From an uncultured Verrucomicrobiota bacterium (GTDB lineage Bacteria > Verrucomicrobiota > Verrucomicrobiia > Opitutales > Opitutaceae), in assembly GCA_903904685.1 (NCBI GenBank), contig CAIVDS010000058.1, forward strand, positions 1 to 64,000: a stretch of DNA of 64,000 nt. Reading direction: 5' to 3'. Under the pieces are notes generated by a model. That model saw only the letters and a list, made by a program, of their open reading frames with translations, made no database searches and had not been told where the DNA came from. The number at the start of each line of letters is the position of its first letter. Position 1 is the stretch's first letter. This document shows, one piece after another, positions 1-64,000 of the stretch. A program made the position numbers and the translations under genes.

Positions 1-1
1 A

Positions 2-190
2 CCGCCCCATGGCGGCATCGCCTTCGGTCTAGACCGCATGGTCGCGCTGCTCTGCGGCACGACCAGCATCCGTGATGTCATCGCCTTCCCGAAGACGCAG
101 AAGGGCCAGGATCTCATGGCACAGAGCCCCACGCAAGTCACGGCCAAGCAACTCAAGGAACTGCACATCCAGACGGTGATGCCCGAATAA
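2..190 (+). CDS. aspS: Aspartyl-tRNA synthetase, C-terminal end (partial)
   Basis: Last 62 residues of aspartyl-tRNA synthetase, the cytosolic class II enzyme that charges tRNA-Asp. The tail shows class II motif 3 as [14 protein letters not shown] followed by the family block [15 protein letters not shown], and it ends at TAA. The start lies outside the window, so the anticodon-binding domain cannot be inspected and the discriminating and non-discriminating (Asp/Asn) forms cannot be told apart. A hairpin terminator follows 20 bases later, so this is the last gene of its transcription unit. Confidence 0.93.
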
Positions 191-210
191 GAAGGCCGCA
201 ACTGTCCCAT

Positions 211-250
211 AAGCCGGAATTCCTCATGAAGGGACTCCGGCTTTTGTTTT
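211..250 (+). terminator. Rho-independent terminator of aspS
   Basis: The inverted repeat AAGCCGGA...TCCGGCTT with an AT-rich, imperfect inner stem is followed by TTTTGTTTT. It lies just after the aspS stop and fits an intrinsic terminator. Confidence 0.75.
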
Positions 251-297
251 GACGGATGGAAGCGCTGCCCTGATGGAATTGAAGGACGCGGGTGATC

Positions 298-314
298 TTG
301 GCACTCGTCGTGCT
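298..314 (+). promoter_or_regulatory. Sigma-54 (-24/-12) promoter of the PII gene
   Basis: TTGGCAC at 298-304 and GTGCT at 310-314 match the RpoN consensus TTGGCACG-N4-TTGCW at all but two positions. The GG and GC dinucleotides have the required 10-base spacing. The start would fall near 325, leaving a leader of about 135 bases before the PII start codon. Nitrogen-controlled RpoN promoters in front of glnB/glnK genes are well established, and the position and orientation fit here. Confidence 0.7.
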
Positions 315-353
315 AAATAATACCCGCTCCTTAACTCTCATCGAAAATCTTAA

Positions 354-797
<444 letters not shown>

Positions 798-820
798 GAG
801 TGCGTTGATTCTTTTTTTTT

Positions 821-850
821 AAACCGGCCACGAAATGGGCCGGTTTTTTC
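821..850 (+). terminator. Rho-independent terminator of the PII gene
   Basis: AAACCGGCC, an 8-base loop and GGCCGGTTT followed by TTTTC. A run of T also precedes the stem, so the structure could act on both strands and also insulate the convergent TPR gene. Confidence 0.85.
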
Positions 851-880
851 TTTGGTTGGGAGTGTCACTCGCTCCGACTT

Positions 881-1363
881 TTATGTGAGCTGGTTCACCG
901 CGTGGCGGATGGCTCGTTGGTAGGCGGTGATGCCGATGTCCTCGCTGGTATCGACGAGGGTGGTTACCAGCAACTGCATGGCCTCGGTGTGACGACCCGC
1001 ATCGTGCAGGGACATCGCCAGAAATACCTCAAACTCCCGATTCTCTGGAAATTGCCGCCGACCTGATTCCAATACCTCGATGGCGCGCGCCGTCTGTCCG
1101 AGCGTGCGCAACGTCGAGCCAAGTCCGATCAGTGCGCCGGAGAGTTCGTTGGGCGGCAGGCCGAGCGTCACGGCCTTTTCGTAGAAGGGAAAGGCTTCGT
1201 CCGGACGACCGAGCATGTCGAGCGTCCAGGCTATCTGGTAAACGATCTCGGCGACGTTGGGGAAACGGGCATCAAGTTTTTTGAGCAGGCCGAGCACATG
1301 CTCAACCTGCCCGCCGTGGCGTGCTCCTACGATGGCGTCGAGTTCGGGTTTCCAAGCGGACAT
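881..1363 (-). CDS. Tetratricopeptide repeat protein
   Basis: A 160-residue protein made almost entirely of TPR-like helix pairs. Recognisable blocks are AEIVYQIAWTLDMLGRPDEA and the following units with LGSTLRTLGQTARAIEVLES and FEVFLAMSLHDAGRHTEAM. It has no signal peptide or membrane segment, so a cytosolic protein-binding scaffold is likely; the partner is unknown. It begins 8 bases after thrS on the same strand and is very probably co-transcribed with cysS-thrS. Confidence 0.8.
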   Translation of the reverse strand: MSAWKPELDAIVGARHGGQVEHVLGLLKKLDARFPNVAEIVYQIAWTLDMLGRPDEAFPFYEKAVTLGLPPNELSGALIGLGSTLRTLGQTARAIEVLESGRRQFPENREFEVFLAMSLHDAGRHTEAMQLLVTTLVDTSEDIGITAYQRAIRHAVNQLT

Positions 1364-1371
1364 GGTCGGGA

Positions 1372-3291
1372 TCAGACCTTCTTCTCGATCTTCACCGGCA
1401 GGGTGCGCGTTTTAATCTCCTCAAGGAGGCGGGTGAAGTAGGTAGCGAAGGGCTGCACGCCTTCATCGCCCTTGGCGCGGCTGCGGACGGAGATGGCTTG
1501 AGCTTCAGCCTCTTTCTGTCCGAGGACGAGCATGTAGGGAACCTTGTCGAGTTCGGCGCGGCGCAGCTTGGCGCCGAGTTTGTCGCTGTGCTCATCGAGG
1601 GTGACGCGCACGCCGGCGTTGCGGAGCTGGTTGAACAGGTCGCGACCATAGTCGATGACCTTGTCGCTGATGGGCACGAGACGCACTTGCTCGGGGGCAA
1701 GCCAAACGGGGAAATCACCGCCGAAGTGTTCGATCAACACGCCGCAGAAGCGTTCCATCGAACCGAAGGGCGCGCGGTGGATCATGACGGGGCGATGTTT
1801 TTCGTTATCGGCGCCGATGTAGGAAAGGTCGAAGCGCACGGGGAGAACGTAGTCCACCTGCACGGTGCCAAGCTGCCACTCGCGGCCGATGACGTCCTTG
1901 ATGACAAAGTCGATCTTCGGTCCGTAGAACGCGGCCTCGCCGGGTTCCTCGGTGAAAGGAACACCAAGGGTGGCTGCGGCGTTGCGGCAGGCAGCTTCGG
2001 CGAGGTCCCATTGCTCGGGATTGCCGGCGAACTTCTTTCCATCGGGATCGCGCAGGCCGACGCGCACTCGGTAATCAGCCATGCCGAGCGTTGAGAGAAC
2101 TGTTTTAACGAGAGAGAGACAGCCTTGGATTTCGGCGGCGACTTGCTCCTGCGTGCAGAAGAGGTGGGCGTCGTCTTGGGTGAAGCCGCGGACGCGGGTC
2201 ATGCCGTTGAGTTCACCCGACTGTTCCCAGCGGTAAACGGTGCCGAATTCGGCGAGGCGCACCGGTAGATCGCGATAGGAATGCGGCTGCGAGGCGAAAA
2301 TCTTGATGTGATGCGGGCAGTTCATCGGCTTCAGCATGAAGCCGTCGAGGAGCTTGGTCGGGTCCATCACGCGTTCAGCCGTGATCATCTCCTTGCCAAC
2401 GCGCTCGTTGAGGGCGGCGGCGAAGGGGGCGGAAACGGCTTCGAGGCGTGCGGTCATCTCTGCGCAACCGCAACCTTCGGTGGCGATCTGAGCGAGTTGG
2501 TCGGGTTCGGGGATGGCGGGGAACTGCGACTCTTTGTAGTAGGGGAAGTGGCCGGAGGTTTTGTAGAGGGTGAGCTTGCCGATGTGTGGCGTGAAGACCT
2601 GTGAATAGCCCTGCTTGCGCAGTTCCTCGCTGATGAAGTTCTGCAGCTCTTGACGGAGGATCGCGCCGTTGGGCGTCCAGAGAATGAGACCTTGGCCAAC
2701 ATCTTCGTCGATGTGGAAAAGCTTTAGATCGCGGCCGAGCTTGCGGTGGTCGCGGGCCTTGGCCTGTTCCTGGCGATCTAGGTATTGAACGAGTTCGTCC
2801 TTCGTCGGGAAGGCGGTTCCGTAGATGCGCTGGAGCGGCTTGTTCTTCTCGTCGCCGCGATGATAGGCGCCGGCGATGGAGAGGAGTTTGAAGGCTTTCA
2901 ACTTGGACGAGTAACGCACGTGGGTGCCGGCACAGAGGTCCATGAATTCGCCGTTCTGGTAGAAGGAGATTTTTTCGCCTTCGGGGATATCGGCGAGTCG
3001 GCCGAGTTTGTAGCGTTCTTGTCCGCGGGACTTGATGATCTCGACGGCTTCCTCGCGGGAGACTTCCTTGCGGTAGAAAGCCTGGTTTTCACCGGCGATT
3101 TTCTTCATCTCCTCCTCGATCTTGGCGAGGTCTTCGAGCGTGAGCTTATGGTCGAGGTCGATGTCGTAATAAAAACCAGTGTCGGTCGGAGGGCCGATGT
3201 CGAGCTTGGCATCGGGGTAGATGCGCAGGATGGCCGTCGCGAGGATGTGCGAGGCGGAGTGGCGGAGTTCTTCGAGCGGTGTCATCGACAT
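1372..3291 (-). CDS. thrS: Threonyl-tRNA synthetase, lacking TGS and with a catalytic-domain insertion
   Basis: A 639-residue class II synthetase that charges tRNA-Thr. The editing domain is at the very N-terminus (HSASH at 11-15, CAGTH at 120-124), so the usual N-terminal TGS domain of about 60 residues is missing. The catalytic core carries MNCPHHIKIF at about 323-332 and the C-terminal anticodon-binding domain ends near residue 620. Total length is still normal because about 55-60 extra residues (roughly 256-317, Cys/Glu-rich with the triplet CGC) are inserted just before the conserved KPMNCP block. The start is the first of two close ATGs. The gene lies 6 bases after cysS in the same unit. 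Confidence 0.95.
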   Translation of the reverse strand: MSMTPLEELRHSASHILATAILRIYPDAKLDIGPPTDTGFYYDIDLDHKLTLEDLAKIEEEMKKIAGENQAFYRKEVSREEAVEIIKSRGQERYKLGRLADIPEGEKISFYQNGEFMDLCAGTHVRYSSKLKAFKLLSIAGAYHRGDEKNKPLQRIYGTAFPTKDELVQYLDRQEQAKARDHRKLGRDLKLFHIDEDVGQGLILWTPNGAILRQELQNFISEELRKQGYSQVFTPHIGKLTLYKTSGHFPYYKESQFPAIPEPDQLAQIATEGCGCAEMTARLEAVSAPFAAALNERVGKEMITAERVMDPTKLLDGFMLKPMNCPHHIKIFASQPHSYRDLPVRLAEFGTVYRWEQSGELNGMTRVRGFTQDDAHLFCTQEQVAAEIQGCLSLVKTVLSTLGMADYRVRVGLRDPDGKKFAGNPEQWDLAEAACRNAAATLGVPFTEEPGEAAFYGPKIDFVIKDVIGREWQLGTVQVDYVLPVRFDLSYIGADNEKHRPVMIHRAPFGSMERFCGVLIEHFGGDFPVWLAPEQVRLVPISDKVIDYGRDLFNQLRNAGVRVTLDEHSDKLGAKLRRAELDKVPYMLVLGQKEAEAQAISVRSRAKGDEGVQPFATYFTRLLEEIKTRTLPVKIEKKV

Positions 3292-3297
3292 GGGAAA

Positions 3298-4758
3298 TTA
3301 TTTCTTAAGAAGTTCTAGGGAATAACCGTCCTTGCGGTCGAGCATCGACCAACCGGCGGCGGTGAGTTCTTTGCGCAGCGTATCGGCAGCGGCGAAATCT
3401 TTCGCGGCTTTTGCGGCCCAGCGTTTTTCGGCGAGGGCGGCGATGTCGGCTGGCACATCTGCCTTGGCGGCGACGGATGCAGTAATATCGAGACCTAGCG
3501 CACGTAGGATAGACAAAGCGCAGCAAACCTCGAATCTAATGCTCTCGGTTGAAATATTATTTGTTTCTAGTGCGTGAATTCCTACGAAAAACTCACCAAT
3601 TGCATTAGGGGTGTTCAAATCATCGCAGAGTGCGAGCCAGCTGTATCGGAAATGAGTTCGGTATCCCTCTGAGATAAGTTCCTCAATGGAAATTGGCTTG
3701 AGCACCTCTAGAAAGGAATCCGGTGCCATGCCAGTTCGTTGGCATGCTTGATCTAGTGCGTTGTAAATTCGCTGTAGAGCCTTCGCTCCTACATACAGCG
3801 AATCCAGCGTGAAGTTGAGCTGCTTGCGAGGATGGCCAGAGAGCAGCGCGTATCGAAGAGCCATCGGGCTGAAGCCCTTGGCCTTGAGGTCGTCGATGGT
3901 GTAGAGATTTCCCAGCGATTTGCTCATCTTCTTGCCGTCCACAAGGAGGTGCTCGCTGTGATACCAGTGGTGGGCGAAGGTTGTGCCGTTGCAGCACTGG
4001 CTTTGGGCGATCTCGTTTTCGTGGTGGGGGAAGAGCAGATCCACGCCACCGGTGTGGAGGTCGATGGTTGGGCCAAGGAGCGCTTTGCTCATGGCGCTGC
4101 ACTCGATGTGCCAGCCGGGGCGGCCCTCGGCGGAGCCGCGCGGGCCGGGCCATTTGTTCGGGCCGTCGTCGGGCTTCCACGCCTTCCAGAGGGCGAAGTC
4201 GCTGCCGTCCTCCTTCTCGTCGGCGTCGGCGGTGAACGCGGAGCCGGGTCGCAGCTCGCGCTCCTTCACGCGAGAGAGGGTGCCGTAGCCGGGGAACGAG
4301 GACACCTTGAAATACACGGAGCCGTCGGCGGCGCGGTAGGCGTTTCCTTTTTCCAAAAGCACGTCGATCATGTTCACCTGCTCGCGGATGAAGCGCGGGT
4401 CGGCGGCCCGGGGCTCGTCGTGCGGCGGCAGGCAGTTGAGCGCGGCGCAGTCGGCGTGGAATTTTTCCGTCCACCGACGGGTGACTTCTCCGAGCGGGCG
4501 GCCTTCCTCGCGGGAGCGGCGGATGGTCTTGTCGTCAACGTCGGTGAGATTACGGACGTGGCGCACCTTGTCCGGGCCGAACTCGAGTTCGAGAAGGCGG
4601 CGGAGGAGATCGTTGACCACGAAGGTGCGAAAGTTGCCGATGTGTGCGGCGGCATAGACGGTCGGGCCGCAATTGTAGAAGCGGTAGACGCCGTCGGGTT
4701 GCGCGGGACGGAGTTCGCGGGTCTCGCGGGTGAGCGAGTCGTGGAGCTTGATGGCCAT
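3298..4758 (-). CDS. cysS: Cysteinyl-tRNA synthetase (with a low-GC internal segment)
   Basis: A 486-residue class I synthetase that charges tRNA-Cys. HIGN is at 39-42, the first zinc cysteine is in FYNCGPT (Cys30), and KMSKS is in KKMSKSLGNLYTIDD. The start MAIKLHDSLTRETREL is chosen because homologues begin there; the open frame runs 46 codons further upstream without family similarity. It is first gene of cysS-thrS-TPR and divergent from hemB. Oddity: residues about 327-426 (bases 3481-3780) are encoded with 136 G+C in 300 bases (45%) by hand count, against roughly 60-70% on both sides. The protein frame stays intact through the DALR region. This suggests gene conversion or transfer of a segment. 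Confidence 0.95.
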   Translation of the reverse strand: MAIKLHDSLTRETRELRPAQPDGVYRFYNCGPTVYAAAHIGNFRTFVVNDLLRRLLELEFGPDKVRHVRNLTDVDDKTIRRSREEGRPLGEVTRRWTEKFHADCAALNCLPPHDEPRAADPRFIREQVNMIDVLLEKGNAYRAADGSVYFKVSSFPGYGTLSRVKERELRPGSAFTADADEKEDGSDFALWKAWKPDDGPNKWPGPRGSAEGRPGWHIECSAMSKALLGPTIDLHTGGVDLLFPHHENEIAQSQCCNGTTFAHHWYHSEHLLVDGKKMSKSLGNLYTIDDLKAKGFSPMALRYALLSGHPRKQLNFTLDSLYVGAKALQRIYNALDQACQRTGMAPDSFLEVLKPISIEELISEGYRTHFRYSWLALCDDLNTPNAIGEFFVGIHALETNNISTESIRFEVCCALSILRALGLDITASVAAKADVPADIAALAEKRWAAKAAKDFAAADTLRKELTAAGWSMLDRKDGYSLELLKK

Positions 4759-4863
4759 GAGAGAAGGAAGGGTAGGTGTTAGCAGGGTTTCTCTGCAGGC
4801 GGAAAGGTGTTTTTTGGGTTGGGGTGGGGGCTTGGGCGTGTTTATGTCCAATTTCCTTTGACC

Positions 4864-5877
4864 ATGAGCGCTCCCTTCAAACTTGATTTGACCCATCGTC
4901 CGCGTCGCCTGCGGCGCAATGCCACCGTCCGTTCCCTCGTGGAAGAGACGATCCTAACCCCGGCCGACTTTATCGCGCCGTTGTTCGTGGTGGATGGCAA
5001 GGGTGCGCCCGAGCCGATCAGCTCGATGCCCGGCGTGTTGCGTTATAATATCACCGATTTGGTGAAGGAGTGCCGGGCACTCGCAAAGCTCGGTGTGCCG
5101 GCGGTGGCGTTATTTCCCAAGCTGGCGGTCAAATTTAAAGACGACGCGGGCTCGGCGGCGCTGGATGCGGATGCGTTGATCTTGCGGACGGTGAAAGCTG
5201 TCAAAAAAGCCGTGCCGGGGCTGGTCGTCATGACCGACATCGCCCTCGATCCCTATACGACGCATGGGCATGACGGTGTGCTGACGGCGGACGGTCTCGA
5301 TGTGGACAATGACGCCACGGTGGAGATTTTGGTGAAAATGGCCGTGCTGCACGCCCGGGCTGGAGTCGATTTCGTGGCGCCGTCCGACATGATGGACGGC
5401 CGCATCGGGGCGATCCGCCGTGCGCTGGACGCGGCTGGGTTCACGCAGACCGCCATCATGGGATACTCGGCAAAATTCGCCTCGGCCTATTATGGTCCGT
5501 TCCGCGAGGCGGTGGGCAGCGCTTCGGCAGCTGGGACGCATCATCTCGACAAGCGGACCTACCAGCTCAATCCCGCCAATCGCCGCGAGGCGCTGGCCGA
5601 GGTGGCGTTGGATGAGGCTGAGGGCGCGGATATTCTCATGGTGAAACCGGCGGGCGCCTATCTCGACATCATCCGCGATGTGAGGGAGGCCACCCGCAAG
5701 CCGGTCGCAGCCTATCAGGTTTCGGGCGAGTATGCGCAAATCCACGCGGCGGCGAAGATGGGGTGGCTCGATCTGGAACGCACGCGCCACGAGTCGCTGC
5801 TCGCCATCAAACGCGCCGGGGCGGACATGATCCTGACGTACTTTGCGAAGGAGATGGCGGTGGTGCTGAAGGGGTAA
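4864..5877 (+). CDS. hemB: Delta-aminolevulinic acid dehydratase (porphobilinogen synthase)
   Basis: A 337-residue cytosolic enzyme that condenses two 5-aminolevulinate molecules to porphobilinogen in haem and chlorin synthesis. The two active-site lysines are visible: Lys204 in YSAKFASAYYGPFR and Lys261 (Schiff base) in ILMVKPAGAYLD. The metal loop reads TDIALDPYTTHGHDG, with Asp/His in place of the catalytic-zinc cysteines, so this is the cysteine-free, magnesium-type class. The start is the ATG before SAPFKLDL, as in homologues. The gene is transcribed divergently from cysS across about 105 bases and seems monocistronic. Confidence 0.96.
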   Translation: MSAPFKLDLTHRPRRLRRNATVRSLVEETILTPADFIAPLFVVDGKGAPEPISSMPGVLRYNITDLVKECRALAKLGVPAVALFPKLAVKFKDDAGSAALDADALILRTVKAVKKAVPGLVVMTDIALDPYTTHGHDGVLTADGLDVDNDATVEILVKMAVLHARAGVDFVAPSDMMDGRIGAIRRALDAAGFTQTAIMGYSAKFASAYYGPFREAVGSASAAGTHHLDKRTYQLNPANRREALAEVALDEAEGADILMVKPAGAYLDIIRDVREATRKPVAAYQVSGEYAQIHAAAKMGWLDLERTRHESLLAIKRAGADMILTYFAKEMAVVLKG

Positions 5878-5914
5878 CGCGAGAAAGACAGTCTTTGACT
5901 GCAAAGACGGGCGC

Positions 5915-5941
5915 AAAAAAGGCGACTCGGTAAGAGTCGCC
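5915..5941 (-). terminator. Rho-independent terminator of the acidic-tail protein gene
   Basis: GGCGACTC-GGTAA-GAGTCGCC is a perfect 8-bp stem. Read on the minus strand it is followed by TTTTTT, directly after the stop of the minus-strand gene starting at 6768. Confidence 0.85.
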
Positions 5942-5967
5942 CTTGGTGCTAAGTTGATGGCTGAAAC

Positions 5968-6768
5968 CTAGCGTTTGCTGCGCTTGGCTTTCTTAGGCTT
6001 TTCGTCTTCGTCATCGTCGGATGAAGCCCTCTTGGGCTTTTCTTCGTCATCATCGGACTCTTCGTCGTCATCGCCCTTGGGTTTTTCGTCGTCTTCATCC
6101 GACTCATCGTCTTCGTCCCATTTGAGAGACTGGTCGTTCTTGAGACGTTCTTCCTCGTCGGCGTCGAGTTCGGGCAATTCTTGGTCGTCGATGTCTTCGT
6201 CGGATTTGGCGGCTTCTTCACCTTCCTCGGTTTCCCAGCCGGCGGGGACATAATCAAGGATGGCGCAGAGTTCGTCGAAGGTGTGGAGGGCCTTGCCCTC
6301 AATGAAACCGGCATTTTGGTCTTCGCGGATCTCATCCTCGACTTCATCAACGGTGAGCTTGGACTCGAATTTGAAAATGTCGTTGAGCATCTTCACGCGG
6401 CAACGGGTGAGATGGTCGAGCAGATCGGCGTAGGGACCGTTCTCTTCGTCAACGATGTCGGCCAAGGCGAATAGTTTTTCGTCGGACTCAAAGAACGAGT
6501 CTTTGACGCGCTTGAGGCGGACGCGTTGTTTGCCGGCTTCGCGGTCGATGCGGAAGGGTATGAAGGCTGCCTCCATTGTGTCCTGGTCGAATCCGTAGTC
6601 GCGCATCGGCTCGACGAGTTCGATGAGGTGAGCCATCTGGCGGGGGTCGATGATGCTGAGTCCATCGACGTCCCAGCGCACGGGATCACTGACTTCGTCG
6701 ACCCACCAATTGTGGTCTTCACCGAGACGAACGATACACCAGTCGAGAGTTGCAGAGGATTTTGCCAT
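5968..6768 (-). CDS. Hypothetical protein with acidic Asp/Glu-rich tail
   Basis: A 266-residue protein of unknown function. Residues 1 to about 185 are an ordinary soluble sequence (start MAKSSATLDWCIVRLGEDHN) with no signal peptide or membrane segment. From about 186 onward it becomes a low-complexity run of Asp, Glu, Ser and Lys-Pro, ending in a short basic cluster (KKAKRSKR). The tail looks disordered and could bind basic proteins or nucleic acid; this is inference only. A start 10 codons earlier is open but less likely. The gene stands alone, ended by its own terminator and divergent from pyrD. No family was recognised. Confidence 0.75.
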   Translation of the reverse strand: MAKSSATLDWCIVRLGEDHNWWVDEVSDPVRWDVDGLSIIDPRQMAHLIELVEPMRDYGFDQDTMEAAFIPFRIDREAGKQRVRLKRVKDSFFESDEKLFALADIVDEENGPYADLLDHLTRCRVKMLNDIFKFESKLTVDEVEDEIREDQNAGFIEGKALHTFDELCAILDYVPAGWETEEGEEAAKSDEDIDDQELPELDADEEERLKNDQSLKWDEDDESDEDDEKPKGDDDEESDDDEEKPKRASSDDDEDEKPKKAKRSKR

Positions 6769-7033
6769 AGCGATTGCTGAAGAGTTAGGTCGGAGCAAAG
6801 AGCGTGGGCGGTGACGGAGTCAAACCGCTAAAGCGACTTTTTTGAACTTTCTTACGAAGGGGGAACCGGAGGTGGCGGAGGCTGAAAATTTCGCGCGCAG
6901 CGTGTGGTTGGTCGTTCGAAAAACAAGCACAAAAACGTCAGGCAAAACCAATATATGGCAAACAGGTTTGTCTTGTCGGCCAAGACCGCACGGGCACTTG
7001 ATTTTTTTCAGGGCAGGCACAGTGTCGCGCGAC

Positions 7034-8101
7034 ATGGGACTTTTCTACGAACAGGTGATGCGACGCATGTTGTTCAATCTCGATTCCGAGCGGGCACATG
7101 AGGTGGGCGTCGAGGCGATGGCGATGCTAGGTCGGCTCAAGCCGGTCTGCCGCGTGCTGGAGGCGATCAATCGCTTACCGTCCTCGCTCTACCGTCCGAT
7201 CGAGGCATTTGGCCTGAAGTTCCACAACGCGATTGGGCTTGCGGCGGGTTTTGACAAAAATGGCAGTGCCTGGCCCGCCGCCGCTGCGATGGGTTTCGGG
7301 CATGTGGAGATCGGTACGATCACCGCGCTCCGCCAGCCAGGTAACCCGGCACCGCGCATGTTTCGCTATCCGGCGGAAGAGGCGGTGATCAATCGCATGG
7401 GCTTCAACAACGAGGGGGCCGAGAGCGTGGCCGCGCGTCTCGCCGGCCAGCCCGGTCCCGGGAAGCGGCGTATTCCACTGGGGGTGAACTTGGGGAAGTC
7501 CAAGGTCGTTCCGCTGGAGGAGGCGGTGGCGGATTACCTCGCCAGTTTTGCCAAGCTGGCGGACTTTGCCGATTATCTGGTGTTGAATGTCTCCAGTCCC
7601 AACACGCCGGGTCTGCGCCAGCTTCAGGATGTGAAGCCGCTGCGCGAGTTGCTGGGCGCTATCATGGCGGCCAACCGTGAACGGACGGCGCGCAAGGGAG
7701 GCGCGCTGATACCGGTGCTGCTCAAGATCGCTCCGGACCTGACTTATCCGCAGATCGACGCAGCCTTGGAAGTGATCGCCGAGTTTCGTTTGGCGGGAGT
7801 CATCGCAACCAACACCACCCTGGCACGGCCGGGATTTTTTGCCGAAGTCAACGAGCCGGGCGGACTGAGCGGCGCACCTGTGCGGATGCGATCCACGCAG
7901 ATCATCAGCTATATTTCCAAGGCCACGCAGGGCCGGCTGCCGATCATCGGCGTGGGCGGCATTACTGATGCCGAGGGCGCGGCGGAGAAGCTCGATGCGG
8001 GCGCGACGTTGTTGCAGGTCTACACCGGCATGATTTACCGCGGTCCGTTTTTTGCGCGAGACCTTGCCTGGGGAGTGGCGGCGCGGCAACGGCGCGTCTG
8101 A
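7034..8101 (+). CDS. pyrD: Dihydroorotate dehydrogenase (quinone), class 2
   Basis: A 355-residue FMN enzyme oxidising dihydroorotate to orotate in pyrimidine synthesis, passing electrons to the quinone pool. Class 2 features are visible: the N-terminal amphipathic membrane-association helices (FYEQVMRRMLFNL), AAGFDKNG near residue 70, the catalytic-Ser region LNVSSPNTPGLR, ATNTT and the C-terminal phosphate-binding GVGGI and LLQVYTGMIYRGP. The ATG before GLFYEQVM is chosen; the frame is open 64 codons further upstream but that part has no family similarity. It is convergent with the serine acetyltransferase gene, with 3 bases between stops. Confidence 0.95.
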   Translation: MGLFYEQVMRRMLFNLDSERAHEVGVEAMAMLGRLKPVCRVLEAINRLPSSLYRPIEAFGLKFHNAIGLAAGFDKNGSAWPAAAAMGFGHVEIGTITALRQPGNPAPRMFRYPAEEAVINRMGFNNEGAESVAARLAGQPGPGKRRIPLGVNLGKSKVVPLEEAVADYLASFAKLADFADYLVLNVSSPNTPGLRQLQDVKPLRELLGAIMAANRERTARKGGALIPVLLKIAPDLTYPQIDAALEVIAEFRLAGVIATNTTLARPGFFAEVNEPGGLSGAPVRMRSTQIISYISKATQGRLPIIGVGGITDAEGAAEKLDAGATLLQVYTGMIYRGPFFARDLAWGVAARQRRV

Positions 8102-8104
8102 CGC

Positions 8105-9058
8105 TTAAATAACCCAGTCCCAGGCCTGCATCTCCGAGGCGGTGCGGCTTTCCACCGCTTTTTCGGTTTTGCGGCGTGAGCGCACGACGAGGTTGTCGCC
8201 TTTGTAGTAGGCGATGCTGTTCGCTGGGATGGATTCGAGCAGCCACACGTTGGCTCCGATGATCGAGTGGGCGCCGATCTTCGTATCGCCTCCGAGAATG
8301 GTGGCGTGCGAGTAGATGGTAACGTGATCGTCGATGTTCGGATGGCGTTTCACGCCCTTGATCGGGTTGCCGTCGTTATCGACCTCGAAGGATTTCGCGC
8401 CGAGCGTCACACCCTGATACATTTTGACGTGGTTGCCGATCTGCGCCGTCTCCCCGATGACCACACCGGTGCAGTGATCGATGAAGAAATGGTTGCCGAT
8501 CTGCGCCCCGGGATGGATGTCGGCACCGGTGCGCTCGTGGGCATACTCGGTGATCATGCGAGGCAGTATGGGCACGCCGAGTTTGTAGAGCACATGGGCG
8601 ATGCGCTGGAGCGAGATGACCAACACGCACGGATAGGCGAGGATGATCTCCTCCGTGCTGCGCGCGGCCGGGTCGCCCTGATAGGCGGCTTGCACGTCTG
8701 TCTGAACGATCTTGCGGACGTCGGGCATGCTGGCGAGCAGCTCCATGGCCAGCCGGCTGGCGTTGGCAGCCGGCGCCGGGTCGCTGGCAAAGCTTAATGC
8801 TTTTTCGATATCGGCGGTCAGGCGGGTATAGATGGACTCAAGCCTCATGGCCGTCAGGGCCGGCACATCTTTTTTTGTGAGGGGTGACTGCTCGAAGAAT
8901 CCCGGGAAGAGCAGGTGCATGAAGTCGGAGGCGAGTCGGTTGACCGATTCATCTGATGGCAGGTTGCTGCCATCGAGATGATTGATGCCGCCCTCGCGCT
9001 CGTAGGAGGCGAGCAATGCGTGTTTGATTTCGTCCAACGTCATGGGATGCGGGAACAT
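8105..9058 (-). CDS. cysE: Serine O-acetyltransferase
   Basis: A 317-residue enzyme forming O-acetylserine, the carbon acceptor for sulfide in cysteine synthesis. It has an N-terminal helical part followed by a left-handed beta-helix of hexapeptide repeats (about 180-280) with the active-site block GADIHPGAQIGNHFFIDH, then GVVIGETAQIGN and HPNIDDHVTIYSHATILGG. It is longer than E. coli CysE (273) and closer to the EpsC-type or plant-like long forms. Two ATGs compete for start (9058 and 9043); neither has a clear ribosome binding site. The C-terminal feedback tail ends in DWVI, which could serve the usual insertion into the cysteine synthase active site. No cysK is adjacent. Confidence 0.9.
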   Translation of the reverse strand: MFPHPMTLDEIKHALLASYEREGGINHLDGSNLPSDESVNRLASDFMHLLFPGFFEQSPLTKKDVPALTAMRLESIYTRLTADIEKALSFASDPAPAANASRLAMELLASMPDVRKIVQTDVQAAYQGDPAARSTEEIILAYPCVLVISLQRIAHVLYKLGVPILPRMITEYAHERTGADIHPGAQIGNHFFIDHCTGVVIGETAQIGNHVKMYQGVTLGAKSFEVDNDGNPIKGVKRHPNIDDHVTIYSHATILGGDTKIGAHSIIGANVWLLESIPANSIAYYKGDNLVVRSRRKTEKAVESRTASEMQAWDWVI

Positions 9059-9104
9059 TCCACGCGCATGCCCTGCGGGTCAAATCCAGATACGTAAAGA
9101 TACG

Positions 9105-9557
9105 CTAACGAGTCGAACACACCACGCCATCGCAACCAAGGGCGAGCTGGGCGCTGCACTGCGTGTATTCCATCAGCTCGATACGGTTCCCGTCGGGGTC
9201 GGCGAGCCAGGCTTGGAACGAGCCATCGAGGCCGGTGCGGATTTCGCCTACGTCGACGCCGCGGGCGATGAGGCTTTCTCGGAACGCCGCGAGGCCGGTG
9301 ACCTCGAAACAGAAATGACCGTAGCGATTGCCTACGGTGAGCGGCGCAGGTTCGCCACCCCACTGGCGGGCGGCGAGCTGCTGATCGAAGAACTCGAGGA
9401 AGGTCGTGTCGCCGGCCGCGATGTAGATCCCGAAGATGGACTGGTCGGCGGCGGCGAAACGGAATTTCACAGCGAGGCCCAGGCTGTCGCGGTAAAAAGC
9501 GGTGATGCGATCAAGGTTATTCGTGGTGAAACAGAGGTGGGCGAGGTGACGGATCAT
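9105..9557 (-). CDS. VOC (glyoxalase/bleomycin resistance) family protein
   Basis: A 150-residue vicinal-oxygen-chelate protein. Two beta-alpha-beta-beta-beta halves are visible: HLAHLCFTTNNLDRITAFYR with DTTFLEFFDQ, and YGHFCFEVTGLAAF with FLADPDGN-like WLADPDGNRIELMEY. Metal ligands expected at His5 or His8, Glu55, His80 and Glu near 127 are plausible, so a small metalloenzyme such as a lyase or isomerase is likely; the substrate cannot be told. Its ATG overlaps the stop of the remnant frame at 9554-9718 (ATGA), so it may once have been the distal gene of the sialidase-eda-kdgK unit. Confidence 0.8.
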   Translation of the reverse strand: MIRHLAHLCFTTNNLDRITAFYRDSLGLAVKFRFAAADQSIFGIYIAAGDTTFLEFFDQQLAARQWGGEPAPLTVGNRYGHFCFEVTGLAAFRESLIARGVDVGEIRTGLDGSFQAWLADPDGNRIELMEYTQCSAQLALGCDGVVCSTR

Positions 9558-9718
9558 AAGAGGGAATAGGTGGCTTGCCGTTGCCGGAGATGTGAAGGTT
9601 GATGCTCTATCAACGATCTGACCATGTCGGATGTCCTAGTTGATTCGATCAGGTACTCATCGACCGAGAGCTGCAGGCCGATGTCGATGGGGATGACGGT
9701 GGACGTGGTGGCAGACAT
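9554..9718 (-). pseudogene. Remnant of a glycosidase-like gene (N-terminus only)
   Basis: A 54-codon frame starts 13 bases after the kdgK stop. Its first 24 residues, including IDIGLQLSVDEYLIES, resemble the conserved start (IDIG.QLFVDDYLIE type) of a large glycosidase/sialidase-like protein family common in Planctomycetes and Verrucomicrobia, recalled from memory. After about residue 25 the similarity is lost and the frame soon stops, so roughly 300 or more residues are missing. Its TGA overlaps the ATG of the VOC gene, probably a junction left by an internal deletion. Confidence 0.5.
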
Positions 9719-9731
9719 GGATGGTCGCAAC

Positions 9732-10814
9732 TCAGCGCACGACGCGGCCCGAGCCGTCGCCGTTCATCAGGTTCTCCACTTCGGCGCGGCTGACGAAATT
9801 GATGTCGCCCGGGATGGAGTGCGCGAGGCAGGAGGCGGCGGTGCCGAAGGCGAGGGCGGTGGCCGGATCGTCGAGTCCCGGCGTTTGCAGCGCGTAGAGG
9901 TAGCCACCGGCGAAGGCGTCGCCGGCGCCGAGGCGATCCACGATGGTGTGCATCGCATATGGCTTGTAACTGCCATCGGAATACGGGGCTCGGATCACGC
10001 GGTCTGTGGCGGGATCGTAGAGGAGGGAACCGATGTCGTTGTGTGATGCCGAGTGGCTTTCGCGCAAAGTGAAGACGACTTGCTTAAGATGAGGATGCGC
10101 CCGGGAGATCGTTCGGGCAGCTTTGTCGACGGCGGCCTGATCGGTGTCGCGGGAGCGGTCCCATGAAATATTGAGCACATCGAAGGCCTGGTCGGGGTTT
10201 GTGAGCACTACGTCAACGTGAGGCATGAGTTCCCCCATGACGCGGCGGGCGAGGGCACGTGCGGGTGTGCCTGGTTCCCAGTTCCAGAGCCTGGCGCGAA
10301 AGTTGAGATCGCAGCACACGGTGACCCCGCGGGCGCGAGCTTCCTTGGCGGCTTTTAGTGTCGCGGTGGCGGCAATGGGCGAAAGTGCAGGGCTGATGCC
10401 GGAGATGACCAGCCACGAGGCGTCGGCGAGGATACGATCCCAGTCGTAGGCGTCACCGGGGGTGAGGCTGAAGCTTGAGTATTCGCGATCGTAGAGCACG
10501 GAGCCGGGGCGCTGGGCGACGCCGGTCTCGATGAAATATTGCGGCATGCGGCCGGTGTCGGTGCGGAGGATGGCGGAGGTGTCGACGCCGAAGCCCGCGA
10601 GAAACCCGACGCAGGCGTCGCCGAGGATGTTGCGGGGTAGGGCGGTGACAAAACGGCTGCGGGCACCCAGCAAGGAAATCGACGCGGCGATGTTGGATTC
10701 GGCGCCGGCAAAGGCGGCGTCGAGGGTGCCCGGAAGGCATTGCCGCACCCGTTGATGGCCGGGCGCGGATAGTCGCGTCATGATCTCGCCGAAGGTGACG
10801 ACGACTTTTTTCAC
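9732..10814 (-). CDS. kdgK: 2-keto-3-deoxygluconate kinase (PfkB family)
   Basis: A 361-residue PfkB-family sugar kinase phosphorylating 2-keto-3-deoxygluconate to KDPG. It starts with VKKVVVTFGEIMTRLSAPG, the typical KdgK opening, and carries the C-terminal ATP/anion-hole motif DRLGAGDAFAGGYLYAL. The start is GTG at 10812-10814, sharing bases with the eda stop (GTGA overlap), which implies translational coupling. An upstream in-frame ATG at 10880 would read through 22 codons of eda without family similarity. Together with eda it turns uronate-derived KDG into pyruvate and glyceraldehyde-3-phosphate. Confidence 0.9.
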   Translation of the reverse strand: MKKVVVTFGEIMTRLSAPGHQRVRQCLPGTLDAAFAGAESNIAASISLLGARSRFVTALPRNILGDACVGFLAGFGVDTSAILRTDTGRMPQYFIETGVAQRPGSVLYDREYSSFSLTPGDAYDWDRILADASWLVISGISPALSPIAATATLKAAKEARARGVTVCCDLNFRARLWNWEPGTPARALARRVMGELMPHVDVVLTNPDQAFDVLNISWDRSRDTDQAAVDKAARTISRAHPHLKQVVFTLRESHSASHNDIGSLLYDPATDRVIRAPYSDGSYKPYAMHTIVDRLGAGDAFAGGYLYALQTPGLDDPATALAFGTAASCLAHSIPGDINFVSRAEVENLMNGDGSGRVVR

Positions 10815-11476
10815 TTGGGCTGGCGGTACTGGCGGACGATCTCGGAGGCGCGTTTGGCACGGGCAGTGATACCGGCCCAATCCTTGGCCTGAATGAGTTC
10901 GCGCGGGGCGAGCCAGGAACCACCGATAGCCGCGACGGATTTTTCACCGAGATAGTTGGCCATGGTCTGCTCGGTGAGTCCGCCGAGCGGAATGTATTTG
11001 AGCCCGAGGTGAGCGTAGGGGGCCGATATGCTTTTCAGGTAGGCGAGTCCGCCGCTTGGTTCCGCCGGGAAGAGCTTGAGCAAATTGGCACCGTGTTCGA
11101 GCGCGGCCTCGATGTCGCTGGGGGTGGCGATGCCGGGGCCGAAGGGAATGCTCTGGGCTTCGGCGGCGGACATCACGCGGTGGCTGGTGCCGGGCGCCAC
11201 GGCGAAGTCGGCGCCGGCGGCCTTGACTTGGGCGACCTGCGCGGGAGTGAGCACGGTGCCGGCGCCCACGAGAAGATTAGGGAAGTACCTTTTGATTTCC
11301 TTCAGCGCCTCGATGCCGGCGGCGGTGCGCAACGTGAGTTCGATGGAGGTTATGCCGCCGGCTTGAAGAGCCTCGGCGACGGGGGCGGCGTCCTCCTTGC
11401 GGTCAATGACGAGAACGGCGATCACGCCGCCGGTTTCAATAGTGGACAACAGGGCTTGGTTGAATGCGATGCTCAT
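10811..11476 (-). CDS. eda: KDPG/KHG aldolase
   Basis: A 221-residue class I aldolase cleaving 2-keto-3-deoxy-6-phosphogluconate to pyruvate and glyceraldehyde-3-phosphate (Entner-Doudoroff and uronate pathways). Family features are the catalytic Glu in SIELTLRT, the GAGTVLTPAQV block and the Schiff-base lysine in LLKLFPAEPSGG. The usual length is 200-220. It sits between the sialidase-like gene and kdgK. No edd is seen, so the pair more likely serves uronate or KDG catabolism than glucose. Confidence 0.93.
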   Translation of the reverse strand: MSIAFNQALLSTIETGGVIAVLVIDRKEDAAPVAEALQAGGITSIELTLRTAAGIEALKEIKRYFPNLLVGAGTVLTPAQVAQVKAAGADFAVAPGTSHRVMSAAEAQSIPFGPGIATPSDIEAALEHGANLLKLFPAEPSGGLAYLKSISAPYAHLGLKYIPLGGLTEQTMANYLGEKSVAAIGGSWLAPRELIQAKDWAGITARAKRASEIVRQYRQPK

Positions 11477-11494
11477 GGGTAAGGTGGAATATTC

Positions 11495-12607
11495 TCAGAC
11501 GCCGCCCTTGCTGACAATGCGTTTTAAGAAACTGCCTGCGCTGCCTGGCGAACTAGCCAGCACGTCGGCCTCGGTGAAGCCCGCAAGTAAGATCTCTTTT
11601 GCGGCGTGGCGCTCGCGGTCGTAGATCACGAAAATGCGGCCATCGGCAAGGATGGTCGCGTCGGGATAGGAGACGTCGGCACGCTCGTCGAGCAGCAGGT
11701 GGGAGGACCAGGTGAGGCCGTCGTCATCAGACAAAGAGGCGGTCAGATGCGAGCGTCCGGTGAAGTTGAGGTGATTGATAAGAAGCAACCGTCCATTCGG
11801 TCCGGGCAGACGGTGCAGATGAAAACGCGAACCGGGTCCGGCGATCGCTGCAGGCATGCCGGGCGTCCAGGTTGCGCCGCCATCGGTCGAGGTGCTTTGG
11901 CCGATGCCGTATTGCGTGCGCACCAGCATCCACAGCGAACCGTCGCGCCGCTCGACCACCATGTGCTCGTCGAAGGTGCGGAACGGCACGTCGGAGCCAC
12001 CGCGCCGTTGGAAGCTGCGGCCCTCGTCCGTGGAAACGTAGAGATTGGACAACGCCTCGGGCTGGAGTTCGGGAAGCTTCGGTTCGACGTTGCCCCAACC
12101 GGAAATGGGGAGCAGCCATTCGCCGTTGGCTCGGACGATCGGCTTGTTCATCATCACGCCGTCAGCGATGCGGGACGGAGCAGTCCAGATTGGGATGGAC
12201 GCGTCGGGCGCATCGCAGCGGATGAACCAGACGCCGCCGCGACCATTCCACGTGCGCCATTGAGGGAGGCGCTGGCAAAAACTCTGCGACCAGAAAAACC
12301 AGAGGCGACCGAGTGGATCGGCCCACACCACCGGATCAAACGCGCGGACGAGTCCGGGCGGATCGATGACCAGCAGAGGCTCCGACCAGGTGAGACCGCA
12401 ATCTTCACTGCGGACGAGCAGCACATGGTTGTCGGGTCCCTCGATGTCACCGCCGCTATACCACGTTGCATAGAGGCGTCCGCCGACGGTCCGTTCAATC
12501 CCCGGGATGCCCTGCCACAGGCGTTTCGAAGAGGCATAGCATTTTCCCGGAGTGAGATTCAGCGTAGGTATGGTGAGTGAGAGGGTGTGGAGATTATCCA
12601 AGGGCAT
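11495..12607 (-). CDS. Sialidase-like (BNR repeat) glycosidase
   Basis: A 370-residue six-bladed propeller protein. Asp-box (SxDxGxxW) motifs are visible in VRSEDCGLTWSEP, VSTDEGRSFQRR, TSTDGGATWTPG and LSDDDGLTWSSH. The N-terminus GIPGIERTVGGRLYATWYSG matches the start of the sialidase-like superfamily. No signal peptide is present, so it acts in the cytosol. True sialidase activity is not secure: in uronate loci such proteins have other glycosidase or hydratase activities. It is first gene of the unit leading to eda and kdgK, which suggests release of a KDG-yielding sugar. Confidence 0.75.
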   Translation of the reverse strand: MPLDNLHTLSLTIPTLNLTPGKCYASSKRLWQGIPGIERTVGGRLYATWYSGGDIEGPDNHVLLVRSEDCGLTWSEPLLVIDPPGLVRAFDPVVWADPLGRLWFFWSQSFCQRLPQWRTWNGRGGVWFIRCDAPDASIPIWTAPSRIADGVMMNKPIVRANGEWLLPISGWGNVEPKLPELQPEALSNLYVSTDEGRSFQRRGGSDVPFRTFDEHMVVERRDGSLWMLVRTQYGIGQSTSTDGGATWTPGMPAAIAGPGSRFHLHRLPGPNGRLLLINHLNFTGRSHLTASLSDDDGLTWSSHLLLDERADVSYPDATILADGRIFVIYDRERHAAKEILLAGFTEADVLASSPGSAGSFLKRIVSKGGV

Positions 12608-12693
12608 AAATGAGGATCGTTGCAGGGCAATCTGCGGAGCCTGCGAGACAGAGTGAGCTTATTACATATTCCCATATAACAGGACCAGTGAGT

Positions 12694-12723
12694 AATATCC
12701 TGGCACATAATCCATACAGTCAA
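12694..12723 (-). promoter_or_regulatory. Candidate sigma-70 promoter for the sialidase-like/eda/kdgK unit
   Basis: On the minus strand TTGACT (12718-12723) and GATATT (12694-12699) are separated by 18 bases, some 80 bases before the ATG at 12607. The intergenic region (12608-12795) also holds the imperfect inverted repeat CAGGA...TCCTG at 12680-12702, a possible operator shared with the divergent phosphorylase gene. Confidence 0.35.
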
Positions 12724-12795
12724 AGGCGGCTTGGCCGTTGCGGAAGGTGTTTTTATTGTCACCTCTCCTCTTTCGCATACCCCGGTTATTTTTTG

Positions 12796-14550
12796 ATGAA
12801 CGCTTCCCGCGAGTCGCCACGGTTATCAGTTGCTCCCAGTCTTCCTCGATCGGCGGAGGAGGTTGGTGCGTCCATTACGGCGCGTTTGCACCGGCTCTAT
12901 CCGGCGACGATCGCGGTCCCTCTGGCCGATGAATTGATCGCGCTTGCCGGGCGCTACCGTGGACAGGTGGCACCTGCGGCCAAAGGCTGGTCAGAGCGTG
13001 ATGTTTTTCTTATCACGTATGGCGATACGATTCTTGGCAATGGTCGCACGCCGTTGCAGGCGCTTGGCGACTTTTTGCGGGCGAACCTCGGCTCCGCCGT
13101 GAGCATGGTTCACCTGCTGCCTCATTTTCCATTTTCCAGCGACGACGGGTTTTCCGTCATCGATTACCGAACGGTTCGCAAAGATCTGGGTGGTTGGCCG
13201 GATGTAGCCGCTCTGGCGCATGATTACCGCCTGGTCTTCGATGCGGTTGTGAACCATGCGTCTCAGCATAGCGCCTACATCAAGGGGCACTGCTCCGGCG
13301 ATCCCGCCTGCAAAGACTTCGCGGTGGCGATCCCTCCGGGCACGGACACCTCAAAGGTTCTCCGCACCCGCAACCTGCCGCTGCTGCATCCCTACGAGAC
13401 CGTGCGCGGTACCGAGATGCTATGGACGACTTTCTCGGCGGATCAGGTAGACCTTAATTTCAGGAACCCGCGCGTGCTGGTCGAAATCACCGACATCCTG
13501 TTTTTTTATGCGAAACATGGGGCGTCCATGCTCCGTCTCGACGCGATTCCCTACCTATGGAAGGAACTCGGCACCTCTTGCGCGCACCTCCCGCAGACGC
13601 ACGAGGTCATCAAGCTCTGGCGCGACCTCTTCGACCTTGCCGCGCCGCACATGCTGCTGCTCACCGAGACCAACGTTCCTCACAAGGAGAACATCAGCTA
13701 TTTTGGTGATCGCGGCGACGAGGCTCAGATCATTTACAATTTTTCCCTCCCGCCGCTCCTGCTCTGGAGCCTGCACTCCGGCAATGCGGAGATTCTCACC
13801 CGCTGGGCCGCGACGCTCGATTACATCGGCCCCCGCGCCACCTATCTTAACATCACCGCGACCCACGACGGTATCGGCATGCGGCCGACCGAGGGCATCC
13901 TCTCCGAGGCGCAGCGCCAGGAGTTGTGCGATCTCGCGAAACGCCATGGCGGCGACATCACCGGCAAGCGCAACGCCGATGGTTCGGTGTCCGTCTACGA
14001 GTTGAACGTGACTTATTTCGACGCGATCAACGACCCTGCGGGGACGCGCTCCATTGACACCCAGATTGATCGCTTCGTGCTTTCGCAGACCGTGCCGATG
14101 GCGCTCATGGGTATTCCGGCGTTCTACCTGCCGTCGCTCCTCGGCTCGCGCAACGATTACGACCTCGTCCGCCGGACGGGACGCGCACGCAGCGTCAACC
14201 GTTCCTCTCTTGACGCGGACATTCTTGCCCGAGAGCTCGCCGAGCCGTCCTCCCTGCGAGCCCGCGTGTTGCCGCGTCTCCGTCACCTGATGGAGGTTCA
14301 CTCCACGTTGAGCGCATTCCACCCCGATTCCGCGCAAAGCATCCCCGAGTTTGGCGCATCCCTTTTCGCCGTTCGTCGCGATAACAAGGATACAGGGCAG
14401 ACGGTCCTGGCAGTTCACAACGTAGGCGAATCTCCCGCGTCGTTCGATCTGCCCGCCGGTCGCTGGCGTGAAGCCATCACCGGTGACTTCTCCTCCGGTC
14501 TGGCAACCCTGCCGCCCTACGCCGTCCGCTGGTTCGTGCGGCAGTCCTGA
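12796..14550 (+). CDS. GH13 subfamily 18 sugar phosphorylase (sucrose/glucosylglycerate phosphorylase-like)
   Basis: A 584-residue alpha-amylase-superfamily phosphorylase. Conserved regions are VFDAVVNHASQHS, MLRLDAIPYLWKELG (nucleophile Asp249), LLTETNVPHKENISYFG (acid/base Glu291) and NITATHDGIG (Asp358). These match sucrose phosphorylase-type enzymes that split a glucoside with phosphate to glucose-1-phosphate. The YELNVTYFDA block and the length are nearer the glucosylglycerate/YcjM-like clade than Leuconostoc-type sucrose phosphorylase. There is no signal peptide once the ATG before NASRESPRL is used; the 62 codons open upstream lack similarity. Divergent from the sialidase-like unit and first of the plus-strand sugar genes. 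Confidence 0.88.
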   Translation: MNASRESPRLSVAPSLPRSAEEVGASITARLHRLYPATIAVPLADELIALAGRYRGQVAPAAKGWSERDVFLITYGDTILGNGRTPLQALGDFLRANLGSAVSMVHLLPHFPFSSDDGFSVIDYRTVRKDLGGWPDVAALAHDYRLVFDAVVNHASQHSAYIKGHCSGDPACKDFAVAIPPGTDTSKVLRTRNLPLLHPYETVRGTEMLWTTFSADQVDLNFRNPRVLVEITDILFFYAKHGASMLRLDAIPYLWKELGTSCAHLPQTHEVIKLWRDLFDLAAPHMLLLTETNVPHKENISYFGDRGDEAQIIYNFSLPPLLLWSLHSGNAEILTRWAATLDYIGPRATYLNITATHDGIGMRPTEGILSEAQRQELCDLAKRHGGDITGKRNADGSVSVYELNVTYFDAINDPAGTRSIDTQIDRFVLSQTVPMALMGIPAFYLPSLLGSRNDYDLVRRTGRARSVNRSSLDADILARELAEPSSLRARVLPRLRHLMEVHSTLSAFHPDSAQSIPEFGASLFAVRRDNKDTGQTVLAVHNVGESPASFDLPAGRWREAITGDFSSGLATLPPYAVRWFVRQS

Positions 14551-14585
14551 TATTTCCAAGTTCAAAACATCCGGTCCCAAAAAAC

Positions 14586-15410
14586 ATGATTCTCCCCCGC
14601 ACTCTTTTTCTTGCACTTGCCGCGCTTGCCAGCGTGTGCGTGTTGCCATTGGCAGTTCAGGCAAACTCCACCGACGGGGTGCGTGTGTTTGTGTGCGGGC
14701 ACAGCTTTCACCAGTTCATCGACCAGCCGCTGGAGGCCCTGGCTATCGAAGCCGGGCACGCCGGGCATCGCACCGTCGGGAAACTTTTCATCGGCGGTTC
14801 GCGCCCCATCCAGATATGGGATCTGCCTGACGAGAAAAACACGGCGAAAAGCATCCTCAGGGCGGGGGGTGTGGACGTGTTCACGCTGTCGCCCCATGAG
14901 GAGGTGCCCGATCGTGGCATCGACCTCTACGCCGATCTCGCGTTCGAGCACAACCCCGCTGTTCGCGTGCTCCTGCAAGTATCGTGGAGTCAAATGACGA
15001 TGGAGCATCCCGACCCTGAGTTCTGGCGGCAGCGAGCCGAGGACTACATGGCCCGTTTGCGGACCCAAGCCCGGTCCATCAACGCCCGGTATGGTCGTGA
15101 CTTTGTTTATCTGGTGCCTGCCGGCCCTGCGCTGCTGGCCTTATGGGAGCAAATACAAGCCGGCAAGATTCCCGGGGTGACCGATGTCCAGTCGCTGTTC
15201 AGTGACAAAGCGCTTCATCCGTCGCCCATCCTGAAGAATCTGATTTCCTACTGTTGGTTTGCCGCCGTCTACCATGAAAGCCCCGTCGGACTAAAGGCAT
15301 TGGACGGCCAGGTGCCTGCGAACGTTGACCGCGTGCTGCAGCAAATCGCCTGGGCTGCCGTCACCGCCGAGCCCATGGGCGGCGTTTTCCCGCCGACCAG
15401 CAAATTATGA
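14586..15410 (+). CDS. Secreted SGNH-hydrolase-like protein
   Basis: A 274-residue protein with a clear signal peptide (ILPRTLFLALAALASVCVL, cleavage near AVQA-NS). Just after it comes VFVCGHSFHQF, in which Ser of GHS sits where the SGNH nucleophile is expected, and near the C-terminus DKALHPSPILKNL could supply the Asp/His pair. The block 2 Gly and block 3 Asn are not obvious, so it is a divergent family member, perhaps a periplasmic carbohydrate esterase or a non-catalytic relative. It begins 36 bases after the phosphorylase and is followed by two further secreted-protein frames. Confidence 0.7.
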   Translation: MILPRTLFLALAALASVCVLPLAVQANSTDGVRVFVCGHSFHQFIDQPLEALAIEAGHAGHRTVGKLFIGGSRPIQIWDLPDEKNTAKSILRAGGVDVFTLSPHEEVPDRGIDLYADLAFEHNPAVRVLLQVSWSQMTMEHPDPEFWRQRAEDYMARLRTQARSINARYGRDFVYLVPAGPALLALWEQIQAGKIPGVTDVQSLFSDKALHPSPILKNLISYCWFAAVYHESPVGLKALDGQVPANVDRVLQQIAWAAVTAEPMGGVFPPTSKL

Positions 15411-15562
15411 TCATCCGGCGACCACCGTTTGTGCTGGAATTTCTGTTAACTTGCGCGTTTGCGGTCGCGGCTCGGGGCGATGTCACATCGGCGGATTTTG
15501 GCCTGCATCCGGTGGCCCCAACTGGACCGCCGCACCGCTTCGGGCTGGATGCCCATCATTAG
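15407..15562 (+). CDS. Small predicted secreted peptide (51 residues), possibly truncated gene
   Basis: The ATG overlaps the TGA of the preceding gene (ATGA), a coupling arrangement. The frame codes for 51 residues: an N-terminal basic-hydrophobic stretch resembling a signal peptide (FVLEFLLTCAFAVAARGD), then a short Pro/His-containing tail ending GLDAHH. No family is recognised. It may be the 5' end of a larger secreted-protein gene that has lost its body, or a real small exported peptide. The next gene starts 16 bases downstream. Confidence 0.4.
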   Translation: MIIRRPPFVLEFLLTCAFAVAARGDVTSADFGLHPVAPTGPPHRFGLDAHH

Positions 15563-15577
15563 TTTTCACTTTTTACC

Positions 15578-16843
15578 ATGATACCCGTCAATCCTCACCT
15601 ACGTTCCTCGTTCTTCGCCTTGGTCCTCGCGCTTGCCGCGATTCCTTCGCTGCCAGCCGCTTCTATCCTTCGCTCCGGCGACCTCGTGGCCGTCTGCGGC
15701 GACTCCATCACCGAGCAAAAACTCTATTCACTCTACATCGAGCAATACCTGTTACTATGCCAGCCGGCCGACAATCTGATGGCTATGCAGTTCGGGTGGG
15801 GAGGGGAGCGCGCCTCGGGTTTTCTGGCGCGTGTCGATAATGATGTCCTAACCTTCAAGCCCACCGTCGTCACCACATGCTACGGCATGAACGACGGCAA
15901 CTATGCCCCCGTGAACCCGGGCACACTCGATGGCTACCGCAAGGCCATGACTGACTCCGTGCGCAAGTTGAAGGCCGGTGGCGTGCGCGCCATCATCGTC
16001 GGCACGCCCGGCATCGTCGACACGGTCGCATTCAGACGTCCAGGCGCCGATGCTATCACCTATAACGCGACGCTGTCCGCCCTCGCGGGCGTGGCTCGCG
16101 AAGTTGCGCAATCCGAGAACGTGCTTTTTGCCGATGTCTACACTCCTATGATGGCCTCCATGCTCAAGGCCAGGACGGTGCTCGGCGAGGGTTACAAGAT
16201 CGCTCCCGATGGCGTGCATCCGTTTCCCGGCGCGCACCTCGCCATGGCTTACGCCTTTCTTAAGGCGATGGATGTGAATGGTGACATCGGCACGCTCACC
16301 GTGGACTACTCGGGCAACCGCGCGGTCGGCAGTTCCGGTCATCGCGTGATCAGCTACGCTCAAGGCGTCCTTCGCGTCGAGTCCACGCGGTATCCCTATT
16401 GCTTCATTGGCAAGCCCGACGGCAACGACACGCTGGCGATGAGCGCTTTCCTGCCGTTCAATGAGGAGCTCAATCGCTACCGGCTAGTGGTGCAAAATGC
16501 GCCGGCCCGCACCCGCATCACTTGGGGCGTCGCCAGCAAGGAGTTCACCGCCGCCCAACTCGCCGTCGGCATCAATCTCGCCGCCGAGTTCCCGGAGAAC
16601 CCCTTCAGCGAACCGTTTGCCGCCGCGACCAAGGTCATGCAGGACCAGCAGGTGTTCGAAACGAACGGCATCAAAAACATGCTCAATCCCTTGGCCCGAT
16701 GGAGCCTCGTGATTCCTGAAGGTGTCGGACACATCGCGGCGCTTCGCGATTTGATCATTGCCAAGAGCGAGGCCGTCCGCGCCTCCACCCGCGCCGCGAT
16801 CAGGCCGGTCGCGCACGAAATCAAAATCGAGGCCGTTCAGTAA
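15578..16843 (+). CDS. Secreted SGNH/GDSL hydrolase (probable carbohydrate esterase)
   Basis: A 421-residue protein with a signal peptide (SSFFALVLALAAIPSLPAAS). The SGNH catalytic blocks are complete: block I VCGDSIT (Ser nucleophile), block II Gly in QFGWGGERA, block III CYGMNDG (Asn) and block V DGVHPFPGAH (Asp/His). The domain covers about residues 30-235; the remaining 180 residues are an accessory domain of unknown fold. Rhamnogalacturonan or xylan acetylesterase-type activity in the periplasm or outside is plausible from context and family, but the substrate is not shown by the sequence. Confidence 0.85.
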   Translation: MIPVNPHLRSSFFALVLALAAIPSLPAASILRSGDLVAVCGDSITEQKLYSLYIEQYLLLCQPADNLMAMQFGWGGERASGFLARVDNDVLTFKPTVVTTCYGMNDGNYAPVNPGTLDGYRKAMTDSVRKLKAGGVRAIIVGTPGIVDTVAFRRPGADAITYNATLSALAGVAREVAQSENVLFADVYTPMMASMLKARTVLGEGYKIAPDGVHPFPGAHLAMAYAFLKAMDVNGDIGTLTVDYSGNRAVGSSGHRVISYAQGVLRVESTRYPYCFIGKPDGNDTLAMSAFLPFNEELNRYRLVVQNAPARTRITWGVASKEFTAAQLAVGINLAAEFPENPFSEPFAAATKVMQDQQVFETNGIKNMLNPLARWSLVIPEGVGHIAALRDLIIAKSEAVRASTRAAIRPVAHEIKIEAVQ

Positions 16844-16933
16844 CCCTTGCTCGGTGGAATCGTCCTTCCCTCGGCCTCTCTCGATGTTCCGACGGCGGCT
16901 GTTTTCTGCTTTTCCAATACAATCCAATACTCG

Positions 16934-19900
16934 ATGTTCCCCAACCCTCGTTTCCTCCGGTTGGTCGGTTGCGCCTTCCTTCTCTTGACGGGGCTGCCGG
17001 TTGCCCTCGGCGCAGCCTCTGCTTTTGAAACAATCTCCACCGGTGCAACTCCGGTGGTAGCGTATGCCTTCGATCCCGCAGGCGGTTCCTTCACCCTTCG
17101 TCTGAACGTCGCCGAGCTCAAACCCGGCTTGCCCTGTCCGGCGGTGCGGCTGGGCGTCGCAGGTGCGCGGGCAGTTATGTTGGACGAAAAAAATGCGCAT
17201 GTCGTCCCGACCACCGGTGGCTGGAGTTATGCGTTCACCGTTCCGGCTGGTGGGCTCGGCAGCGACCTGACCAAGGCGAGTTTCCGCTGGGCATTGTCTG
17301 TCGAATGGACCGACGCCGCGGGGAAGTCGGTGCAACGCCAGAACTTCTTTGTTCCTTCGACCTGGCCCCCGCACCGCGACATCGGTCGAGATCCTTCCGC
17401 CTGGAACGTGTTTAGTGTGGCGGACTATCTTGCCACCCAGGAGCGGCATGGGCAGCGCATCACTCTGACGCTTGAACAGCCGATGAACGGCAAGGCCTCG
17501 GTGGTGATCGAAGACGCCGCCGGCCGCCGCGTTCGCAATCTCGTCACCGGCCAGCCGTTCACCGCCGGTCCGCACGAATTTGTTTGGGATGGCCTCGACG
17601 AGGACGGCATGCTGGTCGCTCCCGGCGACTATCACTGGCGCGCCATTTCCCATCCCGGCATCATGCCCGAGTTGCTGATGTATTTTTACGCGCCAGGCAA
17701 AGCGCCTTGGGCCAGCCACACCTGGCTCGCCGACCATAGCAACCCCACCAGCGCCGCCGCTCTAGGCGACAAGGTCGTGCTGGGTGCTCCCGTTGCCGAG
17801 TCGGGCAACAACATCGTGCTGACCGATCTCGACGGCAACAAAGTTGCCGCCGCCAACCTATCTTCGTTCATCGGTCTCGGGCGGCTCTATCTAGCGCTCG
17901 GACCCGACCGCATCTACGCCCTTTCAGAAGGCAGTCCCGGCTACGATAGCGTGCGCAAGGACGCGGACGGCAAGGAATATATCTATGGCGATATTTCCCT
18001 CGTGACGTGGGACTACGCGGGCACGCAACAGCGTTACAAGGGAAAGAGTGGCGAACACGTCGTCCTCACCTACAAAAAATCCATCGAGGAGGGCATCGGT
18101 GTCCCTGGTCGCCAGCGCATGGTAATTAACAATCTTCGCGGGGTCGTTCAGCTCGACGGCCTGCTCTACCTTTCATTGCACGACGACAACCGTATCCTCG
18201 TTCTTGATCCGAGGGACGGTCGCGAGCTCGGTGGCATCGCCGTTCCGGCGCCCGGTCCCATCGCGACCGACGGACACGCGATCTATGGCTACTCCGACAC
18301 CGGTATGTTTCGCGTCTCCAAGCCCGCCGTGGACGCTCCGCTTGAAAAGCTGTTCGCCGTCACGCTGAGCGCTCCGTTGCCCGAGTCCCGTAGCAACGGC
18401 CTGCCCTGGCCGGTCTCGACCGGTCTCGCCGTCAACTCCAAGGGTGAACTCTTCCTTACCGACAACGGTGTCGATCAAAACATCAAGGTTTACACCACAT
18501 CCGGTCGTCTGATTCGTGAAATCGGAATCAGGGGAGGCCGTGCTCCGAGCGGCCCTTGGAAGGCCGACGCCATTTGCCGTCCCTACGGTCTCGCCATTGA
18601 TTCGCGCAACCGGCTCTGGCTTGCCGAAAACGAAGAGGCCCCCAAGCGAGTCAGCGTCTGGGATACGGACACCGGTCACGTTATTAAAGAGTTTTTCGGA
18701 CCGACCGCTTACGGTGGCACCGGCGCCGGCTTCGATGGACTGGATGCCACCAAGTGGGTCGCCGCCGGTGCGACGTGGGAACTCGATTACGCGACCAAGA
18801 CCGCGAAAATAAAAAGCGTTCTCCACCACCAGACGAAGGCCAACGAGCTCGCCGACGTGGTCGAGGGAAACAATGTGCACATCGTGCATCAGGACGGACG
18901 CACGTTCCTCTTCGTGAAAAGCCGCTGCCTGCAGGTTTTCGAACAGCTTCCCGACGGCAGCGCCCGCCTTTGGGCGGTGCTCGGCACGCTCGCCGAATTT
19001 CAGGCGAGCACCCCGCGCTTTTCCGTGCCGGCCGTCTTTACCGAGATTCCCTCCCTCAAGGCCGAACTCGCCGCCTTTACCCAGCCGATGGGCAAGTTCG
19101 GAGATCTGCGCAACAACGCGGTCGCCAGCAAAAATGCCGGCAACTACACCATTCTCTGGATTGACCGCAACGGCGACGGGCTTGCACAAGCCGACGAGGT
19201 GCAGGTTTCCGGCGCCCCTGGCACCAGTGGTTCCGCCGCCGCCGGCCCAAAACTGATGCTGCCATACTGGTCGGTCGTGAATCCGACCCTCGATCTCCAA
19301 CTCCCCGTCCGAAACGCCAAGGTGTTTTCGCGCACCACGCTCAAGCTGCACGGTTTCCTCCCGTCGGGCGCCCCCGACTGGCGTCTCGACGAAGCTTATG
19401 CGGAAGCGAAGCCGATCAAGGATTTTTCCATCAACAACCTCGGCGCAACCCTCGCCGACCATCAAGGCCGTCTGTTGCTCAACGCTTCGCCCATGACGGG
19501 CATCGATCCGGACGGCACCGTCCGGTGGCGGTTGCGCAATGACTGGAGCAACGTCCACGGTTCGCACGACGCGCCGCTGCCCGAACTGGGCGTCATGCAG
19601 GGCACGCTCGGTTTTCTGGGCGCGGCCTCGTTCGACAAAGAAGGCGACATCACGGTGCTCAACGGCAACCACGGACGCTTCTTCGCGCTCACGACCGACG
19701 GCATCTATCTCGACGAAATGTTCAACGATGTGCGCGTCGCCCTCGAGCGCAACGAAATGCTCGTCGGTGGCGAGGCCTTCGGCGGCTACTTCAACCGCGA
19801 TGAAAAGACTGGACGATACCTCTTGCAGGCCGGTCATGGCGCCTACCGCATTTATGAGCTGAAAGGCATGGATAAACTGGTGCGCTCGGGCGGTGATCTC

Positions 19901-20665
19901 ACCCTTACGGCAGACCAGCTTGCCGCGGCGCAAAAAACCAACGAGGCGCGCGTCGCCAGCCAGCGTGTGCGCAAGGAGACCGTGCTTCGCACCATCCGCG
20001 ACGACGTCAAACTGTCCGATAACCCATCCGATTGGCCCGGCGTCTGGGCCGCGGAGTGGGGCGATGCCGCCCGGCCGTTCCCTTATGTTCGCGTGAAAAT
20101 GCTGCGCCAGGGCGGAAATCTGGTGCTCGCTTACGACGTCAAGGATCCTTCGCCATGGCTTAACCAGGGAAAGGTTCAGAATCTCCTTTTCAAGACCGGT
20201 GATGCCGTGGACTTCCAGTTCTCGACCAATCCTGCGGCGGTTGCTTCCCGCAGCGATCCGGTCCCTGGCGACCGTCGTCTTTTGTTTGCCGATTTCGAAG
20301 GCAAGCCCGTCGCCGTGCTCTATGACTTTCGGGTTCCGGGGACCACCAGCCCCGTGATCTTCAACAGTCCGTGGCGCAGCACCAAGGTGGATCGCGTCAA
20401 CGTCCTTACCGATGCCGATATCAAGGTCAAAAAAACGAAGACCGGCTATATCCTGATCGCGCGTGTCCCGCTCGCAACGCTGGGGTTGCCCGCCGCCGGC
20501 GGCGATCCGCTGTTGGCGGATTTTGGCGTCATCTATGGCGACGACGAAGGAACCATCGACTTGCTGCGAAGCTACTGGGCCAATCCGTCCACCGGTCTTG
20601 TCAACGATGTGCCCGGTGAAACCATGATCACGCCCGCTCTATGGGGCACCTTGCGTTTCGAGTGA
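16934..20665 (+). CDS. Large secreted multidomain protein: FlgD-Ig-like, NHL beta-propeller, CBM9-like C-terminus
   Basis: A 1243-residue exported protein. The start is the ATG before FPNPRFLRLVGCAFLLLTG, which gives a normal signal peptide; the 29 codons upstream do not. At about 190-245 lies a FlgD-type Ig module (DAAGRRVRNLVTGQPF, VWDGLDEDG, VAPGDYHWR). The centre (about 260-970) is propeller-like, with NHL-style units such as LAVNSKGELFLTDNGVDQN and YGLAIDSRNRLWLAENE. The C-terminus (about 1060-1240) has features of a CBM9/DOMON-like sandwich (NLVLAYDVKDPSPWLN, DAVDFQFS). No catalytic residues are evident. It probably binds or scaffolds carbohydrate at the cell surface, and is followed by a second secreted propeller protein. 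Confidence 0.75.
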   Translation: MFPNPRFLRLVGCAFLLLTGLPVALGAASAFETISTGATPVVAYAFDPAGGSFTLRLNVAELKPGLPCPAVRLGVAGARAVMLDEKNAHVVPTTGGWSYAFTVPAGGLGSDLTKASFRWALSVEWTDAAGKSVQRQNFFVPSTWPPHRDIGRDPSAWNVFSVADYLATQERHGQRITLTLEQPMNGKASVVIEDAAGRRVRNLVTGQPFTAGPHEFVWDGLDEDGMLVAPGDYHWRAISHPGIMPELLMYFYAPGKAPWASHTWLADHSNPTSAAALGDKVVLGAPVAESGNNIVLTDLDGNKVAAANLSSFIGLGRLYLALGPDRIYALSEGSPGYDSVRKDADGKEYIYGDISLVTWDYAGTQQRYKGKSGEHVVLTYKKSIEEGIGVPGRQRMVINNLRGVVQLDGLLYLSLHDDNRILVLDPRDGRELGGIAVPAPGPIATDGHAIYGYSDTGMFRVSKPAVDAPLEKLFAVTLSAPLPESRSNGLPWPVSTGLAVNSKGELFLTDNGVDQNIKVYTTSGRLIREIGIRGGRAPSGPWKADAICRPYGLAIDSRNRLWLAENEEAPKRVSVWDTDTGHVIKEFFGPTAYGGTGAGFDGLDATKWVAAGATWELDYATKTAKIKSVLHHQTKANELADVVEGNNVHIVHQDGRTFLFVKSRCLQVFEQLPDGSARLWAVLGTLAEFQASTPRFSVPAVFTEIPSLKAELAAFTQPMGKFGDLRNNAVASKNAGNYTILWIDRNGDGLAQADEVQVSGAPGTSGSAAAGPKLMLPYWSVVNPTLDLQLPVRNAKVFSRTTLKLHGFLPSGAPDWRLDEAYAEAKPIKDFSINNLGATLADHQGRLLLNASPMTGIDPDGTVRWRLRNDWSNVHGSHDAPLPELGVMQGTLGFLGAASFDKEGDITVLNGNHGRFFALTTDGIYLDEMFNDVRVALERNEMLVGGEAFGGYFNRDEKTGRYLLQAGHGAYRIYELKGMDKLVRSGGDLTLTADQLAAAQKTNEARVASQRVRKETVLRTIRDDVKLSDNPSDWPGVWAAEWGDAARPFPYVRVKMLRQGGNLVLAYDVKDPSPWLNQGKVQNLLFKTGDAVDFQFSTNPAAVASRSDPVPGDRRLLFADFEGKPVAVLYDFRVPGTTSPVIFNSPWRSTKVDRVNVLTDADIKVKKTKTGYILIARVPLATLGLPAAGGDPLLADFGVIYGDDEGTIDLLRSYWANPSTGLVNDVPGETMITPALWGTLRFE

Positions 20666-20714
20666 CCGACACAGCGTTTAATCAATTAGCCAACCTTCGA
20701 CTTTTCGTATCCCT

Positions 20715-22484
20715 ATGAACGTTTTTTCTCGTCCCGTCTTTTTGTTTATCGCAGCCCTTGCCGTCGTTGCGCCGCTCTCCGCTCAGGTCTCCATCCGCAG
20801 CGCCGGCATTCTCGGCAACTCCGGCGAGGCCGGTGACACCCTCGTGCGTTTTTCCGATCGAGAAAACAACTCGCGGCTTCAGCAAAACGGCCTTGGCGTC
20901 GATCCCTCGGGTTTTTTATGGGCTTTCGCCGGGCTGTCCCAGATCAACCGCTATTCCACCGATGGCCGTCTGCTCGGTGTTTATCCGCTGCCCAAGGCCA
21001 TGCTTGGGAAAGGCCGGCAGATGCTCAACGTGGTCGGCTCCCGCGTGATCATCTGCAGCAACGACAAGCTCTGGTCGTTGCCCGTTACCGCTCCGTCCGG
21101 CACCGCGCCCACGGTGATGCCCGTTGCCGCCAAGGCCATGTCGCTTACGGCCATCGAGGGAGATATCGGAGTCATCTCGCCGGAGGGAGGTCTCAGCATC
21201 CTGAATGTAGCCACTGGCCAGGCGAAGCCCCGCGGCACGCTTGCGGAAGTCTCCGCCGGTCTTCCCGCCACCAACAATGTGCGCGGCAACTTCATCACTC
21301 TGATTCCCGGTGGTGCGCTCGTCATCGACTCCGCCGTCAAGCTCACCCCTGAAGGCCTCACCAAGCAGCTGAAGCTTCCCGGCAGCGGTCCCCTCTGGCT
21401 CGACGGGAGCCTCTATGTTTTCAACGGCTACATGACGATCAGCCGCGTCGATGAAAACGGCTCGCCGGATCCCGGCGTGGTTTACGGCGGCAGCTCGGGC
21501 AGCTTCATCGGCACCCTTCCCAAGGACGGCGAGGTTAACATGCCCGGCGGCCTGGTCCACTTGGGCGGCGATCGTTACGCCACGTGCGGCGGCACGGGTG
21601 TGATTCATCTGATGCGCTGGAATGCGAAAAAACGCGGCTTCGAAACCGTGCGCCGCATCGGCGCCATCCACCGCTCCTCCGGACTCGCAGTCGATCGCAA
21701 GGGCCGCGTGTGGTGGAATTGCGGTTACTGGGAGTGGACCGACGGCCCCGCCGACATCACGCGCAACACCGACATCATGCTCGATGGCGACGGCCAGCAA
21801 ACCGTCCTGCTTGCGAGCGACGCCATTTGCGGCTTCGCCGGCTACCGCAACAAGATGCCCTTCATCCTCAACGGTTCCATTGATCCAGCCCCTCGCAAGC
21901 GTTACGACGACAGCTCCAAGGATGCGCAGTTTCCGCCCAATCTCACCGGCGCCGCCGTCTTCGGTGTCGCTGGAAAGGAAGAGGTCTTCATGGTCGCCGC
22001 CTCCGGCAAGGGCGTGATCATGAAGGTCGATATGCTCGGCCACTTTCGTTCGCTCGGCGATACCATCGATCTCAAGCTGACCTCTGCCAAACCCGCCGTC
22101 ACCAGCCTGGCCGCCGCGCCCTCCGGCGAACTTCTCGCCGCCGATGGAGCCTCACTCGTGCGCCTCAAGCGCGACGGCGGCAACTTTACCGAACTCTCGC
22201 GGGTGGATGGTTGGGGTGCTGCGCCCGACACCAAGTTCGGTCCGGGCATATTTATCTCTTGCGATGGTCCCCGCTTATGGGTGGCCGATCAGACTAACAA
22301 CCGTGTGTTGCTCTTCGCGTTGACCGCCGACAGCAAACTGTCCACGCCCGCGATCTTCACGGGAGACCCCATGATTGGCGCTCTCAACCATCCCCAGCGC
22401 ATCTCCGCCCGGGGAGATCGTGCCGTGGTTGTGGACTGGGACAATCAACGCTTGGTAAAACTTGAGGCGACTTATGTCCGTTAA
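20715..22484 (+). CDS. Secreted beta-propeller (NHL-like) protein
   Basis: A 589-residue protein with a signal peptide (FSRPVFLFIAALAVVAPLSA, cleavage before QVS). Repeated motifs of the type LGVDPSGFLWAFAG, LAVDRKGRVWWNCG and GPRLWVADQTNNRVLLFAL show an NHL-like propeller. It resembles the middle part of the 1243-residue neighbour, without the Ig-like and CBM-like ends, so the two may be paralogous or partner proteins. It lies 49 bases downstream in the same orientation. No enzymatic motif was recognised. Confidence 0.72.
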   Translation: MNVFSRPVFLFIAALAVVAPLSAQVSIRSAGILGNSGEAGDTLVRFSDRENNSRLQQNGLGVDPSGFLWAFAGLSQINRYSTDGRLLGVYPLPKAMLGKGRQMLNVVGSRVIICSNDKLWSLPVTAPSGTAPTVMPVAAKAMSLTAIEGDIGVISPEGGLSILNVATGQAKPRGTLAEVSAGLPATNNVRGNFITLIPGGALVIDSAVKLTPEGLTKQLKLPGSGPLWLDGSLYVFNGYMTISRVDENGSPDPGVVYGGSSGSFIGTLPKDGEVNMPGGLVHLGGDRYATCGGTGVIHLMRWNAKKRGFETVRRIGAIHRSSGLAVDRKGRVWWNCGYWEWTDGPADITRNTDIMLDGDGQQTVLLASDAICGFAGYRNKMPFILNGSIDPAPRKRYDDSSKDAQFPPNLTGAAVFGVAGKEEVFMVAASGKGVIMKVDMLGHFRSLGDTIDLKLTSAKPAVTSLAAAPSGELLAADGASLVRLKRDGGNFTELSRVDGWGAAPDTKFGPGIFISCDGPRLWVADQTNNRVLLFALTADSKLSTPAIFTGDPMIGALNHPQRISARGDRAVVVDWDNQRLVKLEATYVR

Positions 22485-22579
22485 TCGGCGGGATGAGGGC
22501 GGTCCCCCGAAGGTTGGAAAATGCGTCGGTGCAATCGGCTTCTCTTGACACCGTGTAGCTACGCGGAAGTTCTTGGGCG

Positions 22580-25033
22580 ATGAAACCTCGCCCCTTTAAC
22601 GGTTCATACGAAGGAAAGGCACTGGAACATCTTCACTTTCCGATTGGCGGTCTCGGCGCCGGCATGTTCTGCCTCGATGGCACAGGTTCCTTCTCCCATT
22701 TCTCGCTGAGACATGCACCGGATTTGTTCAACGAGCCGCTGATATTTTCGGCTCTTTCGTTGAAATGTCCGCATGCAGGAACCGTCGTCCGCGTTATCGA
22801 GGGGCCTGTCCCTGCCTGGAAATTCTTTTTCCCTTGGGATCGGAAGTGGGACTCCTCGGGCATGGGTGGTGGCAAGCGGAGCTATGGACTACCTCGTTTT
22901 GAAACGGCCCGGTTTGATGCGCGTTTTCCCTTTGCCACGGTCTCACTCTCCGATGCGAAAGTTCCGCTGGAGGTAAGTCTTGCCGGTTGGAGTCCCTTTA
23001 TCCCTGGCGATGAGGATGCTTCCGGCCTGCCGGTCGGCGCGATCGAGTATTGCTTCAAGAACAACACCGCCGATCCGGTCGAAGGCGTCTACTCCTTTCA
23101 TGCCCGCAATTTTTTGGGAAGCGATGGCGCCGGAGCCGCGGTCAAGGCCTTGCCCGGCGGCTTTCACCTGCACCAGGAGGGTCTGCCGGGAAAGCCCGAG
23201 GTCGAGAGTTCGTTTGCCGCCTGGATCGACAGCCCCGAGGCCAAGGTGAATCTCGCCTGGTTTCGCGGCGGCTGGTTTGATCCGCTGACCATGCTGTGGA
23301 AGGGAATCGAGGAGGACGGCATCGTTGAGCATGGCCCGGTCGCCGATGGCAACCCCAGCCCGGGGGGCAGCGTTTTTATTCCGTTCCGCCTTGCTCCCGG
23401 TGAGGAAAAAACGGTGCGCCTGCTTCTTGCCTGGTTCACGCCTTACGCCGATCTGCATGTGGAAAGCGGGTTGCCGGCAAATCCGAAGCCCGACTTCAAG
23501 ACCGAGTGCCATCGCCCCTGGTATGCTTCGCGGTTCAAGGATATCGCCGACGTGGTTTCCCACTGGACGCGAGAGGCGGGGCGATTGCGCGAGGCGACAG
23601 AGAGGTTCACCGACTGTTTTTATGACAGTACTCTGCCGCCGGAAGTCGTCGAGGCCGTCGCCGCCAACCTGACTATCCTTAAATCGCCTACGGTTCTGCG
23701 CCAGTTCGATGGCCGGATGTGGGCGTGGGAGGGTAGTCAGGACGATCAGGGTTCCTGCCACGGCACCTGCACTCATGTTTGGAATTACGCCCAAGCCCTG
23801 CCGCATTTGTTTCCGTCGCTGGAGAGGGGACTGCGCGAGACGGAGTTTATCGCCAATCAGGACGAGCGCGGGCATCAGAACTTTCGTGCATCGCTTCCCA
23901 TCGGACCGGTTGCGCACACTTTCCATGCCGCCGCCGACGGTCAGTTGGGCGGGATCATCAAAGTCTATCGGGAATGGCGCATCGGCGGCGACACCGCCTG
24001 GTTGCAAACGCTCTGGCCGCAGGTTCGGAAAAGCCTCGAATACTGCATCGAGACTTGGGATCCCGGGCATCGTGGCGCGCCTTTCGAGCCGCATCATAAT
24101 ACCTACGACATCGAATTCTGGGGCGCCAACGGCATGTGCGCCAGTTTCTATCTTGCCGCGTTGAACGCCGGCATCCGCATCGGCAAGACTCTCGGCGACG
24201 AGGTCGCGTCATTTGAGGAAATTCTGGCGGCGGGCAAGACCCTCATCGAGAAGGAACTTTTCAACGGCGACTACTTCGTCCAGAAAATCCAGTGGGATGG
24301 CCTGCGCTCGCCTAACCCGGTCGAGATGAGCAGGCATACCTTCAACCTCGATTATTCGACCGAGGCGCTGGAGCTTCTGAAAAAGGAAGGGCCCAAATAC
24401 CAGTATGGCGGAGGCTGCCTCTCCGATGGTATTCTTGGGGAATGGCTGGCCTGGGCAGCCGGTCTGGCTCCCGTCGCCGACCCGGTCAAAATAGCGAAAC
24501 ATCTCGTTTCCGTGTACCGGCATAATTTCCGTGCGGATATTTCCGGGTTTCCCAATCCGCAACGTCCCGCCTACGCCATTGGGCATGAGGGTGGTCTCAT
24601 CCTCTGCACCTGGCCGCAGGGTGGAAAACCGTCGCTCCCCTTTGTCTACTCCGAGGAGGTCTGGACCGGCATCGAATATCAGGTCGCCTCGCATCTCATC
24701 TCCTTCGGGCATGTCGACGAGGGGCTTGAAATGGTGCGCGCCTGCCGCCGTCGCTATGATGGCGGCATTCGCAACCCGTTCGACGAACTCGAATGCGGCC
24801 ATTGGTATGCGCGGGCCATGGCTTCCTACGCGCTGCTTCAGGCCTTGACCGGTGCGCGCTACGATGCGGTCGACCGTACCCTCCACGTCGCTCCGAAAAT
24901 CCGCGGAGACTTCCGCAGCTTCCTCGCGACGGCCACCGGCTTTGGCACCGTCGGAGTCAAGGACGGAAATCCGTTCTTTGAAGTCAGGGCGGGGCAAGTC
25001 GACGTGCGGCGGATTAACTACCGACCGGCATGA
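22580..25033 (+). CDS. GH116-family glycosidase (non-lysosomal glucosylceramidase-like)
   Basis: An 817-residue protein matching the GBA2-type GH116 architecture: N-terminal beta-sandwich (GGLGAGMFCLDGTGSFSHFS) and a C-terminal (alpha/alpha)6 barrel with CTHVWNYAQALPHLFP, HNTYDIEFWGANGMCASFY (catalytic-region Asp near residue 510) and CGHWYARAMASY. Bacterial members are beta-glucosidases, beta-xylosidases or N-acetylglucosaminidases; this sequence alone does not decide. There is no signal peptide, so it acts on imported oligosaccharides. Last gene of the plus-strand sugar cluster, convergent with the GH29 gene. Confidence 0.88.
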   Translation: MKPRPFNGSYEGKALEHLHFPIGGLGAGMFCLDGTGSFSHFSLRHAPDLFNEPLIFSALSLKCPHAGTVVRVIEGPVPAWKFFFPWDRKWDSSGMGGGKRSYGLPRFETARFDARFPFATVSLSDAKVPLEVSLAGWSPFIPGDEDASGLPVGAIEYCFKNNTADPVEGVYSFHARNFLGSDGAGAAVKALPGGFHLHQEGLPGKPEVESSFAAWIDSPEAKVNLAWFRGGWFDPLTMLWKGIEEDGIVEHGPVADGNPSPGGSVFIPFRLAPGEEKTVRLLLAWFTPYADLHVESGLPANPKPDFKTECHRPWYASRFKDIADVVSHWTREAGRLREATERFTDCFYDSTLPPEVVEAVAANLTILKSPTVLRQFDGRMWAWEGSQDDQGSCHGTCTHVWNYAQALPHLFPSLERGLRETEFIANQDERGHQNFRASLPIGPVAHTFHAAADGQLGGIIKVYREWRIGGDTAWLQTLWPQVRKSLEYCIETWDPGHRGAPFEPHHNTYDIEFWGANGMCASFYLAALNAGIRIGKTLGDEVASFEEILAAGKTLIEKELFNGDYFVQKIQWDGLRSPNPVEMSRHTFNLDYSTEALELLKKEGPKYQYGGGCLSDGILGEWLAWAAGLAPVADPVKIAKHLVSVYRHNFRADISGFPNPQRPAYAIGHEGGLILCTWPQGGKPSLPFVYSEEVWTGIEYQVASHLISFGHVDEGLEMVRACRRRYDGGIRNPFDELECGHWYARAMASYALLQALTGARYDAVDRTLHVAPKIRGDFRSFLATATGFGTVGVKDGNPFFEVRAGQVDVRRINYRPA

Positions 25034-25191
25034 TTTAATCGCACGAACCGACCCGGCTAATGTCGCACGTCGGCACCGTGTTCAGCCACTCGCTCGTCCG
25101 GCCCCTCGACGCATCGCTTCATCACCCATCCTCCTCCGCCTTGATCGGTAGTTTATGAGCAACCACATGCAGCAAAATCTTGTTTCTGGTG

Positions 25192-26217
25192 TCAAAGAAC
25201 ACCGAGAGCATCGAGATTTTTTCGCAACCGCTGCAATGCGGTGATCTGATCGGATGGGATCAATCCGTGGCGATCCGGACCGACGTCGAGCAGTTGATTG
25301 CAGCCGCGTGAACGGGAAAGCAGCGCCTGCCCCAGCAACTCGATATCCGACTTTGGCCTGTCACCCTCAACCCAGAACCAGTGCGGGTTGACCGTATCGC
25401 AGACTTCGCCCGGGAGATAGTAATGTTTGCCGGCAAACTCATGCCAAGCTTGATGTCCGGCCGTGGCGCCTTGGTGAACATAGTAGCCGGGAACTTCGGT
25501 TTCGTAATTAAGGATGTCGGTCGGCCAGGCGCTGAAGAGCAGCTTTCCCCCGGTGAAGAAGCCCCTGTTCATCACGATCACGGCGTGCGGTTGCAACTCC
25601 GCGAGACGGTCGTAAAGCTGGATCCGGAACCCAGGGGAGAGAACGCGCGGGATATCGATCCAGAATTCGCCGATGTCGCCGTATCGCGTGGCGAGTTCCT
25701 CCATCTGTTTATATTGGAAGTCTTCATATGCGCGGGTCGCGAAGGAAGTATCCAGGCTCTTCGTATCGACGGCGGTGCCGTCCGACAGGAAATGGGGCGT
25801 GGTGGAGCCGAAGCGGTTGCGGTTGTCCCAGGAACAATAATAGAGTCCGGGAAGGATTCCGGCCTTTTGGCATGCGGCCACGAACGCATCGACGACATCG
25901 GTGCGGTTCCCGCTGGTGCCGACGTGGTAATCGTTGTGCGCGGTCGGCCAGAGGCAATGTCCCGCGACGTGTTTGGCGGTGAGCACCGCGTATTTCATGC
26001 CGGCATCTCGAGCGACGCCGATCCATTGCGAAACATCCAGTTTGTCGGGCGCGTAAGTCGCGGATGGCCGGTCGCCCCGACTGAATTCGTCGCCATCAAA
26101 AGTCGACATGCCAAAGTGAATGAACATGCCGAAGCCGAGTTTTTCCCATTGATGAAGCGCTTTCGGCGCCAGACGTTGGTCGCCGGATTTTCCGGCCAAA
26201 GGATTGTTTTCTTTCAT
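25192..26217 (-). CDS. GH29 alpha-L-fucosidase
   Basis: A 341-residue protein containing only the catalytic (beta/alpha)8 barrel: WEKLGFGMFIHFGMSTFDG, KYAVLTAKHVAGHCLWP, GLYYCSWDN and GEFWIDIP, where Asp188 is the expected nucleophile. Most GH29 enzymes add a C-terminal beta-sandwich, missing here. No signal peptide, so cytosolic. It would release L-fucose from imported glycans. Transcribed on its own, convergent with the GH116 gene; its 5' side faces a copy of the dispersed repeat. Confidence 0.88.
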   Translation of the reverse strand: MKENNPLAGKSGDQRLAPKALHQWEKLGFGMFIHFGMSTFDGDEFSRGDRPSATYAPDKLDVSQWIGVARDAGMKYAVLTAKHVAGHCLWPTAHNDYHVGTSGNRTDVVDAFVAACQKAGILPGLYYCSWDNRNRFGSTTPHFLSDGTAVDTKSLDTSFATRAYEDFQYKQMEELATRYGDIGEFWIDIPRVLSPGFRIQLYDRLAELQPHAVIVMNRGFFTGGKLLFSAWPTDILNYETEVPGYYVHQGATAGHQAWHEFAGKHYYLPGEVCDTVNPHWFWVEGDRPKSDIELLGQALLSRSRGCNQLLDVGPDRHGLIPSDQITALQRLRKNLDALGVL

Positions 26218-26285
26218 GATTTTCGAGAGCCACCCGAGATGCGAAGACGTAAGGAGTCATAGTGAGTTTTATCGATATATATTTT

Positions 26286-26404
26286 CCCGGACAGGGTGAA
26301 GGGCCGCCGCACGTGAACTTTGAGCGGGCTGCGAAGTCGTCGTTTTGTCGAATAGTCGGGGCTTCATTCATTGCTACAACTCGCCACGGCCCCTTCGGCT
26401 TTTT
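26286..26404 (+). repeat. Dispersed ~110-bp repeat, copy A
   Basis: Shares GGGCCGCCGCAC, GCTGCGAAGTCGTCGTTTTG, TCGAATAGTCGGGG and TTCATTCATTG in order with copies B-E at 29659, 32611, 33293 and 33880. It ends in CCCCTTCGGCTTTTT. This copy lacks four bases (TTTT-type) in the middle and has an altered TTGATGAAAC box. It fills the space between the GH29 start and the following hypothetical gene. Confidence 0.8.
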
Positions 26405-26469
26405 CTGTTTATGCGCCTATTTTTGCGTGCAGAGTTGGTTTTCTGAGGGCGTTCCCGTGAGAAAGGATT

Positions 26470-26850
26470 TCACTTTTCCACTGGCGACCACGGCTCGCCC
26501 CAAAGCAAAGTCCATTGCTGGGCGTGAGAGGGAGAGGGTAATTCGGAAAGCTGGTTGATCCTGATGCCGTCAAATCTCCCCGTCAGCTCTTTAAGCAACC
26601 GCCGATAGCCATGGTGGTCCTCTTTAACCCACCGATGGGGGCCATCGTCATCGACACATCGAAAGCCGATGCATATCTCATCGTTCGAGAAAAAATCATC
26701 TCTGAATGCGACGACCGAGCACACGTCCGACCAATCAATGCGAAACTTTTGCGTGGTTTCATGGATCACGGTAAACCCTGCGTCGTCGAACAGGATCTTA
26801 CACCGGCTCGGCTGGTGCCGTAAGAGCCCTTTGATGAGTTTTAAGAGCAC
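26470..26850 (-). CDS. Hypothetical protein
   Basis: A 126-residue soluble protein, start GTG before LLKLIKGLLRHQPS. The frame is open further upstream, but that part would run through the pilin terminator. The middle (ILFDDAGFTVI, FRIDWSDVCSVVAFRDD, ICIGFRCVDDD) looks like a small all-beta, PH-like fold; the C-terminus is rich in aromatic residues (QQWTLLWGEPW). No family recognised. It lies downstream of the pilin gene on the same strand, separated by a strong terminator, so it may rely on its own promoter. Confidence 0.6.
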   Translation of the reverse strand: MLLKLIKGLLRHQPSRCKILFDDAGFTVIHETTQKFRIDWSDVCSVVAFRDDFFSNDEICIGFRCVDDDGPHRWVKEDHHGYRRLLKELTGRFDGIRINQLSELPSPSHAQQWTLLWGEPWSPVEK

Positions 26851-26893
26851 GGCGGTGATCGGCCTGGGCCTGTTTTTGAATTTACCGGTTGAG

Positions 26894-26928
26894 CAAAAAA
26901 AACCGCCCCTGCGAATAGGGACGGTTTT
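26894..26928 (-). terminator. Rho-independent terminator of the pilin gene
   Basis: On the minus strand AAACCGTCCCT-ATTCGC-AGGGGCGGTTT followed by TTTTT, 15 bases after the pilin stop. A diverged copy of this terminator region recurs at 32726. Confidence 0.88.
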
Positions 26929-26942
26929 GCGCGGGAGAAGGC

Positions 26943-27293
26943 TCACTGCATGTACGTGAGGGTGCGCAGACCCGCGATGCCCGAGACGATGACCGGCGTG
27001 CCCTGCGTGAAGTCAGTAGGATAGGCCTCGTTGGCGACCGTACTCAGAGCCTTCACGTAGTAGGAAGAGCCGACCAGCGAGGCGATGTTCACCTGATTGG
27101 TGCCGTTCTCCAAGAAGAACTGGTCGGCGGCGGCGCCGAGCTGGCGCATGTTGTTGGTGACCGACTTGTCCTGGGAGGCGGTGCGAACCTTCTGGAACGC
27201 GGGAATGGCCATGGCGGCAAGGAGACCGATGATGACCACGACAATCATGATTTCGACGAGCGTGAAGCCCTTGGATGAGTTGGTATGTTTCAT
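26943..27293 (-). CDS. Type IV pilin-like protein (prepilin-type N-terminus)
   Basis: A 116-residue prepilin. It begins with a short leader and the type III signal KGFTLVEIMIVVVIIGLLAA: cleavage after Gly, Phe+1, Glu+5, then the hydrophobic helix. After the helix come about 75 residues with DQFFLENGTNQVNIASLVG and no disulfide cysteines. The size fits the minimal pilins or pseudopilins common in Verrucomicrobia (type IV pilus or type II secretion). No prepilin peptidase, ATPase or secretin is in the window, so assembly depends on genes elsewhere. Its flanks recur, without the gene, at 32726-32800. Confidence 0.9.
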   Translation of the reverse strand: MKHTNSSKGFTLVEIMIVVVIIGLLAAMAIPAFQKVRTASQDKSVTNNMRQLGAAADQFFLENGTNQVNIASLVGSSYYVKALSTVANEAYPTDFTQGTPVIVSGIAGLRTLTYMQ

Positions 27294-27398
27294 GGGAATA
27301 ATTCCTGATCGCTAACGTTGTAGGGAATAAAAGGCTCAAATGTGAGCATTGATCACCACGACGCCCAACATATCGATTTGTTACAGGAATAAGAGCAG

Positions 27399-27426
27399 AA
27401 CGATGTAAAGAAATTGTATATTCACG
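27399..27426. repeat. 28-bp element upstream of pilin, repeated at 32773
   Basis: AACGATGTAAAGAAATTG... matches 25 of 28 bases with 32773-32800, in the same orientation. It lies about 105 bases upstream of the pilin start, between it and the 3' end of the PEP-CTERM gene. Its role is unknown; it could belong to the pilin control region. Confidence 0.75.
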
Positions 27427-27487
27427 GACGAGGACCAAGCCCGCGCAGCAGATCTTCAAATACACGCTCCTCTTTACACGTTGGGTC

Positions 27488-28447
27488 TCAGGTCACCGCT
27501 TCAACCGGCCTGGGTTTGCCGCTGGAACCCGAACGACGCCAAGCGACCAATCCGAAAAGCCCCATGGCGGCGGCAATAGGTATCCAAGCCCCCGCTTCGG
27601 GCACCGGATGCCCGTCGATGGTCACGGCGTTGCCCACCTGGTAGACGAGCAGGCCGCTCGCATTGAGGGCGGTGGCGGTAGAGGCCGATGTCACGCTGTT
27701 GGTGTTGTCCACCTCGATCACGATGTAGTTGGTGCCGATCACAAACTGCGCGTTGCCAGAAGTGCCGGTACCATTGGTGCCGTTTTGGAGGGTGAACGAT
27801 GTCGTGTTGGTCCATGCGCTCAATCCGCTGGCCGAGGCTGTGCCGCTTGACGGCAGGGTGGTACCATTGCCGGTGGGATTCACGAAAACGTTATACTGGT
27901 CGTCCGCCGCGATCGTCATGGAGATCGAGATGGCGTTTGTCACGAGACTGCCGGTGCCTCCGGTCCCCGTGATGTTAAAGGCCAGGGTGTAGAGGAATTT
28001 TGCCTCCTTGTAATAGGTGGACCCGCTTTGTCTGGCGGTCGAGGTGCCGTTGCCGGGCAGGAAAAGTCCGCCCGTGTTGACCGAGCTGCCCGAGCTGTCG
28101 ATGGCCGCCCCCGGCGCGGTGATCCATTGCGCGGAGGAGGTGTTTTGCACATAGCCCGAGCCGGTGATGGATGTTCCCAACACCGTGTAAGCCGACCCCG
28201 TGTACGCACTGGTGCCGGTGTAGGTGGTGTTGTTGTAGAGCGCATAGGTCACGTTCCAGTTGGCGTCGAGCGACCCTCCCGACTGCAAACCGCCGCTGCT
28301 GTTCAATCCCGTGTAATACAACCCCGTGATATTGGTGGCGGAACCCGCCCAAACGCCATTGGCCATGCCGGCAAAGATGCCGGTCAGCAGGATCAAAAGC
28401 ACTGGATTTGGGTTTGTTCTCAACTGACTTATACTAGGTGCATTCAT
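27488..28447 (-). CDS. PEP-CTERM-type exported protein
   Basis: A 319-residue secreted protein. N-terminal signal peptide (PVLLILLTGIFAGMANGVWA), then about 250 residues rich in Gly, Ser, Thr and Asn (many NT/NG pairs, no cysteine), and a C-terminal sorting signal: VPEAGAWIP, a hydrophobic helix and the basic cluster WRR. This is the PEP-CTERM tripartite pattern with the VPEAG variant seen in Verrucomicrobia, processed by an exosortase. ATG at 28447 is preferred over an upstream TTG. No exosortase gene lies in the window. It is likely a matrix or surface protein, next to a secreted protease and the pilin. Confidence 0.85.
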   Translation of the reverse strand: MNAPSISQLRTNPNPVLLILLTGIFAGMANGVWAGSATNITGLYYTGLNSSGGLQSGGSLDANWNVTYALYNNTTYTGTSAYTGSAYTVLGTSITGSGYVQNTSSAQWITAPGAAIDSSGSSVNTGGLFLPGNGTSTARQSGSTYYKEAKFLYTLAFNITGTGGTGSLVTNAISISMTIAADDQYNVFVNPTGNGTTLPSSGTASASGLSAWTNTTSFTLQNGTNGTGTSGNAQFVIGTNYIVIEVDNTNSVTSASTATALNASGLLVYQVGNAVTIDGHPVPEAGAWIPIAAAMGLFGLVAWRRSGSSGKPRPVEAVT

Positions 28448-28474
28448 CTTTTTTCTCAACTCGATTCTTGTATC

Positions 28475-29488
28475 TCAGTCTCCCGCCTCGGCCAGCGCCC
28501 GGGCGGCGGCTTCGTCTTGCGCCGCGATTTTGCGCACCCAAAGATCCGTTTCCACTTCGTAAAGGTTCAGCTTGCCCGCCGTGCGGATGAGCGTGAGCCT
28601 TTTTACTGTCGCTCGCACGGGTTCGTCCGCCATGGGTGTCTCGCCCTTCGGCGATACACTTGCCTCGATCCGCAAGACGTCGTCGCCCGCCGCCTTCAAA
28701 TCGAGGTCGAACTGCCACAGATCCGCCCATGAGTTGATAACGTGAAACGTGCCTGCGCGCGTCTGTGGGTTGTAGGTGAAGCCATTGAGCACGATCTGGT
28801 GCCCCACGCGGCCTCCGCTCCACGGACGCTGGCCCACGAAGCCGGGAGGCAATGCCTGCCATATCTCGCGGGGGAAAGAGGCCAAGATCGGCCGGCCCTT
28901 GCGCAGTTGCGCGCGCGTCCAATCGAAAGGATCGACGCCCACCGGCAATGGATGCACATGCGGGCGGGGCGAAGGCGTTTCCACCAGAGCATTGAGCGCC
29001 TTGTAGTAGAGCGGGTTTTCCCACGGCTTGTCGGACGGGCAATTGTTGATGGTTTTATAGATCTCGGGCGTGTTGAGGCAATACCCCGCGATGTCGAGCC
29101 AGTGAACGCGGGCGTAGAGCATGCAAGTGCCGCCGATCTGGTCGCGCATGATGTTCGGCTGGCACAACTGGACCGTCTCCAAGCCATTCTCGATCTTACT
29201 CACCTCAATGGTGACCTTAAGCGTGGTTTCCACTTTCACTACCTGCACCGTGGACTTGCCCTTGGCGAGCGGACTGCGACGGGCGAGCGCCTCCATCCAG
29301 GCGCGATCCTCGGGTGTGAGGGAAGCGAGCGGCACCAGCCCGCGCGACCCGTCGGCATTCCGCACCGCCGCATAAGCTCCGTCGATACGCGCGGCCACCG
29401 CCGTGTGTTGCACGTCTGCGTCGGCGAACGCAGCGTCCGACAGGACGAGTGCTGCCAGAATCGCGACTAAGACGCGTGCGGGGTTCAT
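28475..29488 (-). CDS. Secreted papain-like cysteine peptidase
   Basis: A 337-residue exported protein: signal peptide VLVAILAALVLSDAAFADA, then a short SH3-like/SHD1-like module (about 35-70, AAVRNADGSRGLVPLASLTP), then a C1-like peptidase core. The papain tetrad can be traced: Gln117 and Cys122 in RDQIGGTCMLYA, His230 in GHQIVLNGF, Asn252 in HVINSWADLW. Extra cysteines at 109, 137 and 150 could form disulfides. It precedes the PEP-CTERM gene by 27 bases on the same strand, so the two are probably co-transcribed. The ATG before NPARVLVA is chosen because it gives the signal peptide. Confidence 0.72.
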   Translation of the reverse strand: MNPARVLVAILAALVLSDAAFADADVQHTAVAARIDGAYAAVRNADGSRGLVPLASLTPEDRAWMEALARRSPLAKGKSTVQVVKVETTLKVTIEVSKIENGLETVQLCQPNIMRDQIGGTCMLYARVHWLDIAGYCLNTPEIYKTINNCPSDKPWENPLYYKALNALVETPSPRPHVHPLPVGVDPFDWTRAQLRKGRPILASFPREIWQALPPGFVGQRPWSGGRVGHQIVLNGFTYNPQTRAGTFHVINSWADLWQFDLDLKAAGDDVLRIEASVSPKGETPMADEPVRATVKRLTLIRTAGKLNLYEVETDLWVRKIAAQDEAAARALAEAGD

Positions 29489-29658
29489 TGCCTCCAGCGC
29501 ACACCAGCCGGCCGCATAATCCAAGGACTTTCGTCTTCAACATAATGTGTTTGGCCATGGGTTGGCATACTCGGCGTATCCAGCAATTCGGCCCTGCCTC
29601 AATCCGAACAAAAATGGTTAATCCGAAGGTGTCTGGGAGAGTTTGATCAGCTTATGGT

Positions 29659-29780
29659 TTCTCGGACATGGTGATGGGCCGCTGCACTTGAGCTTTGAGG
29701 TGGCTGCGAAGTCGTCGTTTTGTTTTTATCCAACGTTCAGGGATTCATTCATTGATGAAACCTCCAACCCCTTTGGCTTA
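29659..29780 (+). repeat. Dispersed ~110-bp repeat, copy B
   Basis: Contains GGGCCGCTGCACTTGAGCTT, GGCTGCGAAGTCGTCGTTTT and GGATTCATTCATTGATGAAA, ending CCCCTTTGGCTT, 10 bases before the GH38 start codon. The region 29489-29790 (about 300 bases) holds no gene; apart from this repeat nothing was recognised in it. Confidence 0.8.
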
Positions 29781-29790
29781 ACTTAACCCC

Positions 29791-31917
29791 ATGAACATCC
29801 ATCTCATCTTTAATGCGCACATTGATCCCGTCTGGCTTTGGCCGTGGCAGGCGGGTCTCGACGAAGTCTTGGCGACGTGCCGCAGTGCTTGCGACCGGCT
29901 CGACGCCCATCCTGATCTGACTTTCTCGCGGGGCGAAGCCTGGGTCTATCGCCAGATTGAACGACTTGATCCCGCACTGTTTCGTCGGATTAGTCGTTTC
30001 ATCAGGCAGGGGCGATGGGAGATTGTGGGCGGCTGGTGGATTCAACCGGACTGCAACCTGCCGAGCGGGTTCGCGATGGAACGACAGATCGAAGAGGGGA
30101 AACGTTACTTCCGCGACCGCTTCGGATCTTTTCCGAAAGTTGGATATAATGTGGACAGCTTTGGGCATGGTGCCGCACTGCCCGGTTATCTGCGCGCCGC
30201 GGGCCAGCGTTACTATGTGATGATGCGTCCGCAGGAGCACGAGATGGCGTTGCCGGCGCGTCTCTTCCGTTGGCGGGGCTACGAGGGCGATCCTGAAGTG
30301 GTCACCTTTCGAATCGCGTCCGGATATACGACGAGAGAACTGAGCGAGAACCATATCGCGGCGTGCCTGAAAGGTCTGCACGAGGGGGTGAACGATACGA
30401 TGTGTTTTGTCGGAGTCGGCGATCATGGCGGCGGGCCGACCGAGCGGCAGATCGCATGGTTGCGCGAACATTGGAATGCCTTCGACGGGCACCAGTTTGT
30501 TTTTTCGACCCCGTCCCGCTACTTCAAGGCCGTCGCCAAACACGCCTCCTCCCTCCCGCTGGTGACGGGCGAACTCCAGATGCATGCCGTGGGTTGTTAC
30601 AGCGTCTACAGGCCGGTTAAGACCGCGTTGCGCCGGGCGGAGCATCTGCTCGACCAGGCGGGGCGGTTGCGCAACAAACTGACGCCGTCTCAAGAGCGCG
30701 ATGTTCCCGAGTTGGGCGAAGCGTGGCGCCAGGTCGCATTCAATCAATTCCACGACACGTTGGGCGGCACCTGCCTGCCGAGCGCTTATCCGCAAATCCT
30801 CGACCAACTCGGTGCGGCGGCGGCCGCGGCCGACGAAGTCATCCAGATTGGTTTTCGCGGTCTCCTGCAATCCGAAGGCGGGGATGTCTTGCAGCGTATC
30901 GCGGTGCACAATCCTTCGGCCATGGACTTTGACGGAACGGTTGAATTTGAACCGTGGCGGGCTGATCCGTGGAACGAGCGCACCCATCTTCTCGACGACA
31001 AGGGACGGCGTCACCCCTTCCAACGCATCCGCTCCGAAGCCATCGCCGGGAATGACAATACGGGGAAAATACTCTTCCCCGTCCGCGCGGCCGCTGGAAA
31101 AACCGTTTTCTTTCGCATTACGGAAGAGGGGAATCCGGCCCCGGTCAGAAGCGGTGTTTCCGGTTCCGCCACGAAGCTGAAAAACAACCGGGGTGTCTCG
31201 ATTGATGTCGCATCGGGCTGGAGTCTTTCGCTCGGCCGCCGGGCTGTAACCGTCCCCGTGCTCCAGCTTATTGTAGACCCTACCGATACTTGGTCGCATG
31301 GTGTTCGCACCTATGGAGTGTCGATCGCCGAACCTGTTTGGGAGAAACCGGAGTTGATTGAAACCGGACCGTTAAGGTCCGCTCTTATCCAGACCGGGAA
31401 AATAGGGCAAAGTCGCCTTCAGGCCGAATGGCGTGTCGAGGCGAATGCGTCGCATGCGGAGCTTCTACTGCGCGTTTTCTGGTCGGAAAAACACAAGCTG
31501 CTGAAATTGACCTTGCCGTTGCCGGCTAGCGCCAAGGAGCGGATCGATGGCGTGATGGGCGGGATGTTGGTTCGCCCCAACGACGGTCGGGAGTTGCCTC
31601 TGCGTGATTGGACTCGGGTGACCTGCGGCGGCAATACGCTTGGCGTGGTCGCGCCCGACATCTACGCGCTGGACGGGGATGGCGGGGAACTCCGATTCAC
31701 CTTGCTGCGCAGTCCATTGATGGCGCATCACGACCCGCAGCCCCCGGAGCACCCGCGCGGCGTGGTGTCGGATCAGGGCGAGCACATCTTCCGCTTCTGT
31801 TTCTTCCTCGGGGAAACCAACACGGAGCAACTCGACCGTCACTCGCTTCAACTGCAGCAACCGCCGCTGTTGGCCGATTTGACGAAGGGCATGCCAACCC
31901 GGTTTCCATCATTCTGA
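29791..31917 (+). CDS. GH38 alpha-mannosidase
   Basis: A 708-residue glycosidase. The zinc-site start MNIHLIFNAHIDPVWLWPW (His10, Asp12) is diagnostic, and GYNVDSFGHG supplies the nucleophile Asp122; GELQMHAVGCYS and FNQFHDTLGGTCLPSAY are further GH38 blocks. The C-terminal half is the usual beta-sandwich region. There is no signal peptide, so it trims imported mannosides or N-glycan pieces. The leader is formed by copy B of the dispersed repeat, which could therefore carry the promoter. Monocistronic. Confidence 0.93.
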   Translation: MNIHLIFNAHIDPVWLWPWQAGLDEVLATCRSACDRLDAHPDLTFSRGEAWVYRQIERLDPALFRRISRFIRQGRWEIVGGWWIQPDCNLPSGFAMERQIEEGKRYFRDRFGSFPKVGYNVDSFGHGAALPGYLRAAGQRYYVMMRPQEHEMALPARLFRWRGYEGDPEVVTFRIASGYTTRELSENHIAACLKGLHEGVNDTMCFVGVGDHGGGPTERQIAWLREHWNAFDGHQFVFSTPSRYFKAVAKHASSLPLVTGELQMHAVGCYSVYRPVKTALRRAEHLLDQAGRLRNKLTPSQERDVPELGEAWRQVAFNQFHDTLGGTCLPSAYPQILDQLGAAAAAADEVIQIGFRGLLQSEGGDVLQRIAVHNPSAMDFDGTVEFEPWRADPWNERTHLLDDKGRRHPFQRIRSEAIAGNDNTGKILFPVRAAAGKTVFFRITEEGNPAPVRSGVSGSATKLKNNRGVSIDVASGWSLSLGRRAVTVPVLQLIVDPTDTWSHGVRTYGVSIAEPVWEKPELIETGPLRSALIQTGKIGQSRLQAEWRVEANASHAELLLRVFWSEKHKLLKLTLPLPASAKERIDGVMGGMLVRPNDGRELPLRDWTRVTCGGNTLGVVAPDIYALDGDGGELRFTLLRSPLMAHHDPQPPEHPRGVVSDQGEHIFRFCFFLGETNTEQLDRHSLQLQQPPLLADLTKGMPTRFPSF

Positions 31918-32031
31918 CGATCCTGTCGCTCGGATAGCGGGTTGGTTGTCACGACATCAGATCGTAAGTTCGGACGGCTTGATTATAATTCATGCATTCC
32001 CCTTGCCCGTGACACGGGAATTGAGGACGGG

Positions 32032-32532
32032 TCATTTTTTCAACTCGCGCAAGAGCGACGGGATATCGAGAGGGCGGGTATACATCGCCAGCTTGCCATC
32101 TTCGCCAACAGGCCACTTTTCCTTGGGGCGATCAAAATACAGCTCCAGGCCGTTGTGGTCCGGATCATGCAGGTAAAGCGCTTCACTGACTCCGTGATCC
32201 GCCGCGCCATCCAGGGGAATCTTGGCCTCCTGCAGTCGCCAATAGGCGTCCGCCAAATCCGATCTCGTCGCATACAGCAGGGCGACATGATAAAGCCCGG
32301 TGGTTCCCGGCGCGGGAGGATGGCCTCCCTGACTATCCCATGTGTTCAAGCCGATATGGTGGTGGTATCCGCCGGCGGAAATAAACGCCGCCTGAGCACC
32401 AAAGCGCTGCATCAACTGAAAGCCCAGAACTCCGCAATAAAACGCCAGTGAACGCTCGATATCCGAGACACGGAGATGCACATGGCCGATGCGGACATCG
32501 GGAGATATTGGGCGAGCGAGTGTGGCATTCAT
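32032..32532 (-). CDS. VOC family dioxygenase-like protein (catechol-2,3-dioxygenase CatE type)
   Basis: A 166-residue glyoxalase-fold protein. First half IGHVHLRVSDIERSLAFYCG and GYHHHIGLNTWDS, second half LYHVALLYATRSDLADAYW and LHDPDHNGLELYF. The metal ligands His (GHVHL), His (YHVAL) and Glu (GLELY) follow the extradiol/CatE pattern, but the protein is about half the length of full CatE, so it may work as a dimer or be a lyase. The ATG at 32532 is preferred over GTG at 32544 because CAGGTGAA lies about 10 bases upstream of it. Confidence 0.82.
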   Translation of the reverse strand: MNATLARPISPDVRIGHVHLRVSDIERSLAFYCGVLGFQLMQRFGAQAAFISAGGYHHHIGLNTWDSQGGHPPAPGTTGLYHVALLYATRSDLADAYWRLQEAKIPLDGAADHGVSEALYLHDPDHNGLELYFDRPKEKWPVGEDGKLAMYTRPLDIPSLLRELKK

Positions 32533-32610
32533 GGTAAGATTCACCTGACGTTGATTATACCGCAGTGGGTTGATTTATCCACTCCCGGTTCAAATCTGCT
32601 TGAAAAAGAT

Positions 32611-32718
32611 CGAGGCCATGTTCACGCGGGCTTTGAGCGGATGCGAGGTCATCGTTTTGTTTTCATCGAATAGTCGGGGATTCATTCATTGATGAAACGT
32701 GCCGCGACTCCTTGGGCT
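32611..32718 (+). repeat. Dispersed ~110-bp repeat, copy C
   Basis: Contains GCGGGCTTTGAGCGGATGCG, GTCATCGTTTTGTTTTCATC, AATAGTCGGGGATTCATTCA and TTGATGAAAC, ending GACTCCTTGGGCT. The intergenic space 32533-32863 (331 bases) holds this copy and the pilin-flank junction at 32726 but no gene. Confidence 0.82.
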
Positions 32719-32725
32719 CGTTGGT

Positions 32726-32800
32726 GAATTTACCGGTCGAGCAAAAAACCGCTCTTGCGAACAGTGGCGTAAAACGATGTAAAAGAATTGTATATTAACG
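32726..32800. repeat. Junction of pilin downstream and upstream flanks without a pilin gene
   Basis: 32726-32765 resembles the pilin terminator region at 26878-26919 (GAATTTACCGGT, GAGCAAAAAA, CCGC, TTGCGAA in order). After only about 8 bases, 32773-32800 matches 25 of 28 bases of the pilin upstream element at 27399-27426. The two elements flank the pilin gene, 480 bases apart, at 26.9-27.4 kb. Here they are almost joined in the same order and orientation, as expected if a paralogous pilin cassette had been deleted. Confidence 0.65.
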
Positions 32801-32863
32801 CAGACCCCGAAAATAAGATGCCCAGATAGCGATATATTCGTATCAGTGCTAAGAACTATTATC

Positions 32864-33232
32864 ATGGCCAACATTTTACTGATCGATGACTTCGGGGATT
32901 TGCGCGAGATGATCGCCCTTTTTCTCAAGGAGCAGGGGCATGCCATCACCGAAGCGTGTGACGGCCTTCAGGCGATCCAATGTTACAAGGAGGAGAAATT
33001 CGACGTGGTCGTCACCGATATGAGCATGCCCAACAAGGATGGCGTCGAAACCATCGCCGAATTGCTCCGGATCAACGCGGACGCACGCATTGTCGCCATA
33101 TCCGGTGGCGACCGTCTTGTCTCACCTGAGGCTTACCTGGAAATGGCAAAAAATCTGGGGGTAAGGCAAGTGCTGAAGAAACCCTTTGGCCTCCATCAGT
33201 TCGAGGAATGCATTCTCGCCGCATTGGCCTGA
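32864..33232 (+). CDS. Stand-alone response regulator receiver (CheY-like)
   Basis: A 122-residue single receiver domain. The acidic pair in ILLIDD, phospho-acceptor Asp52 in VVVTDMSMPNKDG, Ser80 in IVAISGG and Lys106 in VLKKPF are all in place, so it should be phosphorylatable. There is no output domain. No histidine kinase lies nearby, so its partner is elsewhere. The ATG before ANILLIDD is chosen over an upstream in-frame ATG at 32846. The leader contains the pilin-flank junction, a possible inherited promoter. Confidence 0.92.
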   Translation: MANILLIDDFGDLREMIALFLKEQGHAITEACDGLQAIQCYKEEKFDVVVTDMSMPNKDGVETIAELLRINADARIVAISGGDRLVSPEAYLEMAKNLGVRQVLKKPFGLHQFEECILAALA

Positions 33233-33292
33233 CTGCAGGCCGGAACGTGGTTGGGTTACAGCAGCAAGTCCGTCTGTTTAACGGCGCTCTCT

Positions 33293-33369
33293 TGGCAGCC
33301 GTCGTTCTGTTTTCATCGAACAGTCGGGGATTCAGTCAGGGAGGAAACTCATCGCGTCCCCTTTGACTC
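33293..33369 (+). repeat. Dispersed ~110-bp repeat, copy D (5'-truncated)
   Basis: Contains GTCGTTCTGTTTTCATCGAA, CAGTCGGGGATTCA and GGAAACTCATCGCGTCCCC. The 5' third seen in copies A, B and E is missing. It runs into the 3' end of the minus-strand gene at 33349-33810 and supplies that gene's stop codon. Confidence 0.72.
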
Positions 33370-33810
33370 GTCACCGTTGATCTTGAGCACGGAATACTCC
33401 TCAACAATGTCCGTAAACTTGTCTCTGTGGGCGGGGCCGAGGTCAAGTCGAGCGAGACTCCACCCTCCCTGTCCGATGGTAATCCCATAGACCTGTGCGG
33501 TGGTCCCTTTGTAGGGTCCTGCCAATACCAAAACGCGGTCCCCGGTCTTCAGGGGCGCTCCATTAAACCTGCTGCAGATGGGCCTAATCCACGGCCAGCA
33601 TGTAAACATGCCGAGGAAAAATCCAAGACCAGCCGTAGCGGTCAGTGCGAGCAGCAGCAATGCCAACCCCTGCCAGTCGGACGCAATGCTGGTAAGTCGC
33701 ACACCATCCACAAGCATCCCGAGCACGAACGCTTCCATCACGCATGCTCCGATGATCCATGAGACGACCACTGGACGGGCGCAAATTCTGTTGAGCACAG
33801 TCGGCGTCAT
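33349..33810 (-). CDS. Membrane protein with C-terminal KOW-like motif
   Basis: A 153-residue hypothetical protein. Two hydrophobic segments (about 12-35 and 47-72) are followed by a soluble tail with LKTGDRVLVLAGPYKGTTAQ, which fits the KOW motif of NusG/ribosomal L24-type beta-barrels. The tail probably faces the cytosol. The last residues (DESKGTR) and the stop are encoded inside copy D of the dispersed repeat, so the original C-terminus may have been replaced. Function unknown; an RNA- or protein-binding membrane protein is one reading. Confidence 0.65.
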   Translation of the reverse strand: MTPTVLNRICARPVVVSWIIGACVMEAFVLGMLVDGVRLTSIASDWQGLALLLLALTATAGLGFFLGMFTCWPWIRPICSRFNGAPLKTGDRVLVLAGPYKGTTAQVYGITIGQGGWSLARLDLGPAHRDKFTDIVEEYSVLKINGDESKGTR

Positions 33811-33879
33811 CTTATAGCGGCGGACATAAAGCGCGCCAAGGAGGCGCGACGGGTTTGTTGATTCTTGTTTTTCATGACA

Positions 33880-33992
33880 ACGGGATGATCCGCCGCACTC
33901 AAGCTTTGGGCGGATGCGAAGTCATCGTTTTGTTTTCATCGAACAGTCGGGGATTCATTCATTGATGAAACTCGCCTCGGCTCCTTCGGCTT
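33880..33992 (+). repeat. Dispersed ~110-bp repeat, copy E (most complete)
   Basis: Contains a 7-bp stem ATCCGCC...GGCGGAT (about 33886-33914), then GATGCGAAGTCATCGTTTTG, TTTTCATCGAACAGTCGGGG, ATTCATTCATTGATGAAAC and CGGCTCCTTCGGCTT. Used here as the reference copy. The space 33811-34065 has no gene otherwise. Confidence 0.85.
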
Positions 33993-34065
33993 GATTGCTT
34001 TTTAAGTTGCTGGAATAGTGCGCCATGAATACCAGCAAACATCTGCAATGCTAAGTTTTCCACGC

Positions 34066-35055
34066 ATGGATACATTCATAATCTTGACGGTAGTTAGTGC
34101 TATTCTCGCATTAAGTGCAGTCGTGGTAAAATGGAGTGATGATCAGTCAAAGGCTGCAGCAGAGGCTGCAGCAGAGAAGGTGGAAAAGGCTCGCCAAGGG
34201 AGTTTGGCTGAATTGCGCCAGCAGGAAATTATTCAGATGTTCGTAGCTAAAAATGAAATCGAAAGTCTCCGAACGCAGCTTGAGCGTAAAACAAAAGAAG
34301 TGGCGCCGAATACGACTGACGATCATGGGGACTTATCCGCTACTTTTACTGAAGGGCTAGACAGGTCGATAAATTCGGCCCTGAGGGAAATTAACGAAGA
34401 AGCCGTGCTTGCCGTTAAAAAACGCGCAGAGGATCTAAGGAAGAGAAAAGAAGCTGAGCAAAAAGCCGAAGAAATTAACCGCGTAGCTAGGGCCGTTCTC
34501 GTGAAAGTCCGGCAAGCTGTTCTTACGACTTTTAACGCAGCACCTAAGCTGGGGTTCGAGGTGGTGGAAGAAATGAGCCCATACGCCCCTGAATGGGTAA
34601 AAGGCGTTTATCCGATTCCCGGGAAAATAGTGTTCGTTCAAGGAGACGAACGCCTACGGCAAGAATTCAAAGATTTTTATCTTTTTAAAATATCATCCAA
34701 AAATGGAATGTGTGCCGTATGCAAATGGAGCCCGGGAATAGTGTCGCCAGAAAATCTGCCCGATACGCCTCCCTCCCTAGTCATAGCGGCTGGCGAAGGA
34801 AGCGACCCTCACCCTTGGCTACCTGCGGCAGCGCACTTCATTTTTACAGGAGAAACACGCGCTAGTGGCCCCATCATCAGTGTGAGGTACGAGCCTTCGT
34901 TTGAGACGAAAGCCGAGATTATCTTGCACCTTGTTACTGCCCACAACGACGGGAAGTTAAGTGCAGAAGAGCTTGCATCTAAAGTTACGATAGAAGTTCT
35001 GAAGCACCTGCGAGGCATGGAGATTTCGGAGCTCGAAAAAAAGGGAGCACGCTAA
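34066..35055 (+). CDS. Low-GC hypothetical protein with membrane anchor and coiled coil
   Basis: A 329-residue protein, not recognised. A single N-terminal membrane helix (IILTVVSAILALSAVVV) is followed by about 110 residues of Ala/Glu/Lys-rich coiled coil (KAAAEAAAEKVEKA, KKRAEDLRKRKEAEQKAEE) and then a globular C-terminal domain of some 180 residues containing YLFKISSKNGMCAVCKWSPG. Other starts at 34018 (GTG) and 34048 (ATG) are in frame. Base use differs from neighbours: 53 G+C in 120 bases at 34201-34320 (44%) by hand count, with many A-ending codons. This suggests recent transfer. It stands alone between repeat copy E and the heptad locus. Confidence 0.7.
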   Translation: MDTFIILTVVSAILALSAVVVKWSDDQSKAAAEAAAEKVEKARQGSLAELRQQEIIQMFVAKNEIESLRTQLERKTKEVAPNTTDDHGDLSATFTEGLDRSINSALREINEEAVLAVKKRAEDLRKRKEAEQKAEEINRVARAVLVKVRQAVLTTFNAAPKLGFEVVEEMSPYAPEWVKGVYPIPGKIVFVQGDERLRQEFKDFYLFKISSKNGMCAVCKWSPGIVSPENLPDTPPSLVIAAGEGSDPHPWLPAAAHFIFTGETRASGPIISVRYEPSFETKAEIILHLVTAHNDGKLSAEELASKVTIEVLKHLRGMEISELEKKGAR

Positions 35056-35124
35056 GCTACCCATTTGTTACCCTGCTCTGTTGGTAGGCTGGATGTTTCG
35101 GAGCGGTCGGCCCGGAGGGGCCCC

Positions 35125-35796
35125 CTACCTTTCTTGATCAGACCGGGTGGGTTTGGGGTTGGTAGCCGACTTGCCCGCTGGCGGATGGTTTTGGGCTTCC
35201 GGCGAGTCTTTTAAGGCTTTTGGCGATTCCCGACTGTCTGTTGGCGGAGATTTTTTCGCCGTTGGTGCATCCCGGTTGCGTAAAAACGGTTCCCGATAGG
35301 CCAAAAATGGCCTCCGACAATCCGAAAACGAATTACGGCAATCCATAAAAGTCTTCCGATAATCCTCCAAAGGATTCCGATCTTCCTTCAGGGGCTTCCG
35401 AACTTACTTCTGGGTATTCCGATCTTCCTTCTAAGGATTCCGAATCAGTAATAATGCTTCCCGAATCTCCGTTGGCGAAGGCTTTTTTGGCGTTGGTGAA
35501 GCCATTTTCTCCTTCTTTTGAAGTCTTTTGTGTGGAAACGAAGGGTTTTTGCCCGGAAACAGTGGATTTTTGTCTGTCGAAGCATCCCCGGCGCTGTCCG
35601 GCCATGCCGGTTTTGCCAATGGTCGGAGTTTGCGGCCCGTCGGCGGAGGGCGCACGAGCACCGGTTCGCTCGCGGCGAGACGCAGGGCGAGGTCGCACGC
35701 ATTCCGGCATCCGGCGTTTGCGATGAGCGCGGCGGCCAACACCGTTTCAACCGACCCGCCCCGACCTCGGACCAACGGCAAGGCCGAACGCTTCAT
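35125..35796 (-). pseudogene. Broken heptapeptide-repeat gene (21-bp tandem repeat)
   Basis: One minus-strand frame from ATG 35796 to the stop at 35125 is interrupted by TAG (35431-35433) and TAA (35404-35406). From about 35570 to 35140 it is a degenerate tandem repeat with 21-bp period: roughly 20 units whose peptide consensus is YRKPFxD-like, for example DCRNSFS, DCRRPFL, AYREPFL, and degenerating at both ends to forms such as PKKPSPT and ALKDSPE. The period continues unchanged through both stops, so this is a single decayed or recoded locus. The first 70 residues are not repetitive and were not recognised. The alternative is non-coding tandem-repeat DNA. Confidence 0.5.
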
Positions 35797-35857
35797 CCAA
35801 CCCCTCGCCAGAGAGCGGGCTTATACGACCGGTGACGAACGCTACAGGCGGATTTGA
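35762..35857 (+). pseudogene. IS481-type transposase 3' fragment
   Basis: The last 31 codons of this frame, starting RPRTNGKAERFIQPLARE and ending at TGA 35857, match the conserved end of the integrase (rve) core of IS481-family transposases, whose catalytic Glu lies in NGKxERF. The rest of the transposase and the inverted repeats are absent. It overlaps the 5' end of the heptapeptide pseudogene on the other strand by 35 bases. Confidence 0.65.
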
Positions 35858-35884
35858 TGTCGAGGATTGGACTTGCGAGGGGGC

Positions 35885-35910
35885 TTGGAGGCTCATTCAT
35901 TGATGACAAG
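35885..35910 (+). repeat. Dispersed repeat, copy F (short fragment)
   Basis: Only the box TTGGAGGCTCATTCATTGAT followed by GACAAG remains, corresponding to the GGATTCATTCATTGATGAAAC part of the other copies. It is just upstream of the HD/PDE-like gene. Short, so less certain. Confidence 0.4.
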
Positions 35911-35965
35911 TTCCCCTGCTCAACTCCAACTTTGCAGCCTTAACCAACTCCAAGGCTCGTTTTTC

Positions 35966-36799
35966 ATGCTTTCCAAACTTTGCACGGTGGCCCGGGTGAG
36001 AGACGAAGCGAAGGCCCATTTGCATCAGCTGTCTCCCGCGCATCCCTCCACGTTGATCGACGAGGTGTCCGCATTGGTGGAGACGCTGTTTCATGGACGT
36101 CATCCCGATTACCAAAAGGTCGATCTGAGGTATCATAACCTCCAGCATACGGTGCTGGCCACCCAGTGTTACGTCGATTTGGGCGGCGGGTGTGCGAGGC
36201 AGGGTTCCACGCCCGGGTTTGGGCCGCGCGAGTTCTCGCTGGGTTATGCGGCGATCATGCTGCACGACAGCGGCTATTTGAAGACGCGCGACGACGTGAC
36301 CGGAACGGGAGCCAAATACACCACCACCCATGTCCAGCGCAGTTGCGTGCTGGCGGGGATCATGCTGCCCGGCCTTGGCTGCAGTCCCGAGGAGATCGAA
36401 GGCGTGCAAAACGCCATCCGCTGCACCGGACTCACGAGCAGGATCGAGCAGATCGTGTTCAAGACGGCGAGCCAGCGGACGACCGGTTGCATGGTGGCCA
36501 CGGCCGATTATCTGGGGCAGATGGCCGATCCGGATTATCCCGACAAGCTGCCCAGTCTTTATCTGGAATTTGAGGAGGCCAACGATTTCAACGGCGTTCC
36601 CCCGGAGCAGCGGCCGTTTAAGTCCGCCAAGGATCTGATGGCCAAGACAACCGGGTTTTGGAACGGCTTTGCCATGCCCAAGCTGGAGCGCGAATACGAG
36701 GGCGTTTACCGCTGGCTGGCGCTGCCGGACGGCGGTAATCCCTATCTTCGGGCCGTGGAGCAAAATCTGGCCGCCATCGCAGCCCGTGCGGTGAAGTGA
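35966..36799 (+). CDS. HD-domain phosphohydrolase resembling class I cyclic-nucleotide phosphodiesterase
   Basis: A 277-residue HD-superfamily enzyme. The metal ligands follow the eukaryotic-type PDE order: YHNLQH (His57, His61) corresponding to the PDE signature HNxxH, LHDSGY (His100, Asp101), His122 in TTTHVQRS and Asp181 in TADYLGQ. It is soluble. The class I PDE reading is inference; other HD hydrolases share part of this pattern. Alternative in-frame ATG at 35903 would add 21 residues. It converges with an adenylate cyclase gene, 24 bases between the stops, so it may degrade the cAMP made by its neighbour. Confidence 0.75.
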   Translation: MLSKLCTVARVRDEAKAHLHQLSPAHPSTLIDEVSALVETLFHGRHPDYQKVDLRYHNLQHTVLATQCYVDLGGGCARQGSTPGFGPREFSLGYAAIMLHDSGYLKTRDDVTGTGAKYTTTHVQRSCVLAGIMLPGLGCSPEEIEGVQNAIRCTGLTSRIEQIVFKTASQRTTGCMVATADYLGQMADPDYPDKLPSLYLEFEEANDFNGVPPEQRPFKSAKDLMAKTTGFWNGFAMPKLEREYEGVYRWLALPDGGNPYLRAVEQNLAAIAARAVK

Positions 36800-36823
36800 A
36801 CGGTCGGAATTCCGCTGGGTCGT

Positions 36824-39016
36824 TTACTTTTCCTTCATCACGTAGGTGCCGTCCCAATTCGCCGCAGGCGGCTCGTCTTGGTAGTGCCGGGTGATGCCGA
36901 TGTAGACCAGCGAAGGATTGCTGTGCACACCGGGCGTGACTCCGGGCTGATTGGATTCAAGTGTTTGACTTTGGGTAAAAAGCCCGATGGCCGCCATCCA
37001 GTCGCGGGTATAGAATTTTTCGAGGGCCGCCGCAAAAATCCGCAGACATTCGCGGGTTTGCGCGGAGACGTTTTCCTTCAGCCCGACGATCTCGTAGATG
37101 GGAACCGCGGAGGAACGGCCCTTGACGACGATGCGGCCAAGCGCACGGAAGACGACGCGGTCGCCGCCCGCCTTCTCGCAGGCGATCTTGGTGGCCTCGG
37201 TGCACATCGTATAGACGCCCCAGCTCTTGGCGCCGGATTCCATGCGGGCGGCGAGGTTTACGTTGTCGCCCATCATCGTGTAATTGAAACGAGTGCGGCT
37301 GCCGATGTTGCCGACGATCGTCTCGCCGCTGTTCAACCCGATGCGGGATTGCATCTGCACGACGATCTCGGGCCATTTGGAACCCTCGGAGCGCCACTTC
37401 TCGCGCAGTTCTCCCAGCTTTAGCTGGATGCGTTGGCTGGCGATGCAGGCGCGCAACGCATGATCGGGCAGGGGCAGGGGTGCGCCGAAGATGGTCACCA
37501 CGGCGTCGCCGATGTATTTGTCGAGCGTGCCGAATTCCTCCTGCAGGATATCGGTGCAGGCCGTGAGGTATTCGTTCATCAGGTCGACCAGCTGGTCGGG
37601 CGGGATGAGTTCGGAAAAGGTGGAAAAGGACTGGATGTCGGAGAAGTAGGCGGTGATGTCCTCCTTGTGTCCGCCGAGCTGGGGCGACTCGCCCGATTCG
37701 ATCATGCGGTTGACGAGGGTCGGGGACAGGTAGGTGCCGAACATCCCCTTGATTTGCTGTTTGGCGCGTTGTTCGCGGATGAGTTGCCGCACGATCATGA
37801 AAATCTGCAACACGCCGAAGCCGAGCACCGGCCAGAGCAGGGGAATCCAGAGACTGAGTTTGATCCAGAGAAGCGTGGCCAGGCCGAGATAGGCCACCGG
37901 CACGCCGAGAGCATACAGTCCCTGCTGGTAGAGTTTGCGTTTTGTGAAAAACACCAAGCCGATCGCTCCAAAGCCCAGCGCACCCAAGAGCACCGGCCAT
38001 GTTGGGCTGCGGTGCGCGTAGTCCTCGCGCAGAACATTTTCGATCACATTGGCGTGGACCAGCACGAGCGGGGTGAGGTTGCTGAACGGCGTGGGCCCAT
38101 TATCGGTGAGTCCCGTTGACATCTGGCCGACGAGCAGAATTTTCCCCTCGACGCTCGGCAAATCGGCGCGGGGGCTGTTTTTCTGGTAATGTTGGACATA
38201 ACCGGCGAGCAGTTTGCTGTAGCCAAACTTGTTGCAGGTGGCGTAGCTGACGCGGTAATTGATGGAATACATGCCGCTCGCATCAATCGGGATGCGGCGA
38301 CGAACGTCCTCGCCCTCCAAGTATATGGCGTCGCCTAGAACGACGCGCACCTGCCCAGGATTGAGCCGCCAGTAGATCATCAGGCTTTGCAGTGAGAGGC
38401 TGGGCAAGACACGGTCGCCGGTGCGTTGAAGCATGGGAACCCTGCGGATAATTCCGTCGGCATCCGGATCGGCATCGCAGAAGGCGGTGAACCCGCTGGT
38501 GCGCAGGACAGGGACGGGAAGCAGCGAAAACGGGGTGGTGGGAATCTGGTTTAAATTTCCCGTTATCCGGGTGATCGGCGCGGTCAGGTCATTTTCAACC
38601 GGAGCTGTCGCACGGGGCTCCTGGTCTGTGGTATATGCGCCGAAGATGACGCGGCCGGCCAGTTTTTCGGCCCCGACCACCAGATATTCATCTTCGGACT
38701 TGGGCTCTGAAAATAAGATATCCCAGGCCACTACGGACGGCTTCCCGAATGAAATCGCATACATGAACTGGCCGTGCACCTGGCGGGTCCATGGCCAGCC
38801 GCCAAATTCCTTTATTCCATCGTCGTCTATTCCGACGATGACGATGCGTTCGTCGGCGCCGGGCTGGATATCCGTGCGCAGACGGGTGAGATGATCGAGC
38901 GCGCCGGATTCGAGTCCTTGCCACCACAAGGTGGAGTTCAACGCCAACGCCAAGCCAACGCATACGAGAGTCGGTAAAATATGCTCCTTCAGAAAACCAG
39001 TCAGACGCTTTTTCAT
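36824..39016 (-). CDS. CHASE2-domain adenylate cyclase (class III)
   Basis: A 730-residue membrane protein. After an N-terminal membrane helix (12-35) lies a periplasmic CHASE2 sensor (about 40-330, DERIVIVGIDDDGIKEFGGW), then three membrane helices (about 340-415) and a class III cyclase domain (about 455-630). Metal Asp460 (AYFSDIQSF) and Asp504 plus the adenine-selecting Lys500 (LDKYIGDAVVTIFG) are present, with NYTMMGDNVNLAARM later, so it should form cAMP. The ATG before KKRLTGFLKEH gives the membrane start. A CHASE2 ligand cannot be inferred. Confidence 0.92.
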   Translation of the reverse strand: MKKRLTGFLKEHILPTLVCVGLALALNSTLWWQGLESGALDHLTRLRTDIQPGADERIVIVGIDDDGIKEFGGWPWTRQVHGQFMYAISFGKPSVVAWDILFSEPKSEDEYLVVGAEKLAGRVIFGAYTTDQEPRATAPVENDLTAPITRITGNLNQIPTTPFSLLPVPVLRTSGFTAFCDADPDADGIIRRVPMLQRTGDRVLPSLSLQSLMIYWRLNPGQVRVVLGDAIYLEGEDVRRRIPIDASGMYSINYRVSYATCNKFGYSKLLAGYVQHYQKNSPRADLPSVEGKILLVGQMSTGLTDNGPTPFSNLTPLVLVHANVIENVLREDYAHRSPTWPVLLGALGFGAIGLVFFTKRKLYQQGLYALGVPVAYLGLATLLWIKLSLWIPLLWPVLGFGVLQIFMIVRQLIREQRAKQQIKGMFGTYLSPTLVNRMIESGESPQLGGHKEDITAYFSDIQSFSTFSELIPPDQLVDLMNEYLTACTDILQEEFGTLDKYIGDAVVTIFGAPLPLPDHALRACIASQRIQLKLGELREKWRSEGSKWPEIVVQMQSRIGLNSGETIVGNIGSRTRFNYTMMGDNVNLAARMESGAKSWGVYTMCTEATKIACEKAGGDRVVFRALGRIVVKGRSSAVPIYEIVGLKENVSAQTRECLRIFAAALEKFYTRDWMAAIGLFTQSQTLESNQPGVTPGVHSNPSLVYIGITRHYQDEPPAANWDGTYVMKEK

Positions 39017-39189
39017 GGGGAGTGTGTTCTTTGATTTTATGGCAGACCACTGCATCGGACTGCCAGCCCTCTTTTTGGGACGGTTTGTCGTTTGTGACGG
39101 TTTACGCCGAATGGCATCAGGTCAATCTTGCAAGGTAAAGGAGGTGGATTGGGTCCGCATTGAGCTAGCCACACGGGCGGCTTTCACGC

Positions 39190-40464
39190 ATGTCCTTGCC
39201 TGTGCATCGACCGCGTTCGTCATGCTTTTTTTGGACTGCCAGACTGCTGTTCGCAGGCGGTCTGGTCTGCGTCGCACCCGCCGCGAAGGCGTCCGGCTGG
39301 GCTCTGCCCGCCTGGAGCGGCGAGATCACCGGACAGGCGTTTCCCTTGGGCGAAGGCGGCCTGCGCCTCGCTTGGACTTTTACGCCGCGAACCACCGGTG
39401 AAGCGGCGCGCGAAATCGTTTTGCGAGCGGAAAACGACGCCACACACCTGCGTATTCTCGTCACGCTGGATGCGGCGACGGGTGACGGCACCTGGAAGAT
39501 CGAGGAGGGGCGCATTGATGTCGGACCATGGCTTGTCGCGCTCGCGCCGCAACTAGGCCAAAAAATGGCCGGCCTCACGGCTGAAGGTGCGATTACTCTG
39601 ATAGGGAAGGGGGCGATCCACGGCGGACGTCCGACCGGCCATATTAGAATCGAGTGGCTCGACGGCACCGTGAGCAACACGGGGCAGGGATGGTCGCTTG
39701 CGGGCGTCACGATCAAGGCGGAGGCGGATGTGGAGACTTTGCCGGACGGCGCCGTGCCCGTGGAGTTGACGGTCAAGACGATCACCACGTCTCGTCTCGG
39801 TGCGAGCAACCTGTCGGCCAGCGCGGTGCTGAATGGAACCCGGTCTGCGGCGGTGGCGGCGGCGCGGGTGGAAATCGCGGGGGGCGAGGTCGTGGTCGAT
39901 CCGTTTGTCGTGCCGCTCGCCGAGCCTGCCGTGCATCTCAAGCTGCACATGACCAAGGTCGGTTTGCAGGACATCGTGGCGCTTGTGCCCGCCGCACTGG
40001 CGGATGCAAGCGGGTGCATTGATGGCGAGGTGGAGTTGGGTTGGAGCGAAGCCGGCGGGATTGAGCTTGGGAATGGCGGCCTTTCAGTGCGCGATGATGA
40101 ATCCAACAGTATCCGGCTGATGCCGAAGCCGGGTTTTTTGACCTCAAGCATGCAGGCGCGGTTCGTTCTTTTGCCTCAGTGGATGGGGCCGGTGGCGCGC
40201 TGGTTCGGCTTTGCCAATCCGGCTTATGGCAGCCTGAGATCGGTCGAACTGGGCCAATCGGACCTTCGTATCTGCTCGCTCAGCGCGCATGTGACCCCGG
40301 AGGGCGATGGGCGCGGCCGCTCCGCCAGCGTGGAGATTGTGACCGAGACCGATCCGGCGAGCGGACGGACGGACAAGATTATCTTCACCATCAACGTCGC
40401 CGGTCCGCTTGAACAAGTACTGCGCCTTGGGATGCGTGAACACATTTCGGTCGGCGGACGTTGA
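39190..40464 (+). CDS. ydbH: YdbH-like intermembrane phospholipid transport protein
   Basis: A 424-residue exported/anchored protein with an N-terminal hydrophobic segment (WTARLLFAGGLVCVAP) and a long beta-rich body of the AsmA/TamB-like bridge type. It is shorter than E. coli YdbH (about 880). Family assignment rests on the body's repeating beta pattern, the C-terminal segment and above all on the next two genes, which match YnbE and YdbL, the known partners. In E. coli this trio bridges inner and outer membrane for phospholipid transport. An in-frame stop at 39166 fixes the start to ATG 39190. Confidence 0.72.
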   Translation: MSLPVHRPRSSCFFWTARLLFAGGLVCVAPAAKASGWALPAWSGEITGQAFPLGEGGLRLAWTFTPRTTGEAAREIVLRAENDATHLRILVTLDAATGDGTWKIEEGRIDVGPWLVALAPQLGQKMAGLTAEGAITLIGKGAIHGGRPTGHIRIEWLDGTVSNTGQGWSLAGVTIKAEADVETLPDGAVPVELTVKTITTSRLGASNLSASAVLNGTRSAAVAAARVEIAGGEVVVDPFVVPLAEPAVHLKLHMTKVGLQDIVALVPAALADASGCIDGEVELGWSEAGGIELGNGGLSVRDDESNSIRLMPKPGFLTSSMQARFVLLPQWMGPVARWFGFANPAYGSLRSVELGQSDLRICSLSAHVTPEGDGRGRSASVEIVTETDPASGRTDKIIFTINVAGPLEQVLRLGMREHISVGGR

Positions 40465-40510
40465 GGAAACTTTCGTTGCCAAGGTCGGGCCAATCGTTGA
40501 CCTTGATCGC

Positions 40511-40696
40511 ATGCTTCGCCGTCTCCTCCTGTTAATTTGCGCCGTCCTCTTCGGAGGCTGCCTCCATGTAACCCTCGCGCCCGTCGAAGTTCACGCCACC
40601 GTGGATGTGAATGTGAAAGTCGACAAGGCCCTCGATGATTTCTTCGGCGATATCGACAAGAAATCCACCACCGTCACCGCTCCCCACAACCCCTGA
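40511..40696 (+). CDS. ynbE: YnbE-like small outer-membrane lipoprotein
   Basis: A 61-residue lipoprotein: MLRRLLLLICAVLFGGC gives a type II signal with lipobox FGGC (Cys17), followed by THV-like HVTLAPVEVHATVDVNVKVD, the beta-strand segment typical of YnbE. It is likely to sit in the outer membrane and extend the YdbH bridge. It lies 46 bases after ydbH and 4 bases before ydbL. Confidence 0.85.
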   Translation: MLRRLLLLICAVLFGGCLHVTLAPVEVHATVDVNVKVDKALDDFFGDIDKKSTTVTAPHNP

Positions 40697-40700
40697 GTCT

Positions 40701-41069
40701 ATGAAAACATTCTTTCTTCGTCTTATATTGGTTTCCGCGATGCTTGCCGTCGGTGCTTCGTTTGTCCGTGCCGAGGATCTCGGCGCCGTTCGCGCCCGTA
40801 TGGAACAACGCATTTCCCAGATCGACGCGCTCAAGTCCGCCGGCGTGCTCGGTGAAAACAACCGCGGTTTCCTCGACGTGCGTTCCGGCAACGACGGCGG
40901 GGTCGCCGCCGTCGAAAACGCCGACCGGGCCGTCGTCTATGCCGCGCTGGCCCATAAGACCGGCACCAGCGCCGATGCGATCGGCAGGGCCCGCGCCAAA
41001 CAGCTTGTGAACAACAGCGCCAAGGGCGTCTGGGTGCAGGCCGACAACGGCCAGTGGGGAAAAAAATGA
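40701..41069 (+). CDS. ydbL: YdbL family protein (DUF1318), periplasmic
   Basis: A 122-residue protein with a signal peptide (FLRLILVSAMLAVGASFVRA, cleavage before EDL). The body, RMEQRISQIDALKSAGVLGE, NNRGFLDVR and GVWVQADNGQWGKK, matches DUF1318/YdbL. In E. coli YdbL acts as a periplasmic chaperone that stops YnbE multimers from misassembling. Its stop overlaps the start of the gamma carbonic anhydrase gene (ATGA), so the four genes probably form one operon. Confidence 0.9.
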   Translation: MKTFFLRLILVSAMLAVGASFVRAEDLGAVRARMEQRISQIDALKSAGVLGENNRGFLDVRSGNDGGVAAVENADRAVVYAALAHKTGTSADAIGRARAKQLVNNSAKGVWVQADNGQWGKK

Positions 41070-41608
41070 CGATTCACGAACGTCTCGCCCAGTTTCTCGG
41101 TAAGACGCCCGATGTGAGCGGCGCGGTGTTTGTCGCGTCCAACGCCACCGTGTTGGGTGATGTGAAGCTGGGTAAAAACAGCAGTGTCTTCTACGGCGCG
41201 GTGTTGCGCGGTGACATCAACCAGATCGTGTTGGGCGAGGGCTCCAACATTCAGGACAACGCCGTCGTTCACCTGTCGGATGATGCGGGTGTGAAAATCG
41301 GCGACCACGTCACCGTGGGCCACTCGGCGATCATCCATGCCTGCACGATCGACGACGGGTGTCTGATCGGCATGGGCGCGACGATTTTGGATCATGCGCA
41401 CATCGGTGCGGACAGTCTGGTGGGCGCCAATTCGCTTGTGCCGCAGGGATTCACTTGCCCGCCCGGCTCGCTCGTGGTCGGCACGCCGGCCAAGGTGGTG
41501 CGGGAGCTTTCCGTCGAGGCGCGCGAGACAGGCCGTCGTCTGGCGGCGAAATATGTCGAGGTGGCGAAGGCTCATGCGGCTCTCGCCCGCTCTAGCGCAC
41601 GAGGGTAA
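41066..41608 (+). CDS. Gamma-class carbonic anhydrase family protein
   Basis: A 180-residue left-handed beta-helix trimer-type protein. Hexapeptide repeats run from residue about 20 to 150; VLRGDINQIVLG, NIQDNAVVHLSDD and VGHSAIIHAC contain the three His ligands of the zinc/iron site (HL, GH, HA). It resembles the YrdA/CaiE/PaaY group, many of which have weak or no carbonic anhydrase activity. No signal peptide. It is translationally coupled to ydbL (ATGA), an unusual partner for a phospholipid-transport operon. Its 3' end overlaps folA by 17 bases. Confidence 0.9.
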   Translation: MTIHERLAQFLGKTPDVSGAVFVASNATVLGDVKLGKNSSVFYGAVLRGDINQIVLGEGSNIQDNAVVHLSDDAGVKIGDHVTVGHSAIIHACTIDDGCLIGMGATILDHAHIGADSLVGANSLVPQGFTCPPGSLVVGTPAKVVRELSVEARETGRRLAAKYVEVAKAHAALARSSARG

Positions 41609-42077
41609 GAAACGAATAGCGCCAGTGGTCGTCGTGGGTGTCCTTGCGTTCGATTTCGCGGGCGAAGTGGGCGCGCCAGTCTGGGAAAAAAGTGTCGCCC
41701 CCCTCAATCTTGGCGTGGACGAGCGTGAGATAAAGACGGTCCCCGATGACGAGGCCCTCCTCGTAAACGCGCTGGCCGCCGCAGAGGTAAATTTCGCCGC
41801 GCAAAGTCTGTGCTCGGGCGATGGCCTCATGCAGGCTGCTGACGCGGTGGATGCCCGGAGGAAGGGTGCGGGGGTCGTGGGTGATTATGATCACATCGCG
41901 CCCCTCGGCGGCGCTTGGCCATTCGGTAAAACAGTGCGAGCCCATGATGACAGTGTGGCCGCGCGTCTGCGCCTGAAAAAACGCCGTATCCTCCGGGATG
42001 GACCACGGCATTCCGCCGCCGATGCCGATGACGCGGTTCTCGGAGCAGGCGACGATGAGGTTGATCGGCTTGGGCAT
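41592..42077 (-). CDS. folA: Dihydrofolate reductase
   Basis: A 161-residue cytosolic enzyme reducing dihydrofolate to tetrahydrofolate with NADPH. Characteristic blocks are INLIVACSENRVIGIGGGMPW, here with GGGMPWSIPEDTAFF (Glu in place of the more common Asp27), TRGHTVIMGSHCFTEW and IYLCGGQRVYEEGL. The ATG before PKPINLIV is the family start; the open frame goes 22 codons further. Convergent with the gamma carbonic anhydrase gene (17-base overlap). Confidence 0.93.
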   Translation of the reverse strand: MPKPINLIVACSENRVIGIGGGMPWSIPEDTAFFQAQTRGHTVIMGSHCFTEWPSAAEGRDVIIITHDPRTLPPGIHRVSSLHEAIARAQTLRGEIYLCGGQRVYEEGLVIGDRLYLTLVHAKIEGGDTFFPDWRAHFAREIERKDTHDDHWRYSFLTLVR

Positions 42078-42195
42078 GACGTTTCTGAATATTGCAGGGA
42101 GAACAAGGGGAAGAACGAGAATGATTTTTTGTGGGCATGACAAATGAGGCTTGGTCAGTTACCTCGGATGCCGTCATAACGTCTAATCCTCGTTC

Positions 42196-43863
42196 ATGCT
42201 CGCCTGTCGTAATCTTACCGTTCGTCCGCGTATCGGTGCCGCGCCCTTGGTCCACAATGCCACCGCTCGTTTCGGATCTGGGGGCCTGCATGCGCTCATC
42301 GGCCCCTCGGGTTGCGGGAAAACCACGTTGCTCAAGGGCATCCTCGACATCCTGCCCGCCGAAGGGGAAATCCTTCTGCGTGGGCGTCCGCTTGTGTCGA
42401 GGGATGCGTTGTTGAGGGAGGTGGCGTTTGCGCCGCAGTTCAGCATCGCACACGGCAAACTCACGGTGGCCGAATCGGTCGCCTGCTCGCTACGGCTTTA
42501 CCAGTCGGTGGATGATGCGACGGCGGCGTTGCGCATCGGAGAGCTGCTGGGGCTCGTCGGTCTCGCCGAGCGCGGCGACACGCTCGTGGAAAAACTCAGC
42601 GGAGGACAACTACGTCGGTTGGGGCTTGCGTTGGAGTTGACGACCGATCCGGCGTGCCTGTTGTGCGACGAGGTGACCAGCGGGCTCGATCCGCGTTCGG
42701 AGGATCTGATCCTCGCGGTGTTGCGCGCTCTTGTGGAGGAGCGGGGAAAAACCGTGGTGTGCGTCATCCATAACCTCGCGAAGCTTTCCCAGTTCGACAC
42801 GGTCACGGTGATCTACGAGGGATCCGTGGTTTTTCAAGGAACGCTGTCGGCTCTGTTGGCGCACTTCGGGATCGTCGATGCGCTGGAACTTTACGACTGC
42901 CTGAGTCAGCAGCCGCTTGCCTACTGGCAGGAGCGATGGGCGGAAGCGGGGTTGACGCAGACCGAGCCCATCGAGGAAATCGCCTTGTCTGCTCAGCAAG
43001 AACGGAGCCGGCCGTCGTTGTTGTCCCAGTTGGTGACGTTGCTGGGCCGCCGACTGCGCCTGATGTGGCGCGACCGCGGCTACGTTCTGCTCACGCTGGC
43101 GATCACGTTTGGGTTTCCTTGCCTGGTGGTTATTTTCGCGTTGGGCGGATTGCCGCAGATGCATGGGCTGTCGCTCGACCAGGCGGGTGGATTTTTGGAG
43201 ACATTACAAGCGCGTGCATCCTACCGGCAGTCGGCGGCGGAGACGGCCACACTGGTGTCGGGGCTCATCATTTTCCAAGTGATCCTGCTTTGCCTGATGG
43301 GAAGCAATAACGGTGCGCGTGAAATCGCCGCCGAGCGCGGGCTTTATGAAAAGGAACGCATGTCGGGCCTGCGCCCGGCGGCCTATGCGTGGTCGAAGTT
43401 GATCTACGTCGCTTTGCTGGGAGCGGGGCAGGGAGTGTGGATGACGGTTTTCGTCAAGGTGCTTTGTCAATTCCCCGGGGATTGGGGGCCGCAGCTGGCG
43501 GTGCTAAGTGCGGTGGGTGCATCGATGAGTGTGGTCTGTCTCGGGTTGTCCGCTATCCTGCAATCCCCAGACAAGGCCTCGTTGCTTTCGATTTATCTGG
43601 TTGGGTTTCAGCTGCCGCTTTCAGGCGTGGTGCTCGCACTGCCGCCAGCGCTGGTGTGGACGGTGCGACCGTTCATCGCGACCTACTGGGGCTGGGCCGG
43701 CTACCTGACGGCGATGACGGAATCGCGTTTTTACGATGCCGTGGTCATGCTCGACAAAGGCTGGTTGTCGCCGCCGTCGGGTGCGGTGGCGGTGTTGGGG
43801 GCGCATCTGGCCGTGGGCGCCGGACTCCTGTTTTGGGGTTGCCAGAAGAAACGCTGGCCTTAG
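42196..43863 (+). CDS. ABC transporter, ABCG-type fused ATPase-permease
   Basis: A 555-residue half transporter with the ATPase first, as in the ABCG/White order. Walker A GPSGCGKTTLLKG, signature LSGGQLRRLGLALEL, Walker B CLLCDEVTSGLDP and switch His in CVIHNLAKL are intact. The second half (about 285-550) has the ABC-2 type six-helix membrane domain (VLLTLAITFGFPCLVVIF through VGAGLLFWGC). It should work as a homodimer exporting lipids or drugs; the substrate is unknown. Two secreted or lipid-anchored proteins follow, the next after 19 bases. Confidence 0.9.
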   Translation: MLACRNLTVRPRIGAAPLVHNATARFGSGGLHALIGPSGCGKTTLLKGILDILPAEGEILLRGRPLVSRDALLREVAFAPQFSIAHGKLTVAESVACSLRLYQSVDDATAALRIGELLGLVGLAERGDTLVEKLSGGQLRRLGLALELTTDPACLLCDEVTSGLDPRSEDLILAVLRALVEERGKTVVCVIHNLAKLSQFDTVTVIYEGSVVFQGTLSALLAHFGIVDALELYDCLSQQPLAYWQERWAEAGLTQTEPIEEIALSAQQERSRPSLLSQLVTLLGRRLRLMWRDRGYVLLTLAITFGFPCLVVIFALGGLPQMHGLSLDQAGGFLETLQARASYRQSAAETATLVSGLIIFQVILLCLMGSNNGAREIAAERGLYEKERMSGLRPAAYAWSKLIYVALLGAGQGVWMTVFVKVLCQFPGDWGPQLAVLSAVGASMSVVCLGLSAILQSPDKASLLSIYLVGFQLPLSGVVLALPPALVWTVRPFIATYWGWAGYLTAMTESRFYDAVVMLDKGWLSPPSGAVAVLGAHLAVGAGLLFWGCQKKRWP

Positions 43864-43882
43864 CCCTCGTATTAACCCCTCT

Positions 43883-44236
43883 ATGACACGGTTCCTTTCA
43901 GGTTTTGCGATGTTGTCGGTCCTCCTCGCGGGACTGGCTTTCTCCAGTGGCTGCGGACGTTCAGGCGAACCGTTTCCCGTTCATGCATTCATCGCGGCGC
44001 CGGATAATTTGCAGGGCAACCGCTACCAATTGGAAGCCGAGGTGGATGCTCAGCTCAACTGGCGTGAAGGCGTGGGCCGGATCATCGCCGTGCGGCCGTT
44101 GAAGGGCGACGTGCGCCTGCCCATTTTCATCGCCGATTCCCTTAAGGCCAATCTGCTGGTCGCGCAGCGCTACCGCTTTGCCATCAGCGTTCGCAAGGGC
44201 GGCCTTCTTTACGTCGAGCATCTGGATAAACTCTGA
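43883..44236 (+). CDS. Hypothetical small exported protein (possible lipoprotein)
   Basis: A 117-residue protein. The N-terminal hydrophobic stretch GFAMLSVLLAGLAFSSGCGR ends in a cysteine that could be a lipidation site, although the residues before it are not the classical LAGC. The body DNLQGNRYQLEAEVDAQL and RYRFAISVRKGG suggests a small beta domain, perhaps an OB-like fold. Not recognised. It lies between the ABC transporter and a large exported protein (4 bases to the next gene), suggesting an envelope operon. Confidence 0.7.
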   Translation: MTRFLSGFAMLSVLLAGLAFSSGCGRSGEPFPVHAFIAAPDNLQGNRYQLEAEVDAQLNWREGVGRIIAVRPLKGDVRLPIFIADSLKANLLVAQRYRFAISVRKGGLLYVEHLDKL

Positions 44237-44240
44237 CCCC

Positions 44241-46427
44241 ATGCACCGCTTCCTTTTATTTTTCGTCGTCGCCGCGTTGGTCGCCTCGTCTTGTGTCGAG
44301 GCGCAAAATGCATCGCCGGTGGGCCGGGCGGCGGCCCCCGTCAAGACCCTCAGTGCGGGTAGCAGTGCCACCGCCGCGGCGGACGCCGCCGATCAAAAGC
44401 CCGCCGCGGCGGACAGCATGACTCGTGCGGTCAACATCAACAGCCTCGAGAGCGGCACATTGTTGAAGATCATCAGCCAGGCCTTCGACACCAACTCCGA
44501 CTCGATTAACCCTGAAAACGGCACCTTCAACTGGAAGGGGCATAGCTACGATATCGGTCAGTTCCGTGTTTTTCGCGGCCGTTTCGAGCGCTATCTCTCG
44601 CTCCCTCCGACCAAGGACGACAAGGCCTATGGCGATACGCTGAACCAGATCACCGAGCTCCTTTCGACCCGCAATGGCGACGGTGCTGCCGGCAACGTAA
44701 TGGAAGCGTGGAAGCTTCTTTACCGTGCTTCCGATTATGATGCGGATGGCGGCAACAGTCTCGGGGTGGCTAATCAGGTTTTCAACGCTTGGCGCATCCG
44801 TGACGAAAAGCAGGCGCTCACCGTTGCGCAAAATGAACTCGAACACATTCGCCATCAGCAAGAGGGCAGCTTGGTTTACGGCGCCGACGCGCTTGCCGCC
44901 GAGACCGGTCAGACGGCGTCGGATGCGGTTTCATCTGCGGCGATTTTGGGCAATTTAACCACGGGCACCGCCACGAATGCCAATACCTCCGGCACCACTC
45001 AGGGCAGCACTCCGACCACGCCCGCCGCCGCTGGCACAGGCAATGCGGGAAACAAGAACTCTGGTGGGCAAAAACCTAAGACCGGTCAGGTTGGCAATGG
45101 AGGCATGGTCGGCCCGACCGGCCAGCTCTTCCGCGCCCGCGAACTCGCGGAGACCGAGGCCAAGATCCAAGCCCTTTCCGTCGCCGGACTGTTGTCCGTC
45201 ACCCAGGCAAAGCTCCAGTTCCAGAGCCAGATCATGAGCTTGTTTCTCCAGCGCCGCTTTCAGCACTGCCTCATCGCGGCGAGTTTTTACCGGTTTATTT
45301 TCAAGGGATCGCACCAAAACCTCGAAGTGGGCAAGAAGGAGATGGCCACCTTCATGCCTTCGAGCGATCTTGCCTTCACCGTCGAGACTATCGAATTTCT
45401 CGCGCGTGAGGCGATCAACGACGTGAACAGCGGCATGGCGTCCGTGCGGTCCAGCTACGACGACAACCGTAAGATCGCCGCGCTCGAACGCCTGCAGGAA
45501 ACGTTTTTCCTCGGCGAATATCTGCCCTCCGTCACACAGTTCGAGACCGCCCGCAAGGAGTCGCTCCTGACCATCTATCGCAAGGTCGATGAGGCGCGGA
45601 AGCTCGCCGATCTGCGCGACTACGCCGCGGTTGTCCGCTTAAACAACGAGATCACCGCGCTCACCAGCGATTTCCGGGGCGCCGAGGTCAACGCTGCCGT
45701 GAGTTCCGCCCAGCGCATGAGCTCGCTCGCCCTCAGCGCGGCGCAGCAGTCCGCCGCCAATGGCGAATATCCCAAGGCGCAGGAATTTGTGGAGAAGGCC
45801 GCCCAGCTCTGGCCCCTTAACCCCGACATCAAATCCTACAGCGACAACATGGCCTCGCAGGCCAACATGGGGACGCAGGCCGCGTTGTTTTTCGACGAGG
45901 CGTTCAAGCGTGACGACTATCGCCGTATCTATGAAAAACGGGCCGAGCTCGCGGTGGCTTTTCTCAGCGACACCGTTCGCGGTCCCCAGCTCAAGGCGGT
46001 GATCGATCGCATGGCCCGCGTGGAAATGTATTTGGCCCAAGCCGACGAACTGCTCGCCCAAAACAACGCCTTTTCGGCATGGGAGTCGCTCGTTGGTGCC
46101 ACGACGTTTGCACCCAATGACGTCGAACTCAACCAGCGCATGTCCACGCTCGCCCCTCGTGTCGCTGATTTTGTCGGACGGCTCGACCAAGCCAAGCGCT
46201 ACGAGGCCGACAAACACTACGCTGCCAGCCTGACCAACTATCTTGCGGCGCAGGATATTCATCCGGCAAGCCAGCTTGCACGTCTGGGGCTTGCGCGCGT
46301 GGCCGAGTCCATCATGGACCAGGTTGCCGCCGAGAGCCCGACCGCCGTCGCCCCGACTGTCCCGACCGCCCCGGCAGACCAGGTTGCCGCCGAGAAAACG
46401 GCTGTCGTCACCCCGGTTGACAAGTAA
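44241..46427 (+). CDS. Large exported helical repeat (TPR-like) protein
   Basis: A 728-residue protein with a signal peptide (FLLFFVVAALVASSCVEA, cleavage near AQN). Residues about 25-60 and 245-300 are low complexity (Ala/Thr/Gly/Asn linkers). The rest is helical with TPR-like pieces near the C-terminus (AQEFVEKAAQLWPLNPDI, WESLVGATTFAPNDVELN, KHYAASLTNYLAAQDIHP). The C-terminal tail is Pro/Ala/Val-rich with repeated VAAE and PTAP. No catalytic motif. It is likely periplasmic or surface-bound; family unknown to me. It is the last gene of the ABC transporter group. Confidence 0.75.
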   Translation: MHRFLLFFVVAALVASSCVEAQNASPVGRAAAPVKTLSAGSSATAAADAADQKPAAADSMTRAVNINSLESGTLLKIISQAFDTNSDSINPENGTFNWKGHSYDIGQFRVFRGRFERYLSLPPTKDDKAYGDTLNQITELLSTRNGDGAAGNVMEAWKLLYRASDYDADGGNSLGVANQVFNAWRIRDEKQALTVAQNELEHIRHQQEGSLVYGADALAAETGQTASDAVSSAAILGNLTTGTATNANTSGTTQGSTPTTPAAAGTGNAGNKNSGGQKPKTGQVGNGGMVGPTGQLFRARELAETEAKIQALSVAGLLSVTQAKLQFQSQIMSLFLQRRFQHCLIAASFYRFIFKGSHQNLEVGKKEMATFMPSSDLAFTVETIEFLAREAINDVNSGMASVRSSYDDNRKIAALERLQETFFLGEYLPSVTQFETARKESLLTIYRKVDEARKLADLRDYAAVVRLNNEITALTSDFRGAEVNAAVSSAQRMSSLALSAAQQSAANGEYPKAQEFVEKAAQLWPLNPDIKSYSDNMASQANMGTQAALFFDEAFKRDDYRRIYEKRAELAVAFLSDTVRGPQLKAVIDRMARVEMYLAQADELLAQNNAFSAWESLVGATTFAPNDVELNQRMSTLAPRVADFVGRLDQAKRYEADKHYAASLTNYLAAQDIHPASQLARLGLARVAESIMDQVAAESPTAVAPTVPTAPADQVAAEKTAVVTPVDK

Positions 46428-46505
46428 CGCGCATCGGAACAGTTTCCGTTTGGCAATCTAGGACGGTGTGGATATAACCTCTCCAGTTTCAACCCCAGCC
46501 CCACC

Positions 46506-47030
46506 ATGATAAGAATTGATGCCCACGATCTGGATGTTTACGTGAAGGCGCACCGTAGTGGTCCATTGTTCGCGATTCTCGACGAGGTGCGTGATTATGT
46601 GTTCATCAAGGACGTCGAGGGGTGCTTTCTCTTCAGCAACCGGGCGCACTTGGCCCATCTAGGGCGCAAGGAATCCGAGGTGCTGGGCAAAACCGATTTT
46701 GATTTGTTTCCGGCCAGACTGGCCGAGGAATTTTACGCTTCCGAGACGCATTTGTTTGAAACGCAAATTCCGGTGATTCGGCTTCAGGAATCCGTCGGTG
46801 CAAGCGGGAAAAAATTTTATTCCACCGCCATCAAGTTTCTCATCTGCGACAAACGTGACAACGCGCTGGGTTTGGTGGGCAGCGTGCATCGAATCGCCGC
46901 GGAAGACTCTTTGGATGTGGAGCAGTCCAGAGAGCACATCCTGTCTATCCTGCGCCATCAGCCGGGGGTGACTCACAGTCAGTTCAAGGCTTTCGAGGCG
47001 TCCTTGCCCGCGTTGCTGGGCAAACACTAA
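46506..47030 (+). CDS. PAS-domain protein
   Basis: A 174-residue protein with a single PAS fold (about 25-140): DYVFIKDVEGCFLFSNRAHL, LGRKESEVLGKTDFDLFP and the C-terminal strand ALGLVGSVHRIAAED. No kinase, cyclase or other output domain follows, only about 35 helical residues. It could be a signalling adaptor, or a sensor for an unlinked kinase. Convergent with the cyclophilin gene. Confidence 0.82.
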   Translation: MIRIDAHDLDVYVKAHRSGPLFAILDEVRDYVFIKDVEGCFLFSNRAHLAHLGRKESEVLGKTDFDLFPARLAEEFYASETHLFETQIPVIRLQESVGASGKKFYSTAIKFLICDKRDNALGLVGSVHRIAAEDSLDVEQSREHILSILRHQPGVTHSQFKAFEASLPALLGKH

Positions 47031-47032
47031 AA

Positions 47033-47059
47033 ACCGGCTCCGCGTGGGCGGAAGCCGGT
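47033..47059 (-). terminator. Rho-independent terminator of the cyclophilin gene
   Basis: ACCGGCT-CCGC-GTGG-GCGG-AAGCCGGT forms a GC-rich stem; on the minus strand it is followed by TTTTTAG directly after the PpiB stop region. There is no T-run on the plus strand. Confidence 0.78.
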
Positions 47060-47078
47060 CGGGGGAACATCAGGTTGC

Positions 47079-47591
47079 TCAAGCGACCGCCACGATGCGG
47101 ATGCTCTCGACCTCGACGCGGTCGATGGGCGTGCTCTTCTCGCCGCCGCTGCCGTGCGTCGTGGGGACGTTGGCGATCTTCTCCAAAACACCGTCGCCGC
47201 CGACGATCTGGCCGAACGCGGTGTATTGCTTGTCGAGGAAGCGGGCATCGCCGTGGCAGATGAAAAACTGGCAGCCGGCAGAATCTGGGCTGGCGGAGCG
47301 GGCCATCGAGAGCACGCCACGCACGTGGGCCTTGGCGTTGAATTCGGCTTTCACCTTGTAGCCGGGATCGCCGGTGCCGGGCATGCCGCGTGCGCCCTTT
47401 TTGGTGTTGGGGCAGCCGCCCTGGATCATGAAACCTTTGATGATACGGTGGAATGCGGTGCCATCGTAAAATTTGTCGTTGGCGAGTTTTTTGAAGTTCT
47501 CGACCGTTTTGGGGGCGACGTCGGACCAGAAGGCGACGGTCATTTCGCCGTAGGAAGTCTTGATGATGGCTTGTTCGGTGGGAGTGCTCAT
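47079..47591 (-). CDS. ppiB: Peptidyl-prolyl cis-trans isomerase, cyclophilin type
   Basis: A 170-residue cyclophilin that speeds proline isomerisation in folding. Catalytic blocks are FYDGTAFHRIIKGFMIQGGC (Arg and Phe of FHRxxxxFMxQGG), LSMARSASPDSAGCQFFICH and YTAFGQIVGG. There is no signal peptide, so cytosolic. It is monocistronic, with its own terminator, and divergent from the desulfurase gene. Confidence 0.94.
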   Translation of the reverse strand: MSTPTEQAIIKTSYGEMTVAFWSDVAPKTVENFKKLANDKFYDGTAFHRIIKGFMIQGGCPNTKKGARGMPGTGDPGYKVKAEFNAKAHVRGVLSMARSASPDSAGCQFFICHGDARFLDKQYTAFGQIVGGDGVLEKIANVPTTHGSGGEKSTPIDRVEVESIRIVAVA

Positions 47592-47700
47592 GGGAAAACC
47601 GCCAGCAAGCCACCGCCTGATGCGCAGGGCAAGCCAAAGGAAATCGAACCTTTTGGAGGCGGTTCGTCGTTTTGGGATTTGGCCTTTTGAAATTTGAGGG

Positions 47701-48858
47701 TTGGCTGTGCGCGTGCCCTATTTCGATCACAACGCCACCACGCCTCTTGCGCCCGTTGCCCGCGACGCCTGGCTCAAGGCTCAGGACGAGGTATGGCAAA
47801 ATCCATCCAGCCCCTACCGTGCGGCGGTGCAGGTGAAGCTCCGACTAGACGCGGCTCGCGAAAAACTGGCCCTCGTTCTTGGCGGCGAGTCGGAGCACTA
47901 TGTGTTTACTTCAGGGGCCACCGAGGCGGCCAATCTCGTGTTGGCGCACTGGGCGCGGGTGCTGCCGGCGGATGCGGTCGTCGCATTGAATCCGACCGAG
48001 CACCCCTGCGTGCGTGACGCAGCCTTGTATTATTTTGGTGACCGCGTGCGCTGGCTCGATGTGATCCGTGCCGGTGTGGTAAGCGTTGAAACCGTCAAGG
48101 CGGTCGTCGGCCGGGTGGGCGCGGTGGCGATCATGGCGGCGAACAATGAAACTGGCGTGATCCAGCCGTGGGCGGCGATCGCGGCTGTGTGTCGCTCGGC
48201 GTGCGTGCCATATTTGTGCGATGCTTCGCAGTGGCTCGGCAAACTGCCGGCGGGCGGTTTGGGCGATGTGGATTTTGTGATCGGCGCGGCGCATAAATTC
48301 GGCGGACCCAAGGGCGTGGGGTTTCTCAAAATTGGGGCGCAGGCCGAGGGGCTGCGCGGACAGTCAGGCGGTGCGCAGGAGCGCGGTCACCGCGCGGGCA
48401 CGGAGGATTTCCCGTCCATCGCGGCGATGGTAGCCGCGCTTGCTGAGGCGGAGGGGAAACAAATGCTTCTCGAAACGGAGCGACTGCGCTGGCGGGAGGT
48501 GTTTGAGCAAGCCGCGCTCGCGGCGGTGCCGGGCGTTCAAGTCGTGGGTGCGGGGGCGGACCGGCTCTGGAATACCGTTTTATTACTGATGCCCCACGGC
48601 GAAAATCACCGCTGGGTCGCTCGGCTCGACAAGCGCGGCTTTCAGGTTTCCACGGGCTCGGCGTGCGCGACCGGCAAGGAAGGCCCGTCGCACGTGCTCG
48701 CCGCGATGGGTTATACGGCGGAGGAGGCGAAGCGTGTCATTCGCGTGAGCGCCGGATGGGAGACGGGTGCGGATGACTGGCAGGCGCTGGCGGCTGCCTT
48801 AACCGAAGTGACGATGGAACTGAATTCCGGCGATGTAGATCACGTGGTTCAAGTTTGA
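47701..48858 (+). CDS. Cysteine desulfurase (NifS/IscS-like)
   Basis: A 385-residue PLP enzyme that takes sulfur from cysteine for Fe-S clusters or thiolation. PYFDHNATTPLAP is the family start, the PLP lysine is in AAHKFGGPKGVGFL, and the persulfide cysteine is in FQVSTGSACATGKEG, a short loop near class II of the NifS/IscS fold. HRAGTEDFPSIAAM is also typical. Start: TTG at 47701, or GTG at 47707, since no ATG precedes the conserved N-terminus. No iscU or iscR is nearby. Confidence 0.9.
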   Translation: MAVRVPYFDHNATTPLAPVARDAWLKAQDEVWQNPSSPYRAAVQVKLRLDAAREKLALVLGGESEHYVFTSGATEAANLVLAHWARVLPADAVVALNPTEHPCVRDAALYYFGDRVRWLDVIRAGVVSVETVKAVVGRVGAVAIMAANNETGVIQPWAAIAAVCRSACVPYLCDASQWLGKLPAGGLGDVDFVIGAAHKFGGPKGVGFLKIGAQAEGLRGQSGGAQERGHRAGTEDFPSIAAMVAALAEAEGKQMLLETERLRWREVFEQAALAAVPGVQVVGAGADRLWNTVLLLMPHGENHRWVARLDKRGFQVSTGSACATGKEGPSHVLAAMGYTAEEAKRVIRVSAGWETGADDWQALAAALTEVTMELNSGDVDHVVQV

Positions 48859-48888
48859 GTGGAGCACGCAGTTTTCGCAGAGCGGTGC

Positions 48889-49854
48889 TTATTGATTTTT
48901 CCTCGCCCAGAGCCGGAGGGAGCTGAGCAGAAATTCCTCCAGCGCGGCGGACTCGTTGAGGTTTACGCGTAGCAGACCCACGTCGTGTTCGAGTTTTTCG
49001 ATGGCGGCGGTGAGCGCTCGCCGGGTGGATGCGTCGCCTTGGCGCAGGCGGGTCAGCGCGAACGTGCGGGTTGCGTGCTCGATGTCGGCGAAGAGGCGGG
49101 AGCGGAGGCCGTTGGCGATGCCGGTCTCGATGGCGACCTGCTCGTCCTCGTCGAGGTCGGGCGGGAGCTTGGCTTTTTTGAGTTTCCAAATCTCGCCCGT
49201 GGCGAAGTCCAAAACGGTGGAGAAACGGGCGATCAGGCCGTAGGCGGCGAAGACCGAGTCGGCGACGGCTTTTTTGTCGGCGACACCTTCGCTGAGGCGG
49301 CCGAGCCAGTCTTGGTAGTCGCCGAGCCAGGAGGTCCAGCCGTCGGGGGTGAAGGTCGTGCTCGCGCCGGGGAAACGGAAGTGCAGGCACCGGCTGCGGA
49401 TGGTGGTCAGCAACGCGTAGGGGCGCGTGGTGAGCATGAGCAGGGTGGTGTTGGGCGGCGGCTCCTCGAGGGTTTTGAGGAAGATGTTGGCCGCTGCGGT
49501 GTTCATGCGGTCGCACTCGTGGATGATGGCGACCTTGCGCGTGGCGACGGTGGGGGAGACCTGGACCTTGCCGATGAGGTCGCGGGTGGCGTCGGCGGAT
49601 ATCTGGCGCATTTTGCCCGCGGGCCGCAGGGCGAAGCAGTCGGGATGCGCGTCGGGCGGGAAGGGGGCGCTGGACGCGGGGGTGTTGAGCAGCCGGTCCG
49701 CGATGGCGAGGGCGACGGCGAGCAGGGTCTCGTGGTCGTCGCCGGTGACGAGCAGACTGTGCGAGAGGCGGCGACGCTCGATGGCGCGCTCGATGACCGC
49801 GACGGCCGGAGTGCCGGCAAGCGAGGAGGGCCAGGGAGCGGATTCAAAAGCCAT
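48889..49854 (-). CDS. holB: DNA polymerase III subunit delta'
   Basis: A 321-residue clamp-loader subunit. SLLVTGDDHETLLAVALAIA occupies the P-loop position but lacks GxxGxGK, as usual for delta', which does not bind ATP. NTAAANIFLKTLEEPPPNTT and LMLTTRPYALLTTIRSRC (Ser-Arg-Cys box) are the strongest family blocks. It follows tmk by 66 bases on the same strand, the common tmk-holB order. Confidence 0.88.
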   Translation of the reverse strand: MAFESAPWPSSLAGTPAVAVIERAIERRRLSHSLLVTGDDHETLLAVALAIADRLLNTPASSAPFPPDAHPDCFALRPAGKMRQISADATRDLIGKVQVSPTVATRKVAIIHECDRMNTAAANIFLKTLEEPPPNTTLLMLTTRPYALLTTIRSRCLHFRFPGASTTFTPDGWTSWLGDYQDWLGRLSEGVADKKAVADSVFAAYGLIARFSTVLDFATGEIWKLKKAKLPPDLDEDEQVAIETGIANGLRSRLFADIEHATRTFALTRLRQGDASTRRALTAAIEKLEHDVGLLRVNLNESAALEEFLLSSLRLWARKNQ

Positions 49855-49920
49855 GGTTAGGGGATCGGAGTGATGGCCCGGCGGACAAACGACAGGCTCG
49901 CACCCATGGAAGACCGGCGT

Positions 49921-50568
49921 TCAGCCGAGGAATTTCTGGATGTCGTGCCAGATTTCCTTCTCGAGGGCGTCCTCTTTTTGCGTGCCGTCGATCACGAGGA
50001 ACTTGCGGGGGAGGCTGCGGGCGAGAAGCAGGTAGCCCTCGCGGACCTTGTTGTAGAACTCGATATTCTCGCGCTCCATGCGATCGGGCAGGTCTGAGGC
50101 GCGCTGGCGGACGCGGGCGAGGCCGACTTCGGTGGGCACGTCAATGATGACAGTGAGGTCGGGCATGACGTTGCCAACGGCGAACTGGTTGATGAGATTG
50201 ACCGGATCCATCGCGAGGTTGCGGGCAACGCCTTGGTAAACCGTGGTCGAGTCGAGGAAGCGGTCGCACAGCACGATGGCGCCGCGCAGAAGGGCGGGGG
50301 CGATGATCTCGCGCACCAACTGGGCGCGCGCGGCGGTGAAGAGAAGGAGCTCGGTCTCGGCGCACATCTCGTCGCCCTTGGAATTGTGGACGATGATGCT
50401 GCGGATATGTTCGCCGATCTCGGTGCCACCGGGTTCGCGGGTGGTGAGGACTTCGCGTCCGAGCAGTTGGAAGTGATTCGCGAGGCGGGCGATCTGGGTG
50501 GATTTACCACTGCCCTCGGAACCTTCGAAGGTGATGAGTTTGCCGACGGGTTTTTGTTTCAGTGGCAT
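49921..50568 (-). CDS. tmk: Thymidylate kinase
   Basis: A 215-residue P-loop kinase making dTDP from dTMP. The P-loop is FEGSEGSGKSTQIARL, the DR(Y/H) box is CDRFLDSTTVYQG, and LTTREPGGTEIGEHIRS is the substrate-binding region. The N-terminus starts shortly before the P-loop as expected. Between a PfkB-type kinase and holB in one minus-strand unit. Confidence 0.95.
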   Translation of the reverse strand: MPLKQKPVGKLITFEGSEGSGKSTQIARLANHFQLLGREVLTTREPGGTEIGEHIRSIIVHNSKGDEMCAETELLLFTAARAQLVREIIAPALLRGAIVLCDRFLDSTTVYQGVARNLAMDPVNLINQFAVGNVMPDLTVIIDVPTEVGLARVRQRASDLPDRMERENIEFYNKVREGYLLLARSLPRKFLVIDGTQKEDALEKEIWHDIQKFLG

Positions 50569-50617
50569 GAACAGAAGATGAGACGGTGCTGGCAGCGGCG
50601 CAATCGTTTAGCGTGGG

Positions 50618-51727
50618 CTACTGCCAATTGGTCAGCAGGGTTTGGAGATCGGCGATCGCGGGGCTCTGGCCGGTGCGAACATAGTGACCGGAGGTGCTGA
50701 CGCCCATGGCGAGGCAGGACTCTGGGGAGAGGCCGAGCAACTGGCCGTTGGAGAAGCCGGCGTTGAAGTGATCGCCGGCGCCGGTGGTGATGAGCGGTTT
50801 TTCGGTGTAGGGACCAGGAACCCAAGAAGTGCCGGTGGCGGTGGCGCAGGCGGCGGATTCTCGGGGATGAATGACCACGGTGGAGAGGGAGAGTTTCTCG
50901 CGAATGGCGGTGGTGCCGGCACGCAGGCCGGACTCTGTGCTGTCGATCGCGGGGAGACCGAGCGCGGCGACGACCTGCTGGGATTCCTTGAGGTTCAGGC
51001 CTAGGGTGACACGGCCGAATTTTTCAAATTTCCCGATGGTCGCGAGCGCGTGGAGGAGGTCGTCGCGTGAGCGTTTCTCCGGGTCGGCGAGATCGAAGAA
51101 AAACAGGCGTTCGCGGGCGGGTAACTTTGGCAGCACGCCGTCCACCAAGGCGGTGAAAATAGCCGTCATATTCGGGATCATCGTCCAGTTGACCAAGGCG
51201 ATGAGATCGGCGGCGCCTAGCGCCTGAACCAAGGCGCCCTCGCCCATCTTTTCAAGGAGGCGGGCGAAAGTGATTTCATCGAGGCTGCGCATCTGGCCGA
51301 GCATGAGCTTGCCGTCGGTGAACTCGACCGCGGTGGTGGCGGCGGGATCGCAGAGCGAGACGACATCGGCCCGGCTGGCGAAGTCCTGAAAAACGGAATG
51401 GATCGCTGCACGGCCGAGGGCGCCGATGTACTTGAGCTTTCCGCCGGCCGCAAGGAGCGCGTTGGCCATGATCGGGCCGTTGCCACCCAGCTTGTCCATG
51501 CGCGGATAGAACTCGATGTTGGTGCTTTTGCCGGCGGCCCCGAGGATGCGGTTGCCGAAATCCGTGATCGTCGTGATCGGGGTGAACGCTTCGCCCTGCG
51601 CGGTGCGCAAAGCCACCGGCGTGACGATCGTATCGACGAAGCCATCGAAGCCGACGATGGAAAGTTTGTCGCGCAGATCGGCATCGTGGTTGCTCAGGGC
51701 GGTCAGCGTGCGGGTCTTGAAATTCAT
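50618..51727 (-). CDS. PfkB-family carbohydrate kinase
   Basis: A 369-residue ribokinase-fold kinase. The N-terminal G-rich lid region IEFYPRMDKLGGNGPIMANAL and the C-terminal ATP/anion-hole motif LITTGAGDHFNAGF are present. The second motif has His in place of the usual Ala or Thr after GAGD, a variation within the family. The sugar substrate cannot be read from the sequence. The ATG before NFKTRTLTALSN is chosen; the open frame continues 37 codons upstream without similarity. It begins the unit with tmk and holB, 49 bases from tmk. Confidence 0.85.
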   Translation of the reverse strand: MNFKTRTLTALSNHDADLRDKLSIVGFDGFVDTIVTPVALRTAQGEAFTPITTITDFGNRILGAAGKSTNIEFYPRMDKLGGNGPIMANALLAAGGKLKYIGALGRAAIHSVFQDFASRADVVSLCDPAATTAVEFTDGKLMLGQMRSLDEITFARLLEKMGEGALVQALGAADLIALVNWTMIPNMTAIFTALVDGVLPKLPARERLFFFDLADPEKRSRDDLLHALATIGKFEKFGRVTLGLNLKESQQVVAALGLPAIDSTESGLRAGTTAIREKLSLSTVVIHPRESAACATATGTSWVPGPYTEKPLITTGAGDHFNAGFSNGQLLGLSPESCLAMGVSTSGHYVRTGQSPAIADLQTLLTNWQ

Positions 51728-51868
51728 AGGGTTGAAAGTTGGCAGGTGAGGGAAGGTTCCGCAATAAGCCCGGGCAACCAGATTCGCACGGATCAAATCG
51801 CCATGATTTCCGTTGAATGGCCAAGGCAAACCCTCCAACGCTTATCGTCCTTTACACGCACTTTTTCG

Positions 51869-52555
51869 ATGACGCTTCTTTTTGCATCCGCCAACCTGCT
51901 TCAAATCTTCGGGGATACCGACATCGTCGGTCAGGTTCTGACCACCGGCCTGGGGGTTTTCAGCCTGATCACGTGGACGATCATGCTCGGAAAATATTTT
52001 GAGCTGAAACGCCTGCGGGAACTCAATTTCACGTTTGAGCAGCACCTGCGTGACGAGAGCACTTTGCTCAACCTGCCGGAGACCTACCGGCACAAGCGCA
52101 TAATTCCCTACGCGGATATTTTTGCCGATGCCGTCGAGTCCTACTGGCGCGCCGCAGGCATTCAGAAAGAGAAGGGCGAGAACTCCAGCCGCTCGCGCCT
52201 CGAGCACGCGGAAAACGCCATCCAGCGTTCCATCGCGCGCCAGGTGCTGCGCTATGAATCGAGCATGATTTTTCTGGCATCCATCGTGACGGGCGCCCCG
52301 TTCGTCGGTCTGCTGGGCACGGTGTGGGGCGTGATGGTGGCGTTCAGCGCGGTGTCGGGCCAGCAGACGGCCAGCATTCAAACGCTCGCGCCTGGTGTTT
52401 CCGCGGCCTTGCTCACGACGATCGCCGGCCTCGTCGTCGCAATCCCCTCGGTCTTCGGCTACAATTTCCTTCTTGGAAAAGTGAAGCAGCTCGTCACTGA
52501 AATCGAAAACTACTCCAGCTCGCTTGCCGACCGCATCGAGTTGGAAAGCAAGTAA
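51869..52555 (+). CDS. exbB: MotA/TolQ/ExbB proton-channel family protein
   Basis: A 228-residue inner-membrane protein of the TonB/Tol energising complex. One helix near the N-terminus (about 20-42), a cytoplasmic stretch, then the family's two helices: FLASIVTGAPFVGLLGTVWG and VSAALLTTIAGLVVAIPSVF. First of exbB-exbD-tonB; the ATG before TLLFASANLL is chosen, the open frame upstream being antisense to the PfkB gene. Which receptor it powers (TonB or Tol type) is not certain from this gene alone. Confidence 0.9.
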   Translation: MTLLFASANLLQIFGDTDIVGQVLTTGLGVFSLITWTIMLGKYFELKRLRELNFTFEQHLRDESTLLNLPETYRHKRIIPYADIFADAVESYWRAAGIQKEKGENSSRSRLEHAENAIQRSIARQVLRYESSMIFLASIVTGAPFVGLLGTVWGVMVAFSAVSGQQTASIQTLAPGVSAALLTTIAGLVVAIPSVFGYNFLLGKVKQLVTEIENYSSSLADRIELESK

Positions 52556-52567
52556 CCGGACACGACC

Positions 52568-52996
52568 ATGGCACGGACTTTCAGACAACGCCGGCAGATG
52601 CACGCGGTCGCCGAGTTGAACGTTACCAATCTCGTTGATTTGGCGTTCACCCTCCTTATCATTTTCATGATCGCCACGCCGCTCATCCAGCAGGAGCAGA
52701 CGATCCCGGTCAACCTCCCCGTCGAGTCGAAGAGCCAGCAGCAAAAACCCGACAAGGATACCAAGTTTGAGAGCATCACCATCCTTGCGGATGGCACCTA
52801 CAACCTCAGCGGACGCGTCCTGTCGCGCACCAAGCTGGCCGGCGAATTCGCCCGCTATGCAAGCGAGGCGAAGCCGCCGGTGTTTCGCATTCGCATGGAT
52901 GCGAAGGCGACCGCGCAGCAGTTTATCACGGTGATGGATGAGCTGAAAAAAGCCAACCTCACCCGCATCACTTTCGACACGCAGACCGAGGGTTAA
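52568..52996 (+). CDS. exbD: ExbD/TolR family protein
   Basis: A 142-residue single-helix protein. The proton-path aspartate is in NLVDLAFTLLIIFMIATPLI; the periplasmic domain holds GTYNLSGRVLSRTKLAGEF and FRIRMDAKATAQQFITVMD. It starts 12 bases after exbB and partners with it. Confidence 0.92.
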   Translation: MARTFRQRRQMHAVAELNVTNLVDLAFTLLIIFMIATPLIQQEQTIPVNLPVESKSQQQKPDKDTKFESITILADGTYNLSGRVLSRTKLAGEFARYASEAKPPVFRIRMDAKATAQQFITVMDELKKANLTRITFDTQTEG

Positions 52997-53019
52997 CGTC
53001 AACCTGATCCGCACGCGCC

Positions 53020-53874
53020 ATGTCCGGTGTCACGAACAGTCACTCGCCCAACGCCTTCCTGCTTTCGGCCACCTTGCACGGCTTGGTCGCGGCGTTGTTG
53101 CTGTTCTTCGCCTATGTGGCCAAGGATCACACGGTGGAGGCGCCCAAGATTTTCGAACTTGTGGCCGGCCCGGGCGACAACTACGCCGCGACCGAGGCAC
53201 CGGTGGTGGGCGTGCCCAACGGAATCAAGGTCGATATCCCGCAGCCTCCTGTCGTCACTCCTGCGCCGGATCCGACACCTATCGCCCCGACTCCGCCCCA
53301 ACCCGTGCCCCAGACGCCCATCGCACCCATCCCAAAACCTGCCAAGCCGGTGCCGCCCAAACCAACACCGGATCTGGCAAAGATGGTAACACGTATCGCG
53401 GACAAACGCGCCACCAAGATCGAGAAAAAGTTTTTGAAGGAGAAGCAGGAGGCCGAGGCGCGCGCCGCCAAGGAAGCCGCACTTAGCGCAAAACGCGTAA
53501 CCAAGATCGACGTCGAGGGCATCGCCGCCGGCGTGCTCGACGGCTCCACGAACAACAAAACCGGCGGGGCCGGCAGCAAGGCGCTCACTCGCGAGGAAAT
53601 GGACCTGTCCGATGCTTACATCGCGCTCTTGATGCAACGCCTGAAAGAGGCGCATCGGAAGCCGGAGGGACTGAGTGATTTGTTGCAGACGAAGGTGGAG
53701 TTTCGGCTTAACCCCAATGGAACCATCAGCGGCGTGAACATCGTGAAGTCTTCGGGTAACGCGGAGTATGATGCTTCTGTGCTCGCTGCGTTTCGCAACA
53801 TCCGGCTGCCATCGCCGCTTAAGCTCAAGATCTACATTTACAGTATAACCTTCAAGATGAAGGAAGACGAGTAG
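53020..53874 (+). CDS. tonB: TonB-family energy transducer
   Basis: A 284-residue protein: an N-terminal membrane helix (NAFLLSATLHGLVAALLLFF), a long Pro-rich, then Lys/Glu/Ala-rich periplasmic spacer (PTPIAPTPPQPVPQTPIAPI and similar), and a C-terminal domain VEFRLNPNGTISGVNIVKSS with YDASVLAAFRNIRLP, the TonB/TolA C-terminal fold. With exbB and exbD it would pass proton-motive force to outer-membrane receptors. No TonB-dependent receptor is in the window. The YP motif typical of TonB is absent, so a TolA-like role is possible. Confidence 0.82.
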   Translation: MSGVTNSHSPNAFLLSATLHGLVAALLLFFAYVAKDHTVEAPKIFELVAGPGDNYAATEAPVVGVPNGIKVDIPQPPVVTPAPDPTPIAPTPPQPVPQTPIAPIPKPAKPVPPKPTPDLAKMVTRIADKRATKIEKKFLKEKQEAEARAAKEAALSAKRVTKIDVEGIAAGVLDGSTNNKTGGAGSKALTREEMDLSDAYIALLMQRLKEAHRKPEGLSDLLQTKVEFRLNPNGTISGVNIVKSSGNAEYDASVLAAFRNIRLPSPLKLKIYIYSITFKMKEDE

Positions 53875-53943
53875 GAGAAACCTTAAAAAAACCGCTTGCC
53901 TTCGGTGATCAAAACCTGATTTTCACCACTTCCCGTCAGTTAC

Positions 53944-54019
53944 GGGCTCTTAGCTCAGTTGGTAGAGCGCCTGCATGGCATGCAGGAGGTCAGCGGTTCG
54001 ACCCCGCTAGGGTCCACCA
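53944..54019 (+). tRNA. tRNA-Ala (anticodon GGC)
   Basis: A 76-base cloverleaf. Acceptor GGGCTCT pairs with AGGGTCC with two G-U type pairs, D-arm TAGCTCAGTTGGTAGAGC, anticodon stem CCTGC-ATGGCAT-GCAGG with anticodon GGC, T-arm GCGGTTCGACCCCGC, and encoded ACCA. A terminator follows. Confidence 0.96.
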
Positions 54020-54028
54020 ACTTTGGTG

Positions 54029-54061
54029 AAACGCCATCGGCATCCCCGGTGGCGTTTTTTG
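54029..54061 (+). terminator. Rho-independent terminator after tRNA-Ala
   Basis: ACGCCA(T)CGG-CATCC-CCGG-TGGCGT followed by TTTTT, 10 bases after the tRNA. Confidence 0.85.
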
Positions 54062-54099
54062 GGTCCGGTGGAGCGTAGTGACGCAGGCAGGTGCGTCGA

Positions 54100-54118
54100 G
54101 ATAATGATAATCATAAGG
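54100..54118 (+). promoter_or_regulatory. Fur-box-like site upstream of the PocR-AraC gene
   Basis: GATAATGATAATCATAAGG matches 16 of the 19 bases of the classical Fur consensus GATAATGATAATCATTATC. It lies 154 bases before the PocR-AraC start and downstream of the exbB-exbD-tonB genes. Further down are a perfect palindrome CATACGTATG (54162-54171) and the inverted repeat ACCGCA...TGCGGT (54214-54240), other possible operators. Confidence 0.5.
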
Positions 54119-54271
54119 TTTTGTGCTAAAGATGGCGATGTTCATCAAAGGGATACTGGTTCATACGTATGACGCTGGAAACCGCTGGGTTGATGGAGGG
54201 GTTCAACGCACATACCGCATATATTGTTCCGCATTGCGGTCCGGCATCTAGACTCTACGATCTTCCCCCTT

Positions 54272-55183
54272 ATGTCGTCGTCCGACTCACCGGCCAAGCG
54301 CAGTCGAGCTCTCGTCGAGCAGCTGAAACGTTCGCAGATATACTGTGACTACGAACAGGCGTTTCGTGACACCACCGGTCTGCCCATCAACCTGCGCGCG
54401 CTGGAGGCCTTTGATCTGCCTCATCACAAGGATCCCAACGAAAATCCGTTTTGCGCGTTGATGGCTAATAGTAACCAGTCGTGCTCCGCCTGCCTGCTGC
54501 TGCAGAAAAAAGTCGAAGAGGAGGCGCAGATTGAACCGAAGACGCTGAAGTGTTTCGCGGGTCTGTGTGATTCGTCGGTGCCGATCCGCGTGGGCGAAAA
54601 TTTGATCGCATTTCTACAGACGGGCCAGGTGCTGTTGCACCAACCGACTCAGGAGCAATTTGCTAAAACCACCCGCCAGCTTCTCAAGTTTGGCATGGAT
54701 GTAGACCTGAAAAAGCTGGAGGAGGCTTTTTTCCAGTCACGTGTCGTCACGAAGAAACAATATGACTCGATCCTACGCCTGCTGGCGATTTTTGCGCAGC
54801 ATCTGGCGACCCTGAGCAACCAACTCTCGGTCAAAGAAGAGAATGCCGAGGCTCCGGCGATCGTGCGGGCGCGCGTCTACATCACAGACAAACACGCGGA
54901 TGATCTCTCGCTCGACGAGGTCGCCAAGGCGGTCAACATGAGCGCATTTTATTTCTGCAAGATGTTCAAAAAGGCCACGGGCATGACCTTCACCGACTAC
55001 CTCGCCCGGGTGCGCGTTGAGAAGGTCAGGAATCTCCTGCTCAATCCCCACAAGCGCATCAGCGAGGCGGCGTTCGAGGCGGGTTTTCAGTCGTTATCCC
55101 AGTTTAACCGCGTGTTCCGCAAGATCGCGGGCGAGGCACCCACCGTCTATCGCGCCAAGCTTCACGGCGATACCGCCGCGTGA
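54272..55183 (+). CDS. AraC-family regulator with PocR sensory domain
   Basis: A 303-residue transcription factor. N-terminal PocR domain (about 10-170) with clustered cysteines in NPFCALMANSNQSCSACLLL and LKCFAGLCDSSVPIRVG, likely to bind metal or a redox ligand. C-terminal AraC double helix-turn-helix (about 200-295): LSLDEVAKAVNMSAFYFCKM and ISEAAFEAGFQSLSQFNRVF. ATG before SSSDSPAKRS. A Fur-like site precedes it. The target is unknown; the cbb3 cluster downstream is one candidate. Confidence 0.9.
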   Translation: MSSSDSPAKRSRALVEQLKRSQIYCDYEQAFRDTTGLPINLRALEAFDLPHHKDPNENPFCALMANSNQSCSACLLLQKKVEEEAQIEPKTLKCFAGLCDSSVPIRVGENLIAFLQTGQVLLHQPTQEQFAKTTRQLLKFGMDVDLKKLEEAFFQSRVVTKKQYDSILRLLAIFAQHLATLSNQLSVKEENAEAPAIVRARVYITDKHADDLSLDEVAKAVNMSAFYFCKMFKKATGMTFTDYLARVRVEKVRNLLLNPHKRISEAAFEAGFQSLSQFNRVFRKIAGEAPTVYRAKLHGDTAA

Positions 55184-55593
55184 GGTTCGTGCCGGTTGCG
55201 TTGGTCATTGTGCAAACAGAGCGCACAGAAAGTCTCGATTTCGCGGCGCGACACGATTTCCAGTGCCTGCTCCATCTCCTCTGCATCCGCAGGCTGAAGC
55301 GGCTTGCCGCCGGCGCAAATCTCCATCGCTTCATGCAGCGAAACTTTGGCTGTCGCGAAGTAGGCGATCAGCGGGTTAAGACCGCAAGGGCAGGGGGGGC
55401 GTGGCGTTTTGCGGCGGACGTGGTGCGCGGCCAGTTCTCGGAAAACCTGGTCGAGTGTCCATTCCATCAGATGGACGAGTGAGTCGGGGTTGGCCAGCGG
55501 TGAAGTCACGGGCGCGGCACGCAGACGAGCCTCCCATTTCGTGCGTAGGGTAGGTCGGTGTGCTTGCAGGGAGCTGAGGCTGCGCTCATCCAT
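55162..55593 (-). CDS. Hypothetical protein with conserved cysteines
   Basis: A 143-residue soluble protein, mostly helical. It carries two cysteine pairs, PCPCGLNPL in the middle and ETFCALCLHND near the C-terminus, that could bind metal together. No family recognised. Its 3' end overlaps the PocR-AraC gene by 22 bases (convergent). It is divergent from the cbb3 cluster and may share regulation with it across 55594-55814. Confidence 0.65.
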   Translation of the reverse strand: MDERSLSSLQAHRPTLRTKWEARLRAAPVTSPLANPDSLVHLMEWTLDQVFRELAAHHVRRKTPRPPCPCGLNPLIAYFATAKVSLHEAMEICAGGKPLQPADAEEMEQALEIVSRREIETFCALCLHNDQRNRHEPHAAVSP

Positions 55594-55756
55594 GGTTACA
55601 TTCTGTCATTTTATGGAGCGAGCGGCTTCGCATGGTTTGGCGAAGCGTGCGCATCTTTTGTGGCTGGCTTATAGACCCTATAACAAAATATGCGCAGCCC
55701 TAGCCAAAGTGCGCAGAGAGAGTTCTGCATGCGGGCGCTAACATGAGGGCGTTTTC

Positions 55757-55771
55757 TGATAGTCGCTATCA
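55757..55771. promoter_or_regulatory. Palindromic candidate operator before the cbb3 cluster
   Basis: TGATAG-TCG-CTATCA is a perfect 6-bp inverted repeat, 44 bases upstream of the first cbb3 gene. The same intergenic region has TGCGCA three times (55648, 55691, 55710). It does not fit the FNR consensus TTGAT-N4-ATCAA, so the regulator is unknown. Confidence 0.4.
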
Positions 55772-55814
55772 CTAATGCTCACCACGCCCGTCCACCGTTT
55801 ACCACCCACCACCG

Positions 55815-56069
55815 ATGTCTGTCATCCCACTCACTCTGACCATCAGTCTATGCTTGGTGTTTACTTTTGTCCTATTCTTCATACGCGAGCAAAGTCGGCA
55901 GCACCTCGGTAGTGCCGAGAGCGAAGCGCTCCTGCCGCTCGCCGACGAAACTCCTCGGGTCGCTGGTTCGGGGGCGGTTATGTCCGCTATGCACGAGCAC
56001 GACCATGCGCATGCTTGCAAGGGGAACGGCTCATGTAACTCTTGTCAGCGAAGGGCGGCGCACCAGTAG
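55815..56069 (+). CDS. CcoS-like small membrane protein with His/Cys-rich tail
   Basis: An 84-residue protein: one N-terminal helix starting MSVIPLTLTISLCLVFTFVL, similar in length and shape to CcoS (cbb3 assembly protein), then a soluble tail ending in HEHDHAHACKGNGSCNSCQR. Four His and three Cys within 22 residues suggest copper or other metal binding. CcoS is the best guess from position and shape; CcoS proteins usually have a short acidic tail instead, so this may be a metal-delivery variant. It precedes ccoNO by 65 bases. Confidence 0.55.
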   Translation: MSVIPLTLTISLCLVFTFVLFFIREQSRQHLGSAESEALLPLADETPRVAGSGAVMSAMHEHDHAHACKGNGSCNSCQRRAAHQ

Positions 56070-56134
56070 TAGGCATCGAGTTTACGCTCCTTCGTCCGTT
56101 CCGGTGCATTCTGTTTAACCGCAGCATTCCACTC

Positions 56135-58450
<2,316 letters not shown>

Positions 58451-58487
58451 AAACCGGGCATCCGCGTTCTTCAATCTTAAATTCACC

Positions 58488-58670
58488 ATGTTTAAACGCC
58501 TCCTTTTTGACGATTGGGTGATGATTTTCCCGCTGGTGGCTTTCATCACCGCGACCTCGGTTTACGTAGTGCTGACTTGGCGTGCGCTTCGCATGCGTCG
58601 CAGCCAGATCGATCATTTCGCCAATCTGCCTTTCGAAAACGAGACCTCCTCCCGCCATGAAACCGAATGA
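58488..58670 (+). CDS. ccoQ: CcoQ-like cbb3 oxidase subunit
   Basis: A 60-residue protein with one helix (DDWVMIFPLVAFITATSVYV) followed by a basic-acidic tail. Its position between ccoNO and ccoP identifies it as CcoQ, which stabilises the complex; the sequence itself is too short and variable for proof. Its 3' end overlaps ccoP by 14 bases. Confidence 0.75.
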   Translation: MFKRLLFDDWVMIFPLVAFITATSVYVVLTWRALRMRRSQIDHFANLPFENETSSRHETE

Positions 58671-59190
58671 CCCTCTGCCTCCTGAGGACGAACTTCGTCA
58701 TCACACCTACGATGGTATTCAAGAATACGACAAGCGGTTGCCTAACTGGTGGCTTCTCACTTTTTACGGGACGATTGTTTTTGCGATCTTCTATTGGCTG
58801 GTGACGCAACACTTCCCAAGTTCAACCGACGCGTCACGGCTCCAGGCGGAGATGGCGCGGATCGACGCCGCCAAGATGGCTTCGTCCACTGCCGCGCTTG
58901 ATGACGCCACCCTCTGGAAAATGAGCCGGAATGCGGTCGTGTTGGAAGCCGGCAAGGCCACTTACAAGGCGACCTGCGCCAGTTGCCATAACGAGGCGCT
59001 GACCGGCGGCATCGGCCCCAACCTCATCGACAAGATCTGGATTCACGGTGGCCGGCCCACCGAGGTTTTGGCTGTCGTCACTAATGGCGTGCTCGCAAAA
59101 GGCATGCCGAGTTGGGGTCCGGTGTTGGGCGCGCAAAAAGTATCCGAGGTCGCGGCCTATATCATGAGTTTCCAAGAGCTTCCCAAATAA
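58657..59190 (+). CDS. ccoP: cbb3-type oxidase subunit III, mono-haem CcoP
   Basis: A 177-residue membrane-bound cytochrome c. The N-terminal part with HHTYDGIQEYDKRLPNWWL and one helix (about 30-52) is typical of CcoP. Only one haem site is present (CASCH at 107-111, Met in KGMPSWGPVL). Classical CcoP has two haem c sites and about 300 residues, so the first or second domain is missing. It would pass electrons from donors to CcoO. Translational coupling with ccoQ is likely (14-base overlap). Confidence 0.92.
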   Translation: MKPNDPLPPEDELRHHTYDGIQEYDKRLPNWWLLTFYGTIVFAIFYWLVTQHFPSSTDASRLQAEMARIDAAKMASSTAALDDATLWKMSRNAVVLEAGKATYKATCASCHNEALTGGIGPNLIDKIWIHGGRPTEVLAVVTNGVLAKGMPSWGPVLGAQKVSEVAAYIMSFQELPK

Positions 59191-59228
59191 CAATCTGGAC
59201 GGCACGTCCTCTCCGGGCCGGGGGCTCA

Positions 59229-60671
59229 ATGGGACAGTTTTCCCTTCCGCTTATGCCCGTTTTACCGTCATCGCCAAAACCGAATCGCGACTCCGTCACG
59301 ACCATCCTTGCCGATGGGTCGCGATTTTTTCTGCATCCGTCGGATGCGCACGGGTGGTTCACCACGGCCCGCCGCTGGTCGGGTTGGTTGTTAATCGTTA
59401 TCTATTTCGCCTTGCCGTGGATTTCTGTGGGCGGGCATCCGACGGTGTTTTTTGATGTTCTTGAAAGGCGTTTCCATCTCTTCGGTCAGACGCTCGCGTT
59501 TCAGGATGCATGGTTGTTTTTTTTCGCCATCAGTGGACTTGGTTTCACGCTTTTTATGGTGACGGCTCTGTTGGGGCGGGTGTGGTGCGGTTGGGCGTGT
59601 CCTCAGACGGTGTTTCTTGACCATGTTTTCAGGCGTATCGAACGCTGGCTGGAGGGCGATGCGGTGGAGCGCCGCCAACTCGACGCCGCGCCATGGATGG
59701 CGGGGAAACTCGTGCGCCGTGGATTCAAGCAGGGGCTTTTCATCTTGGTCTCGGGACTGATCGCGCACCTGTTTGCGGCTTACTTTATCTCGATCCCCCG
59801 GCTTTGGACGATGGTGAAGGCCACTCCGAGCGAACACTGGGGATTGTTTGTTTTTATCTCCACGTTCTCGCTTGTGCTTTATTTTAATTTCGCGTGGTTC
59901 CGAGAGCAGTTGTGCATCGTTATCTGCCCATACGGACGGTTGCAGTCTGCCCTGATCGACGAACACTCGCTGGTCATCGGCTATGATGCGAAACGGGGAG
60001 AGCCACGCGGCAAACTCGGGCTTCCGGGGGCGGCCGATTGTGTTGATTGCAATCGTTGCGTGCAGGTCTGTCCAACAGGCATCGACATCCGTCAGGGGCT
60101 CCAGATCGAGTGCATCGGTTGCGCGGCCTGCATCGACGCTTGCGACGAGGTGATGACGAAAGTCGGGCGTCCGCGCGGGCTGGTGCGTTATGATTCGTTT
60201 ACGGCCTTTGCCGGCGGAGTGACCCGCTGGCTGCGTCCACGCACGCTGGCCTACGCGGTTTTGATGCTGGTCGGTGCGGCGGTGGCGACGTGGGCATTGT
60301 CCACGGTGAAGCCGGCGAACTTTGGTATCACTCGTATGACGGGTGCGCCTTATTTCGTGGATGCACATGCGGTGAGAAACCAGTTTCTCATCCGGTTGGT
60401 AAATAAGCGTGACATGCCCGCCCATTTCGTGGTCATCCTCTCCGGCGCGCCGGTCGCAGTCGTGCAAAACGGTTTTGACGAAGGATTGGAAGTGGCGCCG
60501 ATGGCCGAGGTGGTCCGGCCGATCATTCTGCAGGTTGTGCGTAAGGATTACCGCGGGCATTTCACCTTGGTCGTTCATGTTGGCGACAAGGCGAAAACTT
60601 TCGAACTCGCACGCGAAATTGAGTTCATCGGCCCTGATGCCGGCTTGTTGAAAGAGGAAGCCAAACCATGA
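59229..60671 (+). CDS. ccoG: CcoG-like Fe-S protein (RdxA/FixG family)
   Basis: A 480-residue inner-membrane protein with polyferredoxin features: VWCGWACPQTVFLDHVF (with upstream helices), then 4Fe-4S cysteines in CVDCNRCVQVCPTGIDI and CIGCAACIDAC, and a C-terminal Ig-like periplasmic domain. In other bacteria CcoG reduces Cu(II) for cbb3 assembly. The ATG at 59229 has a GGGGG stretch about 5-10 bases upstream; an internal ATG at 59253 is possible. Confidence 0.92.
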   Translation: MGQFSLPLMPVLPSSPKPNRDSVTTILADGSRFFLHPSDAHGWFTTARRWSGWLLIVIYFALPWISVGGHPTVFFDVLERRFHLFGQTLAFQDAWLFFFAISGLGFTLFMVTALLGRVWCGWACPQTVFLDHVFRRIERWLEGDAVERRQLDAAPWMAGKLVRRGFKQGLFILVSGLIAHLFAAYFISIPRLWTMVKATPSEHWGLFVFISTFSLVLYFNFAWFREQLCIVICPYGRLQSALIDEHSLVIGYDAKRGEPRGKLGLPGAADCVDCNRCVQVCPTGIDIRQGLQIECIGCAACIDACDEVMTKVGRPRGLVRYDSFTAFAGGVTRWLRPRTLAYAVLMLVGAAVATWALSTVKPANFGITRMTGAPYFVDAHAVRNQFLIRLVNKRDMPAHFVVILSGAPVAVVQNGFDEGLEVAPMAEVVRPIILQVVRKDYRGHFTLVVHVGDKAKTFELAREIEFIGPDAGLLKEEAKP

Positions 60672-60817
60672 ATTCAAATCACAAGCGTGCTCCATGGCTC
60701 TGGGTTTGGGTGGGCGGAGCTTTTGTTCTGATGCTGCTTGCCTGGACGGTGTTGTTGGTCGTTGCGCACCAAAACCGCGTGCTGGAGGTGCCGTTGATCA
60801 CAAAACCGGCGCGCTGA
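60668..60817 (+). CDS. Small membrane protein in the cbb3 cluster (49 residues)
   Basis: The ATG overlaps the ccoG stop (ATGA). One helix fills most of it (VWVGGAFVLMLLAWTVLLVV) followed by a short tail to the stop at 60817, three bases before the next gene. In other clusters FixH/CcoH occupies this slot but is about 150 residues; this may be a reduced form or only the N-terminus of it. No other protein was recognised. Confidence 0.65.
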   Translation: MNSNHKRAPWLWVWVGGAFVLMLLAWTVLLVVAHQNRVLEVPLITKPAR

Positions 60818-60819
60818 TC

Positions 60820-61515
60820 ATGGAACTCGCGAGCATCAACACACCGGCGGCGGCTTTTGTTGCAGGACTGGTCACCAGTCTGCATTGTGCCGGCATGTGC
60901 GGGCCGCTGGCCTGCATGTTCACGCCGACGCGTGATGACGAAGCCGATCCGCAGACCGTCGCGACGGTTTATCATTTGGCCCGCATGGGCGGTTATGCTG
61001 TGTTGGGCGCGATCGCCGGCGCGGCGGGGCAGGCTCCGCTGGCTTTGTTGGGCGGCCTGCCCTCGCAGGTGTTTCCTTGGGTGCTGGTGGCGTTTTTTTT
61101 CATGGTGGGGTTTCGCTTGGAAAAACACCTTCCTCGGCTGGCGTTTTTAGCGCGCATGCAAGAAAGGCTGCAAGCGATGTTGCGCGGCCGATCGAGGCTG
61201 CGGGTGGCGGCGGCGATGGGGGCAGCAACGCCGATCCTGCCATGTGGACCGCTTTATTTTCTTGTGATGCTGGCGGCGCTGTCAGGTTCGGCGTTGCGTG
61301 GTATCGAGTTCATGCTGGCCTTCGGTCTGGGCACGGTGCCGCTGCTCTGGTTGGTTCAGTCGAATTACGGCCTGGTGCGCGCACGGCTTTCGTCCCTGTG
61401 GCTGGCGCGGTTCCAGTCGGGTCTCGCGCTGGTGGTGGCGGTGGTCATCACGTGGCGGCTGCGGAGTTCGCTCGGTTTCGCCGGTCCGGCGGTGGACAGC
61501 TTTTGCTGTCACTGA
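60820..61515 (+). CDS. Sulfite exporter TauE/SafE-family protein (cbb3-linked, UreH-like)
   Basis: A 231-residue protein with about six helices. FVAGLVTSLHCAGMCGPLAC with its conserved CxGMCG, and GAATPILPCGPLYFLVML are the marks of the UreH/SafE-like group found beside cbb3 genes. These cysteines probably bind copper, and the protein is expected to help copper supply. Start two bases after the small upstream gene's stop; its stop TGA shares its A with the next start. Confidence 0.85.
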   Translation: MELASINTPAAAFVAGLVTSLHCAGMCGPLACMFTPTRDDEADPQTVATVYHLARMGGYAVLGAIAGAAGQAPLALLGGLPSQVFPWVLVAFFFMVGFRLEKHLPRLAFLARMQERLQAMLRGRSRLRVAAAMGAATPILPCGPLYFLVMLAALSGSALRGIEFMLAFGLGTVPLLWLVQSNYGLVRARLSSLWLARFQSGLALVVAVVITWRLRSSLGFAGPAVDSFCCH

Positions 61516-63866
61516 TGATGAGCGCACCTAATCGGAAGCCTGTGTGTTTGCATTGCGGCGCGCCATCGCCGTCGGGTGAATTTTGCTGCGCGGGCTGCGC
61601 CTATGTTTACCGCCTCGTGCATGACGAAGGGTTGGATGCGTATTACCGGATAAAGGACGATGTGACGGTCCCGGCCGATCCGTCGCTGTTGCAACCGAGG
61701 GATTACGCTTGGCTGGCCGCTTCCCAGCAGGAAGCGGAGGCTGCAGCGGACAAAGGGGCGCCGCGTCTGCTGCTCGATGTGCAGGGCATTTCATGCGCGG
61801 GTTGTGTTTGGCTGATCGAAAAAGTATTCCTTAAGCAGCCCGGTGCCGGACGGGTCGAGGTCAACGCGCAGACCGGGCAGATGCGGCTTTACTGGGAGGC
61901 CGGGATATTTTCCGCTGTGGAGTTCGCACGGGCGTTGCAGCGTTTCAATTATCTTGTCGGTCCGGCGGGAGTGTCGGCCCGGCCGATGCAGTTGGAAAGC
62001 CGGGCGCTCTCGCGCCGCATCGGGCTCTGCACGGCGTTTACGATGAACGTGATGTTGTTCACGCTGCCGGTGTATTTTGGAATGGAGAAGACCTTCGCAT
62101 ATGCGCGGTTGTTCGGGACGCTTTCGATGGCGTTCGGCACGCTGAGCATGCTCGCCGGCGGCGGCTATTTTTTGAACAAGGCGGTGCGGGCGTTGCGTGA
62201 GGGCGCGGTGCATATCGACCTGCCGATCGCGTTGGGAATCGTCGGTGCCTACACAGGCTCAATGCTCGGCTGGGTTAGCGGGAGGGAGGAGTATGTTTAC
62301 TTCGATTTTGTGAGCACGTTCATCTTGCTTATGCTGGTGGGGCGCTGGGCGCAGGTGTTGGCGGTGGAGAAAAATCAACGGCGCTTGCTGAGCCAGCAAC
62401 CGGTGCCGCCGAGCGTGCGGTTGATCGGGGCGGACGGAGCGACGGCAGAGGTCGCGCCGGAGCAGTTGCGGGTGGGGCAGCGGTTCGCGGTGGCGATTGG
62501 GCACAACGTGCCAGTGGAGGCGCGGCTTGAAACGAACGAGGCGTCGATCGGATTGGCGTGGATCAACGGTGAGGCTGATGCGCGCGTTTTCCGGGCGGGC
62601 CAACGGGTGCCGGCGGGTGCTCAGAATCTGACGCGTGGCTCGCTGGAGTTGACGGCGACGAGGGGGTGGGAGGGCTCGCTGCTCGCGGAATTATTGAAAC
62701 CGGTCGTGCGCGAGGGCTCTAGGCACCGGCTGCTGGAGCGCGTGATCCAGGGATATCTTGTGTCTGTCATCGGCATCGCGGTGCTGGCTGGCGCGGGCTG
62801 GTGGTGGGCGTCGGGCGACGTGGTGCGTACAGGCGCGGTCGTCACTGCGATTCTCGTGGTGTCGTGTCCGTGCGCGCTCGGTCTGGCGTTTCCGTTGATC
62901 GAGGAATTGGCGAGCTTGGCGTTGCGACGGCGAGGGGTATTCGTGCGTGCGGGGGATCTTTGGCCGCGGATCGACCGTGTGCGGATGCTGGTTTTTGACA
63001 AGACTGGAACGCTCACGCCCGAGACGCCCGTTCTGCTCAACACAGGTGCGTTGGCCTCGCTGGACGACGCCGAGCGTGCGGCGCTGCTTGCGCTCGTGCA
63101 GGCTAGCGCGCATCCGCTCAGTCGGTCGTTGCACGAAAACCTACTCGTGTTCGGACGGGTCGATCCGCTGGCGGGCGAAGTGATTGAAACCATCGGTGCC
63201 GGTGTCGAACTGGGCGCATGGTCGTTGGGCCGCTCTGGCTGGAAGGATGCAGCAGGCGGGGAAGAGGCAGGCGTGGTATTCGCGCATGAGGGTCGAGTGT
63301 TGGTTCATTTCTTATTTGCGGAACGGGCCCGGGTGGACACGCGCGAGGAACTCGTAGCGCTGGAACGTCGTGGCCTGCACGTCCATGTGCTCAGCGGGGA
63401 CCGCCAGTCCAAGGTCGCCGCGTTGGCTGCCGATTTAGGTTTGCCGGAAGCCCGCGTGCTAGGCGGGCTTTCGCCGCAGGACAAGGCGCGCTGGCTCGAC
63501 GCCCACGGCGCGGATCAGGCGCTCATGCTTGGCGACGGGGCTAACGACAGCTTGGCGTTTGACCGTGCTCTCTGCCGCGGCACGCCGGCGATCCACCAAG
63601 GAGCGCTCGAACAGAAGGCGGATTTTTACTATCTTGGCCGCGGCATCGCTGGCATTCGCGCGCTTTTCGAGGTCAACGACGCCTGCCGCAATTCGCAGCG
63701 GATGCAGCTCGTGTTTATGGTGGCGTATAACGTTTTTGCGGTCGGTCTAGCGGTGATGGGGCGGATGAATCCGCTGGTCGCGGCCATTTTGATGCCGGTC
63801 AGCTCGCTGCTCACGCTGGTGCTCGTGTGGTGGGGGATGCGCTGCGTTGCAACGCCGAGGGAGTAA
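61515..63866 (+). CDS. ccoI: Copper-transporting P-type ATPase (CcoI/FixI)
   Basis: A 784-residue P1B ATPase delivering copper for cbb3 assembly. An N-terminal treble-clef-like part (CLHCG, CCAGC at 11-28) is followed by a metal-binding domain with GISCAGCVWLIE, eight helices with SCPCALGLAFP (CPC at 451-453), the phosphorylated Asp495 in DKTGTLTPET, and GDGANDSLAF. The ATG at 61515 overlaps the previous stop by one base; ATG at 61518 is the next codon. Last gene of the cluster. Its 3' end overlaps a convergent AraC-type gene by 56 bases. Confidence 0.95.
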   Translation: MMSAPNRKPVCLHCGAPSPSGEFCCAGCAYVYRLVHDEGLDAYYRIKDDVTVPADPSLLQPRDYAWLAASQQEAEAAADKGAPRLLLDVQGISCAGCVWLIEKVFLKQPGAGRVEVNAQTGQMRLYWEAGIFSAVEFARALQRFNYLVGPAGVSARPMQLESRALSRRIGLCTAFTMNVMLFTLPVYFGMEKTFAYARLFGTLSMAFGTLSMLAGGGYFLNKAVRALREGAVHIDLPIALGIVGAYTGSMLGWVSGREEYVYFDFVSTFILLMLVGRWAQVLAVEKNQRRLLSQQPVPPSVRLIGADGATAEVAPEQLRVGQRFAVAIGHNVPVEARLETNEASIGLAWINGEADARVFRAGQRVPAGAQNLTRGSLELTATRGWEGSLLAELLKPVVREGSRHRLLERVIQGYLVSVIGIAVLAGAGWWWASGDVVRTGAVVTAILVVSCPCALGLAFPLIEELASLALRRRGVFVRAGDLWPRIDRVRMLVFDKTGTLTPETPVLLNTGALASLDDAERAALLALVQASAHPLSRSLHENLLVFGRVDPLAGEVIETIGAGVELGAWSLGRSGWKDAAGGEEAGVVFAHEGRVLVHFLFAERARVDTREELVALERRGLHVHVLSGDRQSKVAALAADLGLPEARVLGGLSPQDKARWLDAHGADQALMLGDGANDSLAFDRALCRGTPAIHQGALEQKADFYYLGRGIAGIRALFEVNDACRNSQRMQLVFMVAYNVFAVGLAVMGRMNPLVAAILMPVSSLLTLVLVWWGMRCVATPRE

Positions 63867-64000
63867 CGCCCGTCTGCCGACGAAACCAGCGCGCGAAATA
63901 ACTCTGGTCTGGCAGACCTACAGCATCAGCGACACTGCCAACCTGCACGCCTTCGGAGAGCAGTTTTTTGGCCAGCGCGAGCCGGCGTTTGGCGCGATGC
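63811..64000 (-). CDS. AraC-family regulator, C-terminal end (partial)
   Basis: The last 62 codons of a regulator whose start is beyond the window. KKLLSEGVQVGSVADAVGL and SYFARWFRRQTGVTPSALQR are the second helix-turn-helix of AraC proteins. The stop lies at 63811, so the last 19 residues are encoded within the ccoI 3' end on the opposite strand. The regulated genes are unknown. Confidence 0.8.
   Translation of the reverse strand, partial: HRAKRRLALAKKLLSEGVQVGSVADAVGLPDQSYFARWFRRQTGVTPSALQRSASPTTRAPA

Follow-up and report, generated by a model that had tools for sequence, protein, structure and literature searches.

In the part of their account on which we draw, Di Nocera et al. (2013, PMC3733652) describe TIRtrons/TIRYT elements, in which a RAYT-like gene lies between long terminal inverted repeats (TIRs) and the TIRs also form repeat families, in dimers or clusters. 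For Y1 enzymes in general, the absence of a target duplication is expected (PMC2817692). As shown below, several of these features recur in the genome studied here, namely a Y1 gene with its HUH motif and Tyr, long inverted flanks and a TIR that is repeated as a family. The family itself is apparently undescribed, and we assign it with good confidence to a TIRYT-type Y1 element, a kind that is already known. Its copies are very probably non-autonomous miniature elements, similar to MITEs or REPINs, that derive from the ends of a Y1/HUH (RAYT/TIRYT-like) element on contig C82. The family, its palindromic anatomy, the end that it has in common with the C82 gene and its one-way clusters were all seen directly, as were its lack of target duplications and its absence from congeners.

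The window analysed is a stretch of 64 kb (G000:C58:1-64000) from a 3.23-Mb draft genome, G000, assembled in 114 contigs. The first-pass annotation had claimed six copies of a repeat in this window, made of blocks in a fixed order on a single strand. Five copies (A to E, Table 1) are convincing, and both the order and the single strand hold for all of them; the window has three occurrences of block GATTCATTCATTGATGAAAC, where 0.01 would be expected, and four of block GCGAAGTCRTCGTTTTGT, where 0.15 would be. The sixth, fragment F at 35885, did not stand: since it consists only of a short run and is missed by the family profile, both at E<=1 and at E<=1e-3, its membership in the family is unproven. 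A profile built from full copies and run over about 145 kb of contig C58 at E<=1e-3 recovered copies A-E only, so that the earlier statement that no others lie in the 64 kb was borne out. Copies A and B have 98 nt in common at 80% identity, reaching further left than the unit first described, copies C and E are 91% identical over 89 nt, and copy E is the longest copy in the window and the nearest to the consensus. Two relations to genes that had been pointed out were also confirmed: copy B stops 6 bp short of the ATG (29791) of a gene that Pfam assigns to the GH38 alpha-mannosidases, and the minus-strand ORF 33349-33810 takes its TGA stop from copy D.

Table 1. Copies of the repeat family in the 64-kb window, with their match to the family profile.
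Feature	Position	Strand	Evidence
Copy A, full-length unit	26243..26402	+ (orientation of the first-pass annotation)	family profile 140.8 bits, E 9e-42
Copy B, full-length unit	29617..29785	+	family profile 140.7 bits, E 1e-41
Copy C, degraded left arm	32584..32728	+	family profile 114.8 bits
Copy D, right half only	33296..33375	+	family profile 63.8 bits, model positions 9-88
Copy E, full-length unit	33829..34003	+	family profile 152.9 bits, E 2e-45
Fragment F, doubtful, not counted as a copy	35893..35913	+	15-nt run in common with the right arm

Other repeated sequences were observed in the same stretch. A pilin-like gene (26943-27293) is bracketed by segments 26865-26923 and 27399-27426, which recur side by side at 32713-32800, after copy C, without a pilin gene, as if the gene had been lost from there or had never been present. 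A second, different repeat block, which includes a 21-nt tandem repeat (TTCCGAT...), occupies positions 35093-35700 of the window, and has relatives on C19, C21, C35, C41, C67, C85 and elsewhere in the genome. Repeats of this 21-nt type adjoin, in several cases, a multicopy gene for a protein of about 240 aa with no assigned function (L041:5825-6547 on C114, with similar genes on C43, C19, C98, C9, C113, C14 and C94).

Alignment of the genomic copies gave a unit of about 166 bp, of which the approximately 110 bp proposed earlier are the right two thirds. The unit reaches left to AGCCGAAGGRRTCGG... and is therefore an imperfect palindrome, in which consensus ends of 42 nt (CCRAAGGGGTCGCGGCGAGTTTYATCAATnnATGnnTnCCCG), 83% identical as inverted repeats, flank an asymmetric interior. 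A short hairpin tagged with a GTAG-type motif is absent as the repeated end, the consensus end being CCRAAGGGGTCGCGGCGAGTTT. The repeats have no coding capacity, a copy and its closest relative in the family are typically 70-87% identical over the compared part, and by profile many copies are halves.

As DNA, the consensus forms a strong fold (-42 to -47 kcal/mol), and copies are found close to start and stop codons, as would suit a functional RNA or regulatory element (a terminator, an mRNA stabiliser or a promoter module) kept by selection near genes. We regard this as very improbable. None of the 4227 Rfam models matched window positions 24000-38000 at E<=1, and folding of the aligned copies gave a covariation term of 0.17 kcal/mol, a value close to zero that lends no support to a maintained structure; pairing is often broken in individual copies, truncated halves are common, congeners are without the repeat, and its position relative to transcription is not constant. 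The promoter module suggested by the first-pass annotation is likewise unsupported, since copies are found ahead of genes, behind them and between them, in differing arrangements.

The proposed partner of the repeats is the only Y1 gene found. The pattern of the repeat's end matched, among other places, C82:14634-14656, and the continuation of this match overlaps the stop codon of a transposase gene. A Y1_Tnp search of the genome returned exactly one gene, C82:14659-15618, which encodes a protein of 319 aa with a HYH motif and a downstream Tyr, and which scores 49 bits with PF01797 against a cut-off of 23. With NCBIfam NF047646 (REP-associated tyrosine transposase) the score was 76.6 bits, just below the cut-off of 80, and the protein is therefore labelled RAYT-like and not placed under that model; a sequence search of the PDB gave no match at 0.01. 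On each side the gene carries one of a pair of inverted 25-nt repeats, 96% identical, that bear the family's end. Compared with the 28-nt core of the consensus arm, the two gene ends agree at 26/28 and 23/28 positions, values that may be slightly inflated by one short piece beside the transposase gene that was included in the consensus input; the pattern match at C82 had been obtained before that consensus was built. The score of 26/28, listed twice as one site in two overlapping stretches, is the highest in 661 kb, with a maximum of 18 in the shuffled control and 12-20 for the TIRs of nine congeneric homologues. Just outside the core, the copies and the C82 ends differ, with KCC before RAAGG in the copies and TTA or TTT at the gene. 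All ten intact homologues examined, our own gene included, have TIRs of 21-40 nt, and these differ between lineages, mostly with GGGGTC-like starts. Two congeners have their own TIR in multiple copies, G010 at 7 places and G002 at 28, where a reversed-pattern control gave 0.

Since the ends of the repeat match the ends of this gene, the repeats are most likely small passenger mobile elements, and we infer that the C82 transposase may have moved them. By means of its tyrosine the enzyme would cut the conserved ends in single-stranded DNA, the small unit would re-insert elsewhere without duplicating its target, and inserted copies would afterwards degenerate where they lie, for the most part in accessory regions beside gene ends. 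Transposition itself was not observed, no site being seen both empty and filled. The idea of a MITE-like element, already put forward from the window itself, gains support from the inverted ends, the dispersal and the non-coding nature of the repeats, from the lack of the family in 12 congeners and from the presence in this genome of a transposase gene that bears these ends. Long inverted ends are also typical of DDE elements, and given a draft of 114 contigs in which several copies lie near contig ends, an autonomous element could be missing; the repeats would then be a MITE of another, unseen DDE transposase, and the Y1 gene would simply lie in or beside a copy. We consider this improbable. 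Target duplications of 5-9 bp, which the first-pass annotation had raised, were not above control in the 13 copies tested, the end is present on either side of the Y1 gene, and the homologues of this gene are flanked by TIRs in every congener examined, each with a sequence of its own, a regularity that a chance neighbour does not explain. As probable passengers of the Y1 element, the repeats add an undescribed family to the little-studied TIRYT group and offer a clean pair of enzyme and end to test.

With respect to distribution, BLASTN of the whole genome found about 30 places, and the profile found 48, of which 34 were strong matches (>35 bits), in 661 kb chosen around known matches. These counts supply the copy number that had been left to be checked, and they show a family dispersed through the genome, not confined to one zone. 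Most copies are clustered, in larger groups on C58, C108 and C92 and smaller ones on C114, C112 and C21, and two lie at contig ends (<=0.3 kb from the end), on C69 and C56. The repeat was found in 0/12 genomes of the same genus, and among 55 relatives searched the sole match was one of 26 nt, in a genome of another genus. Plasmids gave no BLASTN match to the repeat, and a 23- or 21-nt piece of its right arm had no exact match in viral contigs or in the genome contigs of 84,980 species, an out-of-genus negative that is weak evidence because exact patterns are insensitive. The family thus appears from these comparisons to be species-specific; absence from both the genome and the relatives, which would have spoken against a repeat family, applies to the relatives and not to the genome.

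In the window, positions 22-36 kb show little DNA match in congeners and conservation begins at about 36,014; the window cluster therefore lies in accessory DNA. The view of the repeats as markers of an accessory region is upheld by their absence from the 12 congeners and their dispersal over the genome. The genes between repeats are ordinary ones, for glycoside hydrolases, lipases/esterases, MacB, a glyoxalase, a receiver domain, a beta-lactamase-fold protein and small membrane proteins. They are found in either direction and encode up to 708 aa, and the site of a copy relative to genes varies (before, after or between them). On C108, a gene for a Sel1-like repeat protein lies on the plus strand between a left-half and a right-half copy (region L031:10463-11110).

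Another finding concerns the orientation of neighbouring copies, which can be scored because the interior is asymmetric, unlike that of symmetric inverted pairs. Among strong copies less than 5 kb apart, 18/19 neighbour pairs have the same orientation (binomial p 8e-5, pairs treated as independent), and with weak matches included 20/23 neighbours agree (p 5e-4). In a manual tally of the three large clusters, based on ORF and Pfam lists, no copy was seen whose two flanking genes both point the opposite way. This agreement is an unusual feature, and one that the transposase-end explanation does not itself predict. A lagging-strand bias was considered and rejected, with five loci for it and four against (by contig GC skew, taken for C56 from the last 18 kb and partial for several contigs), and the agreement is independent of the replication strand, contrary to the bias relative to replication that the first-pass annotation had raised. 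Local hopping, which predicts greater likeness within clusters, was not supported (0.709 within vs 0.703 between, permutation p 0.26). A congener, G002, has 19 TIR copies on one strand within 16 kb (C2:968745-984596; L117/L118), with a TIR unrelated to this family. That stretch is poor in genes and made up of several further repeats, interleaved with one another, and of a 490-bp unit that is duplicated, so that duplication may explain part of the cluster. Our guess is that the one-way clusters arise by strand-preserving movement. Taken together, the local agreement and the cluster in a second species make a strand-preserving spread of repeats or genes testable.

One-way arrays, repeats at stop codons and small accessory genes between them also recall integrons, and the genome has a true integron integrase (C19:841-1770, 420 bits vs a cut-off of 265). 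According to such an explanation the repeats would be attC-like sites of an integron or CALIN, each gene with its repeat forming a cassette moved by the integrase. However, 0/13 copies have RYYYAAC in the first 45 nt or GTTRRRY in the last 45 nt, in either orientation, and with these core sites missing the repeats are not attC sites. Canonical GTTAGGC and GCCTAAC sit upstream of the integrase gene, the repeats are unrelated in sequence to the real attC of the genome, no copy was recovered by the profile in C19:1-20000, next to the integrase, and the inter-repeat genes, with their two directions and their length, do not fit either. We judge attC identity to be extremely unlikely. As an observation apart, C19:1-1770 (L044) is a complete-looking integron start, in which GTTAGGC and GCCTAAC bound a small membrane-protein cassette, and contig C19 ends in the attC. 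The clusters could alternatively be gene-cassette arrays run by the Y1/HUH transposase, integron-like without an IntI-type recombinase, in which direct repeats would bound whole genes that, once excised as single-stranded circles, would re-insert in one set orientation; this seems to us decidedly improbable.

Two loci bear on recombination. The C114 cluster lies at a break (C114:66330-66484) in the order of nadA and an M23-peptidase gene that is common to congeners, and a conserved esterase-HrpA block has the C36 copy at its border; as signs of recombination these are suggestive only. The other side of the C114 break, on C40 (C40:6862, L178), has nadA with a different neighbour and no repeat by profile, and repeat-to-repeat recombination is therefore not shown. 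The recombination scar proposed in the first-pass annotation is accordingly not established, repeats being present at only one of the two breakpoints.

Compared with known systems, the miniature elements described here stand closest to the TIRtrons/TIRYT as presented in the part of PMC3733652 cited above. As in that description, the RAYT-like Y1 gene lies between long terminal inverted repeats and not between REPs, its TIR is found again as a family of moderate abundance, in dimers and clusters, and the TIRs of congeners have the reported GGGGWSAS motif, e.g., GGGGTCAG. Differences from what is described there are that our own TIR, GGGGTCTG, is one base off GGGGWSAS, that two ends in a fixed pairing, with an asymmetric interior between them, are repeated as one unit, and that neighbouring copies are co-oriented. 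With REPINs and REPs and their RAYTs the family shares an inverted pair of short end sequences and one dedicated Y1 gene between two inverted ends, but it differs from them in the lack of a GTAG-type tetranucleotide hairpin, in its longer ends and in a copy number of tens, not hundreds, with strong divergence (PMC3116915, PMC2817692). Like the bacterial MITEs ERIC, NEMIS/Correia and RUP, the repeats are intergenic, non-coding, within 70-300 bp and bounded by terminal inverted repeats; unlike these, they show no target duplication and their partner is a Y1 and not a DDE gene, and their 42-nt ends exceed the 15-30 bp TIRs of the MITEs listed in the cited part of PMC3733652. Finally, the one-way arrays of palindromic sites between genes resemble the attC arrays of integrons and CALINs, from which the family is set apart by its lack of core sites and by a sequence unrelated to that of the genome's own attC.

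Follow-up and report, generated by a model that had tools for sequence, protein, structure and literature searches.

We find that the 21-bp repeat at 35136-35664 of the window (the window being the whole stretch of 64,000 nucleotides that was analysed) is one member of a family of arrays which is dispersed through its genome, lies between genes, is non-coding, and keeps to a nearly strict step of two helical turns (21 bp being two turns of B-DNA). By computation, most of the copies tested are strongly bent. We suggest that these arrays form a dispersed, intergenic and non-coding satellite-like element of 21-bp units, and there is about an even chance that it is maintained for the shape of its DNA; we infer that it is this shape which has been retained and that the arrays serve a nucleoid protein.

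Self-match within the window array is 0.469 at a lag of 21, 0.435 at 42, 0.414 at 63 and 0.382 at 84, while 1000 dinucleotide shuffles average 0.255 (SD about 0.02, and 0.019 at lag 21; maximum 0.32); when all lags from 5 to 199 were scanned, these four alone exceeded 0.36. An earlier note on this DNA had described some 20 units extending over 35125-35796: the period that it reported is real, but alignment to other copies sets the left end at 35664 and the right end at 35136, a length of 529 bp with about 25 units. In the tandem-repeat analysis that it proposed, TRF alone detects only 4.3 copies (35354-35443) because the units of the array are degenerate. The parts of the array, and the sequences beside it, are as follows:

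35136..35664, minus strand: the whole element, a 21-bp periodic non-coding array of about 25 units (from lag-21 self-match and alignment to other copies)
35458..35664, minus strand: left part, with A-runs each 21 bp, alike in other copies (about 72-91% to C41, C67, C85, C19, C35, C21, C87 and others; consensus)
35310..35457, minus strand: variable core of TCGGAA-type units, containing TAG at 35431-35433 and TAA at 35404-35406 (core type and length vary between copies)
35136..35309, minus strand: right part, alike in other copies (about 68-91% to C12, C85, C98, C35, C21, C87; consensus)
35446..35572, no strand: the 126 bp predicted to be the most bent within the 64-kb window (wedge model, 182 degrees, centre 35509)
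35656..35736, minus strand: aldo/keto reductase gene fragment of 27 codons, adjoining the left end and outside the array (78% identity to residues 219-245 of ORF G000:C85:4181-5035)
35729..35830, plus strand: remnant of the C-terminus of an IS481-type transposase (NCBIfam NF033577 E=4.3e-5; Pfam rve_3 E=0.012)

The reductase ORF on C85 stands to the left of another array copy and matches Aldo_ket_red with E=7.5e-5, just under the cut-off, while the NF033577 score of the IS481 remnant is far below that family's cut-off, as expected of a fragment. Bases 35665-35796 are pieces of other genes and not array, and they supplied the ATG of the minus-strand ORF first proposed here (35431..35796, ending in the TAG at 35431); this apparent ORF is a chance fusion, since its ATG sits in non-array gene fragments. 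Lying side by side where the array has its left end (35656-35830), the reductase fragment and the transposase remnant form a small rearrangement scar.

Reading the array as a heptapeptide-repeat gene is tempting because a 21-bp period imitates heptad coding; the heptads show up for no other reason than that 21 is a multiple of 3, and we correct that misreading here. The earlier note was right that TAG and, as the next stop beyond it, TAA both lie in frame, with period and frame continuing unbroken across the two, and it had offered recent gene decay, stop-codon recoding or a repeat free of coding selection as explanations. It is the last of these that the data support. Between copies, substitutions per site at codon positions 1, 2 and 3 were 0.177, 0.182 and 0.176 (102 ungapped blocks, 9250 bp, from 13 of the 14 copies, C92 being left out, as were 14 phase-mismatched blocks, blocks shorter than 24 bp and alignments above 95% identity). 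In these comparisons between copies, the share of synonymous changes in the six frames was near that of random placement (z of 0.14, 0.15, 1.18, 1.09, 0.36 and 2.22). When adjoining units within the window array were compared with each other, mismatch by codon position was 0.524, 0.497 and 0.574 (p = 0.35). When the translated frames were compared with 141 genomes no intact protein relative was found, only the repeat itself: one frame matched in two genomes (its own and G097) and the other in three, the third being G229, whose protein match we rejected as a homologue, as the sequence there has no period and no array. The heptad frames gave no match above cut-off in Pfam, PHROGs or NCBIfam. A codon-usage gene caller placed no genes inside the 14 copies, though its sensitivity is limited, as it also missed the ORF at 34018-35055 of the window.

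Equal codon positions together with the lack of an intact homologue, the combination which the earlier note had named as refuting its proposal, mean that neither recoding nor recent gene decay is needed, and that the heptapeptide-repeat gene itself is unsupported. A decayed family of such genes would fit the period of seven codons and the long stretches over which some frames are open; as it leaves the flat codon positions (between copies and units alike) and the empty searches of genomes and families unexplained, we consider it very improbable. A translated gene with stop-codon recoding, suggested by the way frame and period run on through TAG and TAA, is scarcely credible, for matching frames of different copies carry differing stops (TAA, TAG and TGA), a coding signal is absent and the proposed start lies inside a fragment of another gene. 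A structured RNA was also considered and rejected: no Rfam match falls in the array (in the whole window Rfam matches only a tRNA, at 53944), and neither strand gives a stable fold (z of +0.78 and +1.21).

When the window array and other copies served as queries against the array's own genome (3.23 Mb, 114 contigs), 13 further copies came to light, giving a total of 14 on 12 contigs, all of them intergenic: the window copy on C58, two copies each on C35 and C85, and one each on C19, C41, C12, C21, C98, C67, C87, C22 and C92. Contig ends cut off four of these (C12, C98, C67 and the second C35 copy), and there may therefore be more copies, and longer ones, than we count; the C41 and C22 copies are truncated. 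In 260 kb of the same genome that had not been picked for the element, there was no array. Of the 12 copies with a left flank, nine have a same-strand gene there whose 3′ end precedes the left end of the array, which we do not count as significant; the window copy is among the three exceptions.

Most copies have their left and right parts in common, at roughly 70-91% identity, and have cores unlike one another. The cores fall into at least four types: TCGGAA-type in the window, C35a, C19 and C21; TTGGGAATAGTT-type in C67, C98, C35b, C12, C85a and C22; GAACGGAT-type in C87 (with which C92 has its left part in common); and CTAAAGT-type in the second C85 copy. These types are unrelated and all hold the 21-bp step. 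In C87, of about 45 units, the sequence drifts gradually along an almost unbroken step. The spacing has exceptions, as a 20-bp step is present in C67, C98 and C85a, and one-base indels make up 57 of the 91 gaps counted between copies (repeats across pairs included). Conservation across the 21 positions of the unit is uneven in all eight arrays tested (p <= 0.0065), and a conserved block can be told from a variable one within the unit (TTGGGAATAGTT plus 9 bp). Since the end units are shared and the core units differ in number and type, whole elements were probably copied around the genome, with core units gained and lost in the middle of the array.

Bend was predicted from a dinucleotide wedge model as a mean per 126 bp, and the values are predictions only. 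Nine arrays entered the bend test and eight the test of position conservation; C12, C41, C22, C92 and the second C35 copy are in neither. Mean predicted bend was 98.7 degrees for the window array, 57.1 for C35a, 81.1 for C21, 48.8 for C19, 99.0 for C87, 116.8 for C67, 120.5 for C98, 97.2 for the first C85 copy and 101.2 for the second, against a background in the same genome of 33.9 degrees (SD 18.6, 99th percentile 86.4). Compared with 200 dinucleotide shuffles, bend was greater at p < 0.005 in seven of the nine arrays (C35a 0.03, C19 0.165); compared with permutation of the 21 columns, a control which retains the period, it was greater at p <= 0.003 in five, with C21 at p = 0.06, the second C85 copy at p = 0.08, and C35a and C19 not significant. 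The window array gave p < 0.005 against both controls and p = 0.002 by the AA/TT vector, a cruder measure at 10.5 bp which reached p < 0.05 in four of nine arrays; it is also the predicted bend maximum of the 64 kb, the runner-up standing at 112 degrees. As their A- and T-runs come back in phase with the helix, intrinsic bending is predicted for most of the arrays.

Whether this shape is selected was approached by a leave-one-out test, in which the differences of each copy from the consensus of the others were re-placed at random and the bend compared. Real substitutions retain more bend than random ones in 11 of 21 tests (p < 0.05), with a combined Fisher p of 1.2e-10 that is overstated where copies form clades; two overlapping templates (three of nine and four of eight tests < 0.05) were excluded from the combined figure. 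In neutral simulation, star-like or four-clade trees put 3-8% of tests below 0.05 and two clades put 17-22% there, so that the excess is suggestive only. Across three templates the rate of change was 0.048, 0.118 and 0.135 in A/T runs, 0.373, 0.150 and 0.199 at other A/T sites, and 0.178, 0.185 and 0.124 at G/C sites. A pairwise shape test (observed 101.5 versus simulated 69.7 degrees) was set aside as biased under neutrality.

The element was found in this one species alone, apart from a single contig that had been binned to another genome. Among 56 relatives, matches came from the own genome and G009 alone, and congeners had no homologue; the G009 DNA match is a chance 22-bp stretch in sequence without the period. 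Among 200 genomes of the family, matches came from the own genome and G097 only, where contig 88 (CAIMFY010000088.1, uncultured Opitutae bacterium, Umea2p3_bin-1644) is 100% identical to C12 over 1784 bp; because of this identity the contig, although binned to another genus, was probably mis-binned or very recently transferred. C12 itself starts in the array and carries an MmeI-like gene. In 1.79 Mb sampled from five other genomes, no array dominated by a 21-bp period was seen between genes. An empty-site comparison in congeners found none, because the congener flanks are not syntenic, and an unsystematic look at array ends noticed neither terminal inverted repeats nor target duplication. An origin in a phage or plasmid was rejected, since one or two queries against each set (phages, plasmids, viral contigs) yielded no match.

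Our preferred reading, that the arrays are retained for their shape, draws on 14 copies spread over 12 contigs with no gene called inside them and with flat codon positions; it draws also on the 21-bp step shared by at least four unrelated core types, on the uneven conservation across the unit in all eight arrays, on the leave-one-out tests, and on a predicted bend that lies above controls in most arrays and makes the window array the peak of its 64 kb. DNA shape would then most likely be the feature retained, and the arrays could act as bent platforms between genes, fixing loops or binding nucleoid proteins of the HU/IHF type; two HU/IHF-family genes in the own genome (C93, C110) count in favour of this, and no H-NS match was found there. 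Going further, it is possible, if doubtful, that we are seeing a shape-selected bacterial satellite, whose unit sequence turns over freely while bend and helical phase are kept and whose built-in bends organise the chromosome between genes. Several results tell against selection for shape: C35a and C19 show no predicted bend beyond column permutation, with C21 and the second C85 copy borderline; the AA/TT measure is significant in just four of nine arrays; the leave-one-out test is too generous with two clades; and one-base indels separate copies, with 20-bp steps in three arrays. Absence from congeners argues against an essential role.

The main rival is that of a neutral or selfish 21-bp satellite which arose by slippage, was carried to intergenic sites through transposition or recombination, and serves no function; we take this seriously while thinking it somewhat less than evenly probable. 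On this view the bending would simply come with 21-bp units that are rich in A/T. This reading would suit an element known from its own species and one contig binned elsewhere, with two truncated copies, a nested hairpin repeat, two weakly bent arrays and evidence of shape selection that is only suggestive, but it does not lead one to expect several unrelated cores with the same step, most of them predicted to bend beyond a control that keeps the period. Alternatively, a sequence-specific protein might sit on the conserved half of each unit, as on an iteron- or centromere-like array, so that its sites would all lie on one face of the helix. The two-turn spacing, and the presence of a conserved and a variable block in the unit (TTGGGAATAGTT plus 9 bp), would agree with this; the unit sequence is nevertheless unlike between arrays, and replication or partition proteins were absent among the ten flanking proteins scanned, which makes it improbable.

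We found no description of such an element in literature on 21-bp repeats, curved DNA, repeats of Opitutaceae/Verrucomicrobia or STRR, and each known system that it resembles also differs from it. In iteron arrays of plasmid replication origins, as here, direct repeats each span about two helical turns and have some positions conserved and others variable, but our arrays are dispersed in many copies and degenerate, with several unit types and scanned flanks that lack a replication protein. Cyanobacterial STRR are likewise short tandem repeats scattered between genes, though of heptanucleotides, whereas the arrays have a period of 21 rather than 7 and homologous ends. REP/BIME/MITE-type repeats share with them a dispersed, intergenic, multi-copy and non-coding nature; unlike these, the arrays are internally periodic and variable in length, and neither hairpin structure nor inverted ends were noticed in them. 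Intrinsically curved bacterial DNA with phased A-tracts (Tong and Mrazek 2014, PMC3940949) shares with the arrays, and clearly with that of the window, A/T runs in helix phase and predicted bending, and it too may be linked to nucleoid proteins; the signal there is diffuse, genome-wide and of 10-11 bp, in contrast to our arrays, which are discrete, are made of 21-bp units and recur with homologous ends at about 14 places.

With unrelated unit types at the same helical step in one genome, the arrays could offer a natural system for separating selection on DNA shape from selection on sequence. Should they prove to be bent in cells and to be bound there by nucleoid proteins, discrete curved-DNA elements of a bacterial chromosome would become open to direct testing.

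Other repeats were seen in these genomes. The congener G002 has nearly identical AGCT-rich 21-bp arrays in frame inside open genes (L073 7800-7990 and L079 5410-5560), which add SSLELRA or SSELSAR heptads to ORFs that we take to be DegT-like aminotransferase and Hsp70-like; they resemble our arrays in having 21-bp units in a related genome, and differ in their unrelated AGCT-rich unit, near-identical repeats and position within open genes. Intergenic 7-bp tandem repeats with a secondary signal at 21 occur at L070 12453-12663 (G002) and L206 19131-19341 (G032). In the own genome a second dispersed repeat, hairpin-like and built around GGTAGGGCGAGGC...GCCTCGCCCTACC with flanks like AAAGGTAT, is found within or beside four array copies:

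L098 2660-2760 (C35): hairpin-like second repeat
L042 1420-1500 (C35): hairpin-like second repeat
L096 14050-14150 (C21): hairpin-like second repeat
L017 1300-1370 (C22): hairpin-like second repeat
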